NCBI RefSeq assembly: GCF_007992715.1
Contig: NZ_BKAU01000001.1
Coordinates: forward strand, 2,480,001-2,544,000
Direction of reading: 5' to 3'
From: Chitinophaga cymbidii
GTDB taxonomy: Bacteria; Bacteroidota; Bacteroidia; Chitinophagales; Chitinophagaceae
Length of the DNA: 64,000 nucleotides
Position 1 is the stretch's first letter. Every line of letters begins with the position of its first letter. Below the pieces are notes generated by a model, which searched no databases, was not told the DNA's origin, and saw only the letters and a list, made by a program, of their open reading frames with translations. This document shows, in pieces, positions 1 to 64,000 of the stretch. Position numbers and translations under genes: made by a program.

Positions 1-1127
1 GCAGCGGTCTGCTGCGCCACGCGCGCCACGTGCTCCCGGATGTTGAGCAGGGTATGGGTGAACATCGGCGCGGTATCCTGGTCGTTATAGAAATTCACCC
101 GCACGGTACCGTTGTGTAATACTTCTATCACGCTGAAACCGTTGCGGCGGCTGGCGAACAGGGACAGCTTACCCTGCTTTACACGGTTATCTTTCGCACC
201 GGAACCGCTCACGATATAATGCCTGTCCAGATCTTTTATCAGCTGCAAAGTGTGATCATGACCGGAAACGAATACCACCGGTGCTCCTGCCGGTATCGCT
301 TCTTCTATGCCCTGGACCATTTTGCGGTACAGCGGATGCGGCAGGTCTTCCCGGGTGCCGAACACGCCGCGCACCAGCGGGTACACGGAGCCGATCACCG
401 GCAGCGGCAGGTACAGCGAAGGCTTTGCGTCCGTCAACGGAAAGAGGTGCTGCTTGAACGTATAATAGCCGCCGTGAATCCCGTAGCTGCGCAAAGGATG
501 ATGCGCGGCGAAAACGATGAGCTTGCCGGGATTCAGCGCAACAATGTCGCTGATGGCGGAAAGCACTTCATCTTCTGTTTTGCAGTCGCAGCTGGATTCT
601 ATGCCCGGTTTCTTCCCCGGGTACAGCCACCATTCCGTGTCCATCACGATCAGCATCACATCTTTTCCCAGTGGTACCGTGGTGGGGTCCGGACAACCGT
701 CTTTCGGCAGGAATTGCAGGTTGGGCAGCAGCAGTGAATCGATATAGGTCTGCTGGTTGCGGATCACCTGCCAGCCGTCAGGATGGTGTTTGGACCAGTC
801 GTGGTTCCCCGGAATGAAGATGCCTTCCGCTTTTGTGCCCCGCACAAGGTTGGCCTGGTAGTCCAGTATTTCTTTTGCCAAAGGGTAGCTCGCGGCTGAT
901 TCGTCGGGTAACCCCAGCGGATATACGTTATCGCCCAGGAAGAGGACCGTATTTTTTCCGTTGTTCAGGTCGATGAGTTTTCTTACCGCATCTACGGTAG
1001 GATTGCGGCCGTTGTGCACTTCACCCGCGTCCCCGATGAGGATGATGCGTTGCTGTATGCTGTCCGTCTGCGCGCTAACGGCGGCAGCGGCAAAGAGGAA
1101 TATGGGGAGCAGGAGGTTTTTTAGCAT
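1..1127 (-). CDS. Secreted metallophosphoesterase, partial (C-terminus beyond window)
   Basis: This is a calcineurin-type phosphoesterase acting outside the cytoplasm. It starts at the ATG complementary to 1125-1127 with a clear signal peptide ending at SAQ (residues 18-20). All metal-site motifs of the fold can be read: GDAGE (32-36), GDNVYP (65-70), GNHDW (107-111), then AAHHPL and SGHDHTLQ further on. About 375 codons are visible and no stop is reached before the left edge, so the C-terminus is missing. In Bacteroidota this family often continues into an outer-membrane D15-like domain, which cannot be checked here. The gene begins 2 bp after the stop of the upstream lipoprotein gene, so the two are probably co-transcribed. 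The natural substrate is unknown. Confidence 0.88.
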   Translation of the reverse strand, partial: MLKNLLLPIFLFAAAAVSAQTDSIQQRIILIGDAGEVHNGRNPTVDAVRKLIDLNNGKNTVLFLGDNVYPLGLPDESAASYPLAKEILDYQANLVRGTKAEGIFIPGNHDWSKHHPDGWQVIRNQQTYIDSLLLPNLQFLPKDGCPDPTTVPLGKDVMLIVMDTEWWLYPGKKPGIESSCDCKTEDEVLSAISDIVALNPGKLIVFAAHHPLRSYGIHGGYYTFKQHLFPLTDAKPSLYLPLPVIGSVYPLVRGVFGTREDLPHPLYRKMVQGIEEAIPAGAPVVFVSGHDHTLQLIKDLDRHYIVSGSGAKDNRVKQGKLSLFASRRNGFSVIEVLHNGTVRVNFYNDQDTAPMFTHTLLNIREHVARVAQQTA

Positions 1128-1129
1128 GA

Positions 1130-1975
1130 TTATGGTCGATAGCTGAATTTTAGAATATCGGCGGTGTTTTCATCGTCGCCTTCGTTGGAAATATACATAT
1201 CACCGTTCGGCGCGAAAGTGATGCCTTCCGGTTGATTGAAATGTTTACGGTCCAGGTGATGCGCTTCCAGCACATGCCCCTGCAGGTCCGCGATCACGAG
1301 CAGCCGGTTGATGGAGGCAACGATGTATAGCCGTTTTTCCACCGGGTGAATGGCCGCAGCGGAAGGTCGGAAGTGTTTGGACGGGGAATCCTGCAGCTTT
1401 TCGATGTCATCCGCTTTGAACTGGTAGGCGGGGCCGGGAAGATGCCGCATGCTGTCCATCGTAAACGCATATACGCTGGTAACGCCCTGGCCTTTGTCAT
1501 CTTCACAGTTCTTGCAGATGATGAAGGTTTTATTCTGGGAAGGATCGTAGTAAGCCGCCTCGAACTCGTTTTTCTTTTGCGGGAAATGATAGGCTTGTGA
1601 TTCGGTGGTATCGGTAAAAAGATGCAGCACATGATAGATGCTGCCGTTGCTTTTGAGCACCAGCCAGTCCTTCCCCGTAAATACCAGCTCTTCATAATCT
1701 CCGCCCTTGCCGAACTTCCAGGTGGGGTAGGCGGACTTCGCGCGGAGGCCGATCTGGAACAGCTTGCCCTGTTCATCGTTCATCGACATGAAATGATCTT
1801 CATCACGATAATATACCAGTCCGGATATTTCCTGCATAGACTCGCGTACCTTGAACCTTTCCGGGCTTTCCAGGTGATAACCTTTGGGCGATGTGAGGTT
1901 CTTTTGCTTCCGCTCACCGAGGGCCTGGCAGGATAGCAGCAGTGTGAGCAGGCAATAGAGTTGGATACCCTTCAT
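1130..1975 (-). CDS. SdiA-regulated-type beta-propeller lipoprotein
   Basis: A 281-residue predicted lipoprotein. The N-terminus has a short hydrophobic stretch followed by the lipobox LLSC, so it is probably anchored in an envelope membrane. The rest reads as a six-bladed propeller of the SdiA-regulated/NHL-like type. It has an early SGLVYY strand, repeated short blades and the typical closing blade FNQPEGITFAPNGDMYISNE near the C-terminus. Proteins of this family are thought to bind ligands or act as extracytoplasmic scaffolds, and no catalytic function is established. The stop lies 2 bp before the start of the metallophosphoesterase gene, which points to a two-gene operon. The family call is by motif recognition only. 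Confidence 0.75.
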   Translation of the reverse strand: MKGIQLYCLLTLLLSCQALGERKQKNLTSPKGYHLESPERFKVRESMQEISGLVYYRDEDHFMSMNDEQGKLFQIGLRAKSAYPTWKFGKGGDYEELVFTGKDWLVLKSNGSIYHVLHLFTDTTESQAYHFPQKKNEFEAAYYDPSQNKTFIICKNCEDDKGQGVTSVYAFTMDSMRHLPGPAYQFKADDIEKLQDSPSKHFRPSAAAIHPVEKRLYIVASINRLLVIADLQGHVLEAHHLDRKHFNQPEGITFAPNGDMYISNEGDDENTADILKFSYRP

Positions 1976-2045
1976 AAGCCGATTCTTTAGTTCGTAAAAT
2001 TAAAGCAAAAAATGCCGTAATTTGGAAGTAAATCAACATGATGTC

Positions 2046-3275
2046 ATGGAAATAAGTTCAGTCATCGCCGCCGCGCAGTCTCATGTGACCCAATTGTTCA
2101 ATCAACATCCCGATCCGGTACTGGTCTATCATAACCTGGCACATACCAGGCAGGTAGTGCAGGCGGCAGAGCAGATCTCCTCCTATTACCGGCTGACGGA
2201 TAATGACCAGTTGATCGTGATGCTGGCCGCATGGTTCCATGACGTGGGTTATGTGCTCGGAGAGCGCAGGGAACATGAACAGGCAGGCGCCGATGCCGCC
2301 CGCAATTTCACCGGCATGCAGCAATTGCCTGATAGTGTGGCGCAGGCGGTGGAAGGATGCATCCTCGCCACACACATCCCGCAGGAGCCGAAAAACCTGC
2401 TCGAACAGATCGTATGTGATGCGGACCTCTTTCATCTCGGCAGCAAGGATTACAAGAAGCGCGACAAGCTGCTGCGCTCCGAAACGGAGCTGGCTACCGG
2501 CAGGAACATATCCGGGCTCGAATGGACCCGCACCAGCATCCTCTTCCTGGAATCACATAAGTATCATACCGCTTATTGTCAGACGCTGCTGAAGGCGCAG
2601 AAAGAAGACAATCTCGAACGCCTGCGCTCCCGGCTGGAACGGAAGCAGAGCGAAAGCCTGCAGGAAGCCGCGGAAAGCGAAAGCAGGCCGGAGAAGCTCT
2701 CAAAAGAAGGCAAGCCCCCGAAAGCGGAGAAAGTGCGCAAACCCGAAAGAGGCGTGGAAACCATGTTCAGAACAACATCCACCAACCACATCCGCCTTAG
2801 CTCCATGGCCGATTCAAAGGCCAACATCATGATATCGGTGAACGCCATTATCATTTCCGTGTTGCTGTCCGTACTGCTGCGCAAGCTGGAAGATTACCCG
2901 AACTTCATCCTGCCGGCCATCATCTTTCTCTTCACCAGCGTAACCACCATTGTGTTTTCCGTGCTCGCCACGCGCCCCAACGTCACCAGCGGCCGGTTCA
3001 CGGACCTGGATATACGAAGCAAGAAAGCCAACCTCCTTTTCTTCGGCAACTTCCACCAGATGACGTACCAGGAGTACGAGGAAGGGATGGAAACGATCAT
3101 GGAGAACGGCGAATACCTGTACAGCAATATGATCCACGATATTTACAACCTCGGCGTTGTGCTCGGCCGGAAGTACCGCCTGCTGCGCTTCGCCTATAAC
3201 ACGTTCATGTTCGGCATCATCGCCTCTGTGCTGGCGTTTGTGGTTGCCGCCGTATTTTTCCCCGTAAAAGGATAG
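2046..3275 (+). CDS. HD-domain hydrolase fused to a Pycsar-effector-type membrane domain (PycTM, DUF5706)
   Basis: The N-terminal half (about residues 1-190 of 409) is an HD phosphohydrolase. It has YHNLAHTRQV with H29/H33, the HD pair at H65-D66 in AAWFHDVGYV, H77, H110 and a later CDADL. A highly charged Lys/Glu linker (about 190-238) follows. The C-terminal PycTM-like module starts around FRTTSTNHIRLSSMADSKAN, with two membrane helices near 258-306 and a third near 385-405. PycTM domains are effector modules of cyclic-pyrimidine (Pycsar) immunity, but no cyclase lies nearby, so an immune role is not shown. I chose the ATG at 2046. An in-frame TTG at 2022 would add 8 residues. The stop is 3 bp before ppk1, implying one transcript and perhaps a shared role in nucleotide or polyphosphate signalling. 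Confidence 0.82.
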   Translation: MEISSVIAAAQSHVTQLFNQHPDPVLVYHNLAHTRQVVQAAEQISSYYRLTDNDQLIVMLAAWFHDVGYVLGERREHEQAGADAARNFTGMQQLPDSVAQAVEGCILATHIPQEPKNLLEQIVCDADLFHLGSKDYKKRDKLLRSETELATGRNISGLEWTRTSILFLESHKYHTAYCQTLLKAQKEDNLERLRSRLERKQSESLQEAAESESRPEKLSKEGKPPKAEKVRKPERGVETMFRTTSTNHIRLSSMADSKANIMISVNAIIISVLLSVLLRKLEDYPNFILPAIIFLFTSVTTIVFSVLATRPNVTSGRFTDLDIRSKKANLLFFGNFHQMTYQEYEEGMETIMENGEYLYSNMIHDIYNLGVVLGRKYRLLRFAYNTFMFGIIASVLAFVVAAVFFPVKG

Positions 3276-3278
3276 TCA

Positions 3279-5273
3279 TTGCAAACTGTATTATTTGACC
3301 GGGACCTGAGCTGGCTGTCTTTCAACTACCGCGTGCTGCTGATGGCCGCCGATCCGAAGGTACCCTTATATGAGCGCGTCCGTTTTTTGTCGATCTTCTC
3401 TTCCAACCTGGACGAGTTTTCGCGTGTCCGCCTGCCCGCTTTGCTGGCGCTTCACCAGCTGAAGGCGGAAGCGGAACCTGCCGTGCTGCCCGCGGTGCAG
3501 CGGGAAATTTCCCGGCAGCTGGGCGTATTCGGGGAGATCTTCACGCAGCAGCTGTTGCCCGCACTTCGCAACGAAGACATTCATCTTTATCATAACGAAC
3601 CCCTGCAGCCCGCCCATCACGCCGCGGTGCGCGATTATTTTTATACAACGGCGATGGGCTTTCTGCAGCCCGTGTTCATCCGGCTGGAGCAGCCGGTGGA
3701 AATGTTCCTGGAGAACAATGCGCTGTATCTCGTTGTCAGCTTTGAGAACGATGAACATGCCATTGTAAATGTGCCGTCGCACGCACTGCCGCGCTTTCTC
3801 GCGCTGCCGGACCAGCATATCATTTTCCTGGACGATGTGATCCGGCATTTCCTGCCGCAGTTGTTCCCCAGCCGCAAAGTAACCGGCTGCTACAGCATCA
3901 AGGTAACCCGTGATGCGGAAATTGATGTGGACGAGTTCAGCGGCCATCTGCTGCAAAAAGTGGAAAACATGCTGGTGAGAAGAGAGCTGGGCCTGCCCAC
4001 CCGTTTTTTATACGATGCTTCCATGCCGGATACGCTGCGTGACAGGCTGGCCGCGTATTTCAGGATCGCGCCGCAGGAAATGGTGGCCGGCGGCCGCTAT
4101 CATCACCTGCGGGACCTGGCGGACCTGCCGATGCCCGTGCGCAACCCGGCCTTCACCTATCCAAAGCAGGTGCCCGCCCGCATACAGGCGCTGGAAGCAG
4201 CGGACTGCCTGCTGGACACGGTGATGAAACAGGACGTGCTGCTGCATGTTCCCTACCAGCATTACGACTACATCCTCCGTTACTTCAATGAAGCCGCCAT
4301 CGACCCGGACGTGCGGGAGATCTATGTAACGCTCTACCGTGTAGCGTCCGGCTCGCAGATCGTGAACGCCCTCATCAGCGCCGCGAAGAACGGCAAGCAG
4401 GTGACCGTGATGGTGGAGCTGAAAGCGCGCTTCGATGAAGCCAACAACGTGCGCTGGGCCAAACGCATGAAAGAAGCCGGTGTGAAGATACTGTACAGCA
4501 TTCCCGGCCTGAAGGTGCACGCCAAGGTAGCGCTGGTAAAACGCCGCAGGGGCTACCGCTATGAGCACATCGGCCTGATGGCCACGGGCAATTTCAATGA
4601 AAGCACCGCGCGTTTTTATACAGATCATGTACTGCTCACCGCACATGCCGGCATGACGCAGGAACTGGAGCTGCTGTTTATTTATATGCAGACCGGCCTG
4701 CCGCCCGCGCGTTACCAGTTCATGCAGTTTACGCACCTGCTGGTGGCGCAATTCAACCTGGTAGACCGGTTCACCGCGCTCATCCGCCGCGAGGCGGAAC
4801 ATGCCCGGGCCGGGCAGCCCGCGCGCATTGTGATCAAGCTGAACAACCTGCAGGAAAAGCAGATGATCGCGGAGCTGTATGCCGCGGCGGACGCCGGCGT
4901 GGAAATAACGTTGATCGTGCGGAGCATCTGCTGCCTGGTGCCGCGCAAAGGTATTCGCGTGCGGAGGATCGTAGACCGTTTCCTGGAACATGCGCGCGTA
5001 TTTATCTTTCATAACAAAGGCGAAGAGGAAATATTCATGGGCTCGGCGGACTGGATGAACCGCAACCTGCACCGCCGCATAGAAGTATGTTTCCCAATAT
5101 ATCACCCGCAATACCGCAGGGAAGTAAAAGATATTATCGCTTTACAGCTTGCAGATAATACAAATGCTGTAATATTGGACAGTCAAATAGTCAATATACC
5201 GGTGGAAAAGCAGCCCGGTGAAGAAGACGTGAATGCGCAGCAGGCGATACAGGCTTATGTGCATACGTTGTAA
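3279..5273 (+). CDS. ppk1: Polyphosphate kinase 1
   Basis: This cytoplasmic enzyme reversibly transfers the ATP gamma-phosphate onto polyphosphate. The protein has 664 residues, near the usual length of about 690, with all PPK1 domains in order. The N-terminal domain begins FDRDLSWLSFNYRVL and contains FLSIFSSNLDEF. The two phospholipase-D-like catalytic domains follow. The phospho-accepting histidine is H414 in GLKVHAKVALV, and the second conserved histidine is probably H571 in FLEHARVFIF, just before GSADWMNRNL. The start appears to be TTG at 3279, since no ATG precedes the conserved FDRDLSW block. The gene follows the HD-PycTM gene after 3 bp, so translation is probably coupled, and it is followed 23 bp later by the DUF4442 gene. 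Confidence 0.96.
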   Translation: MQTVLFDRDLSWLSFNYRVLLMAADPKVPLYERVRFLSIFSSNLDEFSRVRLPALLALHQLKAEAEPAVLPAVQREISRQLGVFGEIFTQQLLPALRNEDIHLYHNEPLQPAHHAAVRDYFYTTAMGFLQPVFIRLEQPVEMFLENNALYLVVSFENDEHAIVNVPSHALPRFLALPDQHIIFLDDVIRHFLPQLFPSRKVTGCYSIKVTRDAEIDVDEFSGHLLQKVENMLVRRELGLPTRFLYDASMPDTLRDRLAAYFRIAPQEMVAGGRYHHLRDLADLPMPVRNPAFTYPKQVPARIQALEAADCLLDTVMKQDVLLHVPYQHYDYILRYFNEAAIDPDVREIYVTLYRVASGSQIVNALISAAKNGKQVTVMVELKARFDEANNVRWAKRMKEAGVKILYSIPGLKVHAKVALVKRRRGYRYEHIGLMATGNFNESTARFYTDHVLLTAHAGMTQELELLFIYMQTGLPPARYQFMQFTHLLVAQFNLVDRFTALIRREAEHARAGQPARIVIKLNNLQEKQMIAELYAAADAGVEITLIVRSICCLVPRKGIRVRRIVDRFLEHARVFIFHNKGEEEIFMGSADWMNRNLHRRIEVCFPIYHPQYRREVKDIIALQLADNTNAVILDSQIVNIPVEKQPGEEDVNAQQAIQAYVHTL

Positions 5274-5296
5274 CCCGGTCATCATCATAACAAAAG

Positions 5297-5782
5297 ATGA
5301 AAACAGCACCCGTACAAACCGAACGTTTCATTCAACTGGTGAACAGCCGGTGGAAGTTCTCGTTGTACCTGCTCTGGAAGCTGCCCAGCGCCTGGATCTG
5401 CGGAGTGCGCGTAGCGGAAATGGATGCGCTGCATTGCACTACGCGCGTACCTTACCGCTGGCTTTCGCAAAACCCTTTCCGCTCCACTTACTTCGCCTGC
5501 CTGGCGATGGCCGCGGAAATGAGCTCGGGTCTGCTGTCGATCGCTTATGCAGGTTCCCGTATATCCATGCTCGTTACCGGCATGGAAGCCGTCTTTGTAA
5601 AAAAAGCCAAAGCAGCCACTTATTTTACCTGCGATGCGGGCAACCGGATCAAGGAAGCCGTTCATACGGCCGCCACCACCGGCGAGCCGGTGACCATTAC
5701 GGTGGAAGTAACCGGCAGATCTCCGGATGGAACAGAGATAGCCAGGTTCAGGATCACCTGGAGTTATAAAGGAAAAAACTGA
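5297..5782 (+). CDS. DUF4442 hotdog-fold protein (thioesterase-like)
   Basis: A 161-residue cytoplasmic protein matching the DUF4442 family, a branch of the hotdog fold related to acyl-CoA thioesterases. Characteristic segments are LPSAWICGVRV, then VPYRWLSQNPFRSTYFAC, then AMAAEMSSGLL, where the central helix of the fold would lie. No substrate is established for the family. Although a thioesterase-like role is plausible from the fold, catalytic residues cannot be assigned from sequence alone. It sits between ppk1 and the metallo-hydrolase gene on the same strand, with gaps of 23 and 5 bp, and probably belongs to the same operon. Confidence 0.82.
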   Translation: MKTAPVQTERFIQLVNSRWKFSLYLLWKLPSAWICGVRVAEMDALHCTTRVPYRWLSQNPFRSTYFACLAMAAEMSSGLLSIAYAGSRISMLVTGMEAVFVKKAKAATYFTCDAGNRIKEAVHTAATTGEPVTITVEVTGRSPDGTEIARFRITWSYKGKN

Positions 5783-5787
5783 ATATT

Positions 5788-7191
5788 ATGAAGATTGCAT
5801 TTCATGGGGCAGCGAGGACCGTTACAGGGTCCAAGCATCTGATCACTTTAAAGAACGGGAAAAAGATCCTGCTGGATTGCGGGATGTTCCAGGGCATGGG
5901 CAAGGAAACCTTGTCGCTGAACAAGGAATTTGGTTTTGACGCCACGGAGATAGACATCATGATACTCTCCCATGCGCATATCGATCACTCTGGCCTGGTG
6001 CCCCGCCTCACAAAGCTGGGCTACCGCGGCAAGATCTATTGCACGCCCGCTTCCCGCGACCTGACGGAAATATTGCTGCTGGATTCCGCGGAGATACAGG
6101 AAGATGATGTGAAGTTCGTGAACAAGCGGAACGCCCGCGAAGGCAAACCTTATGTAGAGCCATTGTACAAGGTGGAAGACGCCAAGCGCGCCATCGACCA
6201 GTTTCATCCCGTGCCGTATAACAAATGGTACAAGATCGATGAAGATGTGGAAGTGCTGTTCACCGATGCCGGCCACATCATCGGCAGCGCCAGCGTGCAC
6301 CTGCGCATCCGCGAAAACGGAAAAACGCAGCAAATTACTTTCAGCGGCGACATCGGGCGGTACGGCGATCCCATTCTCAAATCACCGGAAGAATTTCCAC
6401 AGTCCGATTATATCATCATGGAATCCACGTACGGCAGCTCGCTGCATGCGGACATCGCGCCCTCCGATGAAGCGCTGCTGAAATTTATCCATGAAACCTG
6501 TGTAAAGAAAAAGGGCAAGCTGATCATTCCCGCGTTCAGCGTAGGCCGTACCCAGGAGTTACTATATGCGCTGAACCGCGCGCAGCTGGAAGGCAAGCTG
6601 CCCGCGGTGGACCTCTTTGTAGACAGCCCGCTGTCTATGGAAGCTACACAGGTAACGCGCATGCATCCGGAATGCTTTAACCGCAAGGTGGCGAAGATGC
6701 TGGAAGTGGACGATGATCCGTTCAGCTTCCCCGGCCTGCGGTACATTAAAACAGTAGACGAATCCAAAATGCTGAACTTCCGCAAGGAGCCCTGCGTGAT
6801 CATCTCCGCATCCGGCATGGCGGAAGCGGGGCGCGTGAAGCACCACATCGCCAACAACATCGATGAATGGAAAAACACCATCCTGATCGTCGGGTACTGC
6901 GAGCCGCAATCCCTCGGCGGCCGGCTGATGCGAGGCGCCAAAGAAGTATCTATTTACGGAGACAGGTTTGAAGTGAAGGCCGAAGTAGGCGTGATCCGCT
7001 CCATGAGCGCGCATGGCGATTATGAGGATATGAGCCAGTGGCTCGCCTGCCAGGACCCGAAGCAGGTGAAAAAGCTGTTCCTCGTGCACGGGGAATATGA
7101 AGTGCAAACGGTGTTCCGTGACTGGCTGCTGAAAAAAGGCTTTGCCGACATCGAGATCCCTGACCGGCACCAGGAGATCGGCCTCGGTTAA
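5788..7191 (+). CDS. MBL-fold metallo-hydrolase with beta-CASP and RNA-specificity (RMMBL) domains
   Basis: A 467-residue cytoplasmic enzyme of the CPSF73/Ysh1-like group, expected to act as a ribonuclease. The metallo-beta-lactamase core begins with FHGAARTVTGS and carries the zinc motif HAHIDHSG at residues 62-69. DAGHIIGSAS and FSGDIGRYGD follow. The beta-CASP insertion is marked by IIPAFSVGRTQELLYAL. The C-terminal RMMBL part contains ISASGMAEAGRVKHH and the late MSAHGDY and LVHGE motifs. The full family set is present, so the enzyme should be active. Its RNA target is unknown. Its last 4 bp overlap the convergent reg_prop kinase gene, so the two mRNAs would share antisense 3' ends. Confidence 0.92.
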   Translation: MKIAFHGAARTVTGSKHLITLKNGKKILLDCGMFQGMGKETLSLNKEFGFDATEIDIMILSHAHIDHSGLVPRLTKLGYRGKIYCTPASRDLTEILLLDSAEIQEDDVKFVNKRNAREGKPYVEPLYKVEDAKRAIDQFHPVPYNKWYKIDEDVEVLFTDAGHIIGSASVHLRIRENGKTQQITFSGDIGRYGDPILKSPEEFPQSDYIIMESTYGSSLHADIAPSDEALLKFIHETCVKKKGKLIIPAFSVGRTQELLYALNRAQLEGKLPAVDLFVDSPLSMEATQVTRMHPECFNRKVAKMLEVDDDPFSFPGLRYIKTVDESKMLNFRKEPCVIISASGMAEAGRVKHHIANNIDEWKNTILIVGYCEPQSLGGRLMRGAKEVSIYGDRFEVKAEVGVIRSMSAHGDYEDMSQWLACQDPKQVKKLFLVHGEYEVQTVFRDWLLKKGFADIEIPDRHQEIGLG

Positions 7192-10100
7192 TCCTCTTCC
7201 AGCGGAAACCAGAGGTTGACGCGCGTTCCGCGTGCGTTCCCCGCTTCGTCATACAGATCTTCCACGTCAAACGACGCATCCATATTGAACCGGCTGTTGT
7301 ATAACTGCAGCCGGTCTTTTGTTATCTGCAATCCCCGTGAAATATGACCGGGATGGCTTTGCTGGCGGAACGCCGTGGCCGCTTCCCGGCCAATGCCGTT
7401 ATCTTCTATGATGCAATGTATGCGGTTCTCTTTCCGCACGAACGCTATGGTCAGCAGGCCCCTGCCGTCCTTGTGCAGCAGCCCGTGCCAGATGGCGTTC
7501 TCCACGAAAGGCTGTATCACCATGGCGGGTATCTCCACAAAGTCGCTGTTCAGCGAGGGGTCGATGACGATGCGGTAATCAAACTGGTCCGCCAGCCGCA
7601 GCTTTTCCAGCTCCATGTAGTTTTCCAGCATGCCCGTTTCCCGCGCGATGGAGATGTTGTTGAGCTGCGAGTTGTCCAGCACGTTGCGGATGAGGCGGGC
7701 GAAGCGGCTGAGGTAAGACAGCGCCTGCTCCGTTTCATTCTTCATCATGAACGTCTGGATGGAATTGAGGGAATTGAAAATAAAGTGCGGGTTCATCTGC
7801 GCGCGCAGCGCTTTCATTTCAAGCTGCGCCAGCTCCTCGCGGAAGGCGGCGCGGCCTTTTTCTTCTTTTTTCACGAGGTACAGGCGGAAGCGGAAGTAGC
7901 CGTATACGAGCGCCATCACGGCAATAACACACAGCGCCCTGAACCACCAGGTCTGCCAGAATGCTGGCCGGATAAGGATGTGAAGGGTAGTGGGATGACG
8001 GGAGAATACGCCGGCCATGTTCATGCTTTTCACGTGGAAGGTGTATTCTCCGGGAGGGAGATTGGTGTAACGCGCCGCCAGCATGTTTTCCGTGGGCAGC
8101 CAGTCCGCATCCACGCCCACCAGCCGGTAGTAATATCTTGTTTTCACTTCGTGGAACTGCAGCGACTTGAACTCGATGCTGATAAAATTCTGATGGTGTG
8201 AAAGTACGAGCGGTTTGCCGGTATCCAATACGGTATCCACGTTGATAGGGTGTTCCAGTACTTTCAGCTCGGTGATCGTCACATCAGGCGGCGGTGGTTT
8301 CACCTGCAGGCGGTCGATGGAAAAGGCGGTGACATGGTCGGAGGCGCCCACGAGCATCCAGCCGTCCGGCATCGTAGCGATGTTTCGCCTTACGCGGCGG
8401 GAGTTGTCAATGATGTCATCGTTCTGAATGAAAGCGATCAGCCGGCGTTTGGCGCTGTTCAGGCGATAGAAGCCGTAGGGCGTGGTGAGCCAGGCATCCT
8501 GTCCGCCCGCGGAATGCATGCTCAGCACCCATTCATCGAACCGGCTGTCGTTGATCTGCTGTGCCTGCCAGGTGTCGCGGAGCAGGTTATAAAAATAGAG
8601 GCCGCTGCTGGTGCCGGCGATCAATATACTGTCGTTGCTGCGCAGCAGGGAAGTGACGTTCTCCACAGAATCTTCTTCCGTGTGGAAGATCACCTGCCTG
8701 TTCACCAGCCCGCTTTCCTTGTTGAACCGCAGCAGCCCGCCGTTGCTGGCCGCCAGCCATAAAATGGAATCGCCCTGCGGCACAATGCCCATGATGGAAG
8801 TGCTGCGGCGGATGTATTGCAGGAGCTGGGGAAAAGTGCGCACGGTGTTGTTCTGCGGGTTCCAGCGTACCAGGCCCCTGTTGTAAAGGCCGATCCATAC
8901 CGCAGTGTCTGCCTCTGGCAGCATGGTGAGCACGGTCTGCTCGCTGAAGGCGGGCGGCTGGAAATGCGAAAAGCGCCGGGTTTGCGGATCAAAGCGGGAG
9001 ATATAACCGTTCTCCTGCCCGATCAGTATGCTGCCGTCGCGCTGCTCTGCAAAGCTCCACGCCTGGGCGCGTTCATCGGGGAGTTTCGGGAAGTATTGCT
9101 TCAGGTGCAGCCGGGCATCCAGCCAGGCAAAGCCCGCGCCCCAATATCCAATATATACGTCACCGTTAGCCGCGCTGAATACCCCCGTCACTTCCGCCTG
9201 CGGCAGCTGCTGTGCGGTGCCGGGGAACCGGGAGCGGTGGTCCAGGCGGTTGAAGGACTGGTTGTGCAGGCTCATGATGTTGATGCCGAGGTCCGTACCG
9301 GCCCACATGTGCCCTTCGCGGTCGCTGAGCAGGCAGTTGGTTTCGTAGTTGAAATGCAGGCCCAGCGCATCTTCGTTGTTGCCGGGAATGTGCAGGCTGA
9401 AGCTGTCGGTCGCGTGACTGTAGCGGTACAGGCCCTCGTTTTCCATCGCCACCCAGATGCGGCCGAGAATGTCCGCTTCTATATCATATACCTGGTCGTT
9501 GTCCGTGTGGCCCCTGTGTACGAAGCGGTAGGAGCGGAGCTGGTTGGTGGAGGCATGCCAGGCATAGAGAATGTTGTCGCCGCGGGTGGCGATCCACAAA
9601 CGCTGCTGTTTGTCCAGGTACATTTTTTTCGCGCTGGCGGGAATGCGCAGCGCGGTGATGCGTTCGGGATTATGAAAGCGGCTGTAGACCGTTTTGCGGT
9701 CTTTACCAAGGATGTACAGGCTGTATCTGCCGCTGACCCACAACCTGCCCGCGGCATCTTCCTGTATGGCGCTGTTCATCTGCAGGCGGATGCTGTCCGG
9801 TATGGCCGGTTTTCTGAATACCTGCTGCTTTTCATCGAACTGTATCAGCCCGTATTTGGTAGTGGCCCAGGTGACGCCCTGGCGGTCCTGCATGATGGAG
9901 TGTACGTTGATGTTGCCCGTGGCCTGCAGCGCCGCTTCCAACGGCACGTCCCGGATCTTTGTGCTCACGGGGTCGTAGAACCGTACGTGCTCGGGCGTGC
10001 CCATCCAGATGCGGCCCTGCTGATCTTCATACAGCGCAATGTCTTCATAATAAATGGAGCCCGGTAAACGGTCGAACTGCGCGATGGTAACGAGCTGCTT

Positions 10101-10295
10101 GCCGTCATACCGCTGCAATGCCGTGCTGGCGATCCAGATAAATCCTTTCCTGTCCTGCAATATGGCGGACACATGATTGCCGGCGAGGCCGTTCTCAATG
10201 GTGAGGTGATGGAAGGTATGAGCGTTATGCTGCTGCGCTGCGGCAGGCAGATATAATATAAGTGCTGCAATGAAACAATAGATCTTCAAGCTCAT
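7188..10295 (-). CDS. Two-component sensor kinase with reg_prop beta-propellers and LytS-type kinase domain
   Basis: A 1035-residue membrane sensor. A signal sequence (1-20) is followed by a long periplasmic region of reg_prop repeats (first: LTIENGLAGNHVSAILQDRK), then a Y_Y_Y domain (ending PPGEYTFHVKSMN), one membrane helix near 770-795 and a cytoplasmic His_kinase domain. The phospho-acceptor is H837 in QMNPHFIFNSLNS, and the ATPase part includes PFVENAIWHGL and DNGIG. There is no receiver or AraC-type domain in the chain, so this is the classic rather than the hybrid form. Such kinases normally signal to a LytTR response regulator, and none is encoded nearby. Propeller sensors in this phylum often monitor polysaccharide breakdown products, but the ligand here is unknown. 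Confidence 0.93.
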   Translation of the reverse strand: MSLKIYCFIAALILYLPAAAQQHNAHTFHHLTIENGLAGNHVSAILQDRKGFIWIASTALQRYDGKQLVTIAQFDRLPGSIYYEDIALYEDQQGRIWMGTPEHVRFYDPVSTKIRDVPLEAALQATGNINVHSIMQDRQGVTWATTKYGLIQFDEKQQVFRKPAIPDSIRLQMNSAIQEDAAGRLWVSGRYSLYILGKDRKTVYSRFHNPERITALRIPASAKKMYLDKQQRLWIATRGDNILYAWHASTNQLRSYRFVHRGHTDNDQVYDIEADILGRIWVAMENEGLYRYSHATDSFSLHIPGNNEDALGLHFNYETNCLLSDREGHMWAGTDLGINIMSLHNQSFNRLDHRSRFPGTAQQLPQAEVTGVFSAANGDVYIGYWGAGFAWLDARLHLKQYFPKLPDERAQAWSFAEQRDGSILIGQENGYISRFDPQTRRFSHFQPPAFSEQTVLTMLPEADTAVWIGLYNRGLVRWNPQNNTVRTFPQLLQYIRRSTSIMGIVPQGDSILWLAASNGGLLRFNKESGLVNRQVIFHTEEDSVENVTSLLRSNDSILIAGTSSGLYFYNLLRDTWQAQQINDSRFDEWVLSMHSAGGQDAWLTTPYGFYRLNSAKRRLIAFIQNDDIIDNSRRVRRNIATMPDGWMLVGASDHVTAFSIDRLQVKPPPPDVTITELKVLEHPINVDTVLDTGKPLVLSHHQNFISIEFKSLQFHEVKTRYYYRLVGVDADWLPTENMLAARYTNLPPGEYTFHVKSMNMAGVFSRHPTTLHILIRPAFWQTWWFRALCVIAVMALVYGYFRFRLYLVKKEEKGRAAFREELAQLEMKALRAQMNPHFIFNSLNSIQTFMMKNETEQALSYLSRFARLIRNVLDNSQLNNISIARETGMLENYMELEKLRLADQFDYRIVIDPSLNSDFVEIPAMVIQPFVENAIWHGLLHKDGRGLLTIAFVRKENRIHCIIEDNGIGREAATAFRQQSHPGHISRGLQITKDRLQLYNSRFNMDASFDVEDLYDEAGNARGTRVNLWFPLEED

Positions 10296-10317
10296 TCCTG
10301 GTGTAACGGAGGCAGTT

Positions 10318-11163
10318 TTATTTTGCTGCCTTCAATTGATAGGCCGTAACGGTATTCCCGAAGAAGGTCGGCACGTACACGATCCGTTTTTGGGGATCAT
10401 AGCCGATATCCGCTGTCTGCAGCTTTTGCGCCTGTGTATCCAGCAATTTTGCGGTGGTGCCGGCCATTGCGTTCACGTAAAATATCTCGCCCGGCCAGCA
10501 CGAAACTACGAATTCGCCGCCTTTTACATGCTCAATGCCGTCAGGAGATTTTGACAGCTTCGCCAGCACCGTCAGTTTTTTATCTTTCCCTACTGCCTGC
10601 AACCCGTTATTATCCACCACCAGCAAGCCTTTGGCGCCATAGAACACACCATTGGGGCGGGAGAGGTTGTCTACCAGCACGGTGATAGCGCCGTTGCGGT
10701 AAGTATATATTCTTCCTTTTTCGGAGTCGGAGAAGTAGATGGTGCCTTGCGGGTCCGCGGTTACATCGTTGAGGCTGTGGGCGCCTTCCGGTTTTTCCCG
10801 TTTGATGATCGCGCCTTTATTGATATCGATGATGATCAGCTCGTCCATATCCGCCACGTACATCGTGTTGCCGTGAACGGCCATGCCCTTCGGAGAGTTG
10901 AGGCCGTCCACCCACTTCAGGTCGGTGATCTTTCCATCTGTTGACATCCGGGAAATAAAGCCTTTGCCGTCTTTCGCCCAGGGAGCGCCGTCTATATTGG
11001 TGACGAACAGCGTACGCTGTTTCGCGTGGAAGTATACGGATTCGGGCGTGCGGAGCGTAGTGTCAGAGGTCCATATTTTTTCCAGTGCGGCCTCCTGTGC
11101 GGAAGTACGCAGGAACGGGCACACGGCGCATGCCAGGAAGAGGATGAATGCTTTCGTTTTCAT
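10318..11163 (-). CDS. Secreted SMP-30/gluconolactonase-like beta-propeller protein
   Basis: A 281-residue secreted protein with a signal peptide ending near LRTSAQ. The body is a six-bladed propeller of the SMP-30/LRE type, with typical blade segments such as PESVYFHAKQRTLFVTN, GLNSPKGMAVHGNTMYVAD and LSRPNGVFYGAKGLLVVDN. Enzymes of this family hydrolyse sugar lactones, but many members have no known activity, and I cannot confirm the full metal site. I placed the start at the ATG complementary to 11161-11163 because it gives a clean signal peptide. Longer reading frames upstream would run into the hybrid kinase gene, which ends 25 bp before this start on the same strand. It could be the downstream partner in a two-gene transcript. 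Confidence 0.83.
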   Translation of the reverse strand: MKTKAFILFLACAVCPFLRTSAQEAALEKIWTSDTTLRTPESVYFHAKQRTLFVTNIDGAPWAKDGKGFISRMSTDGKITDLKWVDGLNSPKGMAVHGNTMYVADMDELIIIDINKGAIIKREKPEGAHSLNDVTADPQGTIYFSDSEKGRIYTYRNGAITVLVDNLSRPNGVFYGAKGLLVVDNNGLQAVGKDKKLTVLAKLSKSPDGIEHVKGGEFVVSCWPGEIFYVNAMAGTTAKLLDTQAQKLQTADIGYDPQKRIVYVPTFFGNTVTAYQLKAAK

Positions 11164-11188
11164 AACCGGTAAAGATTGATGATTAAAT

Positions 11189-12937
11189 TTAGCAAATGTT
11201 GGCTGGTTTTTCCGTTGCAACGCCGAGATATTTTTCCAGCACGCGCTGCAACGCCACGAACTCTACCGGTTTGATCACATATTCATCGGCGCCTTCACGC
11301 AGGAAGCCGTTGGCCGTTTCGGTGAAGGCGTCGCCGGAGGCAACGATCACGGGAATGTGCTGTAACAGCGCATCCTGGCGGATATGAAAAAGCGTTTCCC
11401 GGCCGTTCATGCGCGGCATATAGGAATCGAGAATAATGAGGTCGGGTGGTTGCCGGCGCGCAGCCGCCAGTCCCTCTACGCCGTTGTTGGCGGTTTGTAC
11501 TAACAGTCCCAGGCTTTTGAGAAAGTTGCACAGGATCACCTGGCTCATTCTGTCGTCTTCAATGATCAGCACCGTCTTGCTGTCGAACCGCGCCTGTACG
11601 CCATTTTCGCCGGGCGCTTTCACCCGCGGGCCGCTCGTGTCTGACAGCGGGAAGAACACGGTGAACGTAGTGCCGGCGCCTTCTTCGCACGCCACGGTGA
11701 TACTGCCGTTCATCAGCTCCGCAAAATGTTTCGAAATATATAAACCTAATCCCGTGCCTTCAGTGAAAGTGCTTTTCTCCCGTACAAAAGGCTCGAAGAT
11801 ATGCTGCAGCTTTTCTTTTTCTATACCACCGCCCTCGTCTGTGATGCTGATGTGCCACCGGTCGCCTTTTACCGCGCAATGCACCCGTATTACGCTGTTG
11901 TGGCGGGTGAAGCGGATCGCGTTCGTGAGCAGGTTGCTGATGATCTGTGAAAGCTTGATCTCGTCCGTATACGCAAACTCGGGCAATGTTTCATCAAAGC
12001 TGGTTTCAATGTGCACGGACCGGGTGCCGGCTACGTACTCGTAGATGCCGGCAAAGGCGCGTATGCCGGAGCGTATTTCCATTTCCTTGCGGTGCAGCTC
12101 GTCCGTTTGCCCCGCTTCTATCCGGGACAATTCCAGCACGTTGTTGATGATGCCTTTTACGTTGAAGCTGGCTACATACAGGTTGTCGATCAGCGGTTTC
12201 ATGGAGGCGGGTATTTCTCCATCGTCTTCCTCCATCTTCATCAGCTGCACAATGCCGAAAATGGCGTTGAGCGGATTGCGTATCTCATGGCTGGTTTCCT
12301 GCAGGAAGTTGCGGCGGGACAGATTGGCTTTTTCCAGTTTTTCGGTTTGATCTTTCAGCGAATTGAGCAGTTCGGTGTTCTTCCGCTTGCTCAGCACGAT
12401 CGCCATCGTGTTCATGATCAAGATGAACAGGATGCAGTTCCAGCGGATGACGGAGAGCACCTGGTGGTCCAGCGGCAGGGGTGTGAACAGTTCCGTGTAG
12501 TAGGATATTTCGGCGAACAGGAGCGCGCTGCAGCTCACCGCCACGCAGATGATAATGGAAGATCTTTTTTTATACAGCAGGAAAGACGCGCTGATCATGA
12601 AGATGATAGCCGATATGATCTCTACTTTCGGACCGAGCAGTATGGCGAAATAGGTGGCCCAGATGACCTGGTACACCAGCATGGCCACAGCTGCCGCTTC
12701 GTGTTTTTTCTTTTTGTTGAGCAGGAGAATGAGGAAGAAGCCGAGGCTTTCCAGGATGGCGGGGATGAGAATATGCAGCTCGCCGGTGAGCACGAAGAAC
12801 AGGGTGCCGGTAGCAATAGCCAGTAAAGCGGTGGCGAGGCTGAGGGAATTGATGATCCTGGTCCGCAGGTCCAGCGCATCATTTGTTCCCGCTGTGCCCG
12901 TATCGATGATCCTTGCAATGAGGCGAGGTAATTTCAT
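11189..12937 (-). CDS. Hybrid membrane histidine kinase with C-terminal receiver domain
   Basis: This 582-residue kinase opens with about six hydrophobic helices (roughly residues 27-185) and no large periplasmic loop, suggesting it senses something within the membrane or through it. HisKA follows, with the phospho-acceptor H217 in ETSHEIRNPLNAIFG, then a HATPase domain (SNLLTNAIRFT, DEGGGI, GTGLGLYISK). The C-terminal receiver begins VLIIEDDRMS, carries the phosphorylatable D504 in IILDSYMP, and keeps the conserved lysine in EYVIKPVEF. No DNA-binding output is present, so a phosphorelay to another protein or a protein-level output is expected. A partner cannot be named from the window. Confidence 0.93.
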   Translation of the reverse strand: MKLPRLIARIIDTGTAGTNDALDLRTRIINSLSLATALLAIATGTLFFVLTGELHILIPAILESLGFFLILLLNKKKKHEAAAVAMLVYQVIWATYFAILLGPKVEIISAIIFMISASFLLYKKRSSIIICVAVSCSALLFAEISYYTELFTPLPLDHQVLSVIRWNCILFILIMNTMAIVLSKRKNTELLNSLKDQTEKLEKANLSRRNFLQETSHEIRNPLNAIFGIVQLMKMEEDDGEIPASMKPLIDNLYVASFNVKGIINNVLELSRIEAGQTDELHRKEMEIRSGIRAFAGIYEYVAGTRSVHIETSFDETLPEFAYTDEIKLSQIISNLLTNAIRFTRHNSVIRVHCAVKGDRWHISITDEGGGIEKEKLQHIFEPFVREKSTFTEGTGLGLYISKHFAELMNGSITVACEEGAGTTFTVFFPLSDTSGPRVKAPGENGVQARFDSKTVLIIEDDRMSQVILCNFLKSLGLLVQTANNGVEGLAAARRQPPDLIILDSYMPRMNGRETLFHIRQDALLQHIPVIVASGDAFTETANGFLREGADEYVIKPVEFVALQRVLEKYLGVATEKPANIC

Positions 12938-13021
12938 GCTCAGGGGTGCGTTAACCTTGTAAATTTAACGAATCGCGCCATGCGCTCAAAAACATTAACA
13001 GTGCAAACATGTTTGTGATGC

Positions 13022-15628
13022 TCAGCGGATCAGTGTTGCCGTTCCTGTTTTGAAGAAATCGAATCCCAGGTAGTCCACTGCTTTCACCTGCCATACGTAT
13101 ACGCCGGAAGATTGCAGTACGCCGTTGATGCGGCCGTCCCATCCTACGCCGGTCTGCCGGCTGGCGAACACCAGTTGCCCCCAGCGATTGTACACCATGA
13201 AGTATTGCAGCTCCTGCATGCCGGCCGCGATGGGGCGCAGCTGGTCGTTCATGCCGTCGCCGTTAGGCGTCCAGGCGGTGGGCACAAAAACGGTGGGCAG
13301 CGTGCTGTAGACTTTCACCTGCAGGAAGGCGGAATCCGTGCAGCCTGCTATGTTCTGCACCAGCACCCTGTACCGGATGCCCCGGCTCGGCGATGCGTAG
13401 GTGGCTACGGGGTTGGGGATATTCAGCGCGGACAATCCTGTTGCCGGCGACCAGGTGTATTGCAGGCCGCCGCTGGCGTTCAGCTGCAGCGGCTGCCCGA
13501 TCACAACGGCGGTATCTCTTCCCGCAAATGCCTGTATCTCCGGCAATACCGTCACCACTACCGTGTCGATAGCGGGTTTGGGGCAGCCCCGGTTGTCGTA
13601 CGCGGAAAAAATATAGGGGGTTGTTTCCGCGGGGCGTACGACCGGATTTAGATCCGCATCCATATTGTTCCAGGTGTAGGAGTTGCCGTTGGTGGCGGCG
13701 TGCAATTGGGCGGGCGTGCCGTAGCAAATGGTGGTGTCGGGCCCTGCGGAGGCCAGCGGATAGGGGACCGTGCGCACCGTCACCTGGTCCGTGGCGGAGC
13801 AGTTGCTGATGGTGGCCGTAACGGTGTAGGTAGTGGTGTTGATGGTGGTGGCGACAGGATGCTTAACGGCTGGATCGTTGAGACTGGCGGCGGGCGTCCA
13901 GGTATACAGCAGGCCGTCAGACACGGGGCGCAGCGTGATGGGATCGCCCTGGCAAATGGTGGTGTCCGCGCCGGCGGACAGTGTAACGTGATCGACTGTA
14001 CGAATGGTGACAGAATCCCGGTTCAGGCAGCCGTCCTGGTCCAGGTCAACATAATATTTGATGTCCGCTGTGGGGGATACGGAGGGGTTCGGTGTATTGG
14101 CGCCCGTCATGTTCACCACGGGCGACCAGGTGAAAACGCCGGTGCCGGCGGCCTGGAGCTGCAGCTGGTCCGGCGGGCATATCAGCGTATCGCGGAAGGC
14201 GAGGCGGATCGGCGGTTTGTCCAGTATATCGATCGTATTGAACAGGGTATCCCTGCAGCCCACGCTGTTGCCGGCGATCAGGCGTACGCGCTTGCTGCCC
14301 ATCGATGAATAATTATAGGAAGGGTTTTGTTCTTCCGCGTAATCGGTTTGTGTGGAGAGATCGCCGAAATCCCACAGCCAGTAGTTCACGCTGCCGTGCA
14401 CGGTGGTGGACTGATCGGTGAAAAGCACCGGTTTGTTGATGCAGGTCCCCGCGCTGGTGAACGCCGGTTCAAAGCCGGGGAATACGATGGCTTTGGCAGT
14501 GGTGGAATCCGGGCATTGCAGCCCGCGGTTGGTAGCCAGCTTGATGTCGTACACACCGGGTGTTGCGAATGTATGATCGGCGGTGGCGCTGGTGGAATTG
14601 TACACAACATTGCCTGCGCTGTTGGTGAATTCCCAGTAATAGGTGGATATCAGCGGGCTGTTGGAGCGGTTGGAAACCACCAGCTGCTGCGAGTTTCCGC
14701 AGAGCATGTATTCCGGCAGCAGCGACGCTGCGGCAATAGTACAGCCGGTGATGTTGATCTGCAGGTCTTTCCGTTGCGTGGCAATGGCTACGCCGTTGCG
14801 GATCTCCTGTACGCAAACGGTCACCACGTATATGCCCGCGCTGGGCGCGATGCCGGTGATAAGACCGGTAGTGGGGTGAATGCTTACGAGGTTGCCCAGC
14901 GGCCTGTCTCCCCCGAAATCATTACCATAAGGCACCCCGTAGTAAGGCGGCGCTGCGGGCGGTGCGCTGTTATTGCCGCCACCAGGGCCGCCGCCGGGAT
15001 TGTTCTGCACATATCCGATCGTCTGGTAAGCATCACAGAAATAGTAGCGCAGCTCGTCGTTATCGCCATCTTCCGCGGCGAAGCTATAGGAAAAACTGTT
15101 CTCCGCGCAGACCGTCACCAGGTCCGTTCCCACGAACCGCGCGCTGTGATTGGCCGCCGGCGTGCCCGGTATCTCGGCTGTATAGGTGGCGCCAATGCGG
15201 CCATAGTTGGCCGCGAGATTATTGATCGCATCCACCCTGAACGTTACCTGCGATGTGAGTACGTAGCCGTCCGGCGAAGGCGGCAGCGAAATATCAAATT
15301 CCCAGTAACCGACATAGTAACAAACGAACGGCGCGCGGGTGATGCAGGGATCGTTGCTGGTGGTGCTGATCTGTTCTTCCCTGTACAGCGGCACGGAGAT
15401 ATCGCGGATGCGTTCGCCGGTAGCGCGGTTGAATATGCCGATGTAGGTAGGATTATAAAACTGGCGGTTGAGCGTATTGCAGCTCCTGAACTGTTTGAGG
15501 GTAACGTGATAATTGTGCGTGCCGCCACTGAACCCGGAGTAAGTGTAATACATCTCCCCGCCGGTGATGTGATCGGCTTTTGCCACCAGGACAAACCCCA
15601 GCAATATGAGCAGCAGAAAGTGCTTCAT
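13022..15628 (-). CDS. Large secreted PKD-repeat protein with gliding-motility/T9SS type B C-terminal domain
   Basis: An 868-residue secreted protein. The N-terminus is a signal peptide followed by DHITGGEMYYTY, a start seen in many Bacteroidota adhesin-like proteins. The middle has several Ig/PKD-type beta-sandwich modules, for example FTDQSTTVHGSVNYWLWDFG and repeated ADTTICQGDP / PDTTICYGTP segments about 75 residues apart. The C-terminal ~90 residues form the type B sorting domain used by the type IX secretion system: VFVPTAWTPNGDGMND, then YNRWGQLVF, then GVGWDGRINGV and GVYVWQVKA. It is therefore expected to be exported and held at the cell surface. No catalytic domain is evident, so adhesion or a structural role is more likely than enzymatic activity. 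Confidence 0.92.
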   Translation of the reverse strand: MKHFLLLILLGFVLVAKADHITGGEMYYTYSGFSGGTHNYHVTLKQFRSCNTLNRQFYNPTYIGIFNRATGERIRDISVPLYREEQISTTSNDPCITRAPFVCYYVGYWEFDISLPPSPDGYVLTSQVTFRVDAINNLAANYGRIGATYTAEIPGTPAANHSARFVGTDLVTVCAENSFSYSFAAEDGDNDELRYYFCDAYQTIGYVQNNPGGGPGGGNNSAPPAAPPYYGVPYGNDFGGDRPLGNLVSIHPTTGLITGIAPSAGIYVVTVCVQEIRNGVAIATQRKDLQINITGCTIAAASLLPEYMLCGNSQQLVVSNRSNSPLISTYYWEFTNSAGNVVYNSTSATADHTFATPGVYDIKLATNRGLQCPDSTTAKAIVFPGFEPAFTSAGTCINKPVLFTDQSTTVHGSVNYWLWDFGDLSTQTDYAEEQNPSYNYSSMGSKRVRLIAGNSVGCRDTLFNTIDILDKPPIRLAFRDTLICPPDQLQLQAAGTGVFTWSPVVNMTGANTPNPSVSPTADIKYYVDLDQDGCLNRDSVTIRTVDHVTLSAGADTTICQGDPITLRPVSDGLLYTWTPAASLNDPAVKHPVATTINTTTYTVTATISNCSATDQVTVRTVPYPLASAGPDTTICYGTPAQLHAATNGNSYTWNNMDADLNPVVRPAETTPYIFSAYDNRGCPKPAIDTVVVTVLPEIQAFAGRDTAVVIGQPLQLNASGGLQYTWSPATGLSALNIPNPVATYASPSRGIRYRVLVQNIAGCTDSAFLQVKVYSTLPTVFVPTAWTPNGDGMNDQLRPIAAGMQELQYFMVYNRWGQLVFASRQTGVGWDGRINGVLQSSGVYVWQVKAVDYLGFDFFKTGTATLIR

Positions 15629-15779
15629 ACAGATTATTAATCCTTGGTCTGGTATACGAAAGTGACAGTCGGTTAGTTGCTCCGGGGCACACAGTCAGGT
15701 TGATGATCTGATGTAAATGTAATGATCCTTCCCATACGCCGGTAACGCATAAGAAAGAAAATTTACATGCTGTTTATGT

Positions 15780-17435
15780 TTAATGTAATGATGGTTGCCG
15801 TACAGGTAGGTACACATGGAAAGTAGCGCCCTGCCCTTCCGTGGCGTGCGCGAAGATATTTCCCTGGTGGTGCAGTGCGATCTTTTTGCAGAGCGCCAGC
15901 CCGATGCCGGTACCGGAATATTCCTGCCGGGAATGCAGCCGCTGGAAGATGTTGAAGATCTGTTCCGCATACTGCTGGTCGAAACCGATGCCGTTATCGG
16001 AAAACTCAAGCTGGTAATAGCTGAGCTGCTGGTGCAGACCTTCCAGGCGCGGGATCTGTACGGCATCTACGGGCGTGGCTTTGATGCGGATCTCCGGCCG
16101 GGCGCCGTCATTGAATTTCAGGGAATTGCTGAGCAGGTTGGAGAACAGCTGGCTGATCTGTAAAGGGTTCGCGTCGATGGACGGCAATGTGTCGCACCGG
16201 ATCACCGCATTTTTTTCCTGTATCAGTAATTCAAAATCATTGACCACCTGGGATACCAGTTCGTTCAGGTCCACTTTCCGGAACGTGGTCTCCGGCCTGG
16301 TGAGGCGCGAATAATAGAGCATGTCGTCGATCAGTTTGCGCATTCTGCCGGCGGCATTGCCGATCTTGTCCAGGTACTTGTGGGAAGGCTCGCTGATCTC
16401 GCCGAGGCTTTTTTCGAGCATGGCGGTGAACATGCGGATTTTTCGCAGTGGTTCCTGCATGTCGTGGCTGGCCACGAAAGCAAATTGCTCGAGTTCTGTA
16501 TTGGAGCGCTGCAAATTGTGGTTGGCGTTGCGCAGCGCTTCCGTGTAACGCAGCTCCCGCCGCGCTTTCACCTCTGTTGTGAGATCATTGGACACTACAA
16601 TTACGCCTTCGATTCTGTCGTCCGCATCAAGGAGGGGCTGGTAGAAAAAATTAAAGATGCCGTCCGGCGTTTCAAATTCCGGACCGTAGCAAGGGTTACC
16701 CGTTTTGAGTACAGAAGTGAGTAATGGCTCCACGGTTTCCCTCATCGCGGGCAGCGCATCAAACAGCGGTTGATTGACGAGTGCCTCTTCTGTGGTGCAC
16801 AGCAACCGGATATATTTATCATTCACTGTTTCCACAATATGATCCGCCCCTTTGAGGACGGCAATGCCTGCCGGCGCCTGCCGGATGATGTGGCGGAATT
16901 TTTTATCCGCTTCTTCCAGCTGCAGTTTTGCTTTTACTTTTTCGGTTGTTTCCTGGCAGATGACGAGTATGCCGCTCACGGTGCCGTCGTCTTCTTTCAG
17001 CGGAGAGTAGCTGAAGGTCCAGTATACGTCTTCCAGCATATTGTTCCGGTAAATGGGAATGAGCTGATCTTCGCTCCAGTTGGAATTTCCGGCCCATACT
17101 TCATCAATGATGGGCTTGATCACCGGCCATATTTCCGGCCAGCATTCCTCTCCGCGCTGGCCTACGGCTGTAGGGTGCTTGCCTGAAAATCCCAGGCTCG
17201 GGCGGTATGCATCGTTATAGAACTGGATCATTTCCGGGCCCCACCAGATGAACATGGGGAAGCGGGAAGAAAGCACCAGGCCCAGCGCGGTGCGCAGGGT
17301 CTGTGGCCACTGATCAGGCGTGCCCAGGGAGGTGGCAGACCAGTCGTATGACCGGATCAAAGCTCCCAGTTCACCTCCGCCTTCAAGAAATTTATGAGCA
17401 ACAGCGGTGTCTGTATGGCTGAAATTATTTACCAA
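15780..17435 (-). CDS. PAS-domain sensor histidine kinase (soluble)
   Basis: A 551-residue kinase without membrane helices. It has an N-terminal PAS-like domain (DWSATSLGTPDQWP, then FPMFIWWGPEMIQFYNDAYR), a second PAS domain (about 170-300, GIAVLKGADHIVETVN), HisKA with H324 in FAFVASHDMQEPLRK, and a C-terminal ATPase with NLLSNSLKF, DNGIGFDQQYAEQIF and GTGIGLALCKK. The DMQEPLRK variant of the H-box is characteristic of phytochrome-like and Bacteroidota PAS kinases. Only non-ATG starts are available. The TTG at 17435 precedes the conserved FLEGGGELGALIRS start of the domain. It lies 15 bp downstream of the CheY-like regulator gene, which is its probable partner or feedback element. Confidence 0.91.
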   Translation of the reverse strand: MVNNFSHTDTAVAHKFLEGGGELGALIRSYDWSATSLGTPDQWPQTLRTALGLVLSSRFPMFIWWGPEMIQFYNDAYRPSLGFSGKHPTAVGQRGEECWPEIWPVIKPIIDEVWAGNSNWSEDQLIPIYRNNMLEDVYWTFSYSPLKEDDGTVSGILVICQETTEKVKAKLQLEEADKKFRHIIRQAPAGIAVLKGADHIVETVNDKYIRLLCTTEEALVNQPLFDALPAMRETVEPLLTSVLKTGNPCYGPEFETPDGIFNFFYQPLLDADDRIEGVIVVSNDLTTEVKARRELRYTEALRNANHNLQRSNTELEQFAFVASHDMQEPLRKIRMFTAMLEKSLGEISEPSHKYLDKIGNAAGRMRKLIDDMLYYSRLTRPETTFRKVDLNELVSQVVNDFELLIQEKNAVIRCDTLPSIDANPLQISQLFSNLLSNSLKFNDGARPEIRIKATPVDAVQIPRLEGLHQQLSYYQLEFSDNGIGFDQQYAEQIFNIFQRLHSRQEYSGTGIGLALCKKIALHHQGNIFAHATEGQGATFHVYLPVRQPSLH

Positions 17436-17450
17436 GGCAATAGTTAGCGT

Positions 17451-17846
17451 TTATTTTGTCGCAGGGTACAAAAGCCCGTGCAATAATCCTACCAGTTCGG
17501 AAAATTTTTCCGGCTTGGAAATGAACTGGTGTGCGCCTAACTGCTTTGCTTCTTCTATTGTTCTGATGTCTGAAGCGGTGGAATAGATGATGATGGGCAC
17601 ATCCCGGAGCCTGTTGGTGGCTTTGGCTTCTTTCAGGAACTGGGCGCCGTTCATGAGGGGCATGTTGAGGTCGAGGAAGATCATGTCCGGCAGGGTATCG
17701 GCATTCTTTAATTGCCGCAATGCTTCCACGCCATTCGTGGCAATGGAGCAAACGATGGAACTGTCGATAAAGGCGAGCGCAGAAGTAAACATCTCCTGAT
17801 CGTCGGTATCGTCGTCAATTAGAAGTATGGAGGGAGTGGGAAGCAT
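17451..17846 (-). CDS. CheY-like single-domain response regulator
   Basis: A 131-residue stand-alone receiver domain. The acidic pocket is formed by LLIDDDTDDQEMF near residues 8-20, the phospho-acceptor is D59 in MIFLDLNMPLMNG, and the conserved lysine is K111 in FISKPEKF. There is no output domain, so it must act through protein contact or by phosphate transfer. It is the first gene of a pair with the PAS kinase 15 bp downstream, an arrangement common for this receiver subfamily in Bacteroidota. The start ATG (complement of 17844-17846) directly precedes the first beta strand. Confidence 0.93.
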   Translation of the reverse strand: MLPTPSILLIDDDTDDQEMFTSALAFIDSSIVCSIATNGVEALRQLKNADTLPDMIFLDLNMPLMNGAQFLKEAKATNRLRDVPIIIYSTASDIRTIEEAKQLGAHQFISKPEKFSELVGLLHGLLYPATK

Positions 17847-17908
17847 TAGACCGTTCTTACTGTTAATATACTGATTTTATGGCAGATTTGCCGGAACGGT
17901 TGTAAATT

Positions 17909-18856
17909 CTATGCGGAAGCGGCGTTCAGTATTTCCAGGTCGCCTTTGTCCAACTTCAGGGAAGCCGCGGCCATCATATCTTTCAGCTGGTCCGGATTGG
18001 TGGCGCTGGCAATAGGCGCGGTAATGCCGGGGCGTGTGAGCAGCCAGGCCAGTGCCACGGTAGCCGGTTTGCTGTTATATTGCGCCGCCACATCGTCCAG
18101 CGCTTTCAGTATCCTGGCGCCGCGGTCGGTGAAATATTTTTCGAGATATTTTGCGCGGCTGCTGCCCTGGATATCCTGCTTTGTGCGGTACTTACCGGTG
18201 AGAAAGCCGCTGGCCAATGCAAAATAGGGGATCACGGCAATTTTGTTGATCAGCGCGAACTGCTCGAATTCCGTTTCATATCTTTCCCGGTCGAACAGGT
18301 TGTATTCGGGCTGCAGCGTTTGATATATGGCGAAATCATTGTCTTCACTGGTAATGATCGAATCGGCCAAACGGTCTACCGTGATGTTGGAAGCGCCGAT
18401 GGCGCGCACTTTGCCGGACTTTACCAGTTCGGTGAATGCTTCCAGCGTTTCTTCAATGGGCGTGTCCAGGTCATCGTAATGCGACTGGTACAGATCGATA
18501 TGATCGGTTTGTAAATTCCGGAGTGATTCTTCCACCTGCCGGAGTATATAATCCTTCTTCAATCCCTTTTTTTCTTCGCTCAGGGTGCCGCCCACTTTTG
18601 TGGCGATCACCACCTGGCCGCGCTTACCGCTGCGCTGCAGCCATTTTCCGATCAGCCGCTCGGAATCGCCGCCGGTGTTGCCGGGTACTCTTACCGTATA
18701 AGTATCCGCTGTGTCGATCATGTTAAAACCTGCGTCCGTAAATTCGTCCATCAGGCGGTACGACATGTGCTCATCTGCTGTCCATCCAAAAACATTTCCT
18801 CCGAAAATAAGTGGTGCTATGCTGAATCCTGTATTTCCCAGTGGTCTTCTTTCCAT
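17909..18856 (-). CDS. Aldo/keto reductase
   Basis: A 315-residue NADP(H)-dependent oxidoreductase with the TIM-barrel aldo/keto reductase fold, expected to be cytoplasmic. The first strand reads RRPLGNTGFSIAPLIFGG. The catalytic tetrad is present as D and Y in MIDTADTYT, K in VVIATKVGG and H in YQSHYDDLD. The cofactor-end loop is also seen (RPGITAPIASATNPDQLKDM). The substrate cannot be predicted. It faces the GH20 gene divergently across about 105 bp, so the two may share a control region, though no specific operator was recognised. Confidence 0.93.
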   Translation of the reverse strand: MERRPLGNTGFSIAPLIFGGNVFGWTADEHMSYRLMDEFTDAGFNMIDTADTYTVRVPGNTGGDSERLIGKWLQRSGKRGQVVIATKVGGTLSEEKKGLKKDYILRQVEESLRNLQTDHIDLYQSHYDDLDTPIEETLEAFTELVKSGKVRAIGASNITVDRLADSIITSEDNDFAIYQTLQPEYNLFDRERYETEFEQFALINKIAVIPYFALASGFLTGKYRTKQDIQGSSRAKYLEKYFTDRGARILKALDDVAAQYNSKPATVALAWLLTRPGITAPIASATNPDQLKDMMAAASLKLDKGDLEILNAASA

Positions 18857-18961
18857 GTCTTGCTATTTTGTGGAAAGATAGGTGCTTGATGGCAAACACT
18901 CAAATAAAAAAGCGTTAAAAAGATTTTATATTTTTATCGCTTTCTAACAACGCTACATCGT

Positions 18962-20533
18962 ATGATAAGAACATTCTTTTTCCTGCTGGCATGCGCAAGC
19001 CTGGCGCTGCCGGCCGCTGCACAGCAGCTATGCCCCGTTATCCCGCTCCCGGACCGCCATGAGCCATCCGGCGGACATTTTTTACTGAACAACGAAACGG
19101 CCATCATTGTCACCGATCCTTCGCTGGAAACTTCCGCGCACATGCTGCAACAGCAGTTGCTGAAGTATGCGGACGTTCGCGTTACGATCCAGCCAACGGC
19201 AGGCGGCACTTCCATCGTTCTGAAAAGAAACCGGAACAATAACCCCGAAGCCTACACGCTGGGTATGAACAACCGTACCGTTACCATCAGCGCTTCCGGC
19301 GATGCGGGCATCTTTTACGGCATCACCTCGCTGATGCAGCTGGCGAGCGCCAGGAGAGAAGCGGCGGGTGTTCCCTGCTGGAACATACAGGATGCGCCGT
19401 TATATAAATGGAGAGGTTTTATGCTGGACGAATCCCGGATGTTCTTCGGAAAGGCGGACGTGAAAAAGATACTGGACCAGATGGCGTTCTACAAGCTGAA
19501 CCGTTTCCACTGGCACCTGACCGATGATCCGGGATGGCGCATCGAGATTAAACAATATCCGCGGCTAACACTTGTAGGCGGCATCGGCAACGTGCATGAT
19601 TCTACGGCTCCCGCGAAATATTATACGCAGGAAGAGATTGCGGAGATCGTGTCTTACGCTGCGGAGCGCCATATTACCGTGATTCCCGAAATAGATATGC
19701 CGGGCCACGCAAGGGGCGCCAACAGGGCCTATCCGCAATTCAGCGGCGGCGGTTCCGCCAGGTATCCTGATTTCACCTTCAATCCCGGCAAGGAAGAAAC
19801 TTACCAGTACCTCACCAATATTCTCCGGGAAGTGGATGTGCTGTTTCCTTCTCAGATGATCCACATCGGCGGCGATGAAGTGAGCTTCGGCAGCGAAGCG
19901 TGGAAAAAAGATGCCGCCGTGCAGCAGCTCATGCGGCAGCAGAAGCTGGGCTCACTGTTGGAAGTGGAGCATTATTTTTTGAAACGCATGGCGGACACTG
20001 TCATAAAGCTGAACAACCAGTTGCTTGGATGGGATGAAGTGACGGCTTCCGCGCTGCCCGCGGAGAAAACCATTGTGTTCTGGTGGCGGCAGGAAAAGCC
20101 GGAGCAGCTGACCTCCGCCATAGAAAAAGGTTACCGCGTTGTACTGTGCCCGCGTCTTCCTTTTTACCTGGACTTTGTGCAGGACAGCACCAGCCTGAAA
20201 GGGCGGCGCTGGAAAGGCGAAGGCTACAATACTGTGCAAAGCGTATATGATTTCTCCCGGCAGCAGCTGCCTGCATCTGTACGGCAGAGCAAACTGATAG
20301 AAGGGTTGCAGGCCAATCTCTGGTCTGAAACGATCGTGAGCAGCCAGCGGATGTATTACCTGACCTTCCCGCGCCTGCTTGCATTTGCGGAAGCGGCGTG
20401 GACGAAGCCGGAGAAGAAGGATTATGCACAGTTCGAAAAACGGCTGGCGGCTTTCCTGCCGGGGCTTCGCAAGGAGGGTATTTATTATTATAACGTGCAG
20501 GACCCAACGAAAACGCCGGAGGTGGTGGAGTAG
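18962..20533 (+). CDS. GH20 beta-N-acetylhexosaminidase, secreted
   Basis: A 523-residue glycoside hydrolase that removes terminal N-acetylglucosamine or N-acetylgalactosamine. A signal peptide ends around PAAAQQ, so it acts in the periplasm or outside the cell. The N-terminal GH20b domain spans about 25-145. The catalytic barrel starts at YKWRGFMLDESRMF and has RFHWHLTDDPGWRIEIK. The catalytic Asp-Glu pair is D305-E306 in HIGGDEVSFGSEAW. The family mechanism uses the substrate acetamido group, with the aspartate as its helper and the glutamate as acid/base. Length and motifs are complete. It fits a chitin- or glycan-degrading lifestyle, but its own operon is a single gene here. Confidence 0.95.
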   Translation: MIRTFFFLLACASLALPAAAQQLCPVIPLPDRHEPSGGHFLLNNETAIIVTDPSLETSAHMLQQQLLKYADVRVTIQPTAGGTSIVLKRNRNNNPEAYTLGMNNRTVTISASGDAGIFYGITSLMQLASARREAAGVPCWNIQDAPLYKWRGFMLDESRMFFGKADVKKILDQMAFYKLNRFHWHLTDDPGWRIEIKQYPRLTLVGGIGNVHDSTAPAKYYTQEEIAEIVSYAAERHITVIPEIDMPGHARGANRAYPQFSGGGSARYPDFTFNPGKEETYQYLTNILREVDVLFPSQMIHIGGDEVSFGSEAWKKDAAVQQLMRQQKLGSLLEVEHYFLKRMADTVIKLNNQLLGWDEVTASALPAEKTIVFWWRQEKPEQLTSAIEKGYRVVLCPRLPFYLDFVQDSTSLKGRRWKGEGYNTVQSVYDFSRQQLPASVRQSKLIEGLQANLWSETIVSSQRMYYLTFPRLLAFAEAAWTKPEKKDYAQFEKRLAAFLPGLRKEGIYYYNVQDPTKTPEVVE

Positions 20534-20553
20534 CGGTTTTTATTTCAACCGCT
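20532..20553. terminator. Inverted repeat between convergent genes
   Basis: AGCGGTT at 20532-20538 is repeated inverted at 20547-20553, with an 8-bp loop. The stem overlaps the stop codons of both the GH20 gene and the convergent flavoprotein gene. It could end both transcripts, but the T-tracts are weak, so confidence is low. Confidence 0.35.
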
Positions 20554-21427
20554 CAAAATCCTCCACACACAACACCCTGTTACAGGCCGCGCCCGCCATG
20601 TGCCCGCCGGCCACTGCCATCGACACCTGGTGATGCCCCGGATGCGAAACGTCGCCGGCGGCAAATACATTAGGCACTGTAGTCTGGTACATGGCATCCA
20701 CTTTCACGGAGCCGGCTTCCGTCAGCTCGCAGCCCAGTTGCTCCGCCAGCGCTGTGTGAAACCGGAGGCCGGCCACCCGGAGGTATGCGCCTGCTTTCAA
20801 CAGCGTGCTGCCATCCGCGAACGTGATCTTTATCCCTTCGCCTTCTTCCTCCATCCGGCGGATGTTTTTTTCTATTACCGGCACCGGCAGTTTTTCAGGG
20901 ATGGTGCTTTTCCCGTTGGTAAGAATGACGATGTCTTTATTCAGATTATGCACCATCGGCACGAGGTGCAGCGCATCTTCACCGTTAGCGATGATGGCAA
21001 CGGGTTGGTTTCTCATTTCCCAGCCGTGGCAGTAAGGGCAGTGCACCACGCGGTTGCCCCAGAGCTTTTCCACCCCTTCAATGTCCGGCAGTATGTCTTT
21101 CACGCCGGTGGCAAGGATGATGCTGCGCGCGGTGATCTGTTTACCGGAGGCGGTTTCCAACCGGAAGTGCACACCGCTTTTGGTGGCCGAGATCACTTTA
21201 TCCTGTTCGATCTGCACGGAAGGATATTGTTGCAGCTGCCGGCGGCCGATGGCGAGGATTTCAGACGGCGGCGTGCCGTCCTGCGTAAGAAAGTTGTGCG
21301 CGTGCGCGGCGGGCCGGTTGCGTGGTTCTGCGGTGTCGAAAACGATGGCTTTGCGGGCGGAGCGGCCGAGCGTCATGGCGGCGGCGAGCCCCGCGGAGGC
21401 GCCGCCGATGATAGCGGTATCAAGCAT
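20540..21427 (-). CDS. Thioredoxin-reductase-like NAD(P)/FAD oxidoreductase with intact CPYC motif
   Basis: A flavoprotein of the class II pyridine-nucleotide disulfide reductase superfamily. The N-terminal FAD site is DTAIIGGASAGLAAAMTLGR, and ATGVKDILPDIEG follows. The redox motif CPYC is in VVHCPYCHGWEM, at the place occupied by the active-site cysteines in thioredoxin reductase. The C-terminal FAD motif is VFAAGDVSHPGHHQV. I prefer the start at 21427, which gives the normal family N-terminus (295 residues). An upstream ATG at 21508 would add MNRKTFIRTGMLLVPI and more, resembling a signal segment. However, a promoter-like TACATTTG lies just before that ATG. It follows the UBP zinc-finger gene on the same strand and may belong to that cluster. 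Its reductase partner is not known. Confidence 0.87.
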   Translation of the reverse strand: MLDTAIIGGASAGLAAAMTLGRSARKAIVFDTAEPRNRPAAHAHNFLTQDGTPPSEILAIGRRQLQQYPSVQIEQDKVISATKSGVHFRLETASGKQITARSIILATGVKDILPDIEGVEKLWGNRVVHCPYCHGWEMRNQPVAIIANGEDALHLVPMVHNLNKDIVILTNGKSTIPEKLPVPVIEKNIRRMEEEGEGIKITFADGSTLLKAGAYLRVAGLRFHTALAEQLGCELTEAGSVKVDAMYQTTVPNVFAAGDVSHPGHHQVSMAVAGGHMAGAACNRVLCVEDFERLK

Positions 21428-21511
21428 AATAGTTTCTTTTTTGATGTTCCCGAACAGCGGTATAGGCACCAGAAGCATGCCGGTACGGATGAATGTTTTC
21501 CTGTTCATCCG

Positions 21512-21519
21512 CAAATGTA
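21512..21519 (-). promoter_or_regulatory. Candidate Bacteroidota -7 promoter box (TAnnTTTG)
   Basis: On the minus strand the sequence reads TACATTTG, an exact match to the phylum's -7 consensus TAnnTTTG. It lies 3 bp upstream of the ATG at 21508. A transcript from it would begin at about that codon and leave an ~80-nt leader before the ATG at 21427. No good -33 element was seen at the normal distance. Confidence 0.4.
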
Positions 21520-21584
21520 GCCACGAACACGCTGCCGGTCATGGAACAGACCGGGGCGCCTATGGTACGGATCACGGATTTTGC

Positions 21585-21845
21585 CTAATACTCCACAAAT
21601 GCGCTGTCGATATAACACCACATCCACCGCTCGCCGCGTTCCGCCGAGATGATCACGGGATGGCCCGTTTCGTGGAAATGCTGCGTCATATGCTTTTTGG
21701 GAGAATCGTCGCAGCAAAGCGTGACGCCGCAGGTCTGGCAGGTACGGAGGTGCAGCCAGTGGCCGCCGTGTTTCCTGCATTCCTCGCAGGCGCGTTCTTT
21801 GGGCTCCTTCAGGGTGGTGATCGCTTGAATGTGCTGGCAGGACAT
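21585..21845 (-). CDS. Small UBP-type zinc-finger protein
   Basis: This 86-residue protein consists almost entirely of a ZnF-UBP domain, the fold that binds the free C-terminus of ubiquitin in eukaryotic deubiquitinases. The zinc ligands are visible in order: CQH at the start, CEECRKHGGHW, RTCQTCGVTLCC, then KKHMTQHFHETGHPVI. The final WMWCYIDSAFVEY strand also matches the domain. Bacteria of this group lack ubiquitin, so the ligand is unknown. It starts 6 bp after the stop of the response-regulator/reductase fusion gene and is almost certainly in the same operon, which suggests a role linked to that flavoprotein or its target. Confidence 0.9.
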   Translation of the reverse strand: MSCQHIQAITTLKEPKERACEECRKHGGHWLHLRTCQTCGVTLCCDDSPKKHMTQHFHETGHPVIISAERGERWMWCYIDSAFVEY

Positions 21846-21851
21846 ATATCG

Positions 21852-23516
21852 TTATTTTACTTCTGCAAGATATTTATGAACAAAGCTGATGGCCATCGAT
21901 CCTTCCCCAACGGCGGCGGCTACACGGTTCATGGAGCGGGCGCGCACGTCGCCGGCGGCGAATATGCCGGGACAGCTGGTTTCCAGCAGGTAGGGGTCCC
22001 TGTCCTGCTTCCATATTTTGGGAAATGAATCATAGTTCCGCAGCTCGCGGCCCGTTTCAATGAAACCTTTTTCATCCCTGATGATGTTCAGCGCGATCCA
22101 GTCTGTGAAAGGCTTTGCGCCGATGAAGACGTACAGCGCGTCCGCCGTTACTTCCGTTGTTTCACCGGTGCCGATCCGGCTGATGGTCAGCCGTTCCAGC
22201 TTTTCGTTGCCGGCGGCGGAGGCGATCTCGGTGCGGGGGCGCAAGTGGATGTTGGGCGTGCCTTTGATCTGGTCTATCAGGTAGGCGGACATGGTGCTGG
22301 TCAGGTCTTCCTTGCGGATGAGGATGTACACGTTCTTCGCGAACTTGGAAAGGTACATGGCCGCCTGCCCCGCGGAATTGCCGCCGCCTACGATGTACAC
22401 CTCCTTGTCCGTGCAGGCCGCAGCTTCCGTCATGGCCGCGCCGTAGTAAACGCCGGCGCCGGTGAAGTCCGCGATGCCCTGCGTTTCCAGCTTGCGGTAA
22501 TCCACGCCGGTGGTGATGATCACGCTGCGGGTGTTGATCTCGGTATCGTCTTCCAGGATGATCTTGTTATAGCCGTCTTTCTGGCGGATGTCTTTTACGG
22601 ATTGCGGGGTGATGAACTCGGTGCCGAGGCGCGTGGCCTGGGCGATAGCGCGGCGGGTCAGTTCCGCGCCGCTCAGTCCTGTGGGGAAGCCGAGATAGTT
22701 CTCGATGCGGGAGCTGGTGCCCGCCTGCCCGCCCGGCGCGCGCCGTTCTATCAGCAGGGTCTTCAATCCTTCGGAAGCGCCGTACACGCCGGCCGCCAGA
22801 CCCGCGGGCCCCGCGCCGATGATCACCACATCGTACACATCATGCTTTACCTGCGGGTTCAATCCCACTTTCCGCGCGATGTCGATGATAGCGGGGTTTA
22901 CAAGGTGCCCGCCGTCTTCCAGGAACACCACCGGCAGGTCCTGCGTGGAAAGGTTATTGAGCGAAAGCAGGCGCTTGCCTTCTTCGTTGGTCTGTACGTC
23001 CAGCCACTGATAGGGGATGAGATTGCCCGCCAGAAAATCCTTCACGGCATGCGACTGGCGGGAGAACTGGTAGCCCACCACTTTGATGCCTTTGAAATCC
23101 GGGTGATGGATGTTCTGCCAGTCGTCCAGCAACTCGTTGATGATCGGGTAAAGCTTTTCCTCCGGCGGGTCCCAGGGTTTTACAAGATAGTAATCGAGCT
23201 GCACGGTGTTGATGGCGCGGATGGCGGCGTCGGTGTCTGAATAAGCGGTGAGCAGCACCCGCCGCGCATCGGGATAGAACTGTTTGGCCTTTTCGAGGAA
23301 AGCCACGCCGTCCATGTCCGGCATGCGCTGGTCCGAAATGAACATGGCGATGGTCTCGCCCTTGTTCTTCATTTCCAGCAGGCTGTCCAGCGCCTCCTGT
23401 ACAACGGTGGTGCTGATGATACGGTACTCGTTCCGGTACCGTGCTTTCAGGTCGCGGACGATGGCGCGCAGCACCTGCGCATCGTCGTCAATACAAAGTA
23501 TGATGGGTAAATTCAT
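21852..23516 (-). CDS. Response regulator fused to a thioredoxin-reductase-like flavoprotein
   Basis: A 554-residue fusion. Residues 1-130 are a receiver domain with D62 in FISDQRMPDMDG and K113 in YLVKPW. Residues 143-215 resemble a thioredoxin/glutaredoxin fold (IKVVGYQFSRQSHAVKDFL ... DLPVVFLEDG), with SRQS where a glutaredoxin would have CxxC. From residue 227 comes a reductase-like part with VVIIGAGPAGLAAGVYGASE, PGGQAGTSSRIENYLGFP, IVGGGNSAGQAA and GIFAAGDVR. The usual CxxC position (about 360-368) reads AAMTEAAAC, so the redox disulfide is missing. The true start is the ATG complementary to 23514-23516. A longer frame upstream only overlaps the kinase gene. It lies 5 bp after the cNMP-domain kinase gene, its probable phospho-donor. 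Confidence 0.92.
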   Translation of the reverse strand: MNLPIILCIDDDAQVLRAIVRDLKARYRNEYRIISTTVVQEALDSLLEMKNKGETIAMFISDQRMPDMDGVAFLEKAKQFYPDARRVLLTAYSDTDAAIRAINTVQLDYYLVKPWDPPEEKLYPIINELLDDWQNIHHPDFKGIKVVGYQFSRQSHAVKDFLAGNLIPYQWLDVQTNEEGKRLLSLNNLSTQDLPVVFLEDGGHLVNPAIIDIARKVGLNPQVKHDVYDVVIIGAGPAGLAAGVYGASEGLKTLLIERRAPGGQAGTSSRIENYLGFPTGLSGAELTRRAIAQATRLGTEFITPQSVKDIRQKDGYNKIILEDDTEINTRSVIITTGVDYRKLETQGIADFTGAGVYYGAAMTEAAACTDKEVYIVGGGNSAGQAAMYLSKFAKNVYILIRKEDLTSTMSAYLIDQIKGTPNIHLRPRTEIASAAGNEKLERLTISRIGTGETTEVTADALYVFIGAKPFTDWIALNIIRDEKGFIETGRELRNYDSFPKIWKQDRDPYLLETSCPGIFAAGDVRARSMNRVAAAVGEGSMAISFVHKYLAEVK

Positions 23517-23521
23517 GCTGA

Positions 23522-24910
23522 TTAACCATTGATGGGAAGTGATACAAAAAACTGTGTGCGTCCCGGCTGTGACTGCACTTTGATGTTGCCGTGATGCTGG
23601 CGGATGATCTGGCTCACAATGTCCAGCCCCAGCCCGGTTCCCTTGCCGATCTCCTTGGTGGTGAAAAACGGTTCGAAGATGCGGTGGGTGTTCTCCGGTG
23701 GAATGCCCGGCCCGTTGTCTGTGATGATCACTTTCACACAGGCATTGTCCGGCTCCGTGCGGATCTCCAGCTTCCCTTCCGGAACGCCTTCCATCGCGTC
23801 CACCGCATTGTCTATCAGGTTGGTCCACACCTGGTTCAGTTCCCCCACCAGCGCTTTGATCTGCGGCAGGCCGGTATTGAAATCCAGCACCACCGAAATA
23901 TTCCCTTTCCGCAGCTTGTGCTGCATGATGGCGAGCGTATTTTCAATGCCGGTGTGGATGTCCGTCAGCTGTTTATCGCGCGCCTGGTCCATGTGCGTGA
24001 AAGTTTTCACGGATTTGACGAGGGTGGCGATGCGGTTGGACGCTTCTTCAATGTCCGTTACCATTTTTTCCGTGACGAGGTTGGCGTTGATCCAGTTGAA
24101 GATGGGGGAAATGTAGGGGGAGGGGATGTGCGCTTTGAATTCGTTCAGGTGACCGGTGGTGAAACCGAACTCCACGAAGTTCTCCGCCAGTTCCGCGCTG
24201 TTCTCCACGGCATGTTCGTCCAGCCAGTCCGCCAGCTCGTCTTCCTTTTCCGAACGTTCCATGAGGGACAGCTTCGGCTTTTCCGGCTGGCGGAGCACTT
24301 CGAACATTTTATTGTTGACGATGTCCACATCCGCTTCATCCATGCGGATGGAAATGATCTTTTTGAAAGATTCCGGTTCGAGCTGTAAATGTTTTTTCAG
24401 GGTAACCGCGCCGCGCACAACGGCGGAGGCGGGATTGTTCAGCTCATGCGCCAGGCCGGCGGACAGCTTGCCGAGGGCGAGCATTTTTTCATTCTGCAAT
24501 TGCAGGGACGTGAACTCCCGTACCCGCGTGGTCATGAAGTGCACCAGCGCCTGCGTCAGCTCATAGTGTGTGCTGATCAGCTCCCGCGCCTTTTCGATGG
24601 GCAGGGTCATCACCTGCGTTTCTTCCAGCGCTTCGCCGATCACCTGCGCTACCTTGCCTCTCGAAAAAGGGAGGTAGCCGGTGATGCTTTTGGCGCCGAA
24701 GCGCGCCAGCTCTTCTTTCCGCTGGTGTACACGGATGCTGCCGGTGATGAGGATATGGGTGCCTTTGATCGGATCGCCTGTCTGGAACAGGAGATCGCCG
24801 GCCTGAAGGACGTAGTGGCGGCTCTGGTCGATCATCCATTGCAGCTGATCGGCCGGCACATCCTTCAGGGCTTCTATGGATTGCAGCCAGGTGGCGGTTA
24901 CTTCTTGCAT
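23522..24910 (-). CDS. Histidine kinase with N-terminal cyclic-nucleotide-binding-type domain
   Basis: A 462-residue soluble kinase. The N-terminal 130 residues form a Crp/cNMP-type beta-roll (LLFQTGDPIKGTHILITGSIRVHQ). A helical region and HisKA follow, with H155 in GLAHELNNPASAV. The C-terminal ATPase has NLIDNAVDAM, DNGPGIPPENTHRIFEPFFT and GKGTGLGLDIV. The start is the ATG at 24910, giving the natural beginning MQEVTATWLQSIEALKDV. The stop is 5 bp before the response-regulator/reductase fusion gene, so the two should form a cognate pair. Whether the beta-roll binds cAMP, another ligand or none cannot be told, because the phosphate-binding cassette is not typical. Confidence 0.91.
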   Translation of the reverse strand: MQEVTATWLQSIEALKDVPADQLQWMIDQSRHYVLQAGDLLFQTGDPIKGTHILITGSIRVHQRKEELARFGAKSITGYLPFSRGKVAQVIGEALEETQVMTLPIEKARELISTHYELTQALVHFMTTRVREFTSLQLQNEKMLALGKLSAGLAHELNNPASAVVRGAVTLKKHLQLEPESFKKIISIRMDEADVDIVNNKMFEVLRQPEKPKLSLMERSEKEDELADWLDEHAVENSAELAENFVEFGFTTGHLNEFKAHIPSPYISPIFNWINANLVTEKMVTDIEEASNRIATLVKSVKTFTHMDQARDKQLTDIHTGIENTLAIMQHKLRKGNISVVLDFNTGLPQIKALVGELNQVWTNLIDNAVDAMEGVPEGKLEIRTEPDNACVKVIITDNGPGIPPENTHRIFEPFFTTKEIGKGTGLGLDIVSQIIRQHHGNIKVQSQPGRTQFFVSLPING

Positions 24911-24936
24911 GTGAGGCGGAGCTTGTTCCGCTAAAG

Positions 24937-26367
24937 TTAACAAACCTTCACCACATCCATCCCAAGCAGCAATCCGAGTTTTTCGATCTTCGTACTGATA
25001 TGCCCTACGCCCACCGCGCAATGATGCGCCGGGCCGTGACTGTTCCATTGATTGATGAAATTGCGCACGCCAATGGAGAAGCGGTACCGGCTGTTGGTAT
25101 TGCCGATCTGGAGGATGGGCCCCGCAACGGATTCCCCTTCCGCGGTGAGCAATATTAATTTTCCGTCTTTTTTCTCCACAACAGACAGCAGCGTGACCGG
25201 CCCGTTCTTTACGGACATCTCCACGGAAAGCCCGCTGCCCACCTTGCCGTGATACACGTACAGCGGCCGCACTTTTGTTTTACCCTCCGCAATAGCGATG
25301 TGCCCCGGCCCGTCGTGCCCCATCAGCACCACATCATCCCTGAAATCCACCGCGTAATATTCCGTGAAGGAGCCGCCGGCGCCAAAGCTGTCCATGATCT
25401 TCATCGCCTGCGCGTTCTTCACTTCGTATTCCCCCGCCACCGGCACGCCATTGGCCGTGAGCAGCGAGTTGCCGAGGATGATGGAGCTGATGGCCGTTTC
25501 ATTGTCCGGGTTGCCGGTGCCCTTGTAATAATAAGCCATGGAACCCAGCTGATGCTGCGCGGCCAGCTGGTCCAGTGCCACGGAGGTGATAGCCGCTTTT
25601 TCCAGCTCTTCGGCGGAGCAGTCCGGCTGAATATCAAAAGCCTCATCGAACAACGCGAGCCGTTCTCTCATGGCGGCGGTGGTGACGTGCTTCCGCAAAG
25701 CGGCCAGCTCTTCCACTTCCAGCAGCTCGATGTGCCCGCCGAAGTATGCATATTGCTGGGTGAGATCGGTATAAATATCCAGCATGCCGCTGTAATAATG
25801 CCCCATGCAGCCGAGGCGGTTGTTAGACATGATGTGCGCCACACGGCCGGCTTCCACCCATTCCCGTATTTCCCGCCAGCAGTCCGGATCATCGTTCAGC
25901 ATGCCCGTTACCTGGTGAAAGCGGATGCCGGTGCGGCTGAACACGTTGGCGATCTCGGGAACGGGGCAGGCGGAGCAGTATGCCAGCCATTCGCCGGTCA
26001 TTTTCGTTCTGTCCGTCATCGCATTGAAGGCCGTATAATCGATGGCCGCTTCCGGCGAGAGGTTGAGGATGATCACCGGCACTTTGGCCTTTTGCACAAC
26101 GGGCAGCACGGTGGAAGAGAGCGCATAGGTGGTCACGTAGAGAAAGATAAGGTCCACTTCCTGCGCGCGGAACAGCCGTCCCGCCGCAAAGGCTTTGTCC
26201 GCCGAATCCACCAGCCCGGCATTGATAATATCCGGGTGAATGGCCGCCAGCTTCGTTTCCACTTTTTGCAAATATCCTTCCAGGCGTTCTTTAAGGCCAT
26301 CGAATTGCGGCCAGTAAGTATCGAGGCCGATACCGAACAAGCCGATCCTGAGTTGTCCGTTGTTCAT
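24937..26367 (-). CDS. L-arabinose/L-fucose isomerase family protein
   Basis: A 476-residue protein with the L-fucose/L-arabinose isomerase fold. Residues matching the arabinose isomerase catalytic set can be traced. A glutamate lies in VAGEYEVKNA, a second in GSFTEYYAVDF, a histidine in LMGHDGPGH and a histidine in SHGPAHHCAVG near the C-terminus. The enzyme would interconvert an aldose and a ketose using a divalent metal, in the cytoplasm. The sequence is clearly diverged from classical AraA, so the sugar is not known. It is divergently transcribed from an AraC-type regulator 19 bp away. Its stop is 26 bp before the cNMP kinase gene, so it may lead that operon. Confidence 0.85.
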   Translation of the reverse strand: MNNGQLRIGLFGIGLDTYWPQFDGLKERLEGYLQKVETKLAAIHPDIINAGLVDSADKAFAAGRLFRAQEVDLIFLYVTTYALSSTVLPVVQKAKVPVIILNLSPEAAIDYTAFNAMTDRTKMTGEWLAYCSACPVPEIANVFSRTGIRFHQVTGMLNDDPDCWREIREWVEAGRVAHIMSNNRLGCMGHYYSGMLDIYTDLTQQYAYFGGHIELLEVEELAALRKHVTTAAMRERLALFDEAFDIQPDCSAEELEKAAITSVALDQLAAQHQLGSMAYYYKGTGNPDNETAISSIILGNSLLTANGVPVAGEYEVKNAQAMKIMDSFGAGGSFTEYYAVDFRDDVVLMGHDGPGHIAIAEGKTKVRPLYVYHGKVGSGLSVEMSVKNGPVTLLSVVEKKDGKLILLTAEGESVAGPILQIGNTNSRYRFSIGVRNFINQWNSHGPAHHCAVGVGHISTKIEKLGLLLGMDVVKVC

Positions 26368-26386
26368 TTTTGGTTATTTTAGAATC

Positions 26387-27268
26387 GTGATCAATTATTA
26401 CAAATACCTGCCCGTAAGCGCGGAAGACCAGCGTTGGGGGCTGTATGTGCTGAATGCGGGCTGCAACAGCATCGGCCCGTCGGAAGCCTATCCGCGCCCC
26501 GGCCATCCTTCCCGCCATCATTTTCAATGGGAGCAGGGCCGGGTATTGCAGGAGTTCCAGGTCATTTACATCTCGCGCGGCGCCGGCGTTTTTGAATCCA
26601 CGCATTGCCCGCCGGTGCGTATCACGGAGGGAACGGTGATGCTGCTGTTCCCCGGTGAATGGCACCGTTTCCGGCCGGATGAAGCCACCGGATGGGATGA
26701 ATGGTGGGCAGGCTTCAAAGGCGATATTCCCGCCAGCCTCCGGGAAGACGGCTTTTTCAGTCCAGCGCAGCCCCTGCTTCATACCGGCCTGCAGGAAACG
26801 ATCCTGCAATTGCTCACCGATATCATTGCGCACACCCGTTCGGAAAAACCCGGTTACCAGCCGCTCGTTTCCGGCGTCATACTGCATCTGCTGGGCTACC
26901 TCCATGCCTGGAACCGGCAGGCAGAGCTGCAGCAGGAAGATGTGCAGGAGAATATCGTGCACAAGGCCATGCAGATCATCCGGGCGAATGTGGACCGCCA
27001 GCTCTCTATCGAAAGCCTGGCCGAAGAGCTGTGCGTCAGCTATTCCTGGCTGCGCAAGGCGTTCCGGCAATATACCGGCATTGCTCCCGGACAGTACTTG
27101 CTGCAGCTGAAAATCGAAAGAGCGAAAATGCTGCTGGCCGATCCTTCCAAATCCCTGAAGGTGATCGCTGCTGAAACGGGGTTCGAGTCCGCTTTTTATT
27201 TTTCAAAGATCTTCAAGGTGAAGACGGGCGTGTCGCCTGACCTTTACCGGAAGACGCATAACGTGTGA
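26387..27268 (+). CDS. AraC-family transcriptional regulator
   Basis: A 293-residue regulator with an N-terminal cupin-like sensing domain (FQVIYISRGAGVFESTHC, LLFPGEWHRFRPDE). Its C-terminal AraC DNA-binding domain has two helix-turn-helix motifs (LSIESLAEELCVSYSWLRKAF and LKVIAAETGFESAFYFSKIFK) and ends GVSPDLYRK. The start is probably GTG at 26387. An in-frame TTG at 26360 would overlap the divergent isomerase start. The divergent position strongly suggests that it controls the sugar-isomerase gene in response to a sugar or its derivative. Confidence 0.9.
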   Translation: MINYYKYLPVSAEDQRWGLYVLNAGCNSIGPSEAYPRPGHPSRHHFQWEQGRVLQEFQVIYISRGAGVFESTHCPPVRITEGTVMLLFPGEWHRFRPDEATGWDEWWAGFKGDIPASLREDGFFSPAQPLLHTGLQETILQLLTDIIAHTRSEKPGYQPLVSGVILHLLGYLHAWNRQAELQQEDVQENIVHKAMQIIRANVDRQLSIESLAEELCVSYSWLRKAFRQYTGIAPGQYLLQLKIERAKMLLADPSKSLKVIAAETGFESAFYFSKIFKVKTGVSPDLYRKTHNV

Positions 27269-27488
27269 TCTCAAAAATACCCGTTGCCGGATAGCCGGAC
27301 AATATCAATTCTGACATTTAACATGCAGTTTTTGACCGGATGCCTCCCCCGGCAACAAAAAATTGGGAACGTTCTCATAGTGGTCCGGAGCGGGAAGCAC
27401 CATAAAAAACTTTTCTGCAAGGAAATTATTCCTATTTTTACTTGGAACGTTATGAAATAGCCATCTTCCATTTTCTCTATTCCACGTT

Positions 27489-28079
27489 ATGGAGTCCGCT
27501 AAACTTGAACAGGAACTTTTAAAGCGATCAGCTGCAGGGGATGCCACCGCGTTTGCGGAGCTTTTCCGGATGTACCGGCATAAGCTGTACAGCTTTCTGC
27601 TGCGTGCCAGCGGTTCCCCGGAGATGGCGGAAGACATTACCCAGGACATATTTCTGAAACTCTGGAAAAACCGCGAATTGCTGACCGGGATAGCGCAGTT
27701 CGGGGGATATATTTACCGGATGGCGCAGCACCAGGTGATCAATTCGCTGAAGCGGATGGCCAGGGAAACGCTGATCCTGGGCGAGCTTGGCAAAACACAG
27801 CCGCTGGCGGGCCCGGATGCGGAAGCGCAGCTTAGCCTGCAGGAGGTTACGCAAAGCCTGCACCATGCGCTGGACAAACTCACGCCCAAGCAAAAACTGG
27901 TTTATACCCTCAGCCGGGAAAGAGGGCTGAAGCACGAAGAGATCGCCCGTTACCTGAACATTTCCCCTTCTACCGTTAACAACCACATGATAGAAGCCCT
28001 GCGCCTGATCCGGCAGCAGCTGCGCACCAGTCCCGAAGCGTTTACCGTACTGCTGGTTTTGCTGGTTTTTGTTCCCTGA
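27489..28079 (+). CDS. ECF-type RNA polymerase sigma factor (FecI-like)
   Basis: A 196-residue extracytoplasmic-function sigma factor. Region 2 spans about 20-85 (FAELFRMYRHKLYSFLL, EDITQDIFLKLWKNRELL). Region 4 spans about 125-180, starting LTPKQKLVYTLSRERGLKHEE and containing the recognition helix in YLNISPSTVNNHMIEAL. The hydrophobic tail (VLLVLLVFVP) is common in Bacteroidota members. In the phylum these factors are released by FecR anti-sigma factors when a SusC receptor binds its ligand. FecR and an STN-domain SusC follow downstream, so this is the probable switch of the locus. A lipoprotein gene on the other strand separates it from FecR, which is unusual. Confidence 0.94.
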   Translation: MESAKLEQELLKRSAAGDATAFAELFRMYRHKLYSFLLRASGSPEMAEDITQDIFLKLWKNRELLTGIAQFGGYIYRMAQHQVINSLKRMARETLILGELGKTQPLAGPDAEAQLSLQEVTQSLHHALDKLTPKQKLVYTLSRERGLKHEEIARYLNISPSTVNNHMIEALRLIRQQLRTSPEAFTVLLVLLVFVP

Positions 28080-28338
28080 CTACAGCGAAGCCTGATGGCC
28101 CGGTATGGTCGCCATTTTCGTTTGTCGTAAAAAAACGCTGATAGAATATTCACAAAATTAACGGCAGATCAAGTCCACATCATCTCCACCTCACATCCAC
28201 CTTGTCCGGCCCGTTCCTTCGGTTACCATGGCCGTTTTCCGGCTATATCCGGCATTGTTTTCCAGCTCAAAGTTAATACTATCAATAGGAGATAACCTGA
28301 TTACCTACTGAATCGTTATCAATTGGGTGTAAGATCAA

Positions 28339-28743
28339 TTAACGGGCTATCCCCTGATGAATGATAAATATTTCTTTCAGGTGATAGGTTACTGGTGACG
28401 GAACTTCACATCCTGTAGTTTCAACCTTTTCTCTAGTGATTGTTTTATACTCAATACCAATGCTGGTACCCAGTTCCTGCAGTTCAGGGAGCAGCCCTTT
28501 CACTTTAATTACGTTAGTGTAGGTTTCGTTGTCCACAACGATAGTGTCGCCTATGGACGGAGTATTGGGGTGTACGGTGCAATCGAGCAGCCAGTAGTCA
28601 TTATCCGGATCAGGATGACAGGTTTCTTTGCCGATGAGGTATCCTGCAATGAACTTGGTTTCCACCTTGTAAGGACGTTTGGTACAAGAAAGTGCGAACA
28701 AAAGCAAGGCTAACCAGGGCAAGGATAAAGGGCTTGGTTTCAT
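28339..28743 (-). CDS. Small orphan lipoprotein
   Basis: A 134-residue predicted lipoprotein with a signal sequence and lipobox LFALSC, cleaved before C20. The mature part is beta-strand rich with three further cysteines (CHPDPDNDYWLLDC, TTGCEVPSP), which could form disulfides. I recognise no family. It lies on the opposite strand between the sigma factor and FecR genes and is visibly AT-richer than them, so it could be a later insertion. The start ATG (complement of 28741-28743) is supported by the signal peptide. Confidence 0.65.
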   Translation of the reverse strand: MKPSPLSLPWLALLLFALSCTKRPYKVETKFIAGYLIGKETCHPDPDNDYWLLDCTVHPNTPSIGDTIVVDNETYTNVIKVKGLLPELQELGTSIGIEYKTITREKVETTGCEVPSPVTYHLKEIFIIHQGIAR

Positions 28744-28958
28744 GGGGTAAAGCTTGAATTCCTATTAAATTTAAAGAAAATATGTGGGACGGGAAGAATG
28801 CATCCATAAAATAGGACAGTCGCAAAAATATTGGTCATACTTTTCAGTCGCTGTATCATGGACGCGAACCACTTGCTACCGTCCTGAAAATATTTTTCTG
28901 AAAAAACTAGGTATACTTTTTTTTCCAATTGTCTATTAAAAGGGTAAATCACTCAAGC

Positions 28959-30119
28959 ATGTTGAGAGAACGTATGCAATACCTCATGGAAAGGTATTTT
29001 AATGACACCTGCACCGCGGAAGAGAGGCAAGAACTGGCGGAATGGATCAGCGAAGCGGGGCATGACGACGACCTGAAGGCCGTTGTTGCACAGACCTGGG
29101 AGCGGTTCCATCCCGCGGACCAGATGCCTGACGAGGTTTCCGCGCGTATCCAGGCGGCGCTTTTCAGCGATGAGAAGCTCCGCGTGCGTTCCCTCTACCG
29201 CTGGCTGGCCGCTGCATGCGTATTGCTGCTGGCGGTGGGCGCCGGCTTGTTCTGGTTAAGCAAATCAGAAAAACCCGCCCCGCAGGTGGCGCAGCATAAC
29301 CGCTATAAAAATGAAGTGCCCGCGGGCGGCAACAAAGCGGTGCTGACACTCGGCGATGGCACGGTGATTAACCTGGACAGCGCCGCGAACGGCGTACTGA
29401 CAACACAGGGGCGCGTACGGGTGGTGAAGCTGGCCAACGGGCAATTGTCCTACGAGCTGGAAGGCCAGGCGGACGGCGTGGTGCTGTACAACACCATGCG
29501 CACGCCGCGCGGCGGAGAATACCGCCTTTCCCTGCCGGACGGCACCATCGCCTGGCTGAACGCCGCGTCGTCCATTACCTATCCCACCGCATTTACCGGC
29601 GATATCCGGGATGTGAAGATTACTGGTGAAGTATATTTTGAAGTGGCGAAAGATGCCGGCAAGCCGTTCATGGTGGAAGCCGGAAAAATGAAAATAGAAG
29701 TACTGGGCACGCATTTCAATGTGAATGCATATGCCGCCGAACCGATGGTGAAGACCACCTTGCTGGAAGGCGCGGTGAAAGTATCCGGCGGCGGGCGCGG
29801 AGATGTACTGCAACCCGGCCAGCAGGCCCAGCTGGCACGTAACGGGGATATGAAAGTGGTGGATGATGTGGATTTGGAAGCAGTGATGGCGTGGAAGAAC
29901 GGGTACTTCCAGTTCCTGGATGCGGACATGCCTGCGGTGATGCGGCAACTGGAAAACTGGTACGACGTGACGGTGAGCTATGAAGAAGGATTTGTGCCGC
30001 GCAGAAGCTTCGGCGGCGGTATTCAGCGGTCGCTGCCACTGTCTAAAGTATTGACAATTTTAGAGGAGAATAATGTCAGATTCCGCGTAGAAGGGAAGAA
30101 TATCACGGTTTTGAAATAA
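28959..30119 (+). CDS. FecR-family anti-sigma factor
   Basis: A 386-residue single-pass inner-membrane protein that holds and activates the ECF sigma factor. A short cytoplasmic N-terminus (MLRERMQYLMERYFNDTC...) precedes a membrane helix near residues 85-105 (WLAAACVLLLAVGAGLFWL). The FecR domain follows (SLPDGTIAWLNAASSITYP, GEVYFEVAKD, VLGTHFNVNAY), then the C-terminal DUF4974/STN-like domain (MRQLENWYDVTVSYEEG ... SKVLTILEENN). I chose the ATG at 28959. An upstream TTG at 28929 is less likely. It is followed 166 bp later by the SusC gene, whose STN domain should contact this protein's C-terminus. Confidence 0.94.
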   Translation: MLRERMQYLMERYFNDTCTAEERQELAEWISEAGHDDDLKAVVAQTWERFHPADQMPDEVSARIQAALFSDEKLRVRSLYRWLAAACVLLLAVGAGLFWLSKSEKPAPQVAQHNRYKNEVPAGGNKAVLTLGDGTVINLDSAANGVLTTQGRVRVVKLANGQLSYELEGQADGVVLYNTMRTPRGGEYRLSLPDGTIAWLNAASSITYPTAFTGDIRDVKITGEVYFEVAKDAGKPFMVEAGKMKIEVLGTHFNVNAYAAEPMVKTTLLEGAVKVSGGGRGDVLQPGQQAQLARNGDMKVVDDVDLEAVMAWKNGYFQFLDADMPAVMRQLENWYDVTVSYEEGFVPRRSFGGGIQRSLPLSKVLTILEENNVRFRVEGKNITVLK

Positions 30120-30285
30120 CAAAAAAATATCCACGATTATGAAACGAACGCCGCAAACGTAAACAGATCAGCCTGCCGCTGAAAAAAAGCCAGAAATGGT
30201 TGCAACATCTCTGGCGGACGTTCAGCTGGCATGAACACTCAATCGGCTAGGACTGCCTATTCATTCAACCAAACAATGCAAATGT

Positions 30286-33200
30286 ATGCAATTTAAATTT
30301 ATCGCTTTCCGGAAGCGGACGGCCGTTGCTACACCAATTCCCGTACCGCCCGGAGTACACGGTGCGGGCTCCGGCCACCGTCTGCAAAACTCAACCAAAA
30401 TTTTGTTAGCTATGAAGTTAACATGCGTGTTCCTGACGGTCTTGTTCCTGAATGTAAGTGCCACCGGCGTATCGCAGACGGTGAGCTTTTCAGGCAGAAA
30501 TGTGAAACTGAAAACGATCTTTTCCGCTATCCACAAACAAACCGGCTATGTGGTATTTTATGATAACAGTTTGATCAAAGACGCAGATCCTGTAACGATC
30601 TCGTTGATGAATGCGCCGCTGGAAACCTTCCTGACGGCCTCCCTGCAGGGGCAGGACCTGAGCTATTTCATCATCGACAAAACGATCACCATCAAAAAAA
30701 CGCCGCCGCTCCGGGTGGTTTCCCCTTTCATTCTTCCTCCGGTGACGATTACCGGCAGGGTAACGGATGAAACGGGAGCGGGATTGCCCGGCGTGACCGT
30801 ACTGGTGAAGGGTACCCGCTTGGGTACTACTACCGATGAAAAAGGCGAGTTCAAATTCACCGGTATTGACGATAAAGCGGTACTTGTGTTTTCCTATATC
30901 GGTTATGCCACTGCCGAGGTAGAAGTGGCCGGCAGAAAAAAGGTGGACGTGATGATGGAAATAGCGGACAATACCACGCTGGAAAGTGTGGTAGTAGTGG
31001 GTTACGGCTCCATCAGGAAAAGCGACCTCACCGGTTCCGTATCCGCCGTGGAAGGCAAGGAGATCGCCGCCAGGAAAACCACGCAGATCTCTCAGGCACT
31101 GCAAGGCTCCATGCCCGGCGTAACGGTGACAAGAAGCAATAATGCCCCCGGCGCCACCGCCACCATCCGCGTGCGCGGCATCACTACGCTCAACGACGCC
31201 GGCGCTTCACCGCTGATCATCCTGGACGGGGTGCCGGTGGATGATATCAACTCCATCAACCCGAACGATGTTGACAATATCTCCGTGCTGAAAGACGCCG
31301 CCTCCGCATCCATCTACGGATCAAGGGCTGCGGCCGGCGTGATCCTCGTGACCACCAAGCGGGCGAAGAGCGGCCAGCTGAGCCTGGACTACACTTATGA
31401 GTATGGCGTGGAAAAACCTACTGTACTGCCGGATTATGTGGACGTGAAAAGGTTCATGCAGCTCACCAACGAACTACGCTGGAACGACAACGGCAACAAT
31501 ACCAACGAATATCCCACTTATCCGAAAGCCACCATCGATAATTATGACCAGCTGCATGCGGACAACCCGGATGAATACCCGGATACCGACTGGCGCAGCA
31601 TGATCCTGCATAATTCAGCGCCCCGGCAAAGCCACATCCTGAGCGTTTCCGGCGGTGGCAAGACCATCCGCTCACGGGTATCCCTGGCATACGATAAAAC
31701 GGACGCGCTGTACGATGACCGCACTTACGAACGCCTGACGGCCCGCATCAACAACGATATCACCATCAACAAGTACCTGTCCGCCAGCGTAGACATCAAC
31801 TTCCGCCGTTCCATCATCAAGCAGCCGACGGTCAATCCCATGTATAAAATGGGCATTGTACCGCCGTTGTATGCGGCCATGTGGTCAGACGGCAGGATCG
31901 GCGCGGGAAAGGACGGCGCGAATATTTACGCGCAATTGAAATACGGTGGTTTTGATCACGACTGGTACAACCAGATCGGTGGTAAAATAGGGCTGGATTT
32001 CACGCCTATTGAAGGATTGAAGTTCTCCGGCATTATTTCTCCGTTTGCGGGTTTCGACAAGATGAAGACCTTCAACAAGAAGGTGCCGTATACCTCCTGG
32101 AACAACCCGAACTCGGTGTCAGGTTATATAGAAGGCGCCAACGAAACAAAACTGTCGGAGAACCGCAACGACAATCAGCGGTATACCATACAGGCGCTGG
32201 CGAACTACACCAAGCAGCTGGGCAGTCATAACCTCAACATACTGGCGGGCTACGAATATTTCTATGCTTTTGATGAAGGTCTGGGCGCCTCCCGCGGGCA
32301 GTATATCCTGGACAATTATCCGTACCTGAACCTCGGCCCGCTGGAGTTCCGCGACAACAGCGGCAACGCAACAGAAAACGCCTACCGCTCCTGGTTCGGC
32401 CGTGTGATGTATAACTACAAGGATAGATACCTGTTGCAGGCGAATATCCGTTACGACGCTTCTTCCCGTTTCGCACCGGGCTACCGCTGGGGTTCCTTCC
32501 CGTCCGTATCGGCCGGCTGGATCATCTCGCAGGAGCCGTTTATGAGCAAGACATCCAACTGGCTGTCTTTCCTGAAGGTCCGCGCTTCCTGGGGAACGCT
32601 GGGTAATGAAAGGATCGGCGACAACTTCTATCCCTACCAGGCGCTGCTCCGCTTCGAAACCAATTCGCTGTTCTACCGCGGCAACACCGCTGTGTCCGCG
32701 CAATCCGCCGCGCAATGGCAATATATTATCCGCGACATATCCTGGGAAACGACCGAATCGTACGACTTCGGGATGGACGTGAACTTCCTGGACAACAGGC
32801 TGCGTGTGACCGCGGACTATTACAGGAAGACCACCCGCGACATCCTGCTGGAGCTGGAAATACCGGACTACATCGGGTTTGACAATCCTTACCAGAATAC
32901 CGGCAACATGTACACCACCGGCTGGGAATTCCAGGCGGGATGGAACGACAAGATCGGCGATTTCACCTACAGCGTTTCCGCCAACATATCCGACTTTGTG
33001 TCAAAGATGGGCGATCTCGGCGGCACGGAATTCCTGGGCGACAAGATCAAGACCTTCGGCAGCGAGTTTGACGAGTGGTATGGATATCTTTCTGACGGGC
33101 TTTTCCAGACGCAGGATGAAGTGGACAAATCCCCCACGCTGAATGCCAACACCCGGCCCGGCGACGTACGCTACAAGGACATCAGCGGTCCTAACGGCGT

Positions 33201-33756
33201 ACCCGATGGAAAAATATCTCCTGAATACGACCGTGTATTGTTAGGCGGCTCGCTGCCCCGTTACATGTACGGCGCTACTTTGCAGGGCGGTTATAAAAAC
33301 TGGAACCTCGGCATCGTGATACAAGGCGTAGGCAAGCAAAATTCAAGGCTGACCACTGATATTGTGCGGCCGCTGCTGGAAAACTACGGCAACTTCCCGC
33401 TGATACTCGATGGAGCAAGCTGGAGCCATTACAACACGCCGGAGCAGAACCTCCAGGCAAAATACCCGCGCTATTCCAACACCGCCGCCGGGAACAACTA
33501 TACGCTCTCCGACTACTGGCTGATCAAAGGCTCTTATTTCCGCCTCAAGAACGTCAACCTGAGCTATACCGTTCCCAGGTCACTGACAGAAAGGATCAAG
33601 ATACAAGACCTGCGGGTATATGGAGCCGTTTCGGACCTGTTCTCCCTCCATCATTTCCCGAAAGGATGGGACCCGGAATGGGGCAGAGATGCATCCAACA
33701 ACCTGGGCTATCCCATCACCATGTCATTTGTATTCGGCGTATCTGTTAAGTTTTAA
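30286..33756 (+). CDS. SusC/RagA-family TonB-linked outer-membrane transporter with STN domain
   Basis: An 1156-residue TonB-dependent channel. A long positively charged N-terminus leads into a signal peptide (MKLTCVFLTVLFLNVSAT, from residue 43), so a start at 30412 is possible. The STN signalling domain spans about 66-137. It is followed by a carboxypeptidase-regulatory-like domain (ITGRVTDETGAGLPGV, GEFKFTG), the plug (TTLESVVVVGYGSIRKSDLTG, then SIYGSRAAAGVILVTTKR) and the barrel ending in FVFGVSVKF. The STN domain marks it as a sensor-transporter that signals through FecR to the sigma factor. The SusD partner begins 6 bp after its stop. The transported substrate is not known, though the downstream flavoenzymes suggest that it is oxidised or reduced outside the cytoplasm. 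Confidence 0.96.
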   Translation: MQFKFIAFRKRTAVATPIPVPPGVHGAGSGHRLQNSTKILLAMKLTCVFLTVLFLNVSATGVSQTVSFSGRNVKLKTIFSAIHKQTGYVVFYDNSLIKDADPVTISLMNAPLETFLTASLQGQDLSYFIIDKTITIKKTPPLRVVSPFILPPVTITGRVTDETGAGLPGVTVLVKGTRLGTTTDEKGEFKFTGIDDKAVLVFSYIGYATAEVEVAGRKKVDVMMEIADNTTLESVVVVGYGSIRKSDLTGSVSAVEGKEIAARKTTQISQALQGSMPGVTVTRSNNAPGATATIRVRGITTLNDAGASPLIILDGVPVDDINSINPNDVDNISVLKDAASASIYGSRAAAGVILVTTKRAKSGQLSLDYTYEYGVEKPTVLPDYVDVKRFMQLTNELRWNDNGNNTNEYPTYPKATIDNYDQLHADNPDEYPDTDWRSMILHNSAPRQSHILSVSGGGKTIRSRVSLAYDKTDALYDDRTYERLTARINNDITINKYLSASVDINFRRSIIKQPTVNPMYKMGIVPPLYAAMWSDGRIGAGKDGANIYAQLKYGGFDHDWYNQIGGKIGLDFTPIEGLKFSGIISPFAGFDKMKTFNKKVPYTSWNNPNSVSGYIEGANETKLSENRNDNQRYTIQALANYTKQLGSHNLNILAGYEYFYAFDEGLGASRGQYILDNYPYLNLGPLEFRDNSGNATENAYRSWFGRVMYNYKDRYLLQANIRYDASSRFAPGYRWGSFPSVSAGWIISQEPFMSKTSNWLSFLKVRASWGTLGNERIGDNFYPYQALLRFETNSLFYRGNTAVSAQSAAQWQYIIRDISWETTESYDFGMDVNFLDNRLRVTADYYRKTTRDILLELEIPDYIGFDNPYQNTGNMYTTGWEFQAGWNDKIGDFTYSVSANISDFVSKMGDLGGTEFLGDKIKTFGSEFDEWYGYLSDGLFQTQDEVDKSPTLNANTRPGDVRYKDISGPNGVPDGKISPEYDRVLLGGSLPRYMYGATLQGGYKNWNLGIVIQGVGKQNSRLTTDIVRPLLENYGNFPLILDGASWSHYNTPEQNLQAKYPRYSNTAAGNNYTLSDYWLIKGSYFRLKNVNLSYTVPRSLTERIKIQDLRVYGAVSDLFSLHHFPKGWDPEWGRDASNNLGYPITMSFVFGVSVKF

Positions 33757-33762
33757 AACCGC

Positions 33763-35457
33763 ATGATCATGAAATTCAAATTATATATCACCTGCATGGG
33801 CCTGTTCTTCATGGCAGCCTGCGCGAAGCTGGACCTGAACCCGTTGTCCGACGGATCGAGTGAAACGTGGAACTCCACAGCGGAAGAAATCGAAATGTCC
33901 CTCAACGGGTTATACAAAGATGTTTTCTGGCCGCAGGATAACGACGACTGGACAGATGATTTTATGTACCGCGATGTTACCACGCCCATTACCGGCGCTA
34001 CGATAAACGGCGAAACCGATTTTGTGCGTACCTGGTGGGTAAACAGCTACAAGGTCATTGCACGGGCCAACACCATTGTGCACAGCGTGAGCAGGGCCGC
34101 GGACAAGCTGTCCCCCACACAGATCAACCGTTACTCGGGAGAAGCGCGTTTCGTGCGCGCGGCGCAGTATTCAAAGCTGTTATCGCATTACGGCAATATC
34201 ATCTACACCGATTCCGCGATGGACATTGACCAGGCATTGCAGCAGAAGCAGGTAGAAAAAGCTATCGTATTGCAAAAGATCTATGCCGATTTTGATTTCG
34301 CAGCGGAAAACCTGCCGCCTTCCTATACCGCCAACGAACTGAAACGCGCCACCTCCGGCGCCGCGCTGGCCATGAAAGCCCGTATCGCCCTGCAAATGGA
34401 AGACTGGGCCACCGCCGCGGAAGCGGCAAAGGATTGTATGGACCAGGATATCTACAAGCTGCATCCGGATTTCAGCAGCCTCTTCCTCTCCAAAACAAAG
34501 AATTCGGTGGAGATGGTATTCGGTCTGCCCAGGTCCATTGCCCTGAATGTGAAGATGGGCGACCTGCAGAACTATGTGCCGCGCAATCCGGGCGGATGGG
34601 GCGCCAAGAACCCGTCCTGGGACCTGTTCTGCGCTTTCCTTTGCACGGACGGCCTGCCCATTGATGAATCGCCTTCTTTTGATCCGCATAATCCCTTCCT
34701 GAACCGTGATCCGCGTTGTGCCGCTACCATCGTGCCTTTCGGGACTTCCTTCCTGGGCTACACCTATCAGCCGCATCCGGATTCTCTGAAAGTATGGAAG
34801 GATGCCGACATGAAATATGTGGAGAACAAAGACAACCGCGCGGTGGCGATTTTCGCATCTTACAACGGCCTCATCTGGAAGAAAGGGGTAGACGGCGACT
34901 GGCTACTGAACTCCTGGAACGCGGAGCCTGACAAGATCATCATCCGCTATGCCGATGTGCTGCTGATGTATGCCGAAGCAAAGATGGAGCTGAACCAGAT
35001 CGACCAGACCGTGCTGGATGCCGTGAACCAGGTACGCGCCAGGGCGTATGGAGTGGACTATACGGCTACCAATCTTTATCCCGCGGTAACTACTACCGAT
35101 CAGACCGAACTGAGAAGGATCATCCGTACAGAAAGAAGAATGGAATTTGCCAAGGAAGGCATCCGTTATATGGACATCATCCGCTGGAAGCTCGCAGAGA
35201 AAGTATTGAACAACATCAACTACGGCATGCTCGATCCGGCGGACCTGCGTACGAAAGTAGTGCAGCCCGGCCTGTGGTTCTTCCCGCAAACGCCGGCCAT
35301 TGATGAAGATGGCGTGGCCGATTTCACCGCACTGGCGGATGCCGGGTTGATCAAAACAGTAGCTGTTCGCAAGTTTGACGAAACACGGCAGTATCTCTGG
35401 CCGATTCCTTCTACCGAAGTACTCACCAGCGGCCTGGACCAAAACCCGAACTATTGA
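33763..35457 (+). CDS. SusD/RagB-family nutrient-binding lipoprotein
   Basis: A 564-residue outer-membrane lipoprotein that lids the SusC channel and captures its substrate. The lipobox is FMAACAKL. The N-terminal SusD-like region includes EMSLNGLYKDVFWPQ and the TPR-like helices (ARFVRAAQYSKLLSHYGNI). The C-terminal domain has the family markers KIIIRYADVLLMYAEAK, IIRTERRMEFAKEGIRYMD and LWPIPSTEV. It immediately follows SusC, so they form one transporter. The next gene begins 1 bp after its stop, which implies that the downstream orphan lipoprotein and redox genes are expressed with it. Confidence 0.96.
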   Translation: MIMKFKLYITCMGLFFMAACAKLDLNPLSDGSSETWNSTAEEIEMSLNGLYKDVFWPQDNDDWTDDFMYRDVTTPITGATINGETDFVRTWWVNSYKVIARANTIVHSVSRAADKLSPTQINRYSGEARFVRAAQYSKLLSHYGNIIYTDSAMDIDQALQQKQVEKAIVLQKIYADFDFAAENLPPSYTANELKRATSGAALAMKARIALQMEDWATAAEAAKDCMDQDIYKLHPDFSSLFLSKTKNSVEMVFGLPRSIALNVKMGDLQNYVPRNPGGWGAKNPSWDLFCAFLCTDGLPIDESPSFDPHNPFLNRDPRCAATIVPFGTSFLGYTYQPHPDSLKVWKDADMKYVENKDNRAVAIFASYNGLIWKKGVDGDWLLNSWNAEPDKIIIRYADVLLMYAEAKMELNQIDQTVLDAVNQVRARAYGVDYTATNLYPAVTTTDQTELRRIIRTERRMEFAKEGIRYMDIIRWKLAEKVLNNINYGMLDPADLRTKVVQPGLWFFPQTPAIDEDGVADFTALADAGLIKTVAVRKFDETRQYLWPIPSTEVLTSGLDQNPNY

Positions 35458-35458
35458 T

Positions 35459-37882
35459 ATGACGAAAGGATACAGACACCTGATCATCGCAGGCGCTGCG
35501 CTTGCGCAGATAACGGCTTGCAAGCCATCAGAAGAAACTGCGAAAGCCAGGTCTTTCAGCGGCGTTTACCCGCACCTGGCCATGTATAACAATGAAGGAG
35601 AATGCGGTACCGGCGCGGTAGTGCCCTGGGCCGGCAAGCTCTGGGTGATCACCTACGGCCCGCATTTACCGGAAGGCTCTTCCGACAAACTGTATGAAAT
35701 ATCGCCGGACCTGCAACAGACCGTGCGCAGCGAAAGCATCGGCGGAACGCCGGCCAACCGCATGATCCACACAGAAAGCCGGCAGCTTTTCATCGGACCG
35801 TATGCGATAGACAGCAGCGGTAAAGTAAGGGCGATCCCCTACACCGCCATGAAGGGCCGCCACACCGGTAATGCCCGTCATCTGACAGATCCCGCCGGCA
35901 AGATCTATTACGGCACGATGGAAGAAGGTTTTTATGAAGTGGATGTAAAAACGCTGCAACCAACGATGCTTTATCCGGACGCCAACCCCCGCGGCTCCGT
36001 TCCCGATCTCCTGCCCGGCGCACATGGCAAGGGACTATATTCCGGGCAGGGCGTAATGGTGTATTCCGATAACGGCGAGCCCGGCCCGAAATCACTCACA
36101 GACTACACGGTGGAATCCGGTTCTTTATCGGAATGGGACGGGAAGAACTGGAAAACGGTACGCCGCAACCAGTTCGTGGAAGTGACCGGCCCCGGCGGTA
36201 TCTACGGGAATAAAAATTCTGATACCGATCCCATCTGGTCAACAGGTTGGGACCACCGCTCCCTATTGCTGGCCGTGCGCGATCAGGGCAAATGGCATTT
36301 CTACCGCATGCCGAAGGCCAGCCACAGCTACGACGGCGCGCATGGCTGGAACACGGAATGGCCGCGCATCCGCGACATCGGCACGCCTCAGCAGCCGGAT
36401 TACATGATGACCATGCACGGCATGTTCTGGCGTTTCCCCGGCGGTTTTAACAGCACACACACCGCCGGCATCCGCCCGCGTTCCGCATATCTCAAAGTGA
36501 TCGGCGATTACGCCCGCTGGAACGATCAGCTCGTATTCGGCTGTGATGACTCCGCGCAAAAGGAATTCCTCAACAAACGAAAAGCGAAAGGCGGCATCGA
36601 AGGGCCGGGGCAATCCAATTCCAATCTCTGGTTCACCTCCATGGATATGCCGGACCAGCTCGGCCCCAATACTGCGGAAGGCGCCGTATGGCTGAACGAC
36701 AACGTAAAGGCGAACGAGCCCTCCGAACCCTTCCTGTTTGCAGGGTGGCCGCTGCGCTCCGCCTGGGTGCAGAATAACGGCAACAAGCCTGTGCAATTCA
36801 CGTTTGAAACAGATAAAGAAGGCAATGGTCAGTGGGCTGAAACACAGACTGTGACGGTATCCGCGGGTGGGAGCGCTCCCATTGTATTTCCGGCGGATAT
36901 GCCGGGTGAATGGATTCGCGCAAGGACGAACGGTAACACAAATGCCACGCTGCATTTTTACTACGCCGCGAAGGATAGCCGGAAATCCGCGCCGGACGCG
37001 ATGTTCAACGGACTGACAAATATTTCCGCTACAAAAACGACCGGCGGCCTGCTCTATGGATTAGGAAAAAACCGCCGTACATTGGGAGTGCTGAACGATG
37101 CGGGATATTATGAGCTGAATGAAAAGATGGAACTGGAAAAGAAAGAAGATACCGCCACGAGCGCGTTCATCAGCAAAAAGTTTGCGGTCCGGCATGAAGG
37201 AGTGACCATAGACGCTGCTTCCGTACTGGTGGTGGACGACAAAGGCCGCCGCTACCGCCTGCCGCTCGGGGATGATGCTTTCACCGGCCTCACGCAGAAC
37301 GGCTCGCTGCGCATTTGCCGCGAAGTGGCTACGGAACGCGACCTGTTCAACTGCCACGGTACGTTTTACGAACTGCCGGCAGAGAACGCGGACGGATACG
37401 CGAAGATCCGCCCGGTAGCGTCACACGCTTACCGCATCAACGATTATGCATCCTATCGAGGATTGCTGGTGTTGACCGGTGTGGATGCGGACGTGAACAG
37501 CGAACATATCATCCGTTCTCCGGATGGAAAAGCGGCGGTATGGGCCGGTGTGATAGATGATCTGTGGAAGCTCGGAAAACCCACCGGGCACGGAGGCCCC
37601 TGGAAGCAGTCGCCCGCAAAGGCCGGCACGCCTTCCGATCCGTACCTGTTCGGTTTTTATGATAACCGCAGCCTGCAACTTTCACACGACGCGCAGCAGC
37701 CCGTCACCTTTAAAGTGGAGCTGGACCCCGTTGGCACCGGTGTATGGATGCAGTATAAGGAGGTAACGGTAGCGCCCGGCGAAAGCTTTGCGTTTCAGTT
37801 CCCCGCAGATGTGCAGGCCCGCTGGATAAGGTTTGTGAGTAACAAGGATTGTAATGCTACAGCCCAACTGGAATATAAGTAG
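35459..37882 (+). CDS. Large orphan lipoprotein with two duplicated C-terminal beta modules
   Basis: An 807-residue predicted lipoprotein with lipobox ITACKPSE, probably surface-exposed like SusD. Residues 30-415 have short repeated strands of propeller type (GKLWVITYGPHLPEGSSDKL, GKIYYGTMEEGFYEVDV). Two related ~82-residue segments are at about 421-503 and 725-807. Each begins PSEPFLF or PSDPYLF, has a VTVSAGGS or VTVAPGES stretch and ends GEWIRAR or ARWIRFVS, so one arose by duplication. I know no named family or catalytic motif. The ATG at 35459 overlaps nothing and follows the SusD stop by 1 bp. The C-terminus overlaps the next gene by 29 bp. A substrate-binding or hydrolytic role is possible but unproven. 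Confidence 0.85.
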   Translation: MTKGYRHLIIAGAALAQITACKPSEETAKARSFSGVYPHLAMYNNEGECGTGAVVPWAGKLWVITYGPHLPEGSSDKLYEISPDLQQTVRSESIGGTPANRMIHTESRQLFIGPYAIDSSGKVRAIPYTAMKGRHTGNARHLTDPAGKIYYGTMEEGFYEVDVKTLQPTMLYPDANPRGSVPDLLPGAHGKGLYSGQGVMVYSDNGEPGPKSLTDYTVESGSLSEWDGKNWKTVRRNQFVEVTGPGGIYGNKNSDTDPIWSTGWDHRSLLLAVRDQGKWHFYRMPKASHSYDGAHGWNTEWPRIRDIGTPQQPDYMMTMHGMFWRFPGGFNSTHTAGIRPRSAYLKVIGDYARWNDQLVFGCDDSAQKEFLNKRKAKGGIEGPGQSNSNLWFTSMDMPDQLGPNTAEGAVWLNDNVKANEPSEPFLFAGWPLRSAWVQNNGNKPVQFTFETDKEGNGQWAETQTVTVSAGGSAPIVFPADMPGEWIRARTNGNTNATLHFYYAAKDSRKSAPDAMFNGLTNISATKTTGGLLYGLGKNRRTLGVLNDAGYYELNEKMELEKKEDTATSAFISKKFAVRHEGVTIDAASVLVVDDKGRRYRLPLGDDAFTGLTQNGSLRICREVATERDLFNCHGTFYELPAENADGYAKIRPVASHAYRINDYASYRGLLVLTGVDADVNSEHIIRSPDGKAAVWAGVIDDLWKLGKPTGHGGPWKQSPAKAGTPSDPYLFGFYDNRSLQLSHDAQQPVTFKVELDPVGTGVWMQYKEVTVAPGESFAFQFPADVQARWIRFVSNKDCNATAQLEYK

Positions 37883-38960
37883 ACTGATTTTTTTGGTCAT
37901 CCTGTGTGCGCAGGCGGCAATGCCCGCGCACGCGGATGATACCATCCGCAAATATGAAGTGAAGGAAAGCGACAGCCTTACCTACACGCTGAACCTTGTG
38001 CTGAACGAAGCGGGGCAGCCGCAGTATTTCTACCGGAACATCTATACGCCGGTGTGCAATACCGGCGAATGCAAACCGGTGTACATCAATTTTTACTGGG
38101 ACCTGATGGGCAACTACATGCGGTTCGACATGCCGCCGAACGAAGTGCTCACCAAAACGGACCACCGCGAATTCCTGGAAAAGGACTATGCCAAGCTGCA
38201 GGAAATACTTGCGCGCGAAAGCTCCCTCCTCGCGGAGCTGAAGATGGAAGACCTCGTTGTGAAAGGCACGGAGAACATTTCCGATTCGGCCAATATCAAA
38301 ACGGGCGCAACGCTGAAGACGATCAAAAACGAAGTGATAGAAGGCGCGGTGTTCACCTGCTATACGCTCTGGCATATCGCGCATGGAAAGGTGGTAGAGG
38401 AGATACAGCAAATCACGGAGAGCTATACTTCCCCGAAGCTGCTGCATCATTTCCTGCGCAGCAGTAACCATCATTACGAATACTGGGCCATGGAAAAAGT
38501 GATCGGGGCGGATGGACAGGTGCGGGCCGGGTATGAGGAAGACATCAAAGGGATCATTGCGGGGGAGAACATTTTTACGGCGCGGCACGCCCTGCAGGCG
38601 GTGCACCCCGCTTTCTTCGCAACGTCCGCCCGCCAGCGCTGGCTTTGGGAAGTATACCGCCCCGCCGTGTATCCCTTCCAGATGGCCATCCTGCGAAAAC
38701 TGAAAGACATTCCCCTTACCGAAGCCCTGGCTGTTCGTATAGCTAAGGCCGTTAGAGAGGGAAACCATGAGCAATTTAAAATAAAACTGGCGCTGCTGGC
38801 CGCGCAGCAAAAGCTGGCGGACAAAGCGCAACTGGAGCTGGCTGCGCAGCTGAACGACCCGGACGCGGGCGCGGAAATATTCGCGGCGCTGTCTGCCATG
38901 AAGCCGGCGCATAAAACAGTACGCCAGAAATTGTTGGATTATAAAAAGAAAAATGACTGA
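37854..38960 (+). CDS. Secreted protein with FMN-attachment-type TGAT motif (probable ApbE substrate)
   Basis: A 368-residue secreted protein with a signal peptide ending near MPAHA. Around residues 145-175 it reads SANIKTGATLKTIKNEVIEG, then AVFTCYTLW. This closely resembles the FMN_bind domain end, where [S/T]GAT is the site at which ApbE links FMN to the last threonine, here T153 (codon 38310-38312). The region before it has a Cys pair (C68, C73) in TPVCNTGECKPVYINFYWD and LEKDYAKLQEIL. The C-terminal 110 residues are helical and HEAT-like. The family call is my inference from the motif and from the ApbE gene two positions downstream. It overlaps its neighbours by 29 and 8 bp, so translation is coupled. 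Confidence 0.8.
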   Translation: MLQPNWNISRLIFLVILCAQAAMPAHADDTIRKYEVKESDSLTYTLNLVLNEAGQPQYFYRNIYTPVCNTGECKPVYINFYWDLMGNYMRFDMPPNEVLTKTDHREFLEKDYAKLQEILARESSLLAELKMEDLVVKGTENISDSANIKTGATLKTIKNEVIEGAVFTCYTLWHIAHGKVVEEIQQITESYTSPKLLHHFLRSSNHHYEYWAMEKVIGADGQVRAGYEEDIKGIIAGENIFTARHALQAVHPAFFATSARQRWLWEVYRPAVYPFQMAILRKLKDIPLTEALAVRIAKAVREGNHEQFKIKLALLAAQQKLADKAQLELAAQLNDPDAGAEIFAALSAMKPAHKTVRQKLLDYKKKND

Positions 38961-40794
38961 TATGAAACTATTGATGCGCCTCGCGGCGGCCGGCATTGCC
39001 CTCCTGCTGCTGCACAGCAGCCTTTACGCCCAAAAGCATGTGTTCGTGGAAGCAGAATCCTTTGAAAACAAAGGCGGATGGGTGACCGACCAGCAATCCT
39101 TCGTGGTCATCGGCTCTTCCTACCTGATGGCGCACGGCATGGGCAGACCGGTGAAAGACGCCGTAACCACGGTGACCTTCCCCGCCAAAGGCAAATACCG
39201 GATGTGGGTGCGCACCAAAGACTGGGCGCCCTTCCCCACAGGTCCGGGTAAATTCACCCTTTCCATCGACGGTCAGCAGGCGGGCCCCGTATTCGGCGCC
39301 AGCGGAAACGACGCCTGGAAATGGTACGACGGCGGCACGGTGGACATCAAAAACGAACAGGTGAAGCTGACGATGAAAGACCTCACTGGCTTTAACGGCC
39401 GCTGTGATGCCATCCTCTTTACCGACGCTGCGAAATTCACTCCGCCCAACACGTTAAAGGACCTCACCGCTTTCCGCAACAAGCTGCTGAATTTGCACGC
39501 GGAACCGGATAACGGTGGGCACTACGACCTCGTAGTGGTAGGCGGCGGCATCGCCGGTACCTGTGCCGCGATCTCCGCGGCGCGCCAGGGCCTGAAAACC
39601 GCGCTCATACAGGACCGCCCGGTGCTCGGCGGCAATAACAGCTCCGAAGTGCGCGTGCACCTGAAAGGGGATATCGACAAGAACCACTACCCCAAGCTGG
39701 GCAGGATCGTGCGGGAAATGGATAACGGCGATCCCGGCAACGGCCATCCTGACGCAGCAGAGTATGGCGACAAACGCAAGATCGAGATCGTAAAAGCGGA
39801 AAAGAACCTGACGCTGTTCCTCAACATGCACGTGTACAAGGTAGAGATGGATAAAGACCAGATCAAAGCCGTGATCGGCAGAAATATTTCCACCAACCAG
39901 GACGTGCGTTTTACCGGTACATTTTTCTCCGACTGCACAGGAGACGGCACCGTGGGCTTCCTGGCCGGCGCAGACTTCCGCATGGGCCGTGAAAGCAAAG
40001 CGGAAACTGGCGAATCGCTCGCTTCAGAAAAAGCGGACGATTTTACACTCGGCACTTCTAACCTCTGGGCTTCCCTGGAGCGGGACACCGTATCGTCTTT
40101 CCCCGAAACGCCCTGGGCCCTGCAATTCTCCGATGAATATCATATCGACCAGGCAAGGTCAGACTGGGAGTGGGAAACCGGCTTCGGCAATTTCAACACC
40201 ATCACGGAAGCCGAACAGATCCGCGATCATAATCTCCGCGCGATCTACGGCAACTGGTCTTACCTGAAAAAGAGCAAGCCCGAAAAATATGCGAAGCGCG
40301 AGCTGGCATGGGTAGCTTATATCGGCGGCAAAAGGGAATCGCGCCGGATACTCGGCGATCACATCCTCACGCAGATGGACATCCAGGAAGGCAAATTCTA
40401 TCCGGACGGCGCCGTGACCGCTACGTGGACGATCGACCTGCATTTTCCGCAGGAAAAGAACAGCAAGTATTTTGAAGGGCAGGAGTTCTTCGCCAGTACC
40501 AAACACATCCGCGTAGCGCCGTACACCATTCCGTACCGCTGCCTGTATTCCCGCAATATTTCCAACCTGTTCATGGCCGGCCGGAATATCAGCACCACGC
40601 ACGTGGCCTTCGGCAGCACCCGCGTGATGCGCACCTGCGGCATGATGGGCGAAGTGGTGGGCTTTGCGGCCGGCATTGCGAAAAGACATAACACATCGCC
40701 CAGGGGCGTATACCAGCATCACCTGCCGGAACTGATCGCCATCCTGAAAGATGAACCGCTGCCGCCGCAGCAAATGACGAACAAGGTAGAATAA
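38953..40794 (+). CDS. Secreted FAD-dependent oxidoreductase with N-terminal beta-sandwich domain
   Basis: A 613-residue flavoprotein with a signal peptide (MRLAAAGIALLLLHSSLYAQ). Residues 27-160 form a beta-sandwich like carbohydrate-binding or xanthan-lyase-type modules (VFVEAESFENKGGWVTDQQS, KGKYRMWVRTKDWAPF). The FAD_oxidored part starts near H190 with YDLVVVGGGIAGTCAAISAA, followed by VLGGNNSSEVRVH, then FFSDCTGDGTVGFLAGADF and the late FMAGRNISTTHVAF. Similar enzymes occur in polysaccharide-degradation loci of this phylum, but the substrate of this group is not established. Secretion of an FAD enzyme directly beside a likely covalent-FMN protein and ApbE suggests electron transfer between them. 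The start at 38953 overlaps the previous gene by 8 bp. Confidence 0.92.
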   Translation: MTDMKLLMRLAAAGIALLLLHSSLYAQKHVFVEAESFENKGGWVTDQQSFVVIGSSYLMAHGMGRPVKDAVTTVTFPAKGKYRMWVRTKDWAPFPTGPGKFTLSIDGQQAGPVFGASGNDAWKWYDGGTVDIKNEQVKLTMKDLTGFNGRCDAILFTDAAKFTPPNTLKDLTAFRNKLLNLHAEPDNGGHYDLVVVGGGIAGTCAAISAARQGLKTALIQDRPVLGGNNSSEVRVHLKGDIDKNHYPKLGRIVREMDNGDPGNGHPDAAEYGDKRKIEIVKAEKNLTLFLNMHVYKVEMDKDQIKAVIGRNISTNQDVRFTGTFFSDCTGDGTVGFLAGADFRMGRESKAETGESLASEKADDFTLGTSNLWASLERDTVSSFPETPWALQFSDEYHIDQARSDWEWETGFGNFNTITEAEQIRDHNLRAIYGNWSYLKKSKPEKYAKRELAWVAYIGGKRESRRILGDHILTQMDIQEGKFYPDGAVTATWTIDLHFPQEKNSKYFEGQEFFASTKHIRVAPYTIPYRCLYSRNISNLFMAGRNISTTHVAFGSTRVMRTCGMMGEVVGFAAGIAKRHNTSPRGVYQHHLPELIAILKDEPLPPQQMTNKVE

Positions 40795-41753
40795 TGTGGA
40801 TCATCGCCGCCCTGATCAGTTTCCTGCTGCCGGAGGTCAGCTTTGAAGGCACCGCCCAGGGAACCACGTACCACATCCGTTACCTGGATGTAGGGCAGCG
40901 TTATCTGAAAATACAGGTGGATTCCATCCTGTCGGACATCGACAAGGCTTTGTCCACTTACCGGACTGATTCCGAAATATCAACCTTTAATGCGTTCGAT
41001 GATTTCCGGTATCAGTCCGGTCATTTTTACCCCGTGCTGCAACGCGCGTATGAAGTGTATATAGCCACCAACGGCGCTTTTGACCCTACCATATCGCCGC
41101 TGACGGAAGCATACCGCAAAGGGAAGCGCAGGGGGCAATCCTGGACCGGACAGCTGGATTCCCTGCTGTCATACGTCGGCTTTCAATACATTACTTTCGA
41201 TTCCGTTTCCGTGCACAAGACCAAATCCAATGTGCGGCTGGACCTTGACGCCATCGCACAGGGATATACGGTGGACGTGATCGCCGCTTACCTCGAAAAA
41301 AAAGGCATCACGGATTACATGGTGGAAGTAGGCGGCGAGCTGCGCGTGCATGGAGATAGAAAATGGCCGGTGCAGATAGAAGACCCCGTTCATCCCGGCC
41401 AGACGCTCCGCACATGCATGATCTCCAACCGGGCGATGGCTACCTCCGGCAATTATAATAATCACTATCAGCAAGGCAACCAGGTATTCAACCACATCAT
41501 CAACCCCAAGACCGGCCTTTCCCGGCCCGACCCGCTGCTGAGCGCCACCGTTTTCGCGGCGGACGCCATGACCGCGGACGCTTACGCCACCGCCCTGATG
41601 GTATTGGGGCTGGAAGAGGCAAAACGTTTGTTATCAAGGGAAAAGCAGCTGGATGCCATACTCGTATATAATGATAACGGCCGGCCGGGCGTTTTTTTTC
41701 ATTTTTCATCTTCGCTTCATCTTCCCGAAATAGTTTTGTCATGTAATCATTGA
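40794..41753 (+). CDS. apbE: FAD:protein FMN transferase
   Basis: A 319-residue enzyme that moves FMN from FAD onto a threonine of a target protein in the periplasm. A hydrophobic N-terminus (MWIIAALISFLLP) should export or anchor it. Family motifs are complete: STYRTDSEISTFN, NGAFDPTISPL, LDLDAIAQGYTVD, VEVGGELRVHG, FNHIINPKTGLS, and the metal-site region VFAADAMTADAYATALMVLG. The ATG overlaps the stop of the oxidoreductase gene in a TAATG arrangement. It is the last clear member of the SusCD operon, and its most likely substrate is the TGAT protein encoded two genes upstream. Confidence 0.95.
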   Translation: MWIIAALISFLLPEVSFEGTAQGTTYHIRYLDVGQRYLKIQVDSILSDIDKALSTYRTDSEISTFNAFDDFRYQSGHFYPVLQRAYEVYIATNGAFDPTISPLTEAYRKGKRRGQSWTGQLDSLLSYVGFQYITFDSVSVHKTKSNVRLDLDAIAQGYTVDVIAAYLEKKGITDYMVEVGGELRVHGDRKWPVQIEDPVHPGQTLRTCMISNRAMATSGNYNNHYQQGNQVFNHIINPKTGLSRPDPLLSATVFAADAMTADAYATALMVLGLEEAKRLLSREKQLDAILVYNDNGRPGVFFHFSSSLHLPEIVLSCNH

Positions 41754-41774
41754 TCAAACTATAAATCGGAAATT

Positions 41775-42266
41775 ATGAAAACAAAAGGAATGATCGTGGC
41801 TGCGCTGCTGTTATCTGGCGCGGCATTTGCACAGGCACCGGTAAAAGCCGGCGGCAGCGTAAAAGCAGGGCAGGCCATTGAGGCCGGAAAGGCTGGCCTG
41901 AAAGCCAATACGGAAGCATCCGGAAGCGCCCGCATACATGGGGCGAAAGCAATGAAAGCAAAAGTGGAAGACGGAATACAGACTGCCGCGGACCATGCCT
42001 ATGCCGCAAAGCACAAGGTACGGCAAACCGCCGCTGATGTGGTGAATAACGCCCCGAAGGCGGTACAGGTGAATGCCGGCACCAACGCGCATGTACAGGC
42101 AGATCACCCCGCGGTACAGGTGCGCACGAAAACAGGCATTTCATCCGGCGTAAAAGCGCCTGCCGTGCAGGATGCGTTGCATCACGCCGGTATGATGCAT
42201 ACAAAGGTGGTGCCTGTAAAGGTAAGCACCCGCATCAACGGCGGCGCGGGACTGAGGATTTTGTAA
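41775..42266 (+). CDS. Secreted Ala-rich, low-complexity protein
   Basis: This 163-residue protein has a signal peptide (cleavage near AFAQ). The rest is rich in Ala, Lys, Val and Gly with imperfect repeats (VKAGGSVKAGQAIEAGKAGLK, KAMKAKVEDGIQTAADHAYA), somewhat like LEA or apolipoprotein-type amphipathic helices. I recognise no family. It starts 21 bp after the apbE stop with no terminator between, so it might be read from the same promoter. An inverted repeat follows its stop. Confidence 0.75.
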   Translation: MKTKGMIVAALLLSGAAFAQAPVKAGGSVKAGQAIEAGKAGLKANTEASGSARIHGAKAMKAKVEDGIQTAADHAYAAKHKVRQTAADVVNNAPKAVQVNAGTNAHVQADHPAVQVRTKTGISSGVKAPAVQDALHHAGMMHTKVVPVKVSTRINGGAGLRIL

Positions 42267-42279
42267 CCTTTTTTCAGCG

Positions 42280-42317
42280 AACAGGTTTTTGCCGTCTTGC
42301 GGCGGCAAAAACTTGTT
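42280..42317. terminator. Strong hairpin downstream of the Ala-rich gene
   Basis: A 15-nt arm at 42280-42294 pairs with 42303-42317 with one mismatch, around an 8-nt loop. The stem contains a T-run and an A-run rather than ending in T's, so it is a probable but non-canonical terminator or an mRNA-end stabiliser. It may close the SusCD/flavin operon. Confidence 0.5.
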
Positions 42318-42332
42318 ACTTTTAGTTGAGCA

Positions 42333-42641
42333 ATGGGAAGAGTTTTTTTATACCAGGCGGCGTTGATATGCCTGCTTTTTATGGTCCGCCCGCTCAGGGG
42401 GCTGGGGAACAGTGACGTGCGCCCGGTGGCGGTGACAGATACCGTGCCTGCGGCGCCGAAGCCGGCGGAGAAAGGAAAAGAAAAGGAAACGGTGAAGAAG
42501 CAGAAGCCGGACATCCTCAAGGAAGTGCCGAAAACACGCCGCAAGTTAAAGCCTATTCCCATTCCGACGCCCATTCCTGTGAAACCCATCAAAGTCATCA
42601 AGCCAAAAGTTATTAAACGGGTCACCGGATTGATCCGGTAG
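42333..42641 (+). CDS. Small exported Pro/Lys-rich protein
   Basis: A 102-residue protein with a hydrophobic N-terminus (residues 5-22) and a low-complexity body rich in Lys, Pro, Val and Ile. It contains IPIPTPIPVKPIKVIKPKV near the end. The body is reminiscent of periplasm-spanning linkers such as that of TonB, but the TonB C-terminal domain is absent. No family was recognised. It lies 16 bp upstream of the barrel gene, so it probably heads the run that includes the two-component pair. Confidence 0.6.
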   Translation: MGRVFLYQAALICLLFMVRPLRGLGNSDVRPVAVTDTVPAAPKPAEKGKEKETVKKQKPDILKEVPKTRRKLKPIPIPTPIPVKPIKVIKPKVIKRVTGLIR

Positions 42642-42657
42642 ACTTAACGATATCTGT

Positions 42658-43506
42658 ATGAAAAACATCATTGCTTTATCCATCCTGGGATTATGGAGCA
42701 TGAGCGCGTCTGCACAGGAAGACAGCACGGAGAAAAAGAAAACCACCTTTACCGTTGGCGCCACCTATGCGAACGATGTCAGCTATTACGGGCAGCGCGC
42801 GGAAGAACGGATGCCGTACATCGCGGCCAGCGCTTCGCTCCGCCTGCCGTCGGGCATTTATTTCTCCGGCCTGGGTTACCGCTTGCTGAATGATTCCAGT
42901 AACGTGGTATCCGCCTCCGCCGTCAGCGCCGGCATTGCCTTCAACCTGGGCAAAAAGCTGTCCGCCGACATAAGCTACAGCCATCTTTTTTTTCCGGCGC
43001 ATTCCCCTCTTTTGCAGGCTGCCAACTCGGATATGGCCAGCGCCTCCCTGAGTTATGAATACTGGATGACGACCGGTGTGAATGTGGACTACGCCTTTGG
43101 TAAGGAGCAGGATGTATTTGTAACGCTGAGCACGGAAAAGTTCATCAACCTCGGTCACCTTTTCAGCCAGAAAGATTTTGTTTCGCTGACGCCCTCCGTG
43201 GAGATCGTGGGCGGCACACAGCATTTTTACCAGACCTATGTGGAAGAGAAGCGGCTGCGCGACAGCCTGCTGGGCATTCTGCCACTGCCCATTATAGGCG
43301 GCCAGGATGACGAGCCGGCTACCACCACTTCCTCATCCACGAGCTTCGACCTGTTGTCTTACAACCTGCGCATCCCGCTGGCGTACAACCGCTCGAATTA
43401 CCTGGTGGAAGCGGCCTGCCAGTTGTCCCTACCCGGGAAGCATGCGGAAGCCGGCGCGGGAAACCTGAATACATTTTTTACGTTTAGCTTTTATTATCAG
43501 TTCTGA
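42658..43506 (+). CDS. Predicted outer-membrane beta-barrel protein
   Basis: A 282-residue protein with a signal peptide ending SASAQ. Alternating strands are evident (FTVGATYANDVSYYG, SADISYSHLFF, ASASLSYEYWM, VNVDYAFG), and it terminates in an aromatic FFTFSFYYQF as outer-membrane barrels do. About 10-12 strands could fit. Its function is unknown. It is 16 bp upstream of the response-regulator gene, suggesting that the two-component system controls or is controlled by envelope state. Confidence 0.78.
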   Translation: MKNIIALSILGLWSMSASAQEDSTEKKKTTFTVGATYANDVSYYGQRAEERMPYIAASASLRLPSGIYFSGLGYRLLNDSSNVVSASAVSAGIAFNLGKKLSADISYSHLFFPAHSPLLQAANSDMASASLSYEYWMTTGVNVDYAFGKEQDVFVTLSTEKFINLGHLFSQKDFVSLTPSVEIVGGTQHFYQTYVEEKRLRDSLLGILPLPIIGGQDDEPATTTSSSTSFDLLSYNLRIPLAYNRSNYLVEAACQLSLPGKHAEAGAGNLNTFFTFSFYYQF

Positions 43507-43522
43507 TCAATTATAAAAACAG

Positions 43523-44197
43523 ATGAAGGTATTGATCGTGGAAGATGAAAGGTCACTGGCGGCAGAAATGGAAGCATTCCTGAAAAAGGCGTTTTATTTA
43601 TGCGACCTGGCTTACACCGCAAAGCAGGGCCTGACGAAAATGGAAGAGAACCAGTACGATTTTATCCTGCTGGACCTCGGCCTGCCGGATAAGGACGGAC
43701 TGCATGTACTCGGTGAGGCAAGAAAGAATTGTCCGGATGCCGCATACATCATTATCACCGCCCGCGGGCAGCTGGAAGACAGGATACAGGGGCTGGACCT
43801 GGGCGCGGATGATTATCTGCCCAAGCCGTTCTCGCTACTGGAATTGCAATCGAGGATGCAGGCCATTGCCCGGCGGAAGTTTGCGGTGAGCGACAGCGTG
43901 ATGGCGCTTGGGGATTTTACGATCGATATGAACAAGCGCATGATCTATTTCGGAGAAGAGGAGATCGTATTGTCGCGGAAAGAATTTGACCTGCTGAGCT
44001 ACATGCTGCTGCACAAGAACAGGCCGCTCACCCGGATGCAGCTCAGCGAACATATCTGGGGGAATTTTTCGGATGACGATTATGATTCGAACTACATCGA
44101 TGTGCATATCAAGAACATCCGCAAGAAGCTGGCGGCCTTTTCGTCCGTAGAGTGGTTACAGACCATCCGCAGCGTAGGATATAAAATAAAAGTCTGA
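43523..44197 (+). CDS. OmpR-family response regulator
   Basis: A 224-residue DNA-binding response regulator. The receiver has the acidic pocket in VEDE, phospho-acceptor D51 in ILLDLGLPDKDG, and the lysine in YLPKPFSL. The C-terminal winged helix (about 130-224) includes VLSRKEFDLLSYMLLHKNRP, then the recognition helix region NYIDVHIKNIRKKL and the wing TIRSVGYKIKV. The kinase gene starts 2 bp after its stop, so this is a classical two-component pair. Probable targets are the neighbouring envelope genes. Confidence 0.95.
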   Translation: MKVLIVEDERSLAAEMEAFLKKAFYLCDLAYTAKQGLTKMEENQYDFILLDLGLPDKDGLHVLGEARKNCPDAAYIIITARGQLEDRIQGLDLGADDYLPKPFSLLELQSRMQAIARRKFAVSDSVMALGDFTIDMNKRMIYFGEEEIVLSRKEFDLLSYMLLHKNRPLTRMQLSEHIWGNFSDDDYDSNYIDVHIKNIRKKLAAFSSVEWLQTIRSVGYKIKV

Positions 44198-44199
44198 GC

Positions 44200-45570
44200 G
44201 TGAAGTTATTTACCAAATTGACGCTTTTCATTACGCTCTCCAAAATGGCGATCGTGATATTGTTTGTATTGCTGCTGCCTTTACTGGTGGATCATGTTGC
44301 ATCGCGGTATAATGATTACTACCTGGGAGAGCAGAAAAAGAAAGTGCTGCATGTCATTCAGCAGAACGGCATCGATTTTTATCTGCAGGGGGAGGACAGC
44401 TATGGCAGCTATACCATGCTGAAGGAGGAATACATTTCACTGGAGCCGGTAGGAAAGATACAGATACCCGACACCATCGCCACGCTGCGCCGCATTGTGG
44501 AGGCGGACACGCTTACCTACCGGGTGCTGACGCATATTTTTTCCTACGGCAGCCACCGGTACATCCTGGAAGTAGGTAAAACGACCGAAACCATCGGCCA
44601 GTATAACCGACCGCTGCAGGCGGTAGCGCTGTATGTGCTGATCGGGCTGATCGTGATGACCATCCTGATCGATCTCATATTTACCCGTTTATTGCTGCGC
44701 CCGCTGGGGCAGATCATCAAAACGCAGCTGCTGAACAGAAAATTCCCTTTCAGGGAGCAAATTCCTCCCGTCAATACCACTACAACCGATTTCCGGTACC
44801 TGGACAGCTCGCTGACTGCCCTGATGGACCGGATCAAGACGGCATTCGAGAAGGAAAGAGAATTTACATCGAATGCATCTCATGAGCTGATGACGCCGAT
44901 CAGCATTCTGCAGCATAAAATGGAAAATATGCTGATGGACGGAGCGCTGGACGAGGAGATGCAGCACAGGATCACCGGCATGATGAAAACGCTGAACCGG
45001 CTGAAGAAGATCGTGCAGTCGCTGTTGCTCATTTCACGGATCGAGAACGACCAGTTCGCGCGTTCCGATACTTTTTCCATACACGCCCTGCTGACGGAGG
45101 TGATGGAGGAACTGGGGCACCGGCTGGAAGACCGGGAATTGCAGTTTTCCATGAATATTTCCCAAAAGGTTGTTTTACAGGGGTTAAATCACGACCTGAT
45201 CTTCCAGCTTTTTTATAACCTGGTCAACAATGCCATCCGCTATAATAAGCAGCAGGGAAAGATCGTTATCAGTGAGCGGAAGGCTGGTGACGGTGTTTAT
45301 GCGGTGCGGGTAACGGATACCGGCATTGGCATACCGGCGCAGGAGCTGGCGACCGTCTTCAACCGATTCAAAAAAGTGGAGAGAACGGAGCAGGAGGGAT
45401 ACGGGCTGGGACTTTCCATTGTTCAGGCCATTGCGGGCTACCATGGTATCAGCCTGGAAGTGGAATCCGTGCAGGGCAGGGGAACCACGTTCACTGTTTT
45501 GTTCCCTCCGGGCGTTTTAAGCCCCTCGCCGGGGAAGAATTTTAACATTTCTACAACAGGAAACGGATAA
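44200..45570 (+). CDS. Membrane sensor histidine kinase
   Basis: A 456-residue sensor kinase with a GTG start 2 bp after the regulator gene. Two membrane helices (about 12-35 and 143-168) enclose a periplasmic sensor of roughly 100 residues. HisKA has H228 in FTSNASHELMTPISIL. The ATPase includes NLVNNAIRYN, TGIGIPAQELATVFNRF and GYGLGLSIVQA. Its organisation is the standard two-helix transmembrane kinase and there is no receiver domain. The signal is unknown, but the gene order (barrel protein, regulator, kinase, repeat protein) suggests envelope monitoring. Confidence 0.94.
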   Translation: MKLFTKLTLFITLSKMAIVILFVLLLPLLVDHVASRYNDYYLGEQKKKVLHVIQQNGIDFYLQGEDSYGSYTMLKEEYISLEPVGKIQIPDTIATLRRIVEADTLTYRVLTHIFSYGSHRYILEVGKTTETIGQYNRPLQAVALYVLIGLIVMTILIDLIFTRLLLRPLGQIIKTQLLNRKFPFREQIPPVNTTTTDFRYLDSSLTALMDRIKTAFEKEREFTSNASHELMTPISILQHKMENMLMDGALDEEMQHRITGMMKTLNRLKKIVQSLLLISRIENDQFARSDTFSIHALLTEVMEELGHRLEDRELQFSMNISQKVVLQGLNHDLIFQLFYNLVNNAIRYNKQQGKIVISERKAGDGVYAVRVTDTGIGIPAQELATVFNRFKKVERTEQEGYGLGLSIVQAIAGYHGISLEVESVQGRGTTFTVLFPPGVLSPSPGKNFNISTTGNG

Positions 45571-45618
45571 ACTTTCCCCCTCATTTGTCGTCTTATATAT
45601 GTAACAACAGCGTATCGT

Positions 45619-46941
45619 ATGAGAATATTACATTCACTGCCTGCCGTACTGATCAGCTTAATGCTGACTACCGGCGTAAAGGCACAGGACGAAACGGGTT
45701 TGCCGGGCGATCACTTCAGCCTCGAAGGCGCGCTGGAGATGTTCAAAAAGGCCGGAAACCCCGGAGAATTTGAGAAAATGCTGAATACAAAGCAAAATGG
45801 TGTAAACAACCTCGACCTTAACGAAGACGGGGATATCGATTATATCCGCGTAGTCAATAAAAAAGACGGGAATGTGCAGCTTTTCGTGTTGCAGGCATTG
45901 GTATCGGCCTCAGAAAGCCAGGATATTGCGGTGATCGAGCTGGAAAAGACCGGTGAAGAGCATGCCGTGATACAGATCGTGGGGGATGAGGATATTTATG
46001 GCGTAGCAAGGATACTGGAGCCCTCCGCCGATGATGTGACCGCATTTAACGACGGTGTGATAACCGACAGGCCGCACGGGCCGAATGCCGCCTTTGCACC
46101 ATCCGGACTGGTGGTGAACGTGTGGTTCTGGCCGACGGTGCGTTTTGTGTTCGCACCGTACTATGAGTGCTGGGTATCTCCGTGGAGGTGGTATCATTAC
46201 CCTACCTGGTGGGACCCCTGGAGGCCGCTGTCGTGGCATGCGTACCATCCGATCTGTTACCGCTACCAGCCGTACTATGTGATCGTGCATACGCACCGCA
46301 TCTACCGCGCACCGCGTATGTACCGCCCGATGCGGGTATATGCGCCGAGCGTGTACCACCGGAACCGTGTGGTGGTGAACAATTACCGCACGAATTACCG
46401 GAACACGCCGTCCCGGCAGTTCGACAGCCGTACGGTGAACCGCACCACGCCGCCGCGTCAGCTGGATAACCGCAGTGTGAACCGCAGTACGCCTTCGCGC
46501 CAGTTTGACCGCAATACGCCTCAACGCCAGGTAAACCGTAGTTCCGCTACCATTACCGGCCCGCGCCGCGAGGTGAACAGGAGTTCGACTACTGTTACCG
46601 GTCCGCGCAGGGAATACAACCGGAACTCTTCAACGGTTACCAGGCCGCAACGCGAGGTCAACCGCAGCTCACGGACGATCAGTTCGCCGCAGCGCGAGGT
46701 CAACCGTAATTCGCGCACGATCAGTTCACCGCAACGGGAGGTCAACCGCAATTCGCGGACGATCAGCTCGCCGCAGCGCAATGTAAACCGCAGCTCCCGC
46801 ACGATCAGTTCACCTCAGCGTGAGATGAACCGCAGCTCCCGCACGATCAGTGCGCCGCAGCGCCAGATCAACCGCGCCCCGCGCTCTTCCGGCGCGCCGC
46901 AGCGGAGTGTGCCCCAGGGCAGAAGCGTGCGCAGAACATAA
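45619..46941 (+). CDS. Secreted protein with EF-hand-like loop and C-terminal Arg/Ser repeats
   Basis: A 440-residue secreted protein. The signal peptide ends near GVKAQ. An EF-hand-like acidic loop (NLDLNEDGDIDYIRV) lies near residue 65-80 in a small conserved-looking N-terminal domain (about 25-140). Next comes a stretch extremely rich in Tyr, Trp, His and Pro (WWDPWRPLSWHAYHPICYRY). The C-terminal third is made of 14-residue repeats such as NRNSRTISSPQREV, very basic and probably disordered. The domain set occurs in other Bacteroidota proteins of unknown function. A surface or extracellular-matrix role is plausible. A strong terminator follows its stop. Confidence 0.85.
   Translation: MRILHSLPAVLISLMLTTGVKAQDETGLPGDHFSLEGALEMFKKAGNPGEFEKMLNTKQNGVNNLDLNEDGDIDYIRVVNKKDGNVQLFVLQALVSASESQDIAVIELEKTGEEHAVIQIVGDEDIYGVARILEPSADDVTAFNDGVITDRPHGPNAAFAPSGLVVNVWFWPTVRFVFAPYYECWVSPWRWYHYPTWWDPWRPLSWHAYHPICYRYQPYYVIVHTHRIYRAPRMYRPMRVYAPSVYHRNRVVVNNYRTNYRNTPSRQFDSRTVNRTTPPRQLDNRSVNRSTPSRQFDRNTPQRQVNRSSATITGPRREVNRSSTTVTGPRREYNRNSSTVTRPQREVNRSSRTISSPQREVNRNSRTISSPQREVNRNSRTISSPQRNVNRSSRTISSPQREMNRSSRTISAPQRQINRAPRSSGAPQRSVPQGRSVRRT
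46534..46911 (+). repeat. 42-bp tandem coding repeats (about nine copies)
   Basis: Nine consecutive 42-bp units encode variants of the 14-residue unit NRSSRTISSPQREV. Those in the middle (about 46660-46830) are most alike, and those at both ends have diverged (NRSSATITGPRREV first, NRAPRSSGAPQRSV last). The array stays in frame, so copy-number change would alter protein length without frameshift. Confidence 0.9.
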
Positions 46942-46972
46942 GCAACTTACGTTGATTGTTAATATGAATAAC

Positions 46973-47006
46973 GGGAACACATCGTCTGGTGTTGTTCCCT
47001 TTTTTT
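46973..47006 (+). terminator. Rho-independent terminator
   Basis: GGGAACAC at 46973-46980 pairs with a 3' arm ending TTCCC at 46999, with a small bulge, followed by seven T's at 47000-47006. It lies 31 bp after the stop of the repeat-protein gene and directly before the Crp-type gene. Confidence 0.85.
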
Positions 47007-47021
47007 ATGCAAATTGCAGGC

Positions 47022-47606
47022 ATGCAATTGTTACTGGACGCCATCCGCCAGATACCGGGCGTCAACCCGGAAGATGTGCAGTTTCTTTTGGGAAAGGCTG
47101 CACGAAGAACGCTGACCGCCGGAGAAATATATATCCGGGAGGGCTCTTCTTCCCGGAAGCTCGCATTCATTGAGCAGGGCATCATCCGCACCAGCACCGT
47201 TAAACAAAACGGCGATGAAGTGACCATGCTGCTGCGCTGGGAAGGGCAGTTCGTGGCCTCGCATGACGCCATCATCCGGGAAAGGCCCGCGGAGTTCAGT
47301 TACAGCGCGCTGGAACCTGTTTCCATCCTGGAAATGGATTACGGTGAGCTGGAAAAGATCATGAACGAACACCCGCGTTACGAGCCCCTGCGCACATTTT
47401 TCCTGATGAAGATGCTGTCGGAATCCCTGGAGCGGGTAGAAACCTTCGTGCTGTATTCGCCGGAGGAACGCTACCGGAAGCTGGTGGAGGAAAAGCCGGA
47501 CATCGTCAACCGCGTGCCGGGGAAATTCATCGCCTCCATGCTTGGCATCACACCGGTATCCCTCAGCCGCATCCGCAAGCGCATTGTTGCCCGCGCAAAA
47601 CACTAA
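47022..47606 (+). CDS. Crp/Fnr-family transcriptional regulator
   Basis: A ~194-residue regulator. An N-terminal cNMP-type beta-roll (IYIREGSSSRKLAFIEQGII) is followed by a dimerisation helix (FFLMKMLSESLERVETFVLY). A short C-terminal helix-turn-helix (FIASMLGITPVSLSRIRKRI) completes it. The effector pocket lacks the usual cAMP-binding residues, as is common for Bacteroidota members, so the ligand is unknown. I placed the start at the ATG 47022. An ATG at 47007 directly abuts the T-tract of the upstream terminator. It is 48 bp upstream of the sterol-desaturase-type gene, a likely target. Confidence 0.88.
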   Translation: MQLLLDAIRQIPGVNPEDVQFLLGKAARRTLTAGEIYIREGSSSRKLAFIEQGIIRTSTVKQNGDEVTMLLRWEGQFVASHDAIIRERPAEFSYSALEPVSILEMDYGELEKIMNEHPRYEPLRTFFLMKMLSESLERVETFVLYSPEERYRKLVEEKPDIVNRVPGKFIASMLGITPVSLSRIRKRIVARAKH

Positions 47607-47654
47607 TTATCTTTTGTTAATCATTCCTGCCGGCTGCTCCATTTACTTTGTAAT

Positions 47655-48434
47655 ATGGAAAAAGCCACAGACATCCTTGCGCAGCTCTTCGGCATGTCCG
47701 CCCTGCGGTATTTCCTGATCGCGGGCATTCCTTTTGCGCTGTTTTATTTTCTCTTTCCGGCGCGGCTCCGCCGTTTCAAGATCCAGCAGCGGCTGGCGGG
47801 GAAGAAAGATTTCTTCCGTGAAATATGGTATTCCATGCAAACCACGCTGGTGCTCGGCCTCATCGGGTTTGCGGTGCTTTTTACGCCGTTGGGAGAGTAT
47901 ACGCGCGTGTACCGGAACATGCATGATTACCCCTTGTGGTATATTCCGGTCAGCGTTATTTTGAGCCTGATCATACACGACACCTACTTTTACTGGATGC
48001 ACCGCCTGCTGCATCATCCCCGGCTTTTCTCCCGGGCGCATCTTGTACATCACCGTTCTGTGAACCCTTCGCCCTGGGCGTCTTACTCTTTTCATCTGCT
48101 GGAAGCCATTGCGGAAGGAGCCGTATTGATCGTGATCGTGCTGATATTGCCGATGCATGGCGTTGCCGTGCTGTGGTTCACGACCGTGGCGTTCGCTATC
48201 AATGTATACGGGCATCTCGGGTACGAGATCGCGCCGAAATGGTTGCGGCATACGGTGCTGTTCGAGGTGCTGAACACCTCGGTGCATCATAACCTCCATC
48301 ATAGCAGGTTCAAAGGGAATTACGGGCTTTATTTCAGGGTGTGGGACCGGCTGATGGGCACGGAACATCCGGATTACGTGAAGGAATATGACCGCGTGCA
48401 GGCGCAGCGGTTTGGAAAGAGCCGGGCAAGCTGA
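47655..48434 (+). CDS. Sterol desaturase/fatty acid hydroxylase family membrane protein
   Basis: A 259-residue integral membrane enzyme with a di-iron centre. Histidine clusters are in order: HDTYFYWMHRLLHHPRLF, HLVHHRSVNPSPW, then SVHHNLHHSRFKGNYGLYF. Four or five membrane helices surround them (AGIPFALFYFLF, LVLGLIGFAVLF, VSVILSLIIH and others). The family hydroxylates or desaturates lipids using O2. The lipid here is not known. The reading frame ends inside a terminator loop (48432-48434), so no further gene follows on this strand. Confidence 0.92.
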   Translation: MEKATDILAQLFGMSALRYFLIAGIPFALFYFLFPARLRRFKIQQRLAGKKDFFREIWYSMQTTLVLGLIGFAVLFTPLGEYTRVYRNMHDYPLWYIPVSVILSLIIHDTYFYWMHRLLHHPRLFSRAHLVHHRSVNPSPWASYSFHLLEAIAEGAVLIVIVLILPMHGVAVLWFTTVAFAINVYGHLGYEIAPKWLRHTVLFEVLNTSVHHNLHHSRFKGNYGLYFRVWDRLMGTEHPDYVKEYDRVQAQRFGKSRAS

Positions 48435-48462
48435 AAGGGAGGCTTACCCGGCTGTGTTTTTT
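48420..48462 (+). terminator. Rho-independent terminator overlapping the gene end
   Basis: A 12-bp stem with a single mismatch pairs 48420-48431 (AGCCGGGCAAGC) with 48442-48453 (GCTTACCCGGCT), followed by a run of six T's. The 5' arm encodes the last residues of the desaturase-family protein and its stop codon lies in the loop. Confidence 0.9.
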
Positions 48463-50824
48463 AGAATTTCAGGCTCACGCTTGCCGCGATGTTGCGGGTT
48501 TTCTGCGCGAGGGTATTGGTGTTCCAGTATTCTTCATCCAGCAGGTTGTTGAATTTGAGGTTGAGTGCATACCGGGGATGATCGTAGAACAGGGATGCGT
48601 TCAGGAGGGTATAACCCGGAAGGGTAAACGTATTGCCCGTATCGAACCAGGAATCGCCTACATAGTTGCCGCCCGCACCAATGCCCAGCCCTTTGGCGGC
48701 GCCGCTCATCAGCTTGTAGCTGATCCAGAGGTTGCCGATGTGCTCAGGCGCCCAGGTGGCGGATTTGCCCACTAACGAGGAGCTGGACTTCGTGAATTTG
48801 TTTTCGTTATTACCATAACCCGCCACGATATTCAGGCCGGGAACGGGATTGGCGATCAGCTCCACTTCAAACCCCTTGCTGCGTTGCGTGCCGTCCTGCG
48901 TCACGAGCGCGGGGTTGTTAGGATTCAGGTAGGTGGAGTTTTCCACCTGTATGTCGTAGTAGCTGATGGTGCTGCTCAATTTTCCATCGAACAGATCCAG
49001 TTTCACACCACCTTCCACCTGGTTCGCGCGCTGCGGTTTCAGCGGCTCGGGATCGCCGCCGGCGGTTTGCACGGCGGGCGCGAGGTTCTGGAAGCCGTTC
49101 ATGTAATTAGCGAAGATGGCCACCTTGTCTTTCACCGGCTGGTACACGATGCCGAACTTGGGGGACAGGGTGGTCTGGTCATACGCGCCGGAAGTTTTGC
49201 CGGTGTTGGCGTTGTAGCTGCCTTCGTTCACGTTATGGTCCAGGCGGAGGCTCAGCATCACGAGCAGGTCGTCGGTAAAGTTGATCACATCAGACACATA
49301 GGCGCTGTAAATGTTCCGGATAGATTTGGTGGCCGTCCACGGCAGCTTCGCGCCCCATGCGTCCAGCGCGGTAACGTCGATGGTGGGCACGGTGCCTTTT
49401 ACATTTACCGTATCATAGTTGTACTGCGCGTAGGGCGTACGGTTCAGGCGGGAGTAGTCGCGGGAATAATCCAGCCCTATCACCATCCTGTTACGGAAGG
49501 GACCTATTTTGAAATCACCGTTGAAGTTCTGTTGGAATTGTGTGTTGCCGAATTTGTCCGGCATGAAGAATGATATCTGCCGGGCGAGCGTGGAATCCGT
49601 CAGCCAGCTGAATACGATGTACTGAAAGCGGTCGTAATACCCTTCAGATACCGCGTAGTTCGTGGAAGATGTCCATTTTTCGGATATTTTATAATCGGCA
49701 TGCGCAAAGAAGCTGTTGATGGTATTCTGGTCGTATACAGAATTGCCGATGATGTTGCGGCCGTGCGGCAGCGCCACTTCGGAGAAGCTTTTCGCCTGTA
49801 CGTTGGGACCGATCACCCAGCTCAGCGGCGGCGCGCTCCATTTCTGTCCCACTCTTTCATATTCGATGCTGAAGGTCAGGCGGTCGCTGGCTTTGTATAC
49901 GAGGCTGGGGGAGAAGGAATAGCTGCGCGCGTATCCGCGGTCCTGGAAGGAGTTCTCCGTCTGGAAGGAAGCGGTGGTACGCACCAGCACGGATCTTTCC
50001 GCGTTCACGGGCGCGTTGATGTCCGCCGTGATGCGGCTCAGCTCCCAGCTGCCGCCCGTGTAGGTCACTTCACCGCGGAAAGTTTCAAAAGGTTTTTTGG
50101 TGATGTAGTTCAGCACGCCGCCATACGAAGGCTTGAGGCTTCCGAACAGGGTAGCGGAGGGACCTTTGATGGCTTCCACCCGTTCGAGGTTCACGGGATC
50201 TTCGGGACCGATGGCGCCGGTGTTCAGTCCGTTCCGCACATTGGCGAAGGTGGAGAATCCGCGGGACATCACGCCCGATGATCCGCCGCCGGCTTTCATG
50301 GTCATTACGCCGGGGATGTTGCGGAAAGCGTCCGCCACGTCCGTAGTTACCTGTTCCTTGATGAGATCTTTGCCCACCACGGAGTACACCTGCGGGTTCT
50401 CGATATTTTTGATGGGCAGGCGGGCGATGCCGTCGGTTTCCTTATCGCCGAACTTGTTGTTGCGGCCGGTCACCACCACTTCCTGCAATTGCTGGTCGGA
50501 AATTTCCAGCTGCATGCTGATGCTGACGGTCCTGCCGCCTTCCACGGTCACCGGCTGTGACTTTGTGGTGTAGCCCACGAGGGACACCGCTATTTCATAA
50601 TTTCCCGCGGGAACGTTGCGCATGGTGAACATGCCATCCTCTCCTGTGAAAGCCACTTTCTTCGTGCCTTTCAGTACAACGGTCACATATCCGGCGGGCT
50701 GGTCGCCGGCGGTGGTGATCGTGCCTTTGATGACGCCCCTGTTTTCCTGGGCGGATATCGGGGAGATGGCGAGCAATAACAGGCAAATGGCTAGTAATGG
50801 TACTTTGTAGCAAATCCGGTGCAT
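48461..50824 (-). CDS. TonB-dependent siderophore-type receptor
   Basis: A 787-residue outer-membrane receptor. A signal peptide (MHRICYKVPLLAICLLLLAI) precedes a carboxypeptidase-regulatory-like domain (VIKGTITTAGDQPAGYVTVV). A TonB-box-like stretch (LQEVVVTGRNN) and the plug (TDVADAFRNIPGVMTMKAG, then NLERVEAIKGPSATLFGSLKPSYGGVLNYITKKP) follow, and then the barrel ending NIAASVSLKF. The plug motif MSRGFSTFANVRNGL is typical of FhuA/FpvA-type siderophore receptors, so iron-chelate uptake is likely. No siderophore synthesis or permease genes are adjacent. It is convergent with the desaturase-family gene. Confidence 0.94.
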   Translation of the reverse strand: MHRICYKVPLLAICLLLLAISPISAQENRGVIKGTITTAGDQPAGYVTVVLKGTKKVAFTGEDGMFTMRNVPAGNYEIAVSLVGYTTKSQPVTVEGGRTVSISMQLEISDQQLQEVVVTGRNNKFGDKETDGIARLPIKNIENPQVYSVVGKDLIKEQVTTDVADAFRNIPGVMTMKAGGGSSGVMSRGFSTFANVRNGLNTGAIGPEDPVNLERVEAIKGPSATLFGSLKPSYGGVLNYITKKPFETFRGEVTYTGGSWELSRITADINAPVNAERSVLVRTTASFQTENSFQDRGYARSYSFSPSLVYKASDRLTFSIEYERVGQKWSAPPLSWVIGPNVQAKSFSEVALPHGRNIIGNSVYDQNTINSFFAHADYKISEKWTSSTNYAVSEGYYDRFQYIVFSWLTDSTLARQISFFMPDKFGNTQFQQNFNGDFKIGPFRNRMVIGLDYSRDYSRLNRTPYAQYNYDTVNVKGTVPTIDVTALDAWGAKLPWTATKSIRNIYSAYVSDVINFTDDLLVMLSLRLDHNVNEGSYNANTGKTSGAYDQTTLSPKFGIVYQPVKDKVAIFANYMNGFQNLAPAVQTAGGDPEPLKPQRANQVEGGVKLDLFDGKLSSTISYYDIQVENSTYLNPNNPALVTQDGTQRSKGFEVELIANPVPGLNIVAGYGNNENKFTKSSSSLVGKSATWAPEHIGNLWISYKLMSGAAKGLGIGAGGNYVGDSWFDTGNTFTLPGYTLLNASLFYDHPRYALNLKFNNLLDEEYWNTNTLAQKTRNIAASVSLKF

Positions 50825-50937
50825 ATGTTGATTTTTTTTGGCTGCAAAGTTCCGGTGAGGCGGGGCGGTACGGTAATCTGATCGGGAATATTATTTACGC
50901 GATGGGGAATATGTGTGGCTGGATAAGATGTGCGGCG

Positions 50938-52932
50938 TTACGGCGCGAACTGTTCCATCTGGCGGATGGTGAAGATATCTTCGATGCGGCCCGTCATCCG
51001 GGAGCTGTCCTGCCGCCCCAGGTTACCGGGGTGCACGAGGCCATAGGGAAGGCTGGCTTCGCTGTCGCCGAGTTCCCCCTCCAGCCTTTCCCGCAAGCGG
51101 CGGAGCCTGCGCCTTTGCCTTTCCAGCACGCTGACCCCGGAATGCAGGCCGCTGATCTCGCGGCTGCGGCTGCGGGATTCACGTTCCAGCAGACGAAGCG
51201 CTTCGCGGAGGTCGTTCAGCGTTTCCCTGACGGTGGCCCTTTCCGGATCGCGGCGCCGCATTCTTCCGAGTTGGCGTCTTAGCCGCGCGATCTCTCTCCG
51301 CATGTCCCTTAACTGTGGTGCAAGATCTCTATCGCGTAATACTTCGTTGAGCCGTTCTATTTCAGTGGCGGCGGTGGCGAGATCGCGGTCGGCTTCCGCT
51401 ATTTCCCCGGTGATCCGGGCGGTTTCCAGCTCGTGCGCTTCCAATGCCGTGGCGTACCGTTCATTCAGGCGGCCTTCGTAGGTCGCTTCGATATTATTTT
51501 CATAGATCTCCGTGTTGTGCCGCAGTGCGCGCAGCCTTTGGGTGAGGCGCACCAGCGTTTCGAGGCTGGTGGTGGCGTTGGCATCCTGCAAGAGGGTACG
51601 CTGGCCATCGGTCAGGCGGTGCGATACAGCGGCGATGGCGTCGTTATTTTCCTCGCGCAGGTGTTCGATGAGCAGTTCGCGGCTGACGGACCTTCCGAAG
51701 CGGCGGGAGGCCCTGGCCAGGAAGCGTTCGTTGGCCGCGCTCAATCTTCCTTCCGCGCGCGCGTTGCCGGAGGGCAGCAGCTCGTCCACTGTGCTTGCCG
51801 GATGGGCCGTTGCGGAAACGCGGGTAACGTAAGTGATGGGGTAGATCTGTATGCCGCCTGCGTTATAGTATTGCTCGCCGAGGTTGGCCGTATGTTCCCG
51901 GCCGCCTCTTCCGGGGTTGGGCTGGCTGAAGAGGATGGCCCTGTGGTAATGGACGCCGTTCACTGCATCCGCAGGGGCAGCCCAGCGGGAGAAGATCACG
52001 CTGTGCGATCCGCCGCCGGAGGAGTTAGCATTGTAATACCAGAGCCAGTCGCCCGGTTGCAGTTCCCCAAAACGGGCGAACGGAAATGCATGCCGGCGGT
52101 GCACTCTTCTGCCTTCCGTGGGGTCTACGGCCCTTCTGCTTTCTTCGCTTTCCGCCGCATCTTCATGGCCGGTGTCCGCAGGAATAGGGCCGATGCCGCC
52201 GCTTTCATCCACGGGCAGATCGTCCGCAAATACACGGTCGCCCATAAAGGTCCCTTCCGCGCGGCCCGCGGGCAATACGATATTCCCCGCATGATCGAAG
52301 CTGCCCATGATGCCCCTGCCGAGTGAAGCGGGTGTTACGCCGGCGTAGTGATGCACGATGTGGACCCAGTGGAAGCACATCCTGGCATGTACGCGCTGTT
52401 CAAAGGAGCCGGGCCGGTAGGTACCGGTGGAGAGGATCAGCGCTGCCATGAGGAGGCGTTGCTGCGCGGTGGTGTGGTTCACTTCGTCGCCGTTGAAGAG
52501 CCGGTCGGGGATCTGGCCGGTGGAGAAGAAGTCCATCAGCAGGCGCCGCTGGTTGTCGGTGAACAGGGCTTGTAATTGCGCTTCATCCAGCGAGTCGCCG
52601 CTTTGCGAGCCGGGTGCGGTGTGGCTGTCCGGGGGCCAGCCTCTTTCGTTGAATACGTGGAGGATGGAGCGGAAGTGGGTGTTGAATTCTTCGGCGAAGA
52701 TGGTCCATTCATCGGGGGATGTGGTGGTGGCGGGTTGGCGTTGGATGATGGGGGTTGATGTTGATGTGGATGGAGTGGATGATGTTGGTGGAAGCGCTGG
52801 AGCGGATGCTGGTGCCGGCACTGGCGCTGGCGCGAAGAATTGATCGCGGCTGTTTTCCTGCGGCAGGAAGAACGGTGGTGCGGGGGCATTCCGGTGTGTG
52901 GGCGCGGTATTTTCTCTGACGGGTGTGGTCAT
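50938..52932 (-). CDS. Large orphan protein: Pro-rich N-terminus, possible Cys-His hydrolase core, coiled-coil tail
   Basis: A 664-residue protein without a signal peptide. Residues 1-72 are Pro/Ala/Ser/Thr-rich and include IIQRQPATTT, a motif seen in proteins loaded into extracellular contractile injection systems. A globular middle part has C186 in ARMCFHWVHIVHHYAG and, downstream, LQPGDWLWYYNANSSGGGSH with H310 followed by SVIFSRW. The order Cys then Gly-rich-His resembles NlpC/P60 or CHAP hydrolases, but similarity is slight. About 470-640 is a long Arg/Glu-rich coiled coil. No injection-system gene is in view. Function is unknown; a toxin or cargo role is a hypothesis. Confidence 0.8.
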   Translation of the reverse strand: MTTPVRENTAPTHRNAPAPPFFLPQENSRDQFFAPAPVPAPASAPALPPTSSTPSTSTSTPIIQRQPATTTSPDEWTIFAEEFNTHFRSILHVFNERGWPPDSHTAPGSQSGDSLDEAQLQALFTDNQRRLLMDFFSTGQIPDRLFNGDEVNHTTAQQRLLMAALILSTGTYRPGSFEQRVHARMCFHWVHIVHHYAGVTPASLGRGIMGSFDHAGNIVLPAGRAEGTFMGDRVFADDLPVDESGGIGPIPADTGHEDAAESEESRRAVDPTEGRRVHRRHAFPFARFGELQPGDWLWYYNANSSGGGSHSVIFSRWAAPADAVNGVHYHRAILFSQPNPGRGGREHTANLGEQYYNAGGIQIYPITYVTRVSATAHPASTVDELLPSGNARAEGRLSAANERFLARASRRFGRSVSRELLIEHLREENNDAIAAVSHRLTDGQRTLLQDANATTSLETLVRLTQRLRALRHNTEIYENNIEATYEGRLNERYATALEAHELETARITGEIAEADRDLATAATEIERLNEVLRDRDLAPQLRDMRREIARLRRQLGRMRRRDPERATVRETLNDLREALRLLERESRSRSREISGLHSGVSVLERQRRRLRRLRERLEGELGDSEASLPYGLVHPGNLGRQDSSRMTGRIEDIFTIRQMEQFAP

Positions 52933-53021
52933 GGGGTTATGATGGGGTGTTGGATAAATTTACGGAAAATTTCGGGTAAAAGGCGCAGTTGCCCTTCCAG
53001 TTCACCCATAAGCGGTGTACA

Positions 53022-54623
53022 CTATAATTGTAACCAGACCAGGCGGCGGCTTTTGGAATTTTCGTGTTTAAGCGTGACCAGTGTATTCCCGGCTTCATCA
53101 TAGTCCGCAATATCCAGGTAAGCAGGAAAGTGCTCGCCCCTGCCTGTACCCTTCCTGAATATATAAGAGCGCGGTGGAAATAAATCCGTTCCTTTTAGTG
53201 GAAAATAGAATGCGTCGCAATTATCCGTATCTCTGATGGTATTCAATTTTTTTCCTTTTTTTATATTTTCTTCATTTTCCGGATCATCGTTGAAGAGCAC
53301 AGCCGGACGGGAGATGGAGTTGATGAACAACGAAACATTGAACTCTTTGCCAAAATCTTTCAGTCTTGATATGCCCGGCCTGCTTCCATGACAAAATCCA
53401 AGCCTCATATCATTATACAGATAGTGTTTTTTGGGTAATATGTAGCGGCTGCTCAGCTTACCACTATTGTCGTAATTGAGCATCACAAGCTCACAAAGCT
53501 CACTGTCGTGCTCATGAATGGTGCTACTTCCTATTTTGGAAGTAGTCCTATGCTCAATAACTTCTTCAAAAATAATTGTATAGCTTCCATCTTTCCTTAT
53601 TCTCAGCTGTTGGGGTGAAAGCTTCAAATGGGCCTTCCTGCCAAAGTGTTCCTGGTAAAGCGGCTCAAGACCGTCCACCCGGATGAGCGTATCAGATTCA
53701 ACCTTCCCCGTTGCAGCATCGATCGTTAGGAGGCAGGTTTTGGAACGGCTCCTGAAAGCCCGTTCGTAGAAATAGATCAGCTTGTTGGTAACCGGATTGT
53801 AGTGAAATACTCCATTCCATTGCTCCTCCTTGTTTTTCCATCCTTCCAATCCATGAATAATAGCCTCATCGCTGCCCGGAGCCAGTTCCGCCAGCACGAT
53901 GTCCGACTCTTTTCCGCCGCTGGAACGTGTATTCTCGGCTTCAGCCAGTACAAATAATTTGCCCGCAGTACTCACTGCCATATCTTCATAACGCATGTAT
54001 TTGAACTTGCCATTCTGCGGCGACTTGAAAAAGCTATGTGCTATTTCCTTATGCTGGTCATTAAATAATGCCAACTCAATGCGTTTGTTCCGGTCTTCCA
54101 CAAAGCTGTTCATTGTGGCGACCGCATAGAATTTTTCATCAGGGCTGATGTCAAAATAAAAACCAGGCGACGGAACATTTCCGAACAGGCGGGCTGCCGC
54201 TGCATTTTTCGGTTCCTTGCCCCGTTCACCAATTTTCTCCATGTTCGTCATCTCGCCTGTTTCACTATTATATACCACCCTGTACAAAAATGGCGTATCG
54301 TTTTTCGTTACCTCGAAAGTTACCAACAGATCAGCGCCCAATTTATTGCAAGTCATCAGCTCGGAATCTTTATCAGAAAGCGCCGCAGGCTTTAATGGCT
54401 TTGTTGCGATGCGCTTATACGCCGTATTATAAAATTCCAGCTGGAAACCTTTCTTATCTGATGATAGCTCATAAACAAACGCGGTGTGCCCGTTGCTTAG
54501 CAGGAAAATTCCGGCCTGGCCTTTTCCACCTCCAATCCGGGAGCCTTCCGCAAGTTGCTTGAATTGTGCGGAAGCGGTGGATACATATGCGAGAAGGGTG
54601 ATGAGGATGAACAATTGCTTCAT
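53022..54623 (-). CDS. Secreted orphan protein, propeller-like
   Basis: A 533-residue protein with a signal peptide ending STASAQ. Repeated strand-turn segments are seen (GIFLLSNGHTAFVYELSSDK, FYFDISPDEKFYAVATM, YEDMAVSTAGKLFVLAEAEN), suggesting a propeller. No lipobox, sorting domain or catalytic motif is seen and I do not recognise the family. Codon use is more AT-rich than in the upstream block and there is no partner gene at either end, so it probably belongs to the accessory stretch that ends at tRNA-Glu. Confidence 0.8.
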   Translation of the reverse strand: MKQLFILITLLAYVSTASAQFKQLAEGSRIGGGKGQAGIFLLSNGHTAFVYELSSDKKGFQLEFYNTAYKRIATKPLKPAALSDKDSELMTCNKLGADLLVTFEVTKNDTPFLYRVVYNSETGEMTNMEKIGERGKEPKNAAAARLFGNVPSPGFYFDISPDEKFYAVATMNSFVEDRNKRIELALFNDQHKEIAHSFFKSPQNGKFKYMRYEDMAVSTAGKLFVLAEAENTRSSGGKESDIVLAELAPGSDEAIIHGLEGWKNKEEQWNGVFHYNPVTNKLIYFYERAFRSRSKTCLLTIDAATGKVESDTLIRVDGLEPLYQEHFGRKAHLKLSPQQLRIRKDGSYTIIFEEVIEHRTTSKIGSSTIHEHDSELCELVMLNYDNSGKLSSRYILPKKHYLYNDMRLGFCHGSRPGISRLKDFGKEFNVSLFINSISRPAVLFNDDPENEENIKKGKKLNTIRDTDNCDAFYFPLKGTDLFPPRSYIFRKGTGRGEHFPAYLDIADYDEAGNTLVTLKHENSKSRRLVWLQL

Positions 54624-54820
54624 GGAAATAGGGATTTGCGGATCAAATTATATATAATTATTCATATATACGGGAAAAATTCGGATTTTGAGTATGCTTT
54701 GCTGAAATCTCGATCTATACAGTGATTTGGATTTTGTCGGAATACTTTTGATGATCAGCGGTCCAGTCACAGCTTTCAGCATGGAATTTGGGCCACCTTT
54801 AGATAATAAAATATTGGGGT

Positions 54821-55594
54821 ATGCTCAAAAGGAAAAGGCAACAAAAATATCTTATTAAAAGGTGGCTGGAAATACGGCGTCAGTTGTATGTCTTTGTCGG
54901 CTCCGGAGACCAGGAAGCGCTGCACAGGTTGCGTGTGGAAATTAAAAAAATAAGAGCATTCACAAAATTTGCGGAATCACATGAAGAGAAGAGTGCTGCA
55001 GCGCAGCTGGAAAAAGTAAGGAAAATATTCCGCCGGGCAGGGCTTATCCGGGAAGCCGGCATCCACCTTCAGATGATGAAGCAGTTCAATATTGACCACC
55101 CTGCGTTTAAGAACGAAGAGCTGCGTATTATTGATCAGGAATCCGGGAAGTTCCGGCTGCGCCTGACCCGTTATGATAAGCAGATCAGGCATGCCATCAC
55201 ATATCTTCTAAAAGCATTACACCCCATCCGGAATAGAGCTGTCAAACATTGGCTCCGCCGGCAGCTGAAGGCCACAGCCAAGATCATTGTTGCACCATCC
55301 ACGGATAAGCTTCATCTTGCCCGCAAGAAAATAAAAAACGTAATATATGTTCATGGTATGCTCCACAAACGATTGGTGCTCATGTTGGGGATAAACACGT
55401 CCTATCTGGATCAGTTGCAGGAGGCCATCGGTAAATGGCATGATACGGCGATCGCTGTTAAATTGTTAATCTCCCAGAATGCGGGAAACAAAGCAACAAT
55501 TAACAAGCTGGAAAGGGAACGGGATAAAGCGGGCGCCGCTATTCATATGATCAGTGACGGTTTTTGGAGGAAGGTCTTTATGGCGTCACATTGA
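54821..55594 (+). CDS. CHAD-domain protein
   Basis: A 257-residue, very basic helical protein. It has the CHAD signature (EALHRLRVEIKKIRAFTKF near the start and LHLARKKIKNVIYV later), with conserved histidines and lysine/arginine clusters. CHAD domains bind polyphosphate, and members attach to polyphosphate granules. A link to the ppk1 gene 50 kb away is an inference only. It stands alone here. The window upstream (54624-54820) shows an AT-rich stretch with no recognised element. Confidence 0.87.
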   Translation: MLKRKRQQKYLIKRWLEIRRQLYVFVGSGDQEALHRLRVEIKKIRAFTKFAESHEEKSAAAQLEKVRKIFRRAGLIREAGIHLQMMKQFNIDHPAFKNEELRIIDQESGKFRLRLTRYDKQIRHAITYLLKALHPIRNRAVKHWLRRQLKATAKIIVAPSTDKLHLARKKIKNVIYVHGMLHKRLVLMLGINTSYLDQLQEAIGKWHDTAIAVKLLISQNAGNKATINKLERERDKAGAAIHMISDGFWRKVFMASH

Positions 55595-55676
55595 TACACC
55601 GCCGAAACACGATTTTTTCTGATGAAATTTGTATCGTAAAAAACGGTTGAACTACATAAATAAAACAGATCTGACT

Positions 55677-56411
55677 ATGAGTAAAGTTAAAGTCGCGGCA
55701 TTTTCAGTTTCCCTGGATGGATTTGGTGCGGGCATCAAGCAAGATATAACTGATCCTCTGGGAGTAGGCGGTGAGGAACTTCATAACTGGATCTTTCCGA
55801 CAAAAATGTTTCGGAAGATGGGACGTAAATATGGCGGCACTGAAGGCCCGGATAATGCATTCGTGGAGAAGTCCTTCGAGAACGTTGGTGCCTGGATTAT
55901 GGGACGAAACATGTTTGGCCCCATCCGTGGGAAGTGGCCGGATGATGAATGGAAAGGATGGTGGGGTGAGGAACCTCCTTACCATGTTCCGGTGTTTGTT
56001 TTGACGCATCACGCGAGAAAACCAGTGGCTATGAAAAGAGGAACAACGTTTCATTTTGTTACCGATGGCATCGGATCTGCGTTGGAAGAAGCTAAAAAGG
56101 CGGCGAACGGAAAAGACATCCGTATCGGCGGTGGTGTTTCAACTATAAAGCAGTATTTACAGGCAGGCTATATCGACGAGTTACATTTAGCATTCCCGCC
56201 CATCTTTTTAGGTTCGGGGGAACATTTATTTTCAGGAATTGATATGATAGCGCTTGGCTATAATCAGATGCAAAGCGTGGTTGGGGAAAACGCAACACAC
56301 ATCATCATAAGAAAGGAAGGCAACAATTTGATGCGTACAAGTGAATTTTTTGTATTAAAAGATATCAAAAAGTACAAAGAAAATAGCTTTTCAGATAAAG
56401 CCCTTATCTGA
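55677..56411 (+). CDS. Dihydrofolate reductase/RibD C-terminal family protein with C-terminal extension
   Basis: A 244-residue protein related to the RibD-C/DHFR-like reductases. Motifs are VKVAAFSVSLDGFGAG at the start, ENVGAWIMGRNMFGPIRG, VFVLTHHARKP, IRIGGGVSTIKQYLQAGYID, and LHLAFPPIFLGSGEHLF. It would bind NADPH. The substrate is unknown. Relatives usually end shortly after a segment like NATHIIIRK. Here about 30 extra residues follow (RTSEFFVLKDIKKYKENSF and on), possibly from a lost stop. I chose the ATG at 55677. An upstream in-frame TTG at 55629 is less likely. Confidence 0.88.
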   Translation: MSKVKVAAFSVSLDGFGAGIKQDITDPLGVGGEELHNWIFPTKMFRKMGRKYGGTEGPDNAFVEKSFENVGAWIMGRNMFGPIRGKWPDDEWKGWWGEEPPYHVPVFVLTHHARKPVAMKRGTTFHFVTDGIGSALEEAKKAANGKDIRIGGGVSTIKQYLQAGYIDELHLAFPPIFLGSGEHLFSGIDMIALGYNQMQSVVGENATHIIIRKEGNNLMRTSEFFVLKDIKKYKENSFSDKALI

Positions 56412-56467
56412 TAGATACTTTAGTTTTGAAAAATATTATATTGAATGATAACCAAAACGCCTTAACG

Positions 56468-56560
56468 ATGAAGCGCTGCTTATGCCTCTCCGTATGTTTT
56501 TATTTTCAGTTTGCATCTAAGCCTGTCCCTGCGACCGGAATAAGCCTTTCTTTAGGTTAG
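56468..56560 (+). other. Possible small ORF or signal-peptide remnant
   Basis: A 30-codon frame begins MKRCLCLSVCFYFQFASKP and stops soon after. It looks like the signal peptide of a lost secreted protein. The rest of the stretch 56412-56634 is AT-rich and holds no other recognised element. It may be noise. Confidence 0.2.
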
Positions 56561-56634
56561 ACCTCCCTTTCATTAAACATATATTTTTTCCAGGCATTTA
56601 CAGCACCAGTTGCTTAATTAATATCTTTTTTTAT

Positions 56635-57993
56635 ATGTGCAGAAAAACATTTCTAACCATAATCTCGCTATTGATCCTGACATCAGTTGGTTTTGGACAA
56701 GCTGTAAAAAAAGCTGATAAAGGTTTGATGGGGCACCGGTATCTGACATTTAACACGGTGATCAGGGTCAATCAGATCGAAGTTTCAAGAACCAGAAATG
56801 TGGGAGCGGATGAGCGGCCCATGCACACACCTGCCAAGGTGAAAGCTTTTCGGCGTGCAGTAGCCGAAGGTTTTGCGGGTGGGAAAATGACCTGGGCATT
56901 CAGCTGGCTGGCACTGAATGATACCAGCGCAAATTACAGGGAGATCAGAAAGTTGGTGATCAGCTATCATCATAAGTATGGCGACGAAATCACTTTTATC
57001 CCGGGCGCTTATTTTGCCAATGCCTACAACACAGCAGCGCAAGTCAATAAGGATATTCATGATGCGTTAGATCTGATAACCGGGATGGTGGGTAACGGCT
57101 ACAGGCCCAGGAGTATTGTAGCTGGTTTCATGTCTTCGGAAAATCAACAATATCTGGCGGAAAAGGAGAATATTCATGTTTGTCAGGGAAACATATGGAG
57201 CCAGTTCAGCATTGACAATCAGGATGGTGATGGATCTGTATCCTACCCCTTCTATCCTTCCAAAGAACATTTTTGCAAACCTGCTCAAAATGAGTCCGAT
57301 TTCATCGACTGTGTAAACCTGGATGGCTGGTCTGTTGATTTTCTTGCCGGGAGGAGAGCCGGCTTTGCTGATGGTTTCAATAGCAGACTGAGCGTAGGTC
57401 CTATCGAGACCATTGGTAAATACGGAGCTGAAACTGGATTGAAGCAGATGATGCATGTCACTTCGGTTCATTTTGATGAAGGATTTAATCTGAATAAGTT
57501 CGCATGGGTTACCAACTGCTGGGAGTTATCGCTGCCCTATGATACTGAGTATCTTAAAATGTGGCTAAGCCAGATCAAAAGACGTTGGCCGGACACCCAA
57601 TTAATAACACAAGGAGAGTTTGGTTTGATCTGGCGGGAACACTACAAGCGCAACGATTTCAATTACCGTTTTGTAGAAAAGGGCTCTGGCATTGGCGGCT
57701 CTGACGCAGATAAGGAAATCAGGTGGTTTATGAATAAAGATTTTCGATTGGCTTTGCTACGAACGGCCGGCGATCCGGGATCGGAAAAGGTGATTGACTT
57801 CACAAATTATACTCTCACGGCAAAGGAGCCGGGGGAAATGACCCGTAAATGGAGCCTGCTGGGTGACATCAATCAAAAACAGACACGCCCGCAAGATAAG
57901 CCGATACCGTTTGATTCGCTGCCGAAGGGAGCACGGTCATTGATTTTACGGCACTATCCGAACTTGAATAGCGCAACTAATAGCGACCTGTAA
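56635..57993 (+). CDS. Secreted DUF3863-type protein
   Basis: A 452-residue secreted protein with a signal peptide ending VGFGQA. The sequence matches the DUF3863/DUF3864 pair known mainly from Bacteroidota, with blocks such as YLTFNTVIRVNQIEVSRTR, GKMTWAFSWLALNDTS and WVTNCWELSLPYDTEYLKMW. The fold may be TIM-barrel-like and glycosidase-related, but no activity has been demonstrated that I know of. It is visibly lower in GC than the window average (23 of 60 bases at 57121-57180), in keeping with an acquired segment. It has no operon partner. Confidence 0.82.
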   Translation: MCRKTFLTIISLLILTSVGFGQAVKKADKGLMGHRYLTFNTVIRVNQIEVSRTRNVGADERPMHTPAKVKAFRRAVAEGFAGGKMTWAFSWLALNDTSANYREIRKLVISYHHKYGDEITFIPGAYFANAYNTAAQVNKDIHDALDLITGMVGNGYRPRSIVAGFMSSENQQYLAEKENIHVCQGNIWSQFSIDNQDGDGSVSYPFYPSKEHFCKPAQNESDFIDCVNLDGWSVDFLAGRRAGFADGFNSRLSVGPIETIGKYGAETGLKQMMHVTSVHFDEGFNLNKFAWVTNCWELSLPYDTEYLKMWLSQIKRRWPDTQLITQGEFGLIWREHYKRNDFNYRFVEKGSGIGGSDADKEIRWFMNKDFRLALLRTAGDPGSEKVIDFTNYTLTAKEPGEMTRKWSLLGDINQKQTRPQDKPIPFDSLPKGARSLILRHYPNLNSATNSDL

Positions 57994-57994
57994 A

Positions 57995-58078
57995 ATGATT
58001 AATCTGAAAGCAGGCGTGTTAGTAGCACCGAGTAAAAAAAAACGTTTGATGCAGGATTTGCTGGATTTTGTGGCCTAA
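57995..58078 (+). other. 27-codon ORF, possible gene remnant
   Basis: The frame starts 1 bp after the DUF3863 stop and encodes MINLKAGVLVAPSKKKRLMQ and seven more residues. It has a coding-like look and a nine-A tract (58034-58042). It could be the end of a decayed gene, a short peptide or chance. Confidence 0.2.
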
Positions 58079-58107
58079 CGGAACAATTTAATGACTGGAA
58101 TGGCATT

Positions 58108-58854
58108 TCAGGATTTTAAACGTTCCTTAACTATATGAGGCTGTCGTTTCAAGAGAGTAGCAACGGCATCAATATTATTAGATTGCTTAAATACTCTTTT
58201 CATTAGGTCGATTTCTGTAGCAGTCCAAGGGTCGTAAGCTCGTGGATAATTTTTTCTGATTTCCAATTCTTGTGATGTAAATTTTGCGTTTGTTCTTTTA
58301 GGGAGAGAATCGATAAGTGGCGCTTCCTTAGCTATTAGTTGGTCGATTTCATCTTGTGACAATTTGGGGGCATAATGTTTTTGCGAATCTTCTCCTGTTG
58401 TTCGTATATCACTAAGCTCCGCTCGGTCTTCCGAGGCAAGATAAAAATGCCACTCGTTTTGTCCCGAAGCTGATAGAGAATGCGCACATTGAGGTATTAA
58501 TTTAAGCATTCCTGCATGTTTTAACTTATTAAGAAAACGTCTTAAAAATAGCCCATTGTGTCTGTCTGCTTTTATTAATCCTCTTCTAACTAAAAAGCTA
58601 TAAATATCAGGTGTTCTTGCATCTTTTTGGCCTGTTGATAGGAGATATTCCTGTATCGCTCTGCTTATTCGACGAGCTTTTTGGATTTCTTCATGGGTTA
58701 AATTCATATAAGCAGGGTATGGATATCCAATATAATGAAAAAATGCGATAATCTCAACTGTTTGGATGTCCAATGGAGATAAAACAATCCCTGCATTCCT
58801 TCTCCAGGGCCTACCGTCCATGGACGTTCTGTGGTAATCGTAATGATTTCCCAC
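58108..58854 (-). CDS. Orphan protein next to tRNA-Glu, possibly N-terminally truncated
   Basis: A 248-residue cytoplasmic protein that I cannot assign. Distinct segments are PLDIQTVEIIAFFHYIGYP, YLLSTGQKDARTPDIYSFLV, LFLRRFLNKLKHAGMLKLIP and a C-terminal PYDPWTATE-like helical region (AYDPWTATEIDLMKRVFKQS), which resembles a Myb/SANT-like helix bundle. Start candidates are GTG 58854 and ATG 58821. Sequence further upstream in another frame also looks coding, so the true N-terminus may be lost by frameshift or truncation. GC is strikingly low (18 of 60 bases in 58501-58560). It was probably brought in by integration near the tRNA. Confidence 0.6.
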   Translation of the reverse strand: MGNHYDYHRTSMDGRPWRRNAGIVLSPLDIQTVEIIAFFHYIGYPYPAYMNLTHEEIQKARRISRAIQEYLLSTGQKDARTPDIYSFLVRRGLIKADRHNGLFLRRFLNKLKHAGMLKLIPQCAHSLSASGQNEWHFYLASEDRAELSDIRTTGEDSQKHYAPKLSQDEIDQLIAKEAPLIDSLPKRTNAKFTSQELEIRKNYPRAYDPWTATEIDLMKRVFKQSNNIDAVATLLKRQPHIVKERLKS

Positions 58855-58956
58855 ACGTCTGCATCAATCCATTTCTTTATTATTTCACAGGCAATAACGC
58901 CCTCATGAGGATATGAACTATTTTCATCGAAACATTGGGTGATTATTTGAGGCAAT
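58855..58956 (-). other. Coding-like sequence without a start, upstream of the orphan gene
   Basis: On the minus strand one frame stays open through this region and reads EGVIACEIIKKWIDADVWEI before running into the orphan gene in a different frame. It has no ATG, GTG or TTG after the terminator. It may be a displaced N-terminus or a remnant of a neighbour. Confidence 0.3.
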
Positions 58957-58986
58957 AAAAAAGGCCGCCTGATGGCGACCTTTTTG
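58957..58986 (-). terminator. Rho-independent terminator after tRNA-Glu
   Basis: On the minus strand AGGTCGCC, ATCA, GGCGGCCT forms an 8-bp stem with one mismatch followed by six T's. It begins 8 bp after the tRNA 3' end and would stop the tRNA transcript. Confidence 0.85.
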
Positions 58987-58993
58987 TTTTCTG

Positions 58994-59065
58994 TACCGCG
59001 TACGGGAGTCGAACCCGTCATTCCTCCGTGAAAGGGAGGCGTCTTAGCCGATTGACCAACGCGGC
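58994..59065 (-). tRNA. tRNA-Glu (anticodon TTC)
   Basis: The minus strand folds as a full cloverleaf. The acceptor stem GCCGCGT pairs with ACGCGGT, followed by discriminator A. The anticodon stem CCTCC/GGAGG encloses CTTTCAC with anticodon TTC, and the T arm GACGGGTTCGACTCCCGT is standard. The CCA end is not encoded. Length is 72 nt. It marks the edge between AT-rich accessory DNA and the higher-GC block, and tRNA 3' ends are common integration sites. Confidence 0.97.
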
Positions 59066-59134
59066 ATATGGTCATTTTTGGGATTGCAAAGGTAATCGAA
59101 ATCCACACAATTCCAAATTTTTCCAACACAATTG

Positions 59135-59482
59135 TCAGTCAGGGCGGTTCAGGTTCCCCCAGTCAGACATGCTTTCAATCACCTGCTCGGCGGACATTCC
59201 CTTTTCCGTCAGTTCATATTCCACCCGCGGCGGCACCTCCGCATATACGATCCGCCTCACCAGGCCATCCGCCTCCATCTCGCGCAGCTGTGCTACCAGC
59301 ATGCGTTCGGACACGCCCTCCACGGCCCGCAGCAGCTCGCTGTACCGCATCCGGCCCTGCAGCAGCCGGAACAGGATCGCGGGCTTCCAGCGGCCGCCCA
59401 GCACAGATAATGTATAGGCCATCCCGCAGCCGCGGACGATGGCTGCCTCGTTCATCGCATTTGTAGACCTCTCTTTACGCAT
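59135..59482 (-). CDS. HxlR-family transcriptional regulator
   Basis: A 115-residue winged-helix regulator of the HxlR type. The core is LSVLGGRWKPAILFRLLQGR with MRYSELLRAVEGVSERMLVAQLREMEADGL for the recognition part and RVEYELTEKG for the wing. A cysteine (C19) at the usual redox-sensing place lies in VRGCGMAYT. It is divergent from the SDR gene across about 75 bp. A palindromic site in that gap is a probable operator, so this regulator likely controls the SDR gene and itself. Confidence 0.93.
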   Translation of the reverse strand: MRKERSTNAMNEAAIVRGCGMAYTLSVLGGRWKPAILFRLLQGRMRYSELLRAVEGVSERMLVAQLREMEADGLVRRIVYAEVPPRVEYELTEKGMSAEQVIESMSDWGNLNRPD

Positions 59483-59493
59483 ATCTTACGTTT

Positions 59494-59510
59494 TTGTTAG
59501 TACTTAACAA
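59494..59510. promoter_or_regulatory. Palindromic candidate operator for HxlR
   Basis: TTGTTA (59494-59499) and TAACAA (59505-59510) form an inverted repeat with a 5-bp spacer, 11 bp from the HxlR start and upstream of the SDR promoter box. Such AT-rich palindromes are typical HxlR binding sites. Confidence 0.6.
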
Positions 59511-59545
59511 TTTAAGCAGTACATGCAAAAATAATACTTCCATCC

Positions 59546-59553
59546 TACATTTG
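59546..59553 (+). promoter_or_regulatory. Candidate Bacteroidota -7 promoter box for the SDR gene
   Basis: TACATTTG matches TAnnTTTG exactly and ends 4 bp before the ATG of the SDR gene. The transcript would start at or next to the first codon, giving a leaderless mRNA. No clear -33 box was seen. Confidence 0.5.
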
Positions 59554-59557
59554 CCAT

Positions 59558-60298
59558 ATGAAAAATCTCAGCAACAAAACAGCCCTGGTAACAGGAGGGA
59601 GCCGCGGCATAGGAGCGGCCATCGCCAAAAGACTGGCTAAAGAAGGCGCAAATGTAGCCATCACTTACAGTGCATCAAAAGAAAAAGCCCACGAAGTGCT
59701 GAAAGCCATTGAAGCCTGCGGCGTAAAAGGCATCGCCATCCAGGCGGACAGCGCGGATGCAAGTGCCCTGAAGGCCGCCGTAGATCAAACGGCGAAAGAA
59801 TTCAACGGGCTCAATATTCTCGTGAACAACGCCGGCGTGGCATCCTACAAACCCATGGAAGAATTTTCCCTGGAGGAGTATGATCATGCCATGAACGTCA
59901 ATGTAAAAGGCGTGTTCGTAGGCTCGCAGGCGGCTTTAAAATATCTCGGAGAAGGTGGCCGCATCATCAATATCGGCACCTGCATGGTGGATAAAGTGGC
60001 TTTCCCCGGCGCCACGGTGTACAGCATGAGCAAAACAGCGCTCGTGGGGCTTACGAAAGCACTGGCCCGTGAAGTAGGCAAGAAAGGCATCACGGTGAAC
60101 CTGGTGCACCCCGGTCCCATTAACACCGATATGAACCCGGCAGACGGTCCCTCCGCCGATTTTCAGCGGACTTTACTGGCGGTGGACGATTTCGGCGAAA
60201 CCGAAGATATTGCCGCTATGGTGGCATTTCTCGCCGGCGAACAGGCAAAAAACATCACCGGCACAGGCATCACGATCGACGGCGGAACGAACATTTAA
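59558..60298 (+). CDS. Short-chain dehydrogenase/reductase
   Basis: A 246-residue NAD(P)-dependent oxidoreductase of the classical SDR type. The cofactor site is TGGSRGIGAAIAKRLA. NILVNNAGVAS follows, and the active-site Tyr-Lys pair is in TVYSMSKTAL. PGPINTDMNP and GTGITIDGGTNI complete the family pattern. The catalytic serine position reads threonine in IINIGTCMVDK, which could alter activity. It is divergent from, and probably controlled by, the HxlR regulator. Members next to HxlR genes often detoxify carbonyl compounds, but the substrate here is unknown. Confidence 0.93.
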   Translation: MKNLSNKTALVTGGSRGIGAAIAKRLAKEGANVAITYSASKEKAHEVLKAIEACGVKGIAIQADSADASALKAAVDQTAKEFNGLNILVNNAGVASYKPMEEFSLEEYDHAMNVNVKGVFVGSQAALKYLGEGGRIINIGTCMVDKVAFPGATVYSMSKTALVGLTKALAREVGKKGITVNLVHPGPINTDMNPADGPSADFQRTLLAVDDFGETEDIAAMVAFLAGEQAKNITGTGITIDGGTNI

Positions 60299-60416
60299 CA
60301 AAATAAATAGCGCCATAACCGGATATTTTGGGTATCATTATGTACAATGCCAACTGGTACAAAAGTGTATGAGACGCATTCATACCTGCTAAACTACCTG
60401 CGACGTTATACTGATT

Positions 60417-61502
60417 ATGCCTAAAGTTTCCTTCAACAACAAGAACGCGCTTTTCTTTCCTTCGCTGAAAGCATCGGTGGAAGAGTATTTCAGGGAGAAT
60501 GACCTGAAAAAAACCGGCAATCTTCACCTGCACATCAAAACGATCGTGCTGATTCCTGCCGCCATCCTGATCTATGTAAGCCTGCTGGTATTTCCGCTGC
60601 ACGTGGTGCCGGCCATTTTTCTGAGCGCCCTGCTGGGCTTTACCCTGGCCTGTATCGGCTTCAACGTGATGCACGATGCCTGTCACGGCAGCTACTCCAC
60701 CAAAGGATGGGTGAACGATACGCTCGGCCTTACTTTGAACGCACTGGGCGGCAACGCCTTCATCTGGAAACAGAAACATAACATCATCCATCATACGTAT
60801 ACGAATGTGGACGGGCTGGACGATGACATCGCCAAAAGCCCGCTGATGCGTCAGTGCAGCAGCCAGCAATGGGTGCCGATGCACCGGCTGCAACATTTTT
60901 ACGTGGTGCTGGTATACGGGATCTCGTCCTTCGCATGGGTGTTCATCATGGATTTCGTGAAATACCTGAGCAGCAAGGTGTACAGAACGCCGCTGCAGCG
61001 CATGAAGTTCTCCGATCATTTCGTGTTCTGGATGAGCAAGGTATTATACGTGGCCTTTTATATTGTGCTGCCCATCCTGATCGTGGGCCCGCAGGCCTGG
61101 GTGATCGGTTTTGTAGCCATGCACCTGGTAATGGGATTCACACTGGCGATCGTGTTCCAGTTGGCGCATGTGGTGGAAGAAACGGAGTTTGAAGCAGTGG
61201 GGGAAGATGATAGAATAGTCGAAAACGAATGGGCGATCCACCAGATAAAGACCACCGCGAATTTTTCGCCGGATGATAAGGTGGTTTCCTGGTTCGTAGG
61301 CGGCCTCAACTACCAGGTGGAGCATCACCTGTTCCCGCGGATCAGCCACGTGCACTATCCCGCGCTAAGCAAGATCGTGGAGGAAAAATGCAGGGAGTTC
61401 AACCTGCCGTACAACAGCCTGCCTACCATGGGCGCGGCCGTGCGCTCCCATTTCCGCTTTATGCGGATGCTGGGCATGAAGCCTGAGGTGGTGCCGGCGT
61501 AG
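60417..61502 (+). CDS. Fatty-acid desaturase (acyl-lipid/acyl-CoA type)
   Basis: A 361-residue membrane enzyme that introduces a double bond into an acyl chain using O2. The three histidine boxes are H86/H90 in VMHDACHGSY, H121/H125/H126 in KHNIIHHTYTN, and H303/H304 in NYQVEHHLFP. About four membrane helices lie between and before them (LIPAAILIYVSLLVF, AIFLSALLGFTLACIGF). The QVEHH form of the last box resembles front-end desaturases, though the fused cytochrome b5 of those enzymes is absent. A strong terminator 137 bp later closes the transcript. Confidence 0.94.
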   Translation: MPKVSFNNKNALFFPSLKASVEEYFRENDLKKTGNLHLHIKTIVLIPAAILIYVSLLVFPLHVVPAIFLSALLGFTLACIGFNVMHDACHGSYSTKGWVNDTLGLTLNALGGNAFIWKQKHNIIHHTYTNVDGLDDDIAKSPLMRQCSSQQWVPMHRLQHFYVVLVYGISSFAWVFIMDFVKYLSSKVYRTPLQRMKFSDHFVFWMSKVLYVAFYIVLPILIVGPQAWVIGFVAMHLVMGFTLAIVFQLAHVVEETEFEAVGEDDRIVENEWAIHQIKTTANFSPDDKVVSWFVGGLNYQVEHHLFPRISHVHYPALSKIVEEKCREFNLPYNSLPTMGAAVRSHFRFMRMLGMKPEVVPA

Positions 61503-61847
61503 ACGGGTGGCCTTAACATGTATTTAACGCCGATTTGCATTTTTCATCCTGAAATTGCAGACGATTGTTAAATCAGCCACTTTTCTCCGGTTTAGCTTTC
61601 GACAGCTTTCTTCGTATTACAGACCAGCTTTACATAACAAAAAGGCGCTCCTCCACCCGGAAAGAGCGCCTTTTTCATGCCCATCCCCCAAAAAAATCTT
61701 CCACACCTGTGTCTGCCCCGTACCATCGATCAAAATAAATCCCCCATTTTAGCACCATCATTATTAGAATAACAAACTCATTCACAAATTATTAACACCG
61801 GCAGAAAGGCGAATGAAGTATCTAACATCTTCAAAAACCTCCCATCT
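61503..61847. other. 345-bp intergenic region
   Basis: It contains the terminator at 61639-61675 and an AT-rich stretch before the next gene. No ORF, RNA gene or repeat could be supported. Confidence 0.6.
61639..61675. terminator. Bidirectional rho-independent terminator
   Basis: GGCGCTC at 61644-61650 pairs with GAGCGCC at 61664-61670. The stem is preceded by five A's and followed by five T's, so it can end transcripts from both directions. It serves the desaturase gene. Confidence 0.92.
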
Positions 61848-63026
61848 ATGGATAAGCTACATCAACTGGTCGTTCAGCAACTTGGCCCGCGCTCGCTGCA
61901 GAATGATGCAAACGTGCTCGCTGCTTACCTCCGGCAGATTCAGGAGCAAAGGCAGCTGATGACCCGCGCGCTGCTCGACGCCACCTGCTCCAACGACGAT
62001 AAAGACGGGAAAAGGATCATGGTGCGCCAGCACCAGGCGGCGCTCACACGTTTGCTGGACAGCATCTATTATTACATCAGCATACACCGGTCCACTTCCT
62101 GGCAGCGGCCGCAACAGGAGCCGGACCTTATCATGGACTTTTATCTGCAGGTGGAGGAAAACCTGCAGGACGTGATGATTGGGCTGGAACAGCACTTTTC
62201 CGAATTTATGGAGATGGACAAACCATTACCTTTCAGTTATGCCGTTCTCGCCCGCAAGCAGCTGGCCCTGCGGCTGAAGGAAGTAGACTGGCTGGCCCGT
62301 GCACCGGCGCTGGAACACGCCCTCGTGGCGCTGATCTTCCGGCCGGTGCGGGAACTGATCAACAATGCAAACGACCGCATCACCTTTCGCGAGCTGTTCT
62401 ATCACCGGGACCTGCTCAGCCAGCTGGTGCAGCTCACCACGCTGGACCTTGTGCCGGTAGACCGTTTTTCCTGGCAGGTGCATTACATCCTGCAGCACAT
62501 GAATTTCAATACGCTCGAATATTACCTTTATTGCACGGAACGCATCCGCACAAAGCTGCAGCAATATAAAAAGCTGACGGACCGCATCGCCTGCCTGAAA
62601 TGGTTCATCAGGGAAGTGAAAGGTATTCCACCGGGAATGAACGGATCAGGGCTGGATATGACGCAGCCACCTGTCAGCAGGCAATTGCTCCGCTGGCTGG
62701 AAGACGAGAAGCAATACCTGCAGGAGCTGCACGCCGCCAGCAGGGAAGCGCGCATTCTTACCAATCTCACGCTCCCGCAGTTGACGTTGCTGGTGCGGCT
62801 GTTCGTTGACGAGGGCATCATTGCCAGCACTTCCACGGAACAGGTGCTGCGGTTTGTAGCCAGTGTGCTCACGGCTAACCAGGCCGGCGCCGCCACCGGC
62901 GATAACTTCGAAGCACGCTACCATCATCCCGCGCTTGCCACCATTCAGTCCTGCAAAGCCACCATCGCGCGGCTGGCAGCCCGTTTGCAGGAATACGAGA
63001 TCAGCCTTCATGCATATGCTGGTTAA
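61848..63026 (+). CDS. Orphan helical protein paired with RteC-domain gene
   Basis: A 392-residue cytoplasmic protein made mostly of helices, with no signal peptide and no named domain that I recognise. Segments such as LLDSIYYYISIHRSTSWQRP, EYYLYCTERIRTKLQQYKKL and LTLPQLTLLVRLFVDEGIIA have the spacing of coiled or bundle helices. The stop is 38 bp before the RteC-domain gene on the same strand, so they are probably co-transcribed. Co-occurrence suggests a shared function in regulation. Nothing in the sequence indicates a catalytic role. Confidence 0.78.
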   Translation: MDKLHQLVVQQLGPRSLQNDANVLAAYLRQIQEQRQLMTRALLDATCSNDDKDGKRIMVRQHQAALTRLLDSIYYYISIHRSTSWQRPQQEPDLIMDFYLQVEENLQDVMIGLEQHFSEFMEMDKPLPFSYAVLARKQLALRLKEVDWLARAPALEHALVALIFRPVRELINNANDRITFRELFYHRDLLSQLVQLTTLDLVPVDRFSWQVHYILQHMNFNTLEYYLYCTERIRTKLQQYKKLTDRIACLKWFIREVKGIPPGMNGSGLDMTQPPVSRQLLRWLEDEKQYLQELHAASREARILTNLTLPQLTLLVRLFVDEGIIASTSTEQVLRFVASVLTANQAGAATGDNFEARYHHPALATIQSCKATIARLAARLQEYEISLHAYAG

Positions 63027-63064
63027 CGAACTATTTACAAAATCCCAATGTAAAATCTCATCCG

Positions 63065-63946
63065 ATGAAACAAGATTTTATCGCCATCCAGGAGGCGTTG
63101 TTTGAACAGCTCGCCCTGCATGAAACCCAAACGCCCAACCTGCTGGAGCGGACCAAAAGAGGCGCGCAGATAGTCGGCAAAGTGCTGGCGCAGCTGAAAG
63201 CGCATGTGCTGGAAAATGATTTTGAAAGCAAGGAAGAAGAGATCACATTTTACAAAATCATCTTCCCCAACATCCACAGCCAGAATGTTTACTACAGCCG
63301 TCTCTTCCGCATTGAAGCGGACAGTCCCCGTAAAGTACCGGCGGAATACAAGCGTTTCCTGGAGCAGGAGAACGAGCGCATCAACCTGTTTTTTGAAGAG
63401 CACGGCGCGTTGTTCATCTACCATCGCAGCAAAGCCAGTGATATGGATGAAGTGTATTTCCTGCGTAACAGTCTTTATAACAATAACTATCCGGATGACC
63501 TGGATGGCATGCTGGACACACGTTTCTGCAATCCCAATTCCATCCGGCTCGGTGAGCTGATGGGGCTCGAGCGCGTAAAGGAATACCTGGAAAAGGCGAT
63601 GGAAAAAGCAGATGCCGCGCTGGAAGAAAGCAGGAGAGCGCTCAAACCGCAACTGGTATGGACCGCCCGGAAGGCGGACCTGGCGGAGCTTGGATATGCC
63701 ATCTATGCGTCCAAAGCGCTGAACCACGGGCGCGCGGAGCTGAAGCAGATATTCGCATGGCTGGAAGCTTCTTTCAGCATCTCGCTGGGTAACCCCTACA
63801 GTATTTTCCGGGATCTGCGCGTGCGCAAAGGAGAGCGGGCCCGCTTTTCAGAAGTGATGAAATCAGCGCTTGAAAAGCTGATGGAAGAGATGGATGAGGA
63901 TACTTCCCGCGCATTCAACGGTGGCAAAGCGCCGCGTCATCCATGA
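63065..63946 (+). CDS. RteC-domain protein
   Basis: A 293-residue protein with the RteC domain, named from the regulator that activates excision of the conjugative transposon CTnDOT by binding DNA through a winged helix. The N-terminal domain includes KEEEITFYKIIFPNIHSQNV and YYSRLFRIE. The C-terminal part (about 195-285) has ARKADLAELGYAIYASKAL, LGNPYSIFRDLRVRKGERAR and TSRAF after the last helix. No conjugation, integrase or mobilisation gene is visible in the window. In this family many members are found outside such elements and their role is unknown. Confidence 0.9.
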   Translation: MKQDFIAIQEALFEQLALHETQTPNLLERTKRGAQIVGKVLAQLKAHVLENDFESKEEEITFYKIIFPNIHSQNVYYSRLFRIEADSPRKVPAEYKRFLEQENERINLFFEEHGALFIYHRSKASDMDEVYFLRNSLYNNNYPDDLDGMLDTRFCNPNSIRLGELMGLERVKEYLEKAMEKADAALEESRRALKPQLVWTARKADLAELGYAIYASKALNHGRAELKQIFAWLEASFSISLGNPYSIFRDLRVRKGERARFSEVMKSALEKLMEEMDEDTSRAFNGGKAPRHP

Positions 63947-63968
63947 CCTTTGCTTTTGCAGGAGAGGA

Positions 63969-64000
63969 TTTTTAGCAATATCTTCGGTTTTTGCTAAAAA
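63969..64000. terminator. Hairpin at the right window edge
   Basis: TTTTTAGCAA at 63969-63978 is repeated inverted at 63991-64000 with a 12-nt loop, 22 bp after the RteC stop. It probably ends that transcript, but the sequence beyond the edge is missing. Confidence 0.65.

Follow-up and report, generated by a model that had tools for sequence, protein, structure and literature searches.

In polysaccharide utilization loci, SusC, SusD and a surface lipoprotein are encoded together under ECF/FecR control, and in the periplasmic 3-keto-glycoside (oxidative) breakdown of glycans in Bacteroidota a sugar is oxidized before it is cleaved, by Gfo/Idh-type enzymes. Flavinylated FAD reductases of the fumarate/urocanate type combine an FMN_bind with a FAD_binding_2 domain, and ApbE-flavinylated flavin reductases carry an FAD domain. 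The described systems of ApbE-flavinylated extracytosolic electron transfer (Meheust 2021, PMC8238504; Huang 2024, PMC11334425) consist, like the locus presented here, of ApbE, an exported [ST]GA[ST]-type protein and a partner oxidoreductase. This locus lies at 27489-41753 of the window, a 64,000-nucleotide stretch of the Chitinophaga cymbidii genome, and contains the following features, from the ECF sigma factor to ApbE in this order, with one more gene 3' of ApbE:

27489..28079, + strand: ECF sigma factor, 196 aa (TIGR02985, 136.9 bits, above cut-off)
28929..30119, + strand: FecR-type anti-sigma factor/signal transducer, 396 aa, start uncertain (PF04773, PF16344)
30286..33756, + strand: SusC/RagA TonB-dependent transporter, 1156 aa by the first ATG, with a putative N-terminal STN domain (TIGR04056, 902 bits)
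33763..35457, + strand: SusD-type surface lipoprotein, 564 aa (PF07980, PF14322)
35459..37882, + strand: lipo807, an 807-aa lipoprotein (no family match above cut-off)
37854..38960, + strand: TGAT protein, 368 aa, putative FMN carrier (alignments, motif counts, structure model)
38055..38072, + strand: paired cysteines of the TGAT protein, C68-x4-C73 (invariant in the alignment)
38292..38312, + strand: NIKTGAT flavinylation-type motif, TGAT protein residues 147-153; Thr153 is the expected FMN site
38953..40794, + strand: FADox, a putatively secreted FAD-dependent oxidoreductase (PF12831, 256.7 bits, residues 192-588)
40794..41753, + strand: ApbE, an FAD:protein FMN transferase from the cassette clade (PF02424, 242.9 bits, cut-off 25.6)
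41775..42266, + strand: 163-aa exported protein, possibly the last gene of the transcript

The uptake half resembles that of a polysaccharide utilization locus, whereas a redox cassette here takes the place of a recognized glycoside hydrolase, none of which was found within the operon. In contrast to the described ApbE systems, the TGAT protein belongs to none of FMN_bind, DUF2271 and DUF3570 in a Pfam scan, it has a C-x4-C pair and HEAT-like repeats, and the cassette is coupled to SusCD and to a PF12831 enzyme. The two-flavin logic of the flavinylated FAD reductases, in which a covalent FMN trades electrons with an FAD enzyme, would be shared, although carrier and FAD enzyme are encoded here by separate genes of other families; likewise the idea of periplasmic sugar oxidation would be common to 3-keto-glycoside breakdown, but with PF12831 and an FMN carrier rather than Gfo/Idh-type enzymes. 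We consider it probable that the locus joins a dedicated cassette of FADox, FMN carrier and ApbE to glycan-type SusCD operons, with sugar redox chemistry proceeding via an FMN-bearing TGAT protein.

The adjacent SusC/RagA and SusD/RagB families (TIGR04056, PF07980) mark a SusCD uptake system, and FecR and the ECF sigma factor, both above cut-off, adjoin the transporter as in STN-FecR-ECF trans-envelope signaling. The STN domain of SusC (PF07660, residues 88-138) matched with an E value of 1.6e-5 and 25.1 bits, below the Pfam cut-off of 28.4. The ECF and FecR genes are spaced 849 bp apart, with an opposite-strand ORF at 28339-28743 between them. The gene set and the gaps of 6, 1, -29, -8 and -1 bp from SusC to ApbE, from which the original prediction had argued that nutrient capture and flavin chemistry are expressed together, were confirmed from the coordinates, and the junction between FADox and ApbE (-1 bp) reads TAATG. 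Tight packing, mostly with small gaps, recurs in most loci of the genus, locus L103 being uninformative in this comparison with matches from both strands mixed. The strongest terminator-like stem (42280-42317) lies 3' of the gene for the 163-aa exported protein, a 34% version of which sits at the same place in locus L018, with no match in the other 17 genus loci.

Homologs of FADox at 76% identity or more are present in 19 of 79 genomes of the genus, the C. cymbidii genome included. The order TGAT-FADox is conserved in the 19 loci, the full set is kept in 15 of them (again including C. cymbidii) and ApbE in 16; counted among the 19 is locus L108, from an 80% complete genome, where FADox is short, the TGAT frame broken and the ECF gene split. 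FecR is present in 18 of these loci and an ECF sigma factor was seen in 17 (L100 starts at the contig end, L103 has none and L108 has the split gene). In Cytophagales, TGAT-FADox stands behind a different SusCD pair in 25/25 loci, and ApbE accompanies it in 15. Co-occurrence of the downstream genes elsewhere was the check that the original prediction had set itself beforehand, and it was borne out by the 15 genus loci and by TGAT-FADox in the 25 Cytophagales loci. Further afield, a FADox-type gene directly adjoins TGAT in five of seven remote loci (L150 and L153 have TGAT homologs with no FADox adjoining) and, in a phylum-wide search, in seven of eight, with ApbE standing between the two in L170; in Flammeovirga, a gene recorded as an ‘FAD-dependent oxidoreductase’ followed by a ‘hypothetical protein’ corresponds to this pair and lies amid sulfatases. 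The gene order reflects more than chance, as it persists throughout the genus and, in part, in a different NCBI class within the phylum. That the genes are together by accident, or are loose passengers of an ordinary polysaccharide utilization locus, is very improbable given the 19 genus and 25 Cytophagales loci with mostly small gaps and a single clade of ApbE, even if L103 has TGAT-FADox-ApbE without SusCD or lipo807 upstream and SusCD plus lipoprotein is found without the cassette in other genera. ApbE had at first seemed an incidental member, being present at one of two other genus loci, but the wider set (16/19) reversed this view.

The large lipoprotein, which had been counted as part of the redox gene set, has to be moved: we assign lipo807 to the SusCD half because it follows SusCD without TGAT, FADox or ApbE in five of the ten other genomes that hold it (three of the ten being partial matches, two of those on short contigs) and because it is absent from the Cytophagales TGAT-FADox loci (n=25). 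A PDB sequence search with lipo807 gave no match, and a beta-propeller and beta-sandwich domains are predicted for it, which recalls BtuG of Bacteroides (PDB 8blw), a surface lipoprotein that adjoins a TonB-dependent transporter. A surface ligand-binding partner of SusCD is the likely role of lipo807.

Its motif makes the TGAT protein resemble an ApbE substrate, as the original prediction had proposed. The C. cymbidii protein fits [ST]GA[ST] with TGAT at residues 150-153, and in an alignment of 72 rows (59 distinct sequences, 13 loci being included twice) T153 and G151 are invariant in 72/72 and belong to nine fully invariant positions among 315 well-filled columns; A152 is found in 70 rows, and position 147 is Asp in 65 and Asn in seven. 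The cysteine pair C68-x4-C73 is kept in all 72 rows and in six later homologs. A signal-like N-terminus suggests that the protein is exported, and the structure model (pLDDT 83) has an N-terminal beta-sheet domain followed by C-terminal HEAT/ARM-like helices. From these sequence features we infer a covalent-FMN carrier. An alternative is that the protein is not flavinylated at all, the motif being a structural loop, with ApbE serving another target or having diverged and FADox using a diffusible acceptor. The family searches are consistent with this alternative: no Pfam or NCBIfam family scored above cut-off, and a scan at a maximum E of 10, with filters that drop most weak matches, returned no row for PF04205, DUF2271 or DUF3570. 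The profile alignment (hhalign, TGAT profile built from 20 of 30 loci) gave 4.9% and 7.4% probability against FMN_bind with the motif in register, while unrelated alignments stayed below 1%; the best FMN-domain match of a PDB sequence search (query A4), at E 0.062, was not significant. In a fold search with the model, the HEAT-like half filled the lists with HEAT/ARM repeats, which are common arrangements; residues before 84 were barely tested, and no FMN_bind chain was among the matches listed, which does not count against such a fold. In favor of a carrier, two ApbEs are encoded in the C. cymbidii genome, in which FMN_bind, DUF2271 and DUF3570 gave no match.

Sequence variation within the motif bears on both readings. 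The pattern [ST]GA[ST] fits 40 of the 59 distinct sequences, the rest being 17 AGAT, one TGFT and one SGST, and four homologs at second loci of Larkinella read DAVSSAT, with Ser for Gly, though an ApbE of the cassette clade adjoins them. These departures favor a non-flavinylated protein, whereas the invariant final Thr and the textbook DG-x-SGAT of remote relatives argue for flavinylation. The Asp usually found three residues before the motif (54/59 distinct sequences) is Asn in C. cymbidii (NIKTGAT), a point against flavinylation; on the other side, according to a review (PMC12052999), this Asp is strictly conserved, yet its change to Ala has only minor effects.

ApbE itself has S218, H234 and D262 in C. 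cymbidii, with the spacing (16 and 28) of Ser241, His257 and Asp285 in Vibrio ApbE. The active-site His and Asp are kept in all 31 aligned operon ApbEs, but the Ser, a residue thought to be catalytic, is present in only four and replaced by Ala in 27; this replacement, together with the lack of ApbE at 13 of 44 loci (three in the genus, ten in Cytophagales), fits an unmodified TGAT protein, whereas the retained His and Asp do not. Against it also stands the grouping of the cassette ApbEs in one clade at 100/99 in three trees, where it held 31, then 35, then 38 rows. The outside rows of the first tree were 29 from the family of C. cymbidii alone, plus L170; for the rebuilt trees 40 more places and 12 further stretches were sampled from Cytophagales, from paralogs in the genus and from remote genomes. 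The second tree (81 rows, some distant ones on long branches) combined some of the earlier rows with 39 of the 40 added ApbE places, the fortieth having given no match, and the third had 59 rows. The clade held after this wider sampling, but it took in the Larkinella ApbEs (seven members). The main TGAT locus of Larkinella lacks ApbE, and 7/7 genomes hold a cassette-type ApbE elsewhere, following a second SusC-SusD-FADox-TGAT set in the four genomes viewed. A TGAT gene with no ApbE of the clade was found in three Chitinophaga-type and three Dyadobacter genomes. The trees support a single ApbE clade that would travel with the cassette, even to second loci, and we judge it unlikely that the TGAT protein goes unmodified. 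Two other markers were discarded: a Thr at position +4 from the active-site Asp is shared by 26 of 39 newly added rows and is no signature of cassette ApbEs, and the presence of some ApbE in 24/24 TGAT genomes (22 of them without ApbE at the TGAT locus) was dropped as evidence in view of a genus base rate of 78/79.

The direction of electron flow bears on FADox. All 11 FADox-type enzymes scanned are PF12831; the best PF00890 (FAD_binding_2) stretch in FADox covers 37 of 414 positions, and a full FAD_binding_2 catalytic domain with an FMN_bind domain was not found in this PF12831 protein, whose genome lacks FMN_bind. By eye its N-terminal domain resembles carbohydrate-binding modules, with no library match. 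In a profile search of the PDB, the best matches of FADox were flavocytochrome c3 fumarate reductases, which would suit a system run in reverse, where membrane electrons pass via the FMN carrier to FADox and the imported compound is reduced, as by flavinylated extracytosolic reductases; flavinylation by ApbE does serve flavin reductases with various metabolites as electron acceptors, according to PMC11334425. Because these matches span only 46 residues of nucleotide-binding fold, however, they do not indicate a substrate. No electron-input gene of the Nqr, Rnf, cytochrome b or PepSY type was identified in the C. cymbidii operon, and sugar-oxidizing enzymes occur among the neighbors in other loci, where GH2, GH29, GH43, an SSF symporter, RhaM, FucP, L-fucose dehydrogenase and sulfatases were seen. 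We regard a reductase as possible though doubtful.

Comparison at the sequence level establishes gene order, co-inheritance, motif conservation and a dedicated ApbE clade. The operon first proposed stands in its co-occurrence, packing, motif and ApbE clade; it gives way at the lipoprotein, which goes with SusCD, and at ApbE, lacking in 13/44 loci. The operon content suggests that an imported sugar may be oxidized or reduced outside the cytoplasm, with a slight lean towards oxidation, and we can present a rough proposal. An ECF/FecR-controlled SusC-SusD-propeller module would capture a glycan or glycoside and deliver it to the periplasm. The TGAT protein would be exported and would receive FMN, taken from FAD by ApbE, on Thr153. 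FADox would bind the imported sugar, oxidize or reduce it using its own FAD, and trade electrons with this FMN; the TGAT protein may thereby act as a carrier, either diffusing or docked, that links FADox to the respiratory chain as the putative final acceptor. Within the operon, no gene for a membrane electron partner was recognized.

The cited literature links ApbE flavinylation mainly to respiration and iron, and here it would be linked to nutrient capture in glycan-feeding Bacteroidota. The words SusD, SusC and Bacteroid do not occur in the main text of PMC8238504, nor SusD and SusC in that of PMC11334425, and in the open-licence literature we found no SusCD-linked flavin system in print and nothing usable on PF12831, FAD oxidoreductases in polysaccharide utilization loci or 3-keto/DUF1080. 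With this would come a new candidate ApbE substrate family and a specialized ApbE clade. More tentatively, the TGAT family may be an unrecognized class of covalent-FMN carrier with a second redox center (C-x4-C) and its own ApbE clade with a drifting active site, a portable cassette on different SusCD systems that would power oxidoreductive glycan processing in the Bacteroidota periplasm. Should the link of ApbE flavinylation to nutrient capture hold, periplasmic glycan redox processing becomes directly testable by in-gel fluorescence, and a function would be at hand for secreted PF12831 oxidoreductases and for part of the ‘orphan’ apbE genes described as unexplained by Meheust et al. (PMC8238504).

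The original prediction's operon observation was confirmed in gene set and order, and the coordinates bear out its intergenic gaps, the final one being TAATG. The genes follow one another in the 6.63-Mb genome as follows:

27489-41753, plus strand: ECF sigma, FecR, SusC, SusD, an 807-aa lipoprotein (lipo807), the TGAT protein, a secreted PF12831 FAD oxidoreductase (FADox) and ApbE

The 368-aa TGAT protein has a signal-like N-terminal start and the TGAT motif, while the match to an STN domain on SusC falls below the cut-off. The strongest terminator-like stem (42280-42317) lies 3' of the small gene after ApbE, but it is weak evidence for a single transcript because the scan hardly exceeded shuffled controls (18 vs 15.4). 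At the other end, no more than about 230 bp separates the ECF sigma and FecR genes in any of the 16 sister loci where both are seen; the 849-bp gap found here holds, on the minus strand (28339-28743), a 134-aa lipoprotein-like ORF with no match in a Pfam scan. Downstream (42658-45570), a predicted exported protein of 282 aa is followed by a response regulator and a histidine kinase, a set that adjoins the operon in its closest relative, L018, as well.

Co-occurrence of these genes elsewhere, which the original prediction had expected, was found: the complete set is present in 15 of 19 genus loci, and the TGAT-FADox pair recurs in all 25 Cytophagales loci. The genus loci are those where FADox has a match at 76% identity or more, which 19 of the 79 genus genomes do, the window's own counted. 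TGAT adjoins FADox in every one of them, SusC-SusD-lipoprotein lies upstream in 18 (L103 lacks SusCD and the lipoprotein and has different genes there), and ApbE is present in 16 (missing from L019, L100 and L108). Gaps are small in most; larger spacings comprise several overlaps of 61-139 bp, overstated since gene starts were set at first start codons, and gaps of 76 bp (L018) and 405 bp (the damaged L108). Across 244 family genomes, the TGAT protein occurs in three, all from the window's genus, and lipo807 in 13, three with and ten without the cassette; SusC-SusD lies directly upstream in five of these ten. Three of the ten matches are incomplete, and two of those three come from short contigs.

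Profile scanning across 84,980 species returned 44 TGAT loci: 12 in Chitinophaga, 25 in Cytophagales (Spirosoma, Larkinella, Runella, Dyadobacter, Rudanella, Arsenicibacter and Siphonobacter) and seven remote. In the Cytophagales loci, TGAT and FADox (76-81%) stand behind a different SusC-SusD pair, which matches the window's in pieces of 24-35% identity. ApbE follows in 15 of the 25 and is absent there in all seven Larkinella and three Dyadobacter loci; one Dyadobacter locus, L131, has a second TGAT-FADox pair. Five of the seven remote loci carry a FAD oxidoreductase of about 1050 aa directly upstream of the TGAT homolog, and two (L150, L153) have none beside it. When the phylum was searched, 8 of 395 genomes carried the family, giving eight loci besides the window's own (L164 being the same locus as L127); a FADox-type gene directly adjoins TGAT in seven, and in L170 ApbE lies in between. 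On the Flammeovirga plasmid p1 record, a 'FAD-dependent oxidoreductase' precedes a 'hypothetical protein', the TGAT homolog, with sulfatases flanking both sides; in Persicobacter a sulfatase and a PF12831 enzyme come after a homolog. PF12831 was confirmed in 11 of 11 FADox partners scanned, the remainder being identified by BLAST similarity. In L165, SusC and SusD 56 and 53% identical to the window's are joined to the other FADox/TGAT class. Together, the genus, Cytophagales and remote surveys show a genuine but rare TGAT family that almost always has a FAD oxidoreductase as its partner.

In the putative flavinylation motif, G151 and T153 are invariant across 72 aligned rows (59 distinct sequences) and, with C68 and C73, are among nine fully invariant positions in 315 well-filled columns. 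The distinct sequences divide into D..TGAT (25), D..AGAT (17), D..SGAT (10), N..TGAT (5, including the window's), D..TGFT (1) and D..SGST (1); further homologs read DGRSGAT (Flammeovirga) and DGFSGAT (Persicobacter). Four Larkinella second-locus homologs have DAVSSAT, in which the Gly is lost and the Thr kept. Excerpts of PMC12052999 place FMN attachment by ApbE at the motif's last Thr/Ser, and report minor effects for Asp to Ala and roughly halved flavinylation for Gly to Ala. The AGAT and SSAT variants fall outside these excerpts and are a reservation about the flavinylation reading.

ApbE itself is tied to the cassette by phylogeny. A maximum-likelihood tree of 61 ApbEs groups the 31 Chitinophaga-type and Cytophagales operon ApbEs in one clade (100/99), the outside rows being L170's ApbE and 29 other ApbEs from the window's family. 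Because every Cytophagales ApbE in this tree was an operon copy, 39 more ApbEs were added for a second tree, in which the 31 stay together (100/99) with four Larkinella ApbEs among them (35 rows). In a third tree the clade has 38 rows (100/99) and includes ApbE copies of all seven Larkinella genomes. Four of these seven places were viewed; in L254 an ApbE frame lies just beyond the TGAT gene, and in the other three ApbE directly follows a second SusC-SusD-FADox-TGAT operon:

L252:4-8348: second SusC-SusD-FADox-TGAT-ApbE operon, Larkinella
L253:97-8250: the same
L255:85-8161: the same

The TGAT homolog there is 28-29% identical and carries DAVSSAT, yet adjoins a clade ApbE. With the Larkinella places, a clade ApbE therefore neighbours a TGAT gene in all 35 places viewed. 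Against this, none of the ApbEs in six TGAT-bearing genomes belongs to the clade; three of these genomes are Chitinophaga-type, with a single ApbE apiece, and three are Dyadobacter, with 4, 3 and 3 ApbEs.

Where the Vibrio enzyme has Ser241, 27 of the 31 operon ApbEs (e.g. L093:13705-14646) have Ala, as against just 1 of 65 non-clade ApbEs; the four Larkinella ApbEs tested and the window's own have Ser. The active-site His is kept in every row, and the Asp in all except two outside rows. PMC12052999 counts Ser, His and Asp among the conserved residues and has His as the general base. We take the Ser to Ala change as a probable specialisation, although some Ala-type enzymes may have lost activity. 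A Thr four residues after the active-site Asp, considered as a clade signature, was dropped after wider ApbE sampling.

Neighbouring genes bear on the substrate. A GH20 gene (18962-20533) lies less than 10 kb from the operon, as do:

24937-26367, minus strand: sugar-isomerase-like gene with an arabinose/fucose isomerase C-terminal domain
26360-27268, plus strand: AraC regulator, divergent from the isomerase-like gene, just upstream of the operon

In L026, GH20 domains and an isomerase 74% identical to the window's occur beside lipo807. Other cassette loci neighbour GH2 and an SSF symporter (L115), GH29, RhaM and FucP (L164), L-fucose dehydrogenase, FucP and a protein resembling L-fuconolactonase that scores under the cut-off of that model (L168), GH2 and GH43 (L167), or sulfatases (L165, L169, L170). 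These neighbours fit deoxy- or amino-sugar glycans as candidate substrates. Four remote loci (L148, L149, L166, L167) have a CstA gene, of the carbon starvation/transporter family, close to their TGAT homolog. L149 and L152 carry, next to the cassette, a PF04230 polysaccharide pyruvyl transferase-like protein whose N-terminus is signal-like, and a similar protein, by cluster, occurs in L151. Two genes upstream of FADox-TGAT in L167, a DUF7133-HEAT-cytochrome c protein (L167:15491-17752, minus strand) is a possible electron acceptor.

ApbE substrates described in the portions of PMC8238504 and PMC11334425 available are FMN_bind, DUF2271, DUF3570, NqrB/RnfD, Flavodoxin_4 and FMN_red proteins; SusC and SusD are absent from the main text of both. 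The window's genome has two ApbEs, and scans of it for FMN_bind, DUF3570 and DUF2271 found no match. Open-licence literature yielded nothing joining ApbE to SusD or to Chitinophaga, or protein FMN transferase, Bacteroidetes and TonB-dependent transport, and for ApbE with polysaccharide utilization only a Bacteroides strain safety study.

The central idea, that SusCD uptake is joined to a covalent-flavin redox system, is well supported by genome comparison, and its covalent-flavin chemistry is a prediction. The gene set is best described as a TGAT-FADox-ApbE cassette that is portable and has become attached to SusCD operons. Among the known ApbE-based extracytosolic redox systems it would be a new form.
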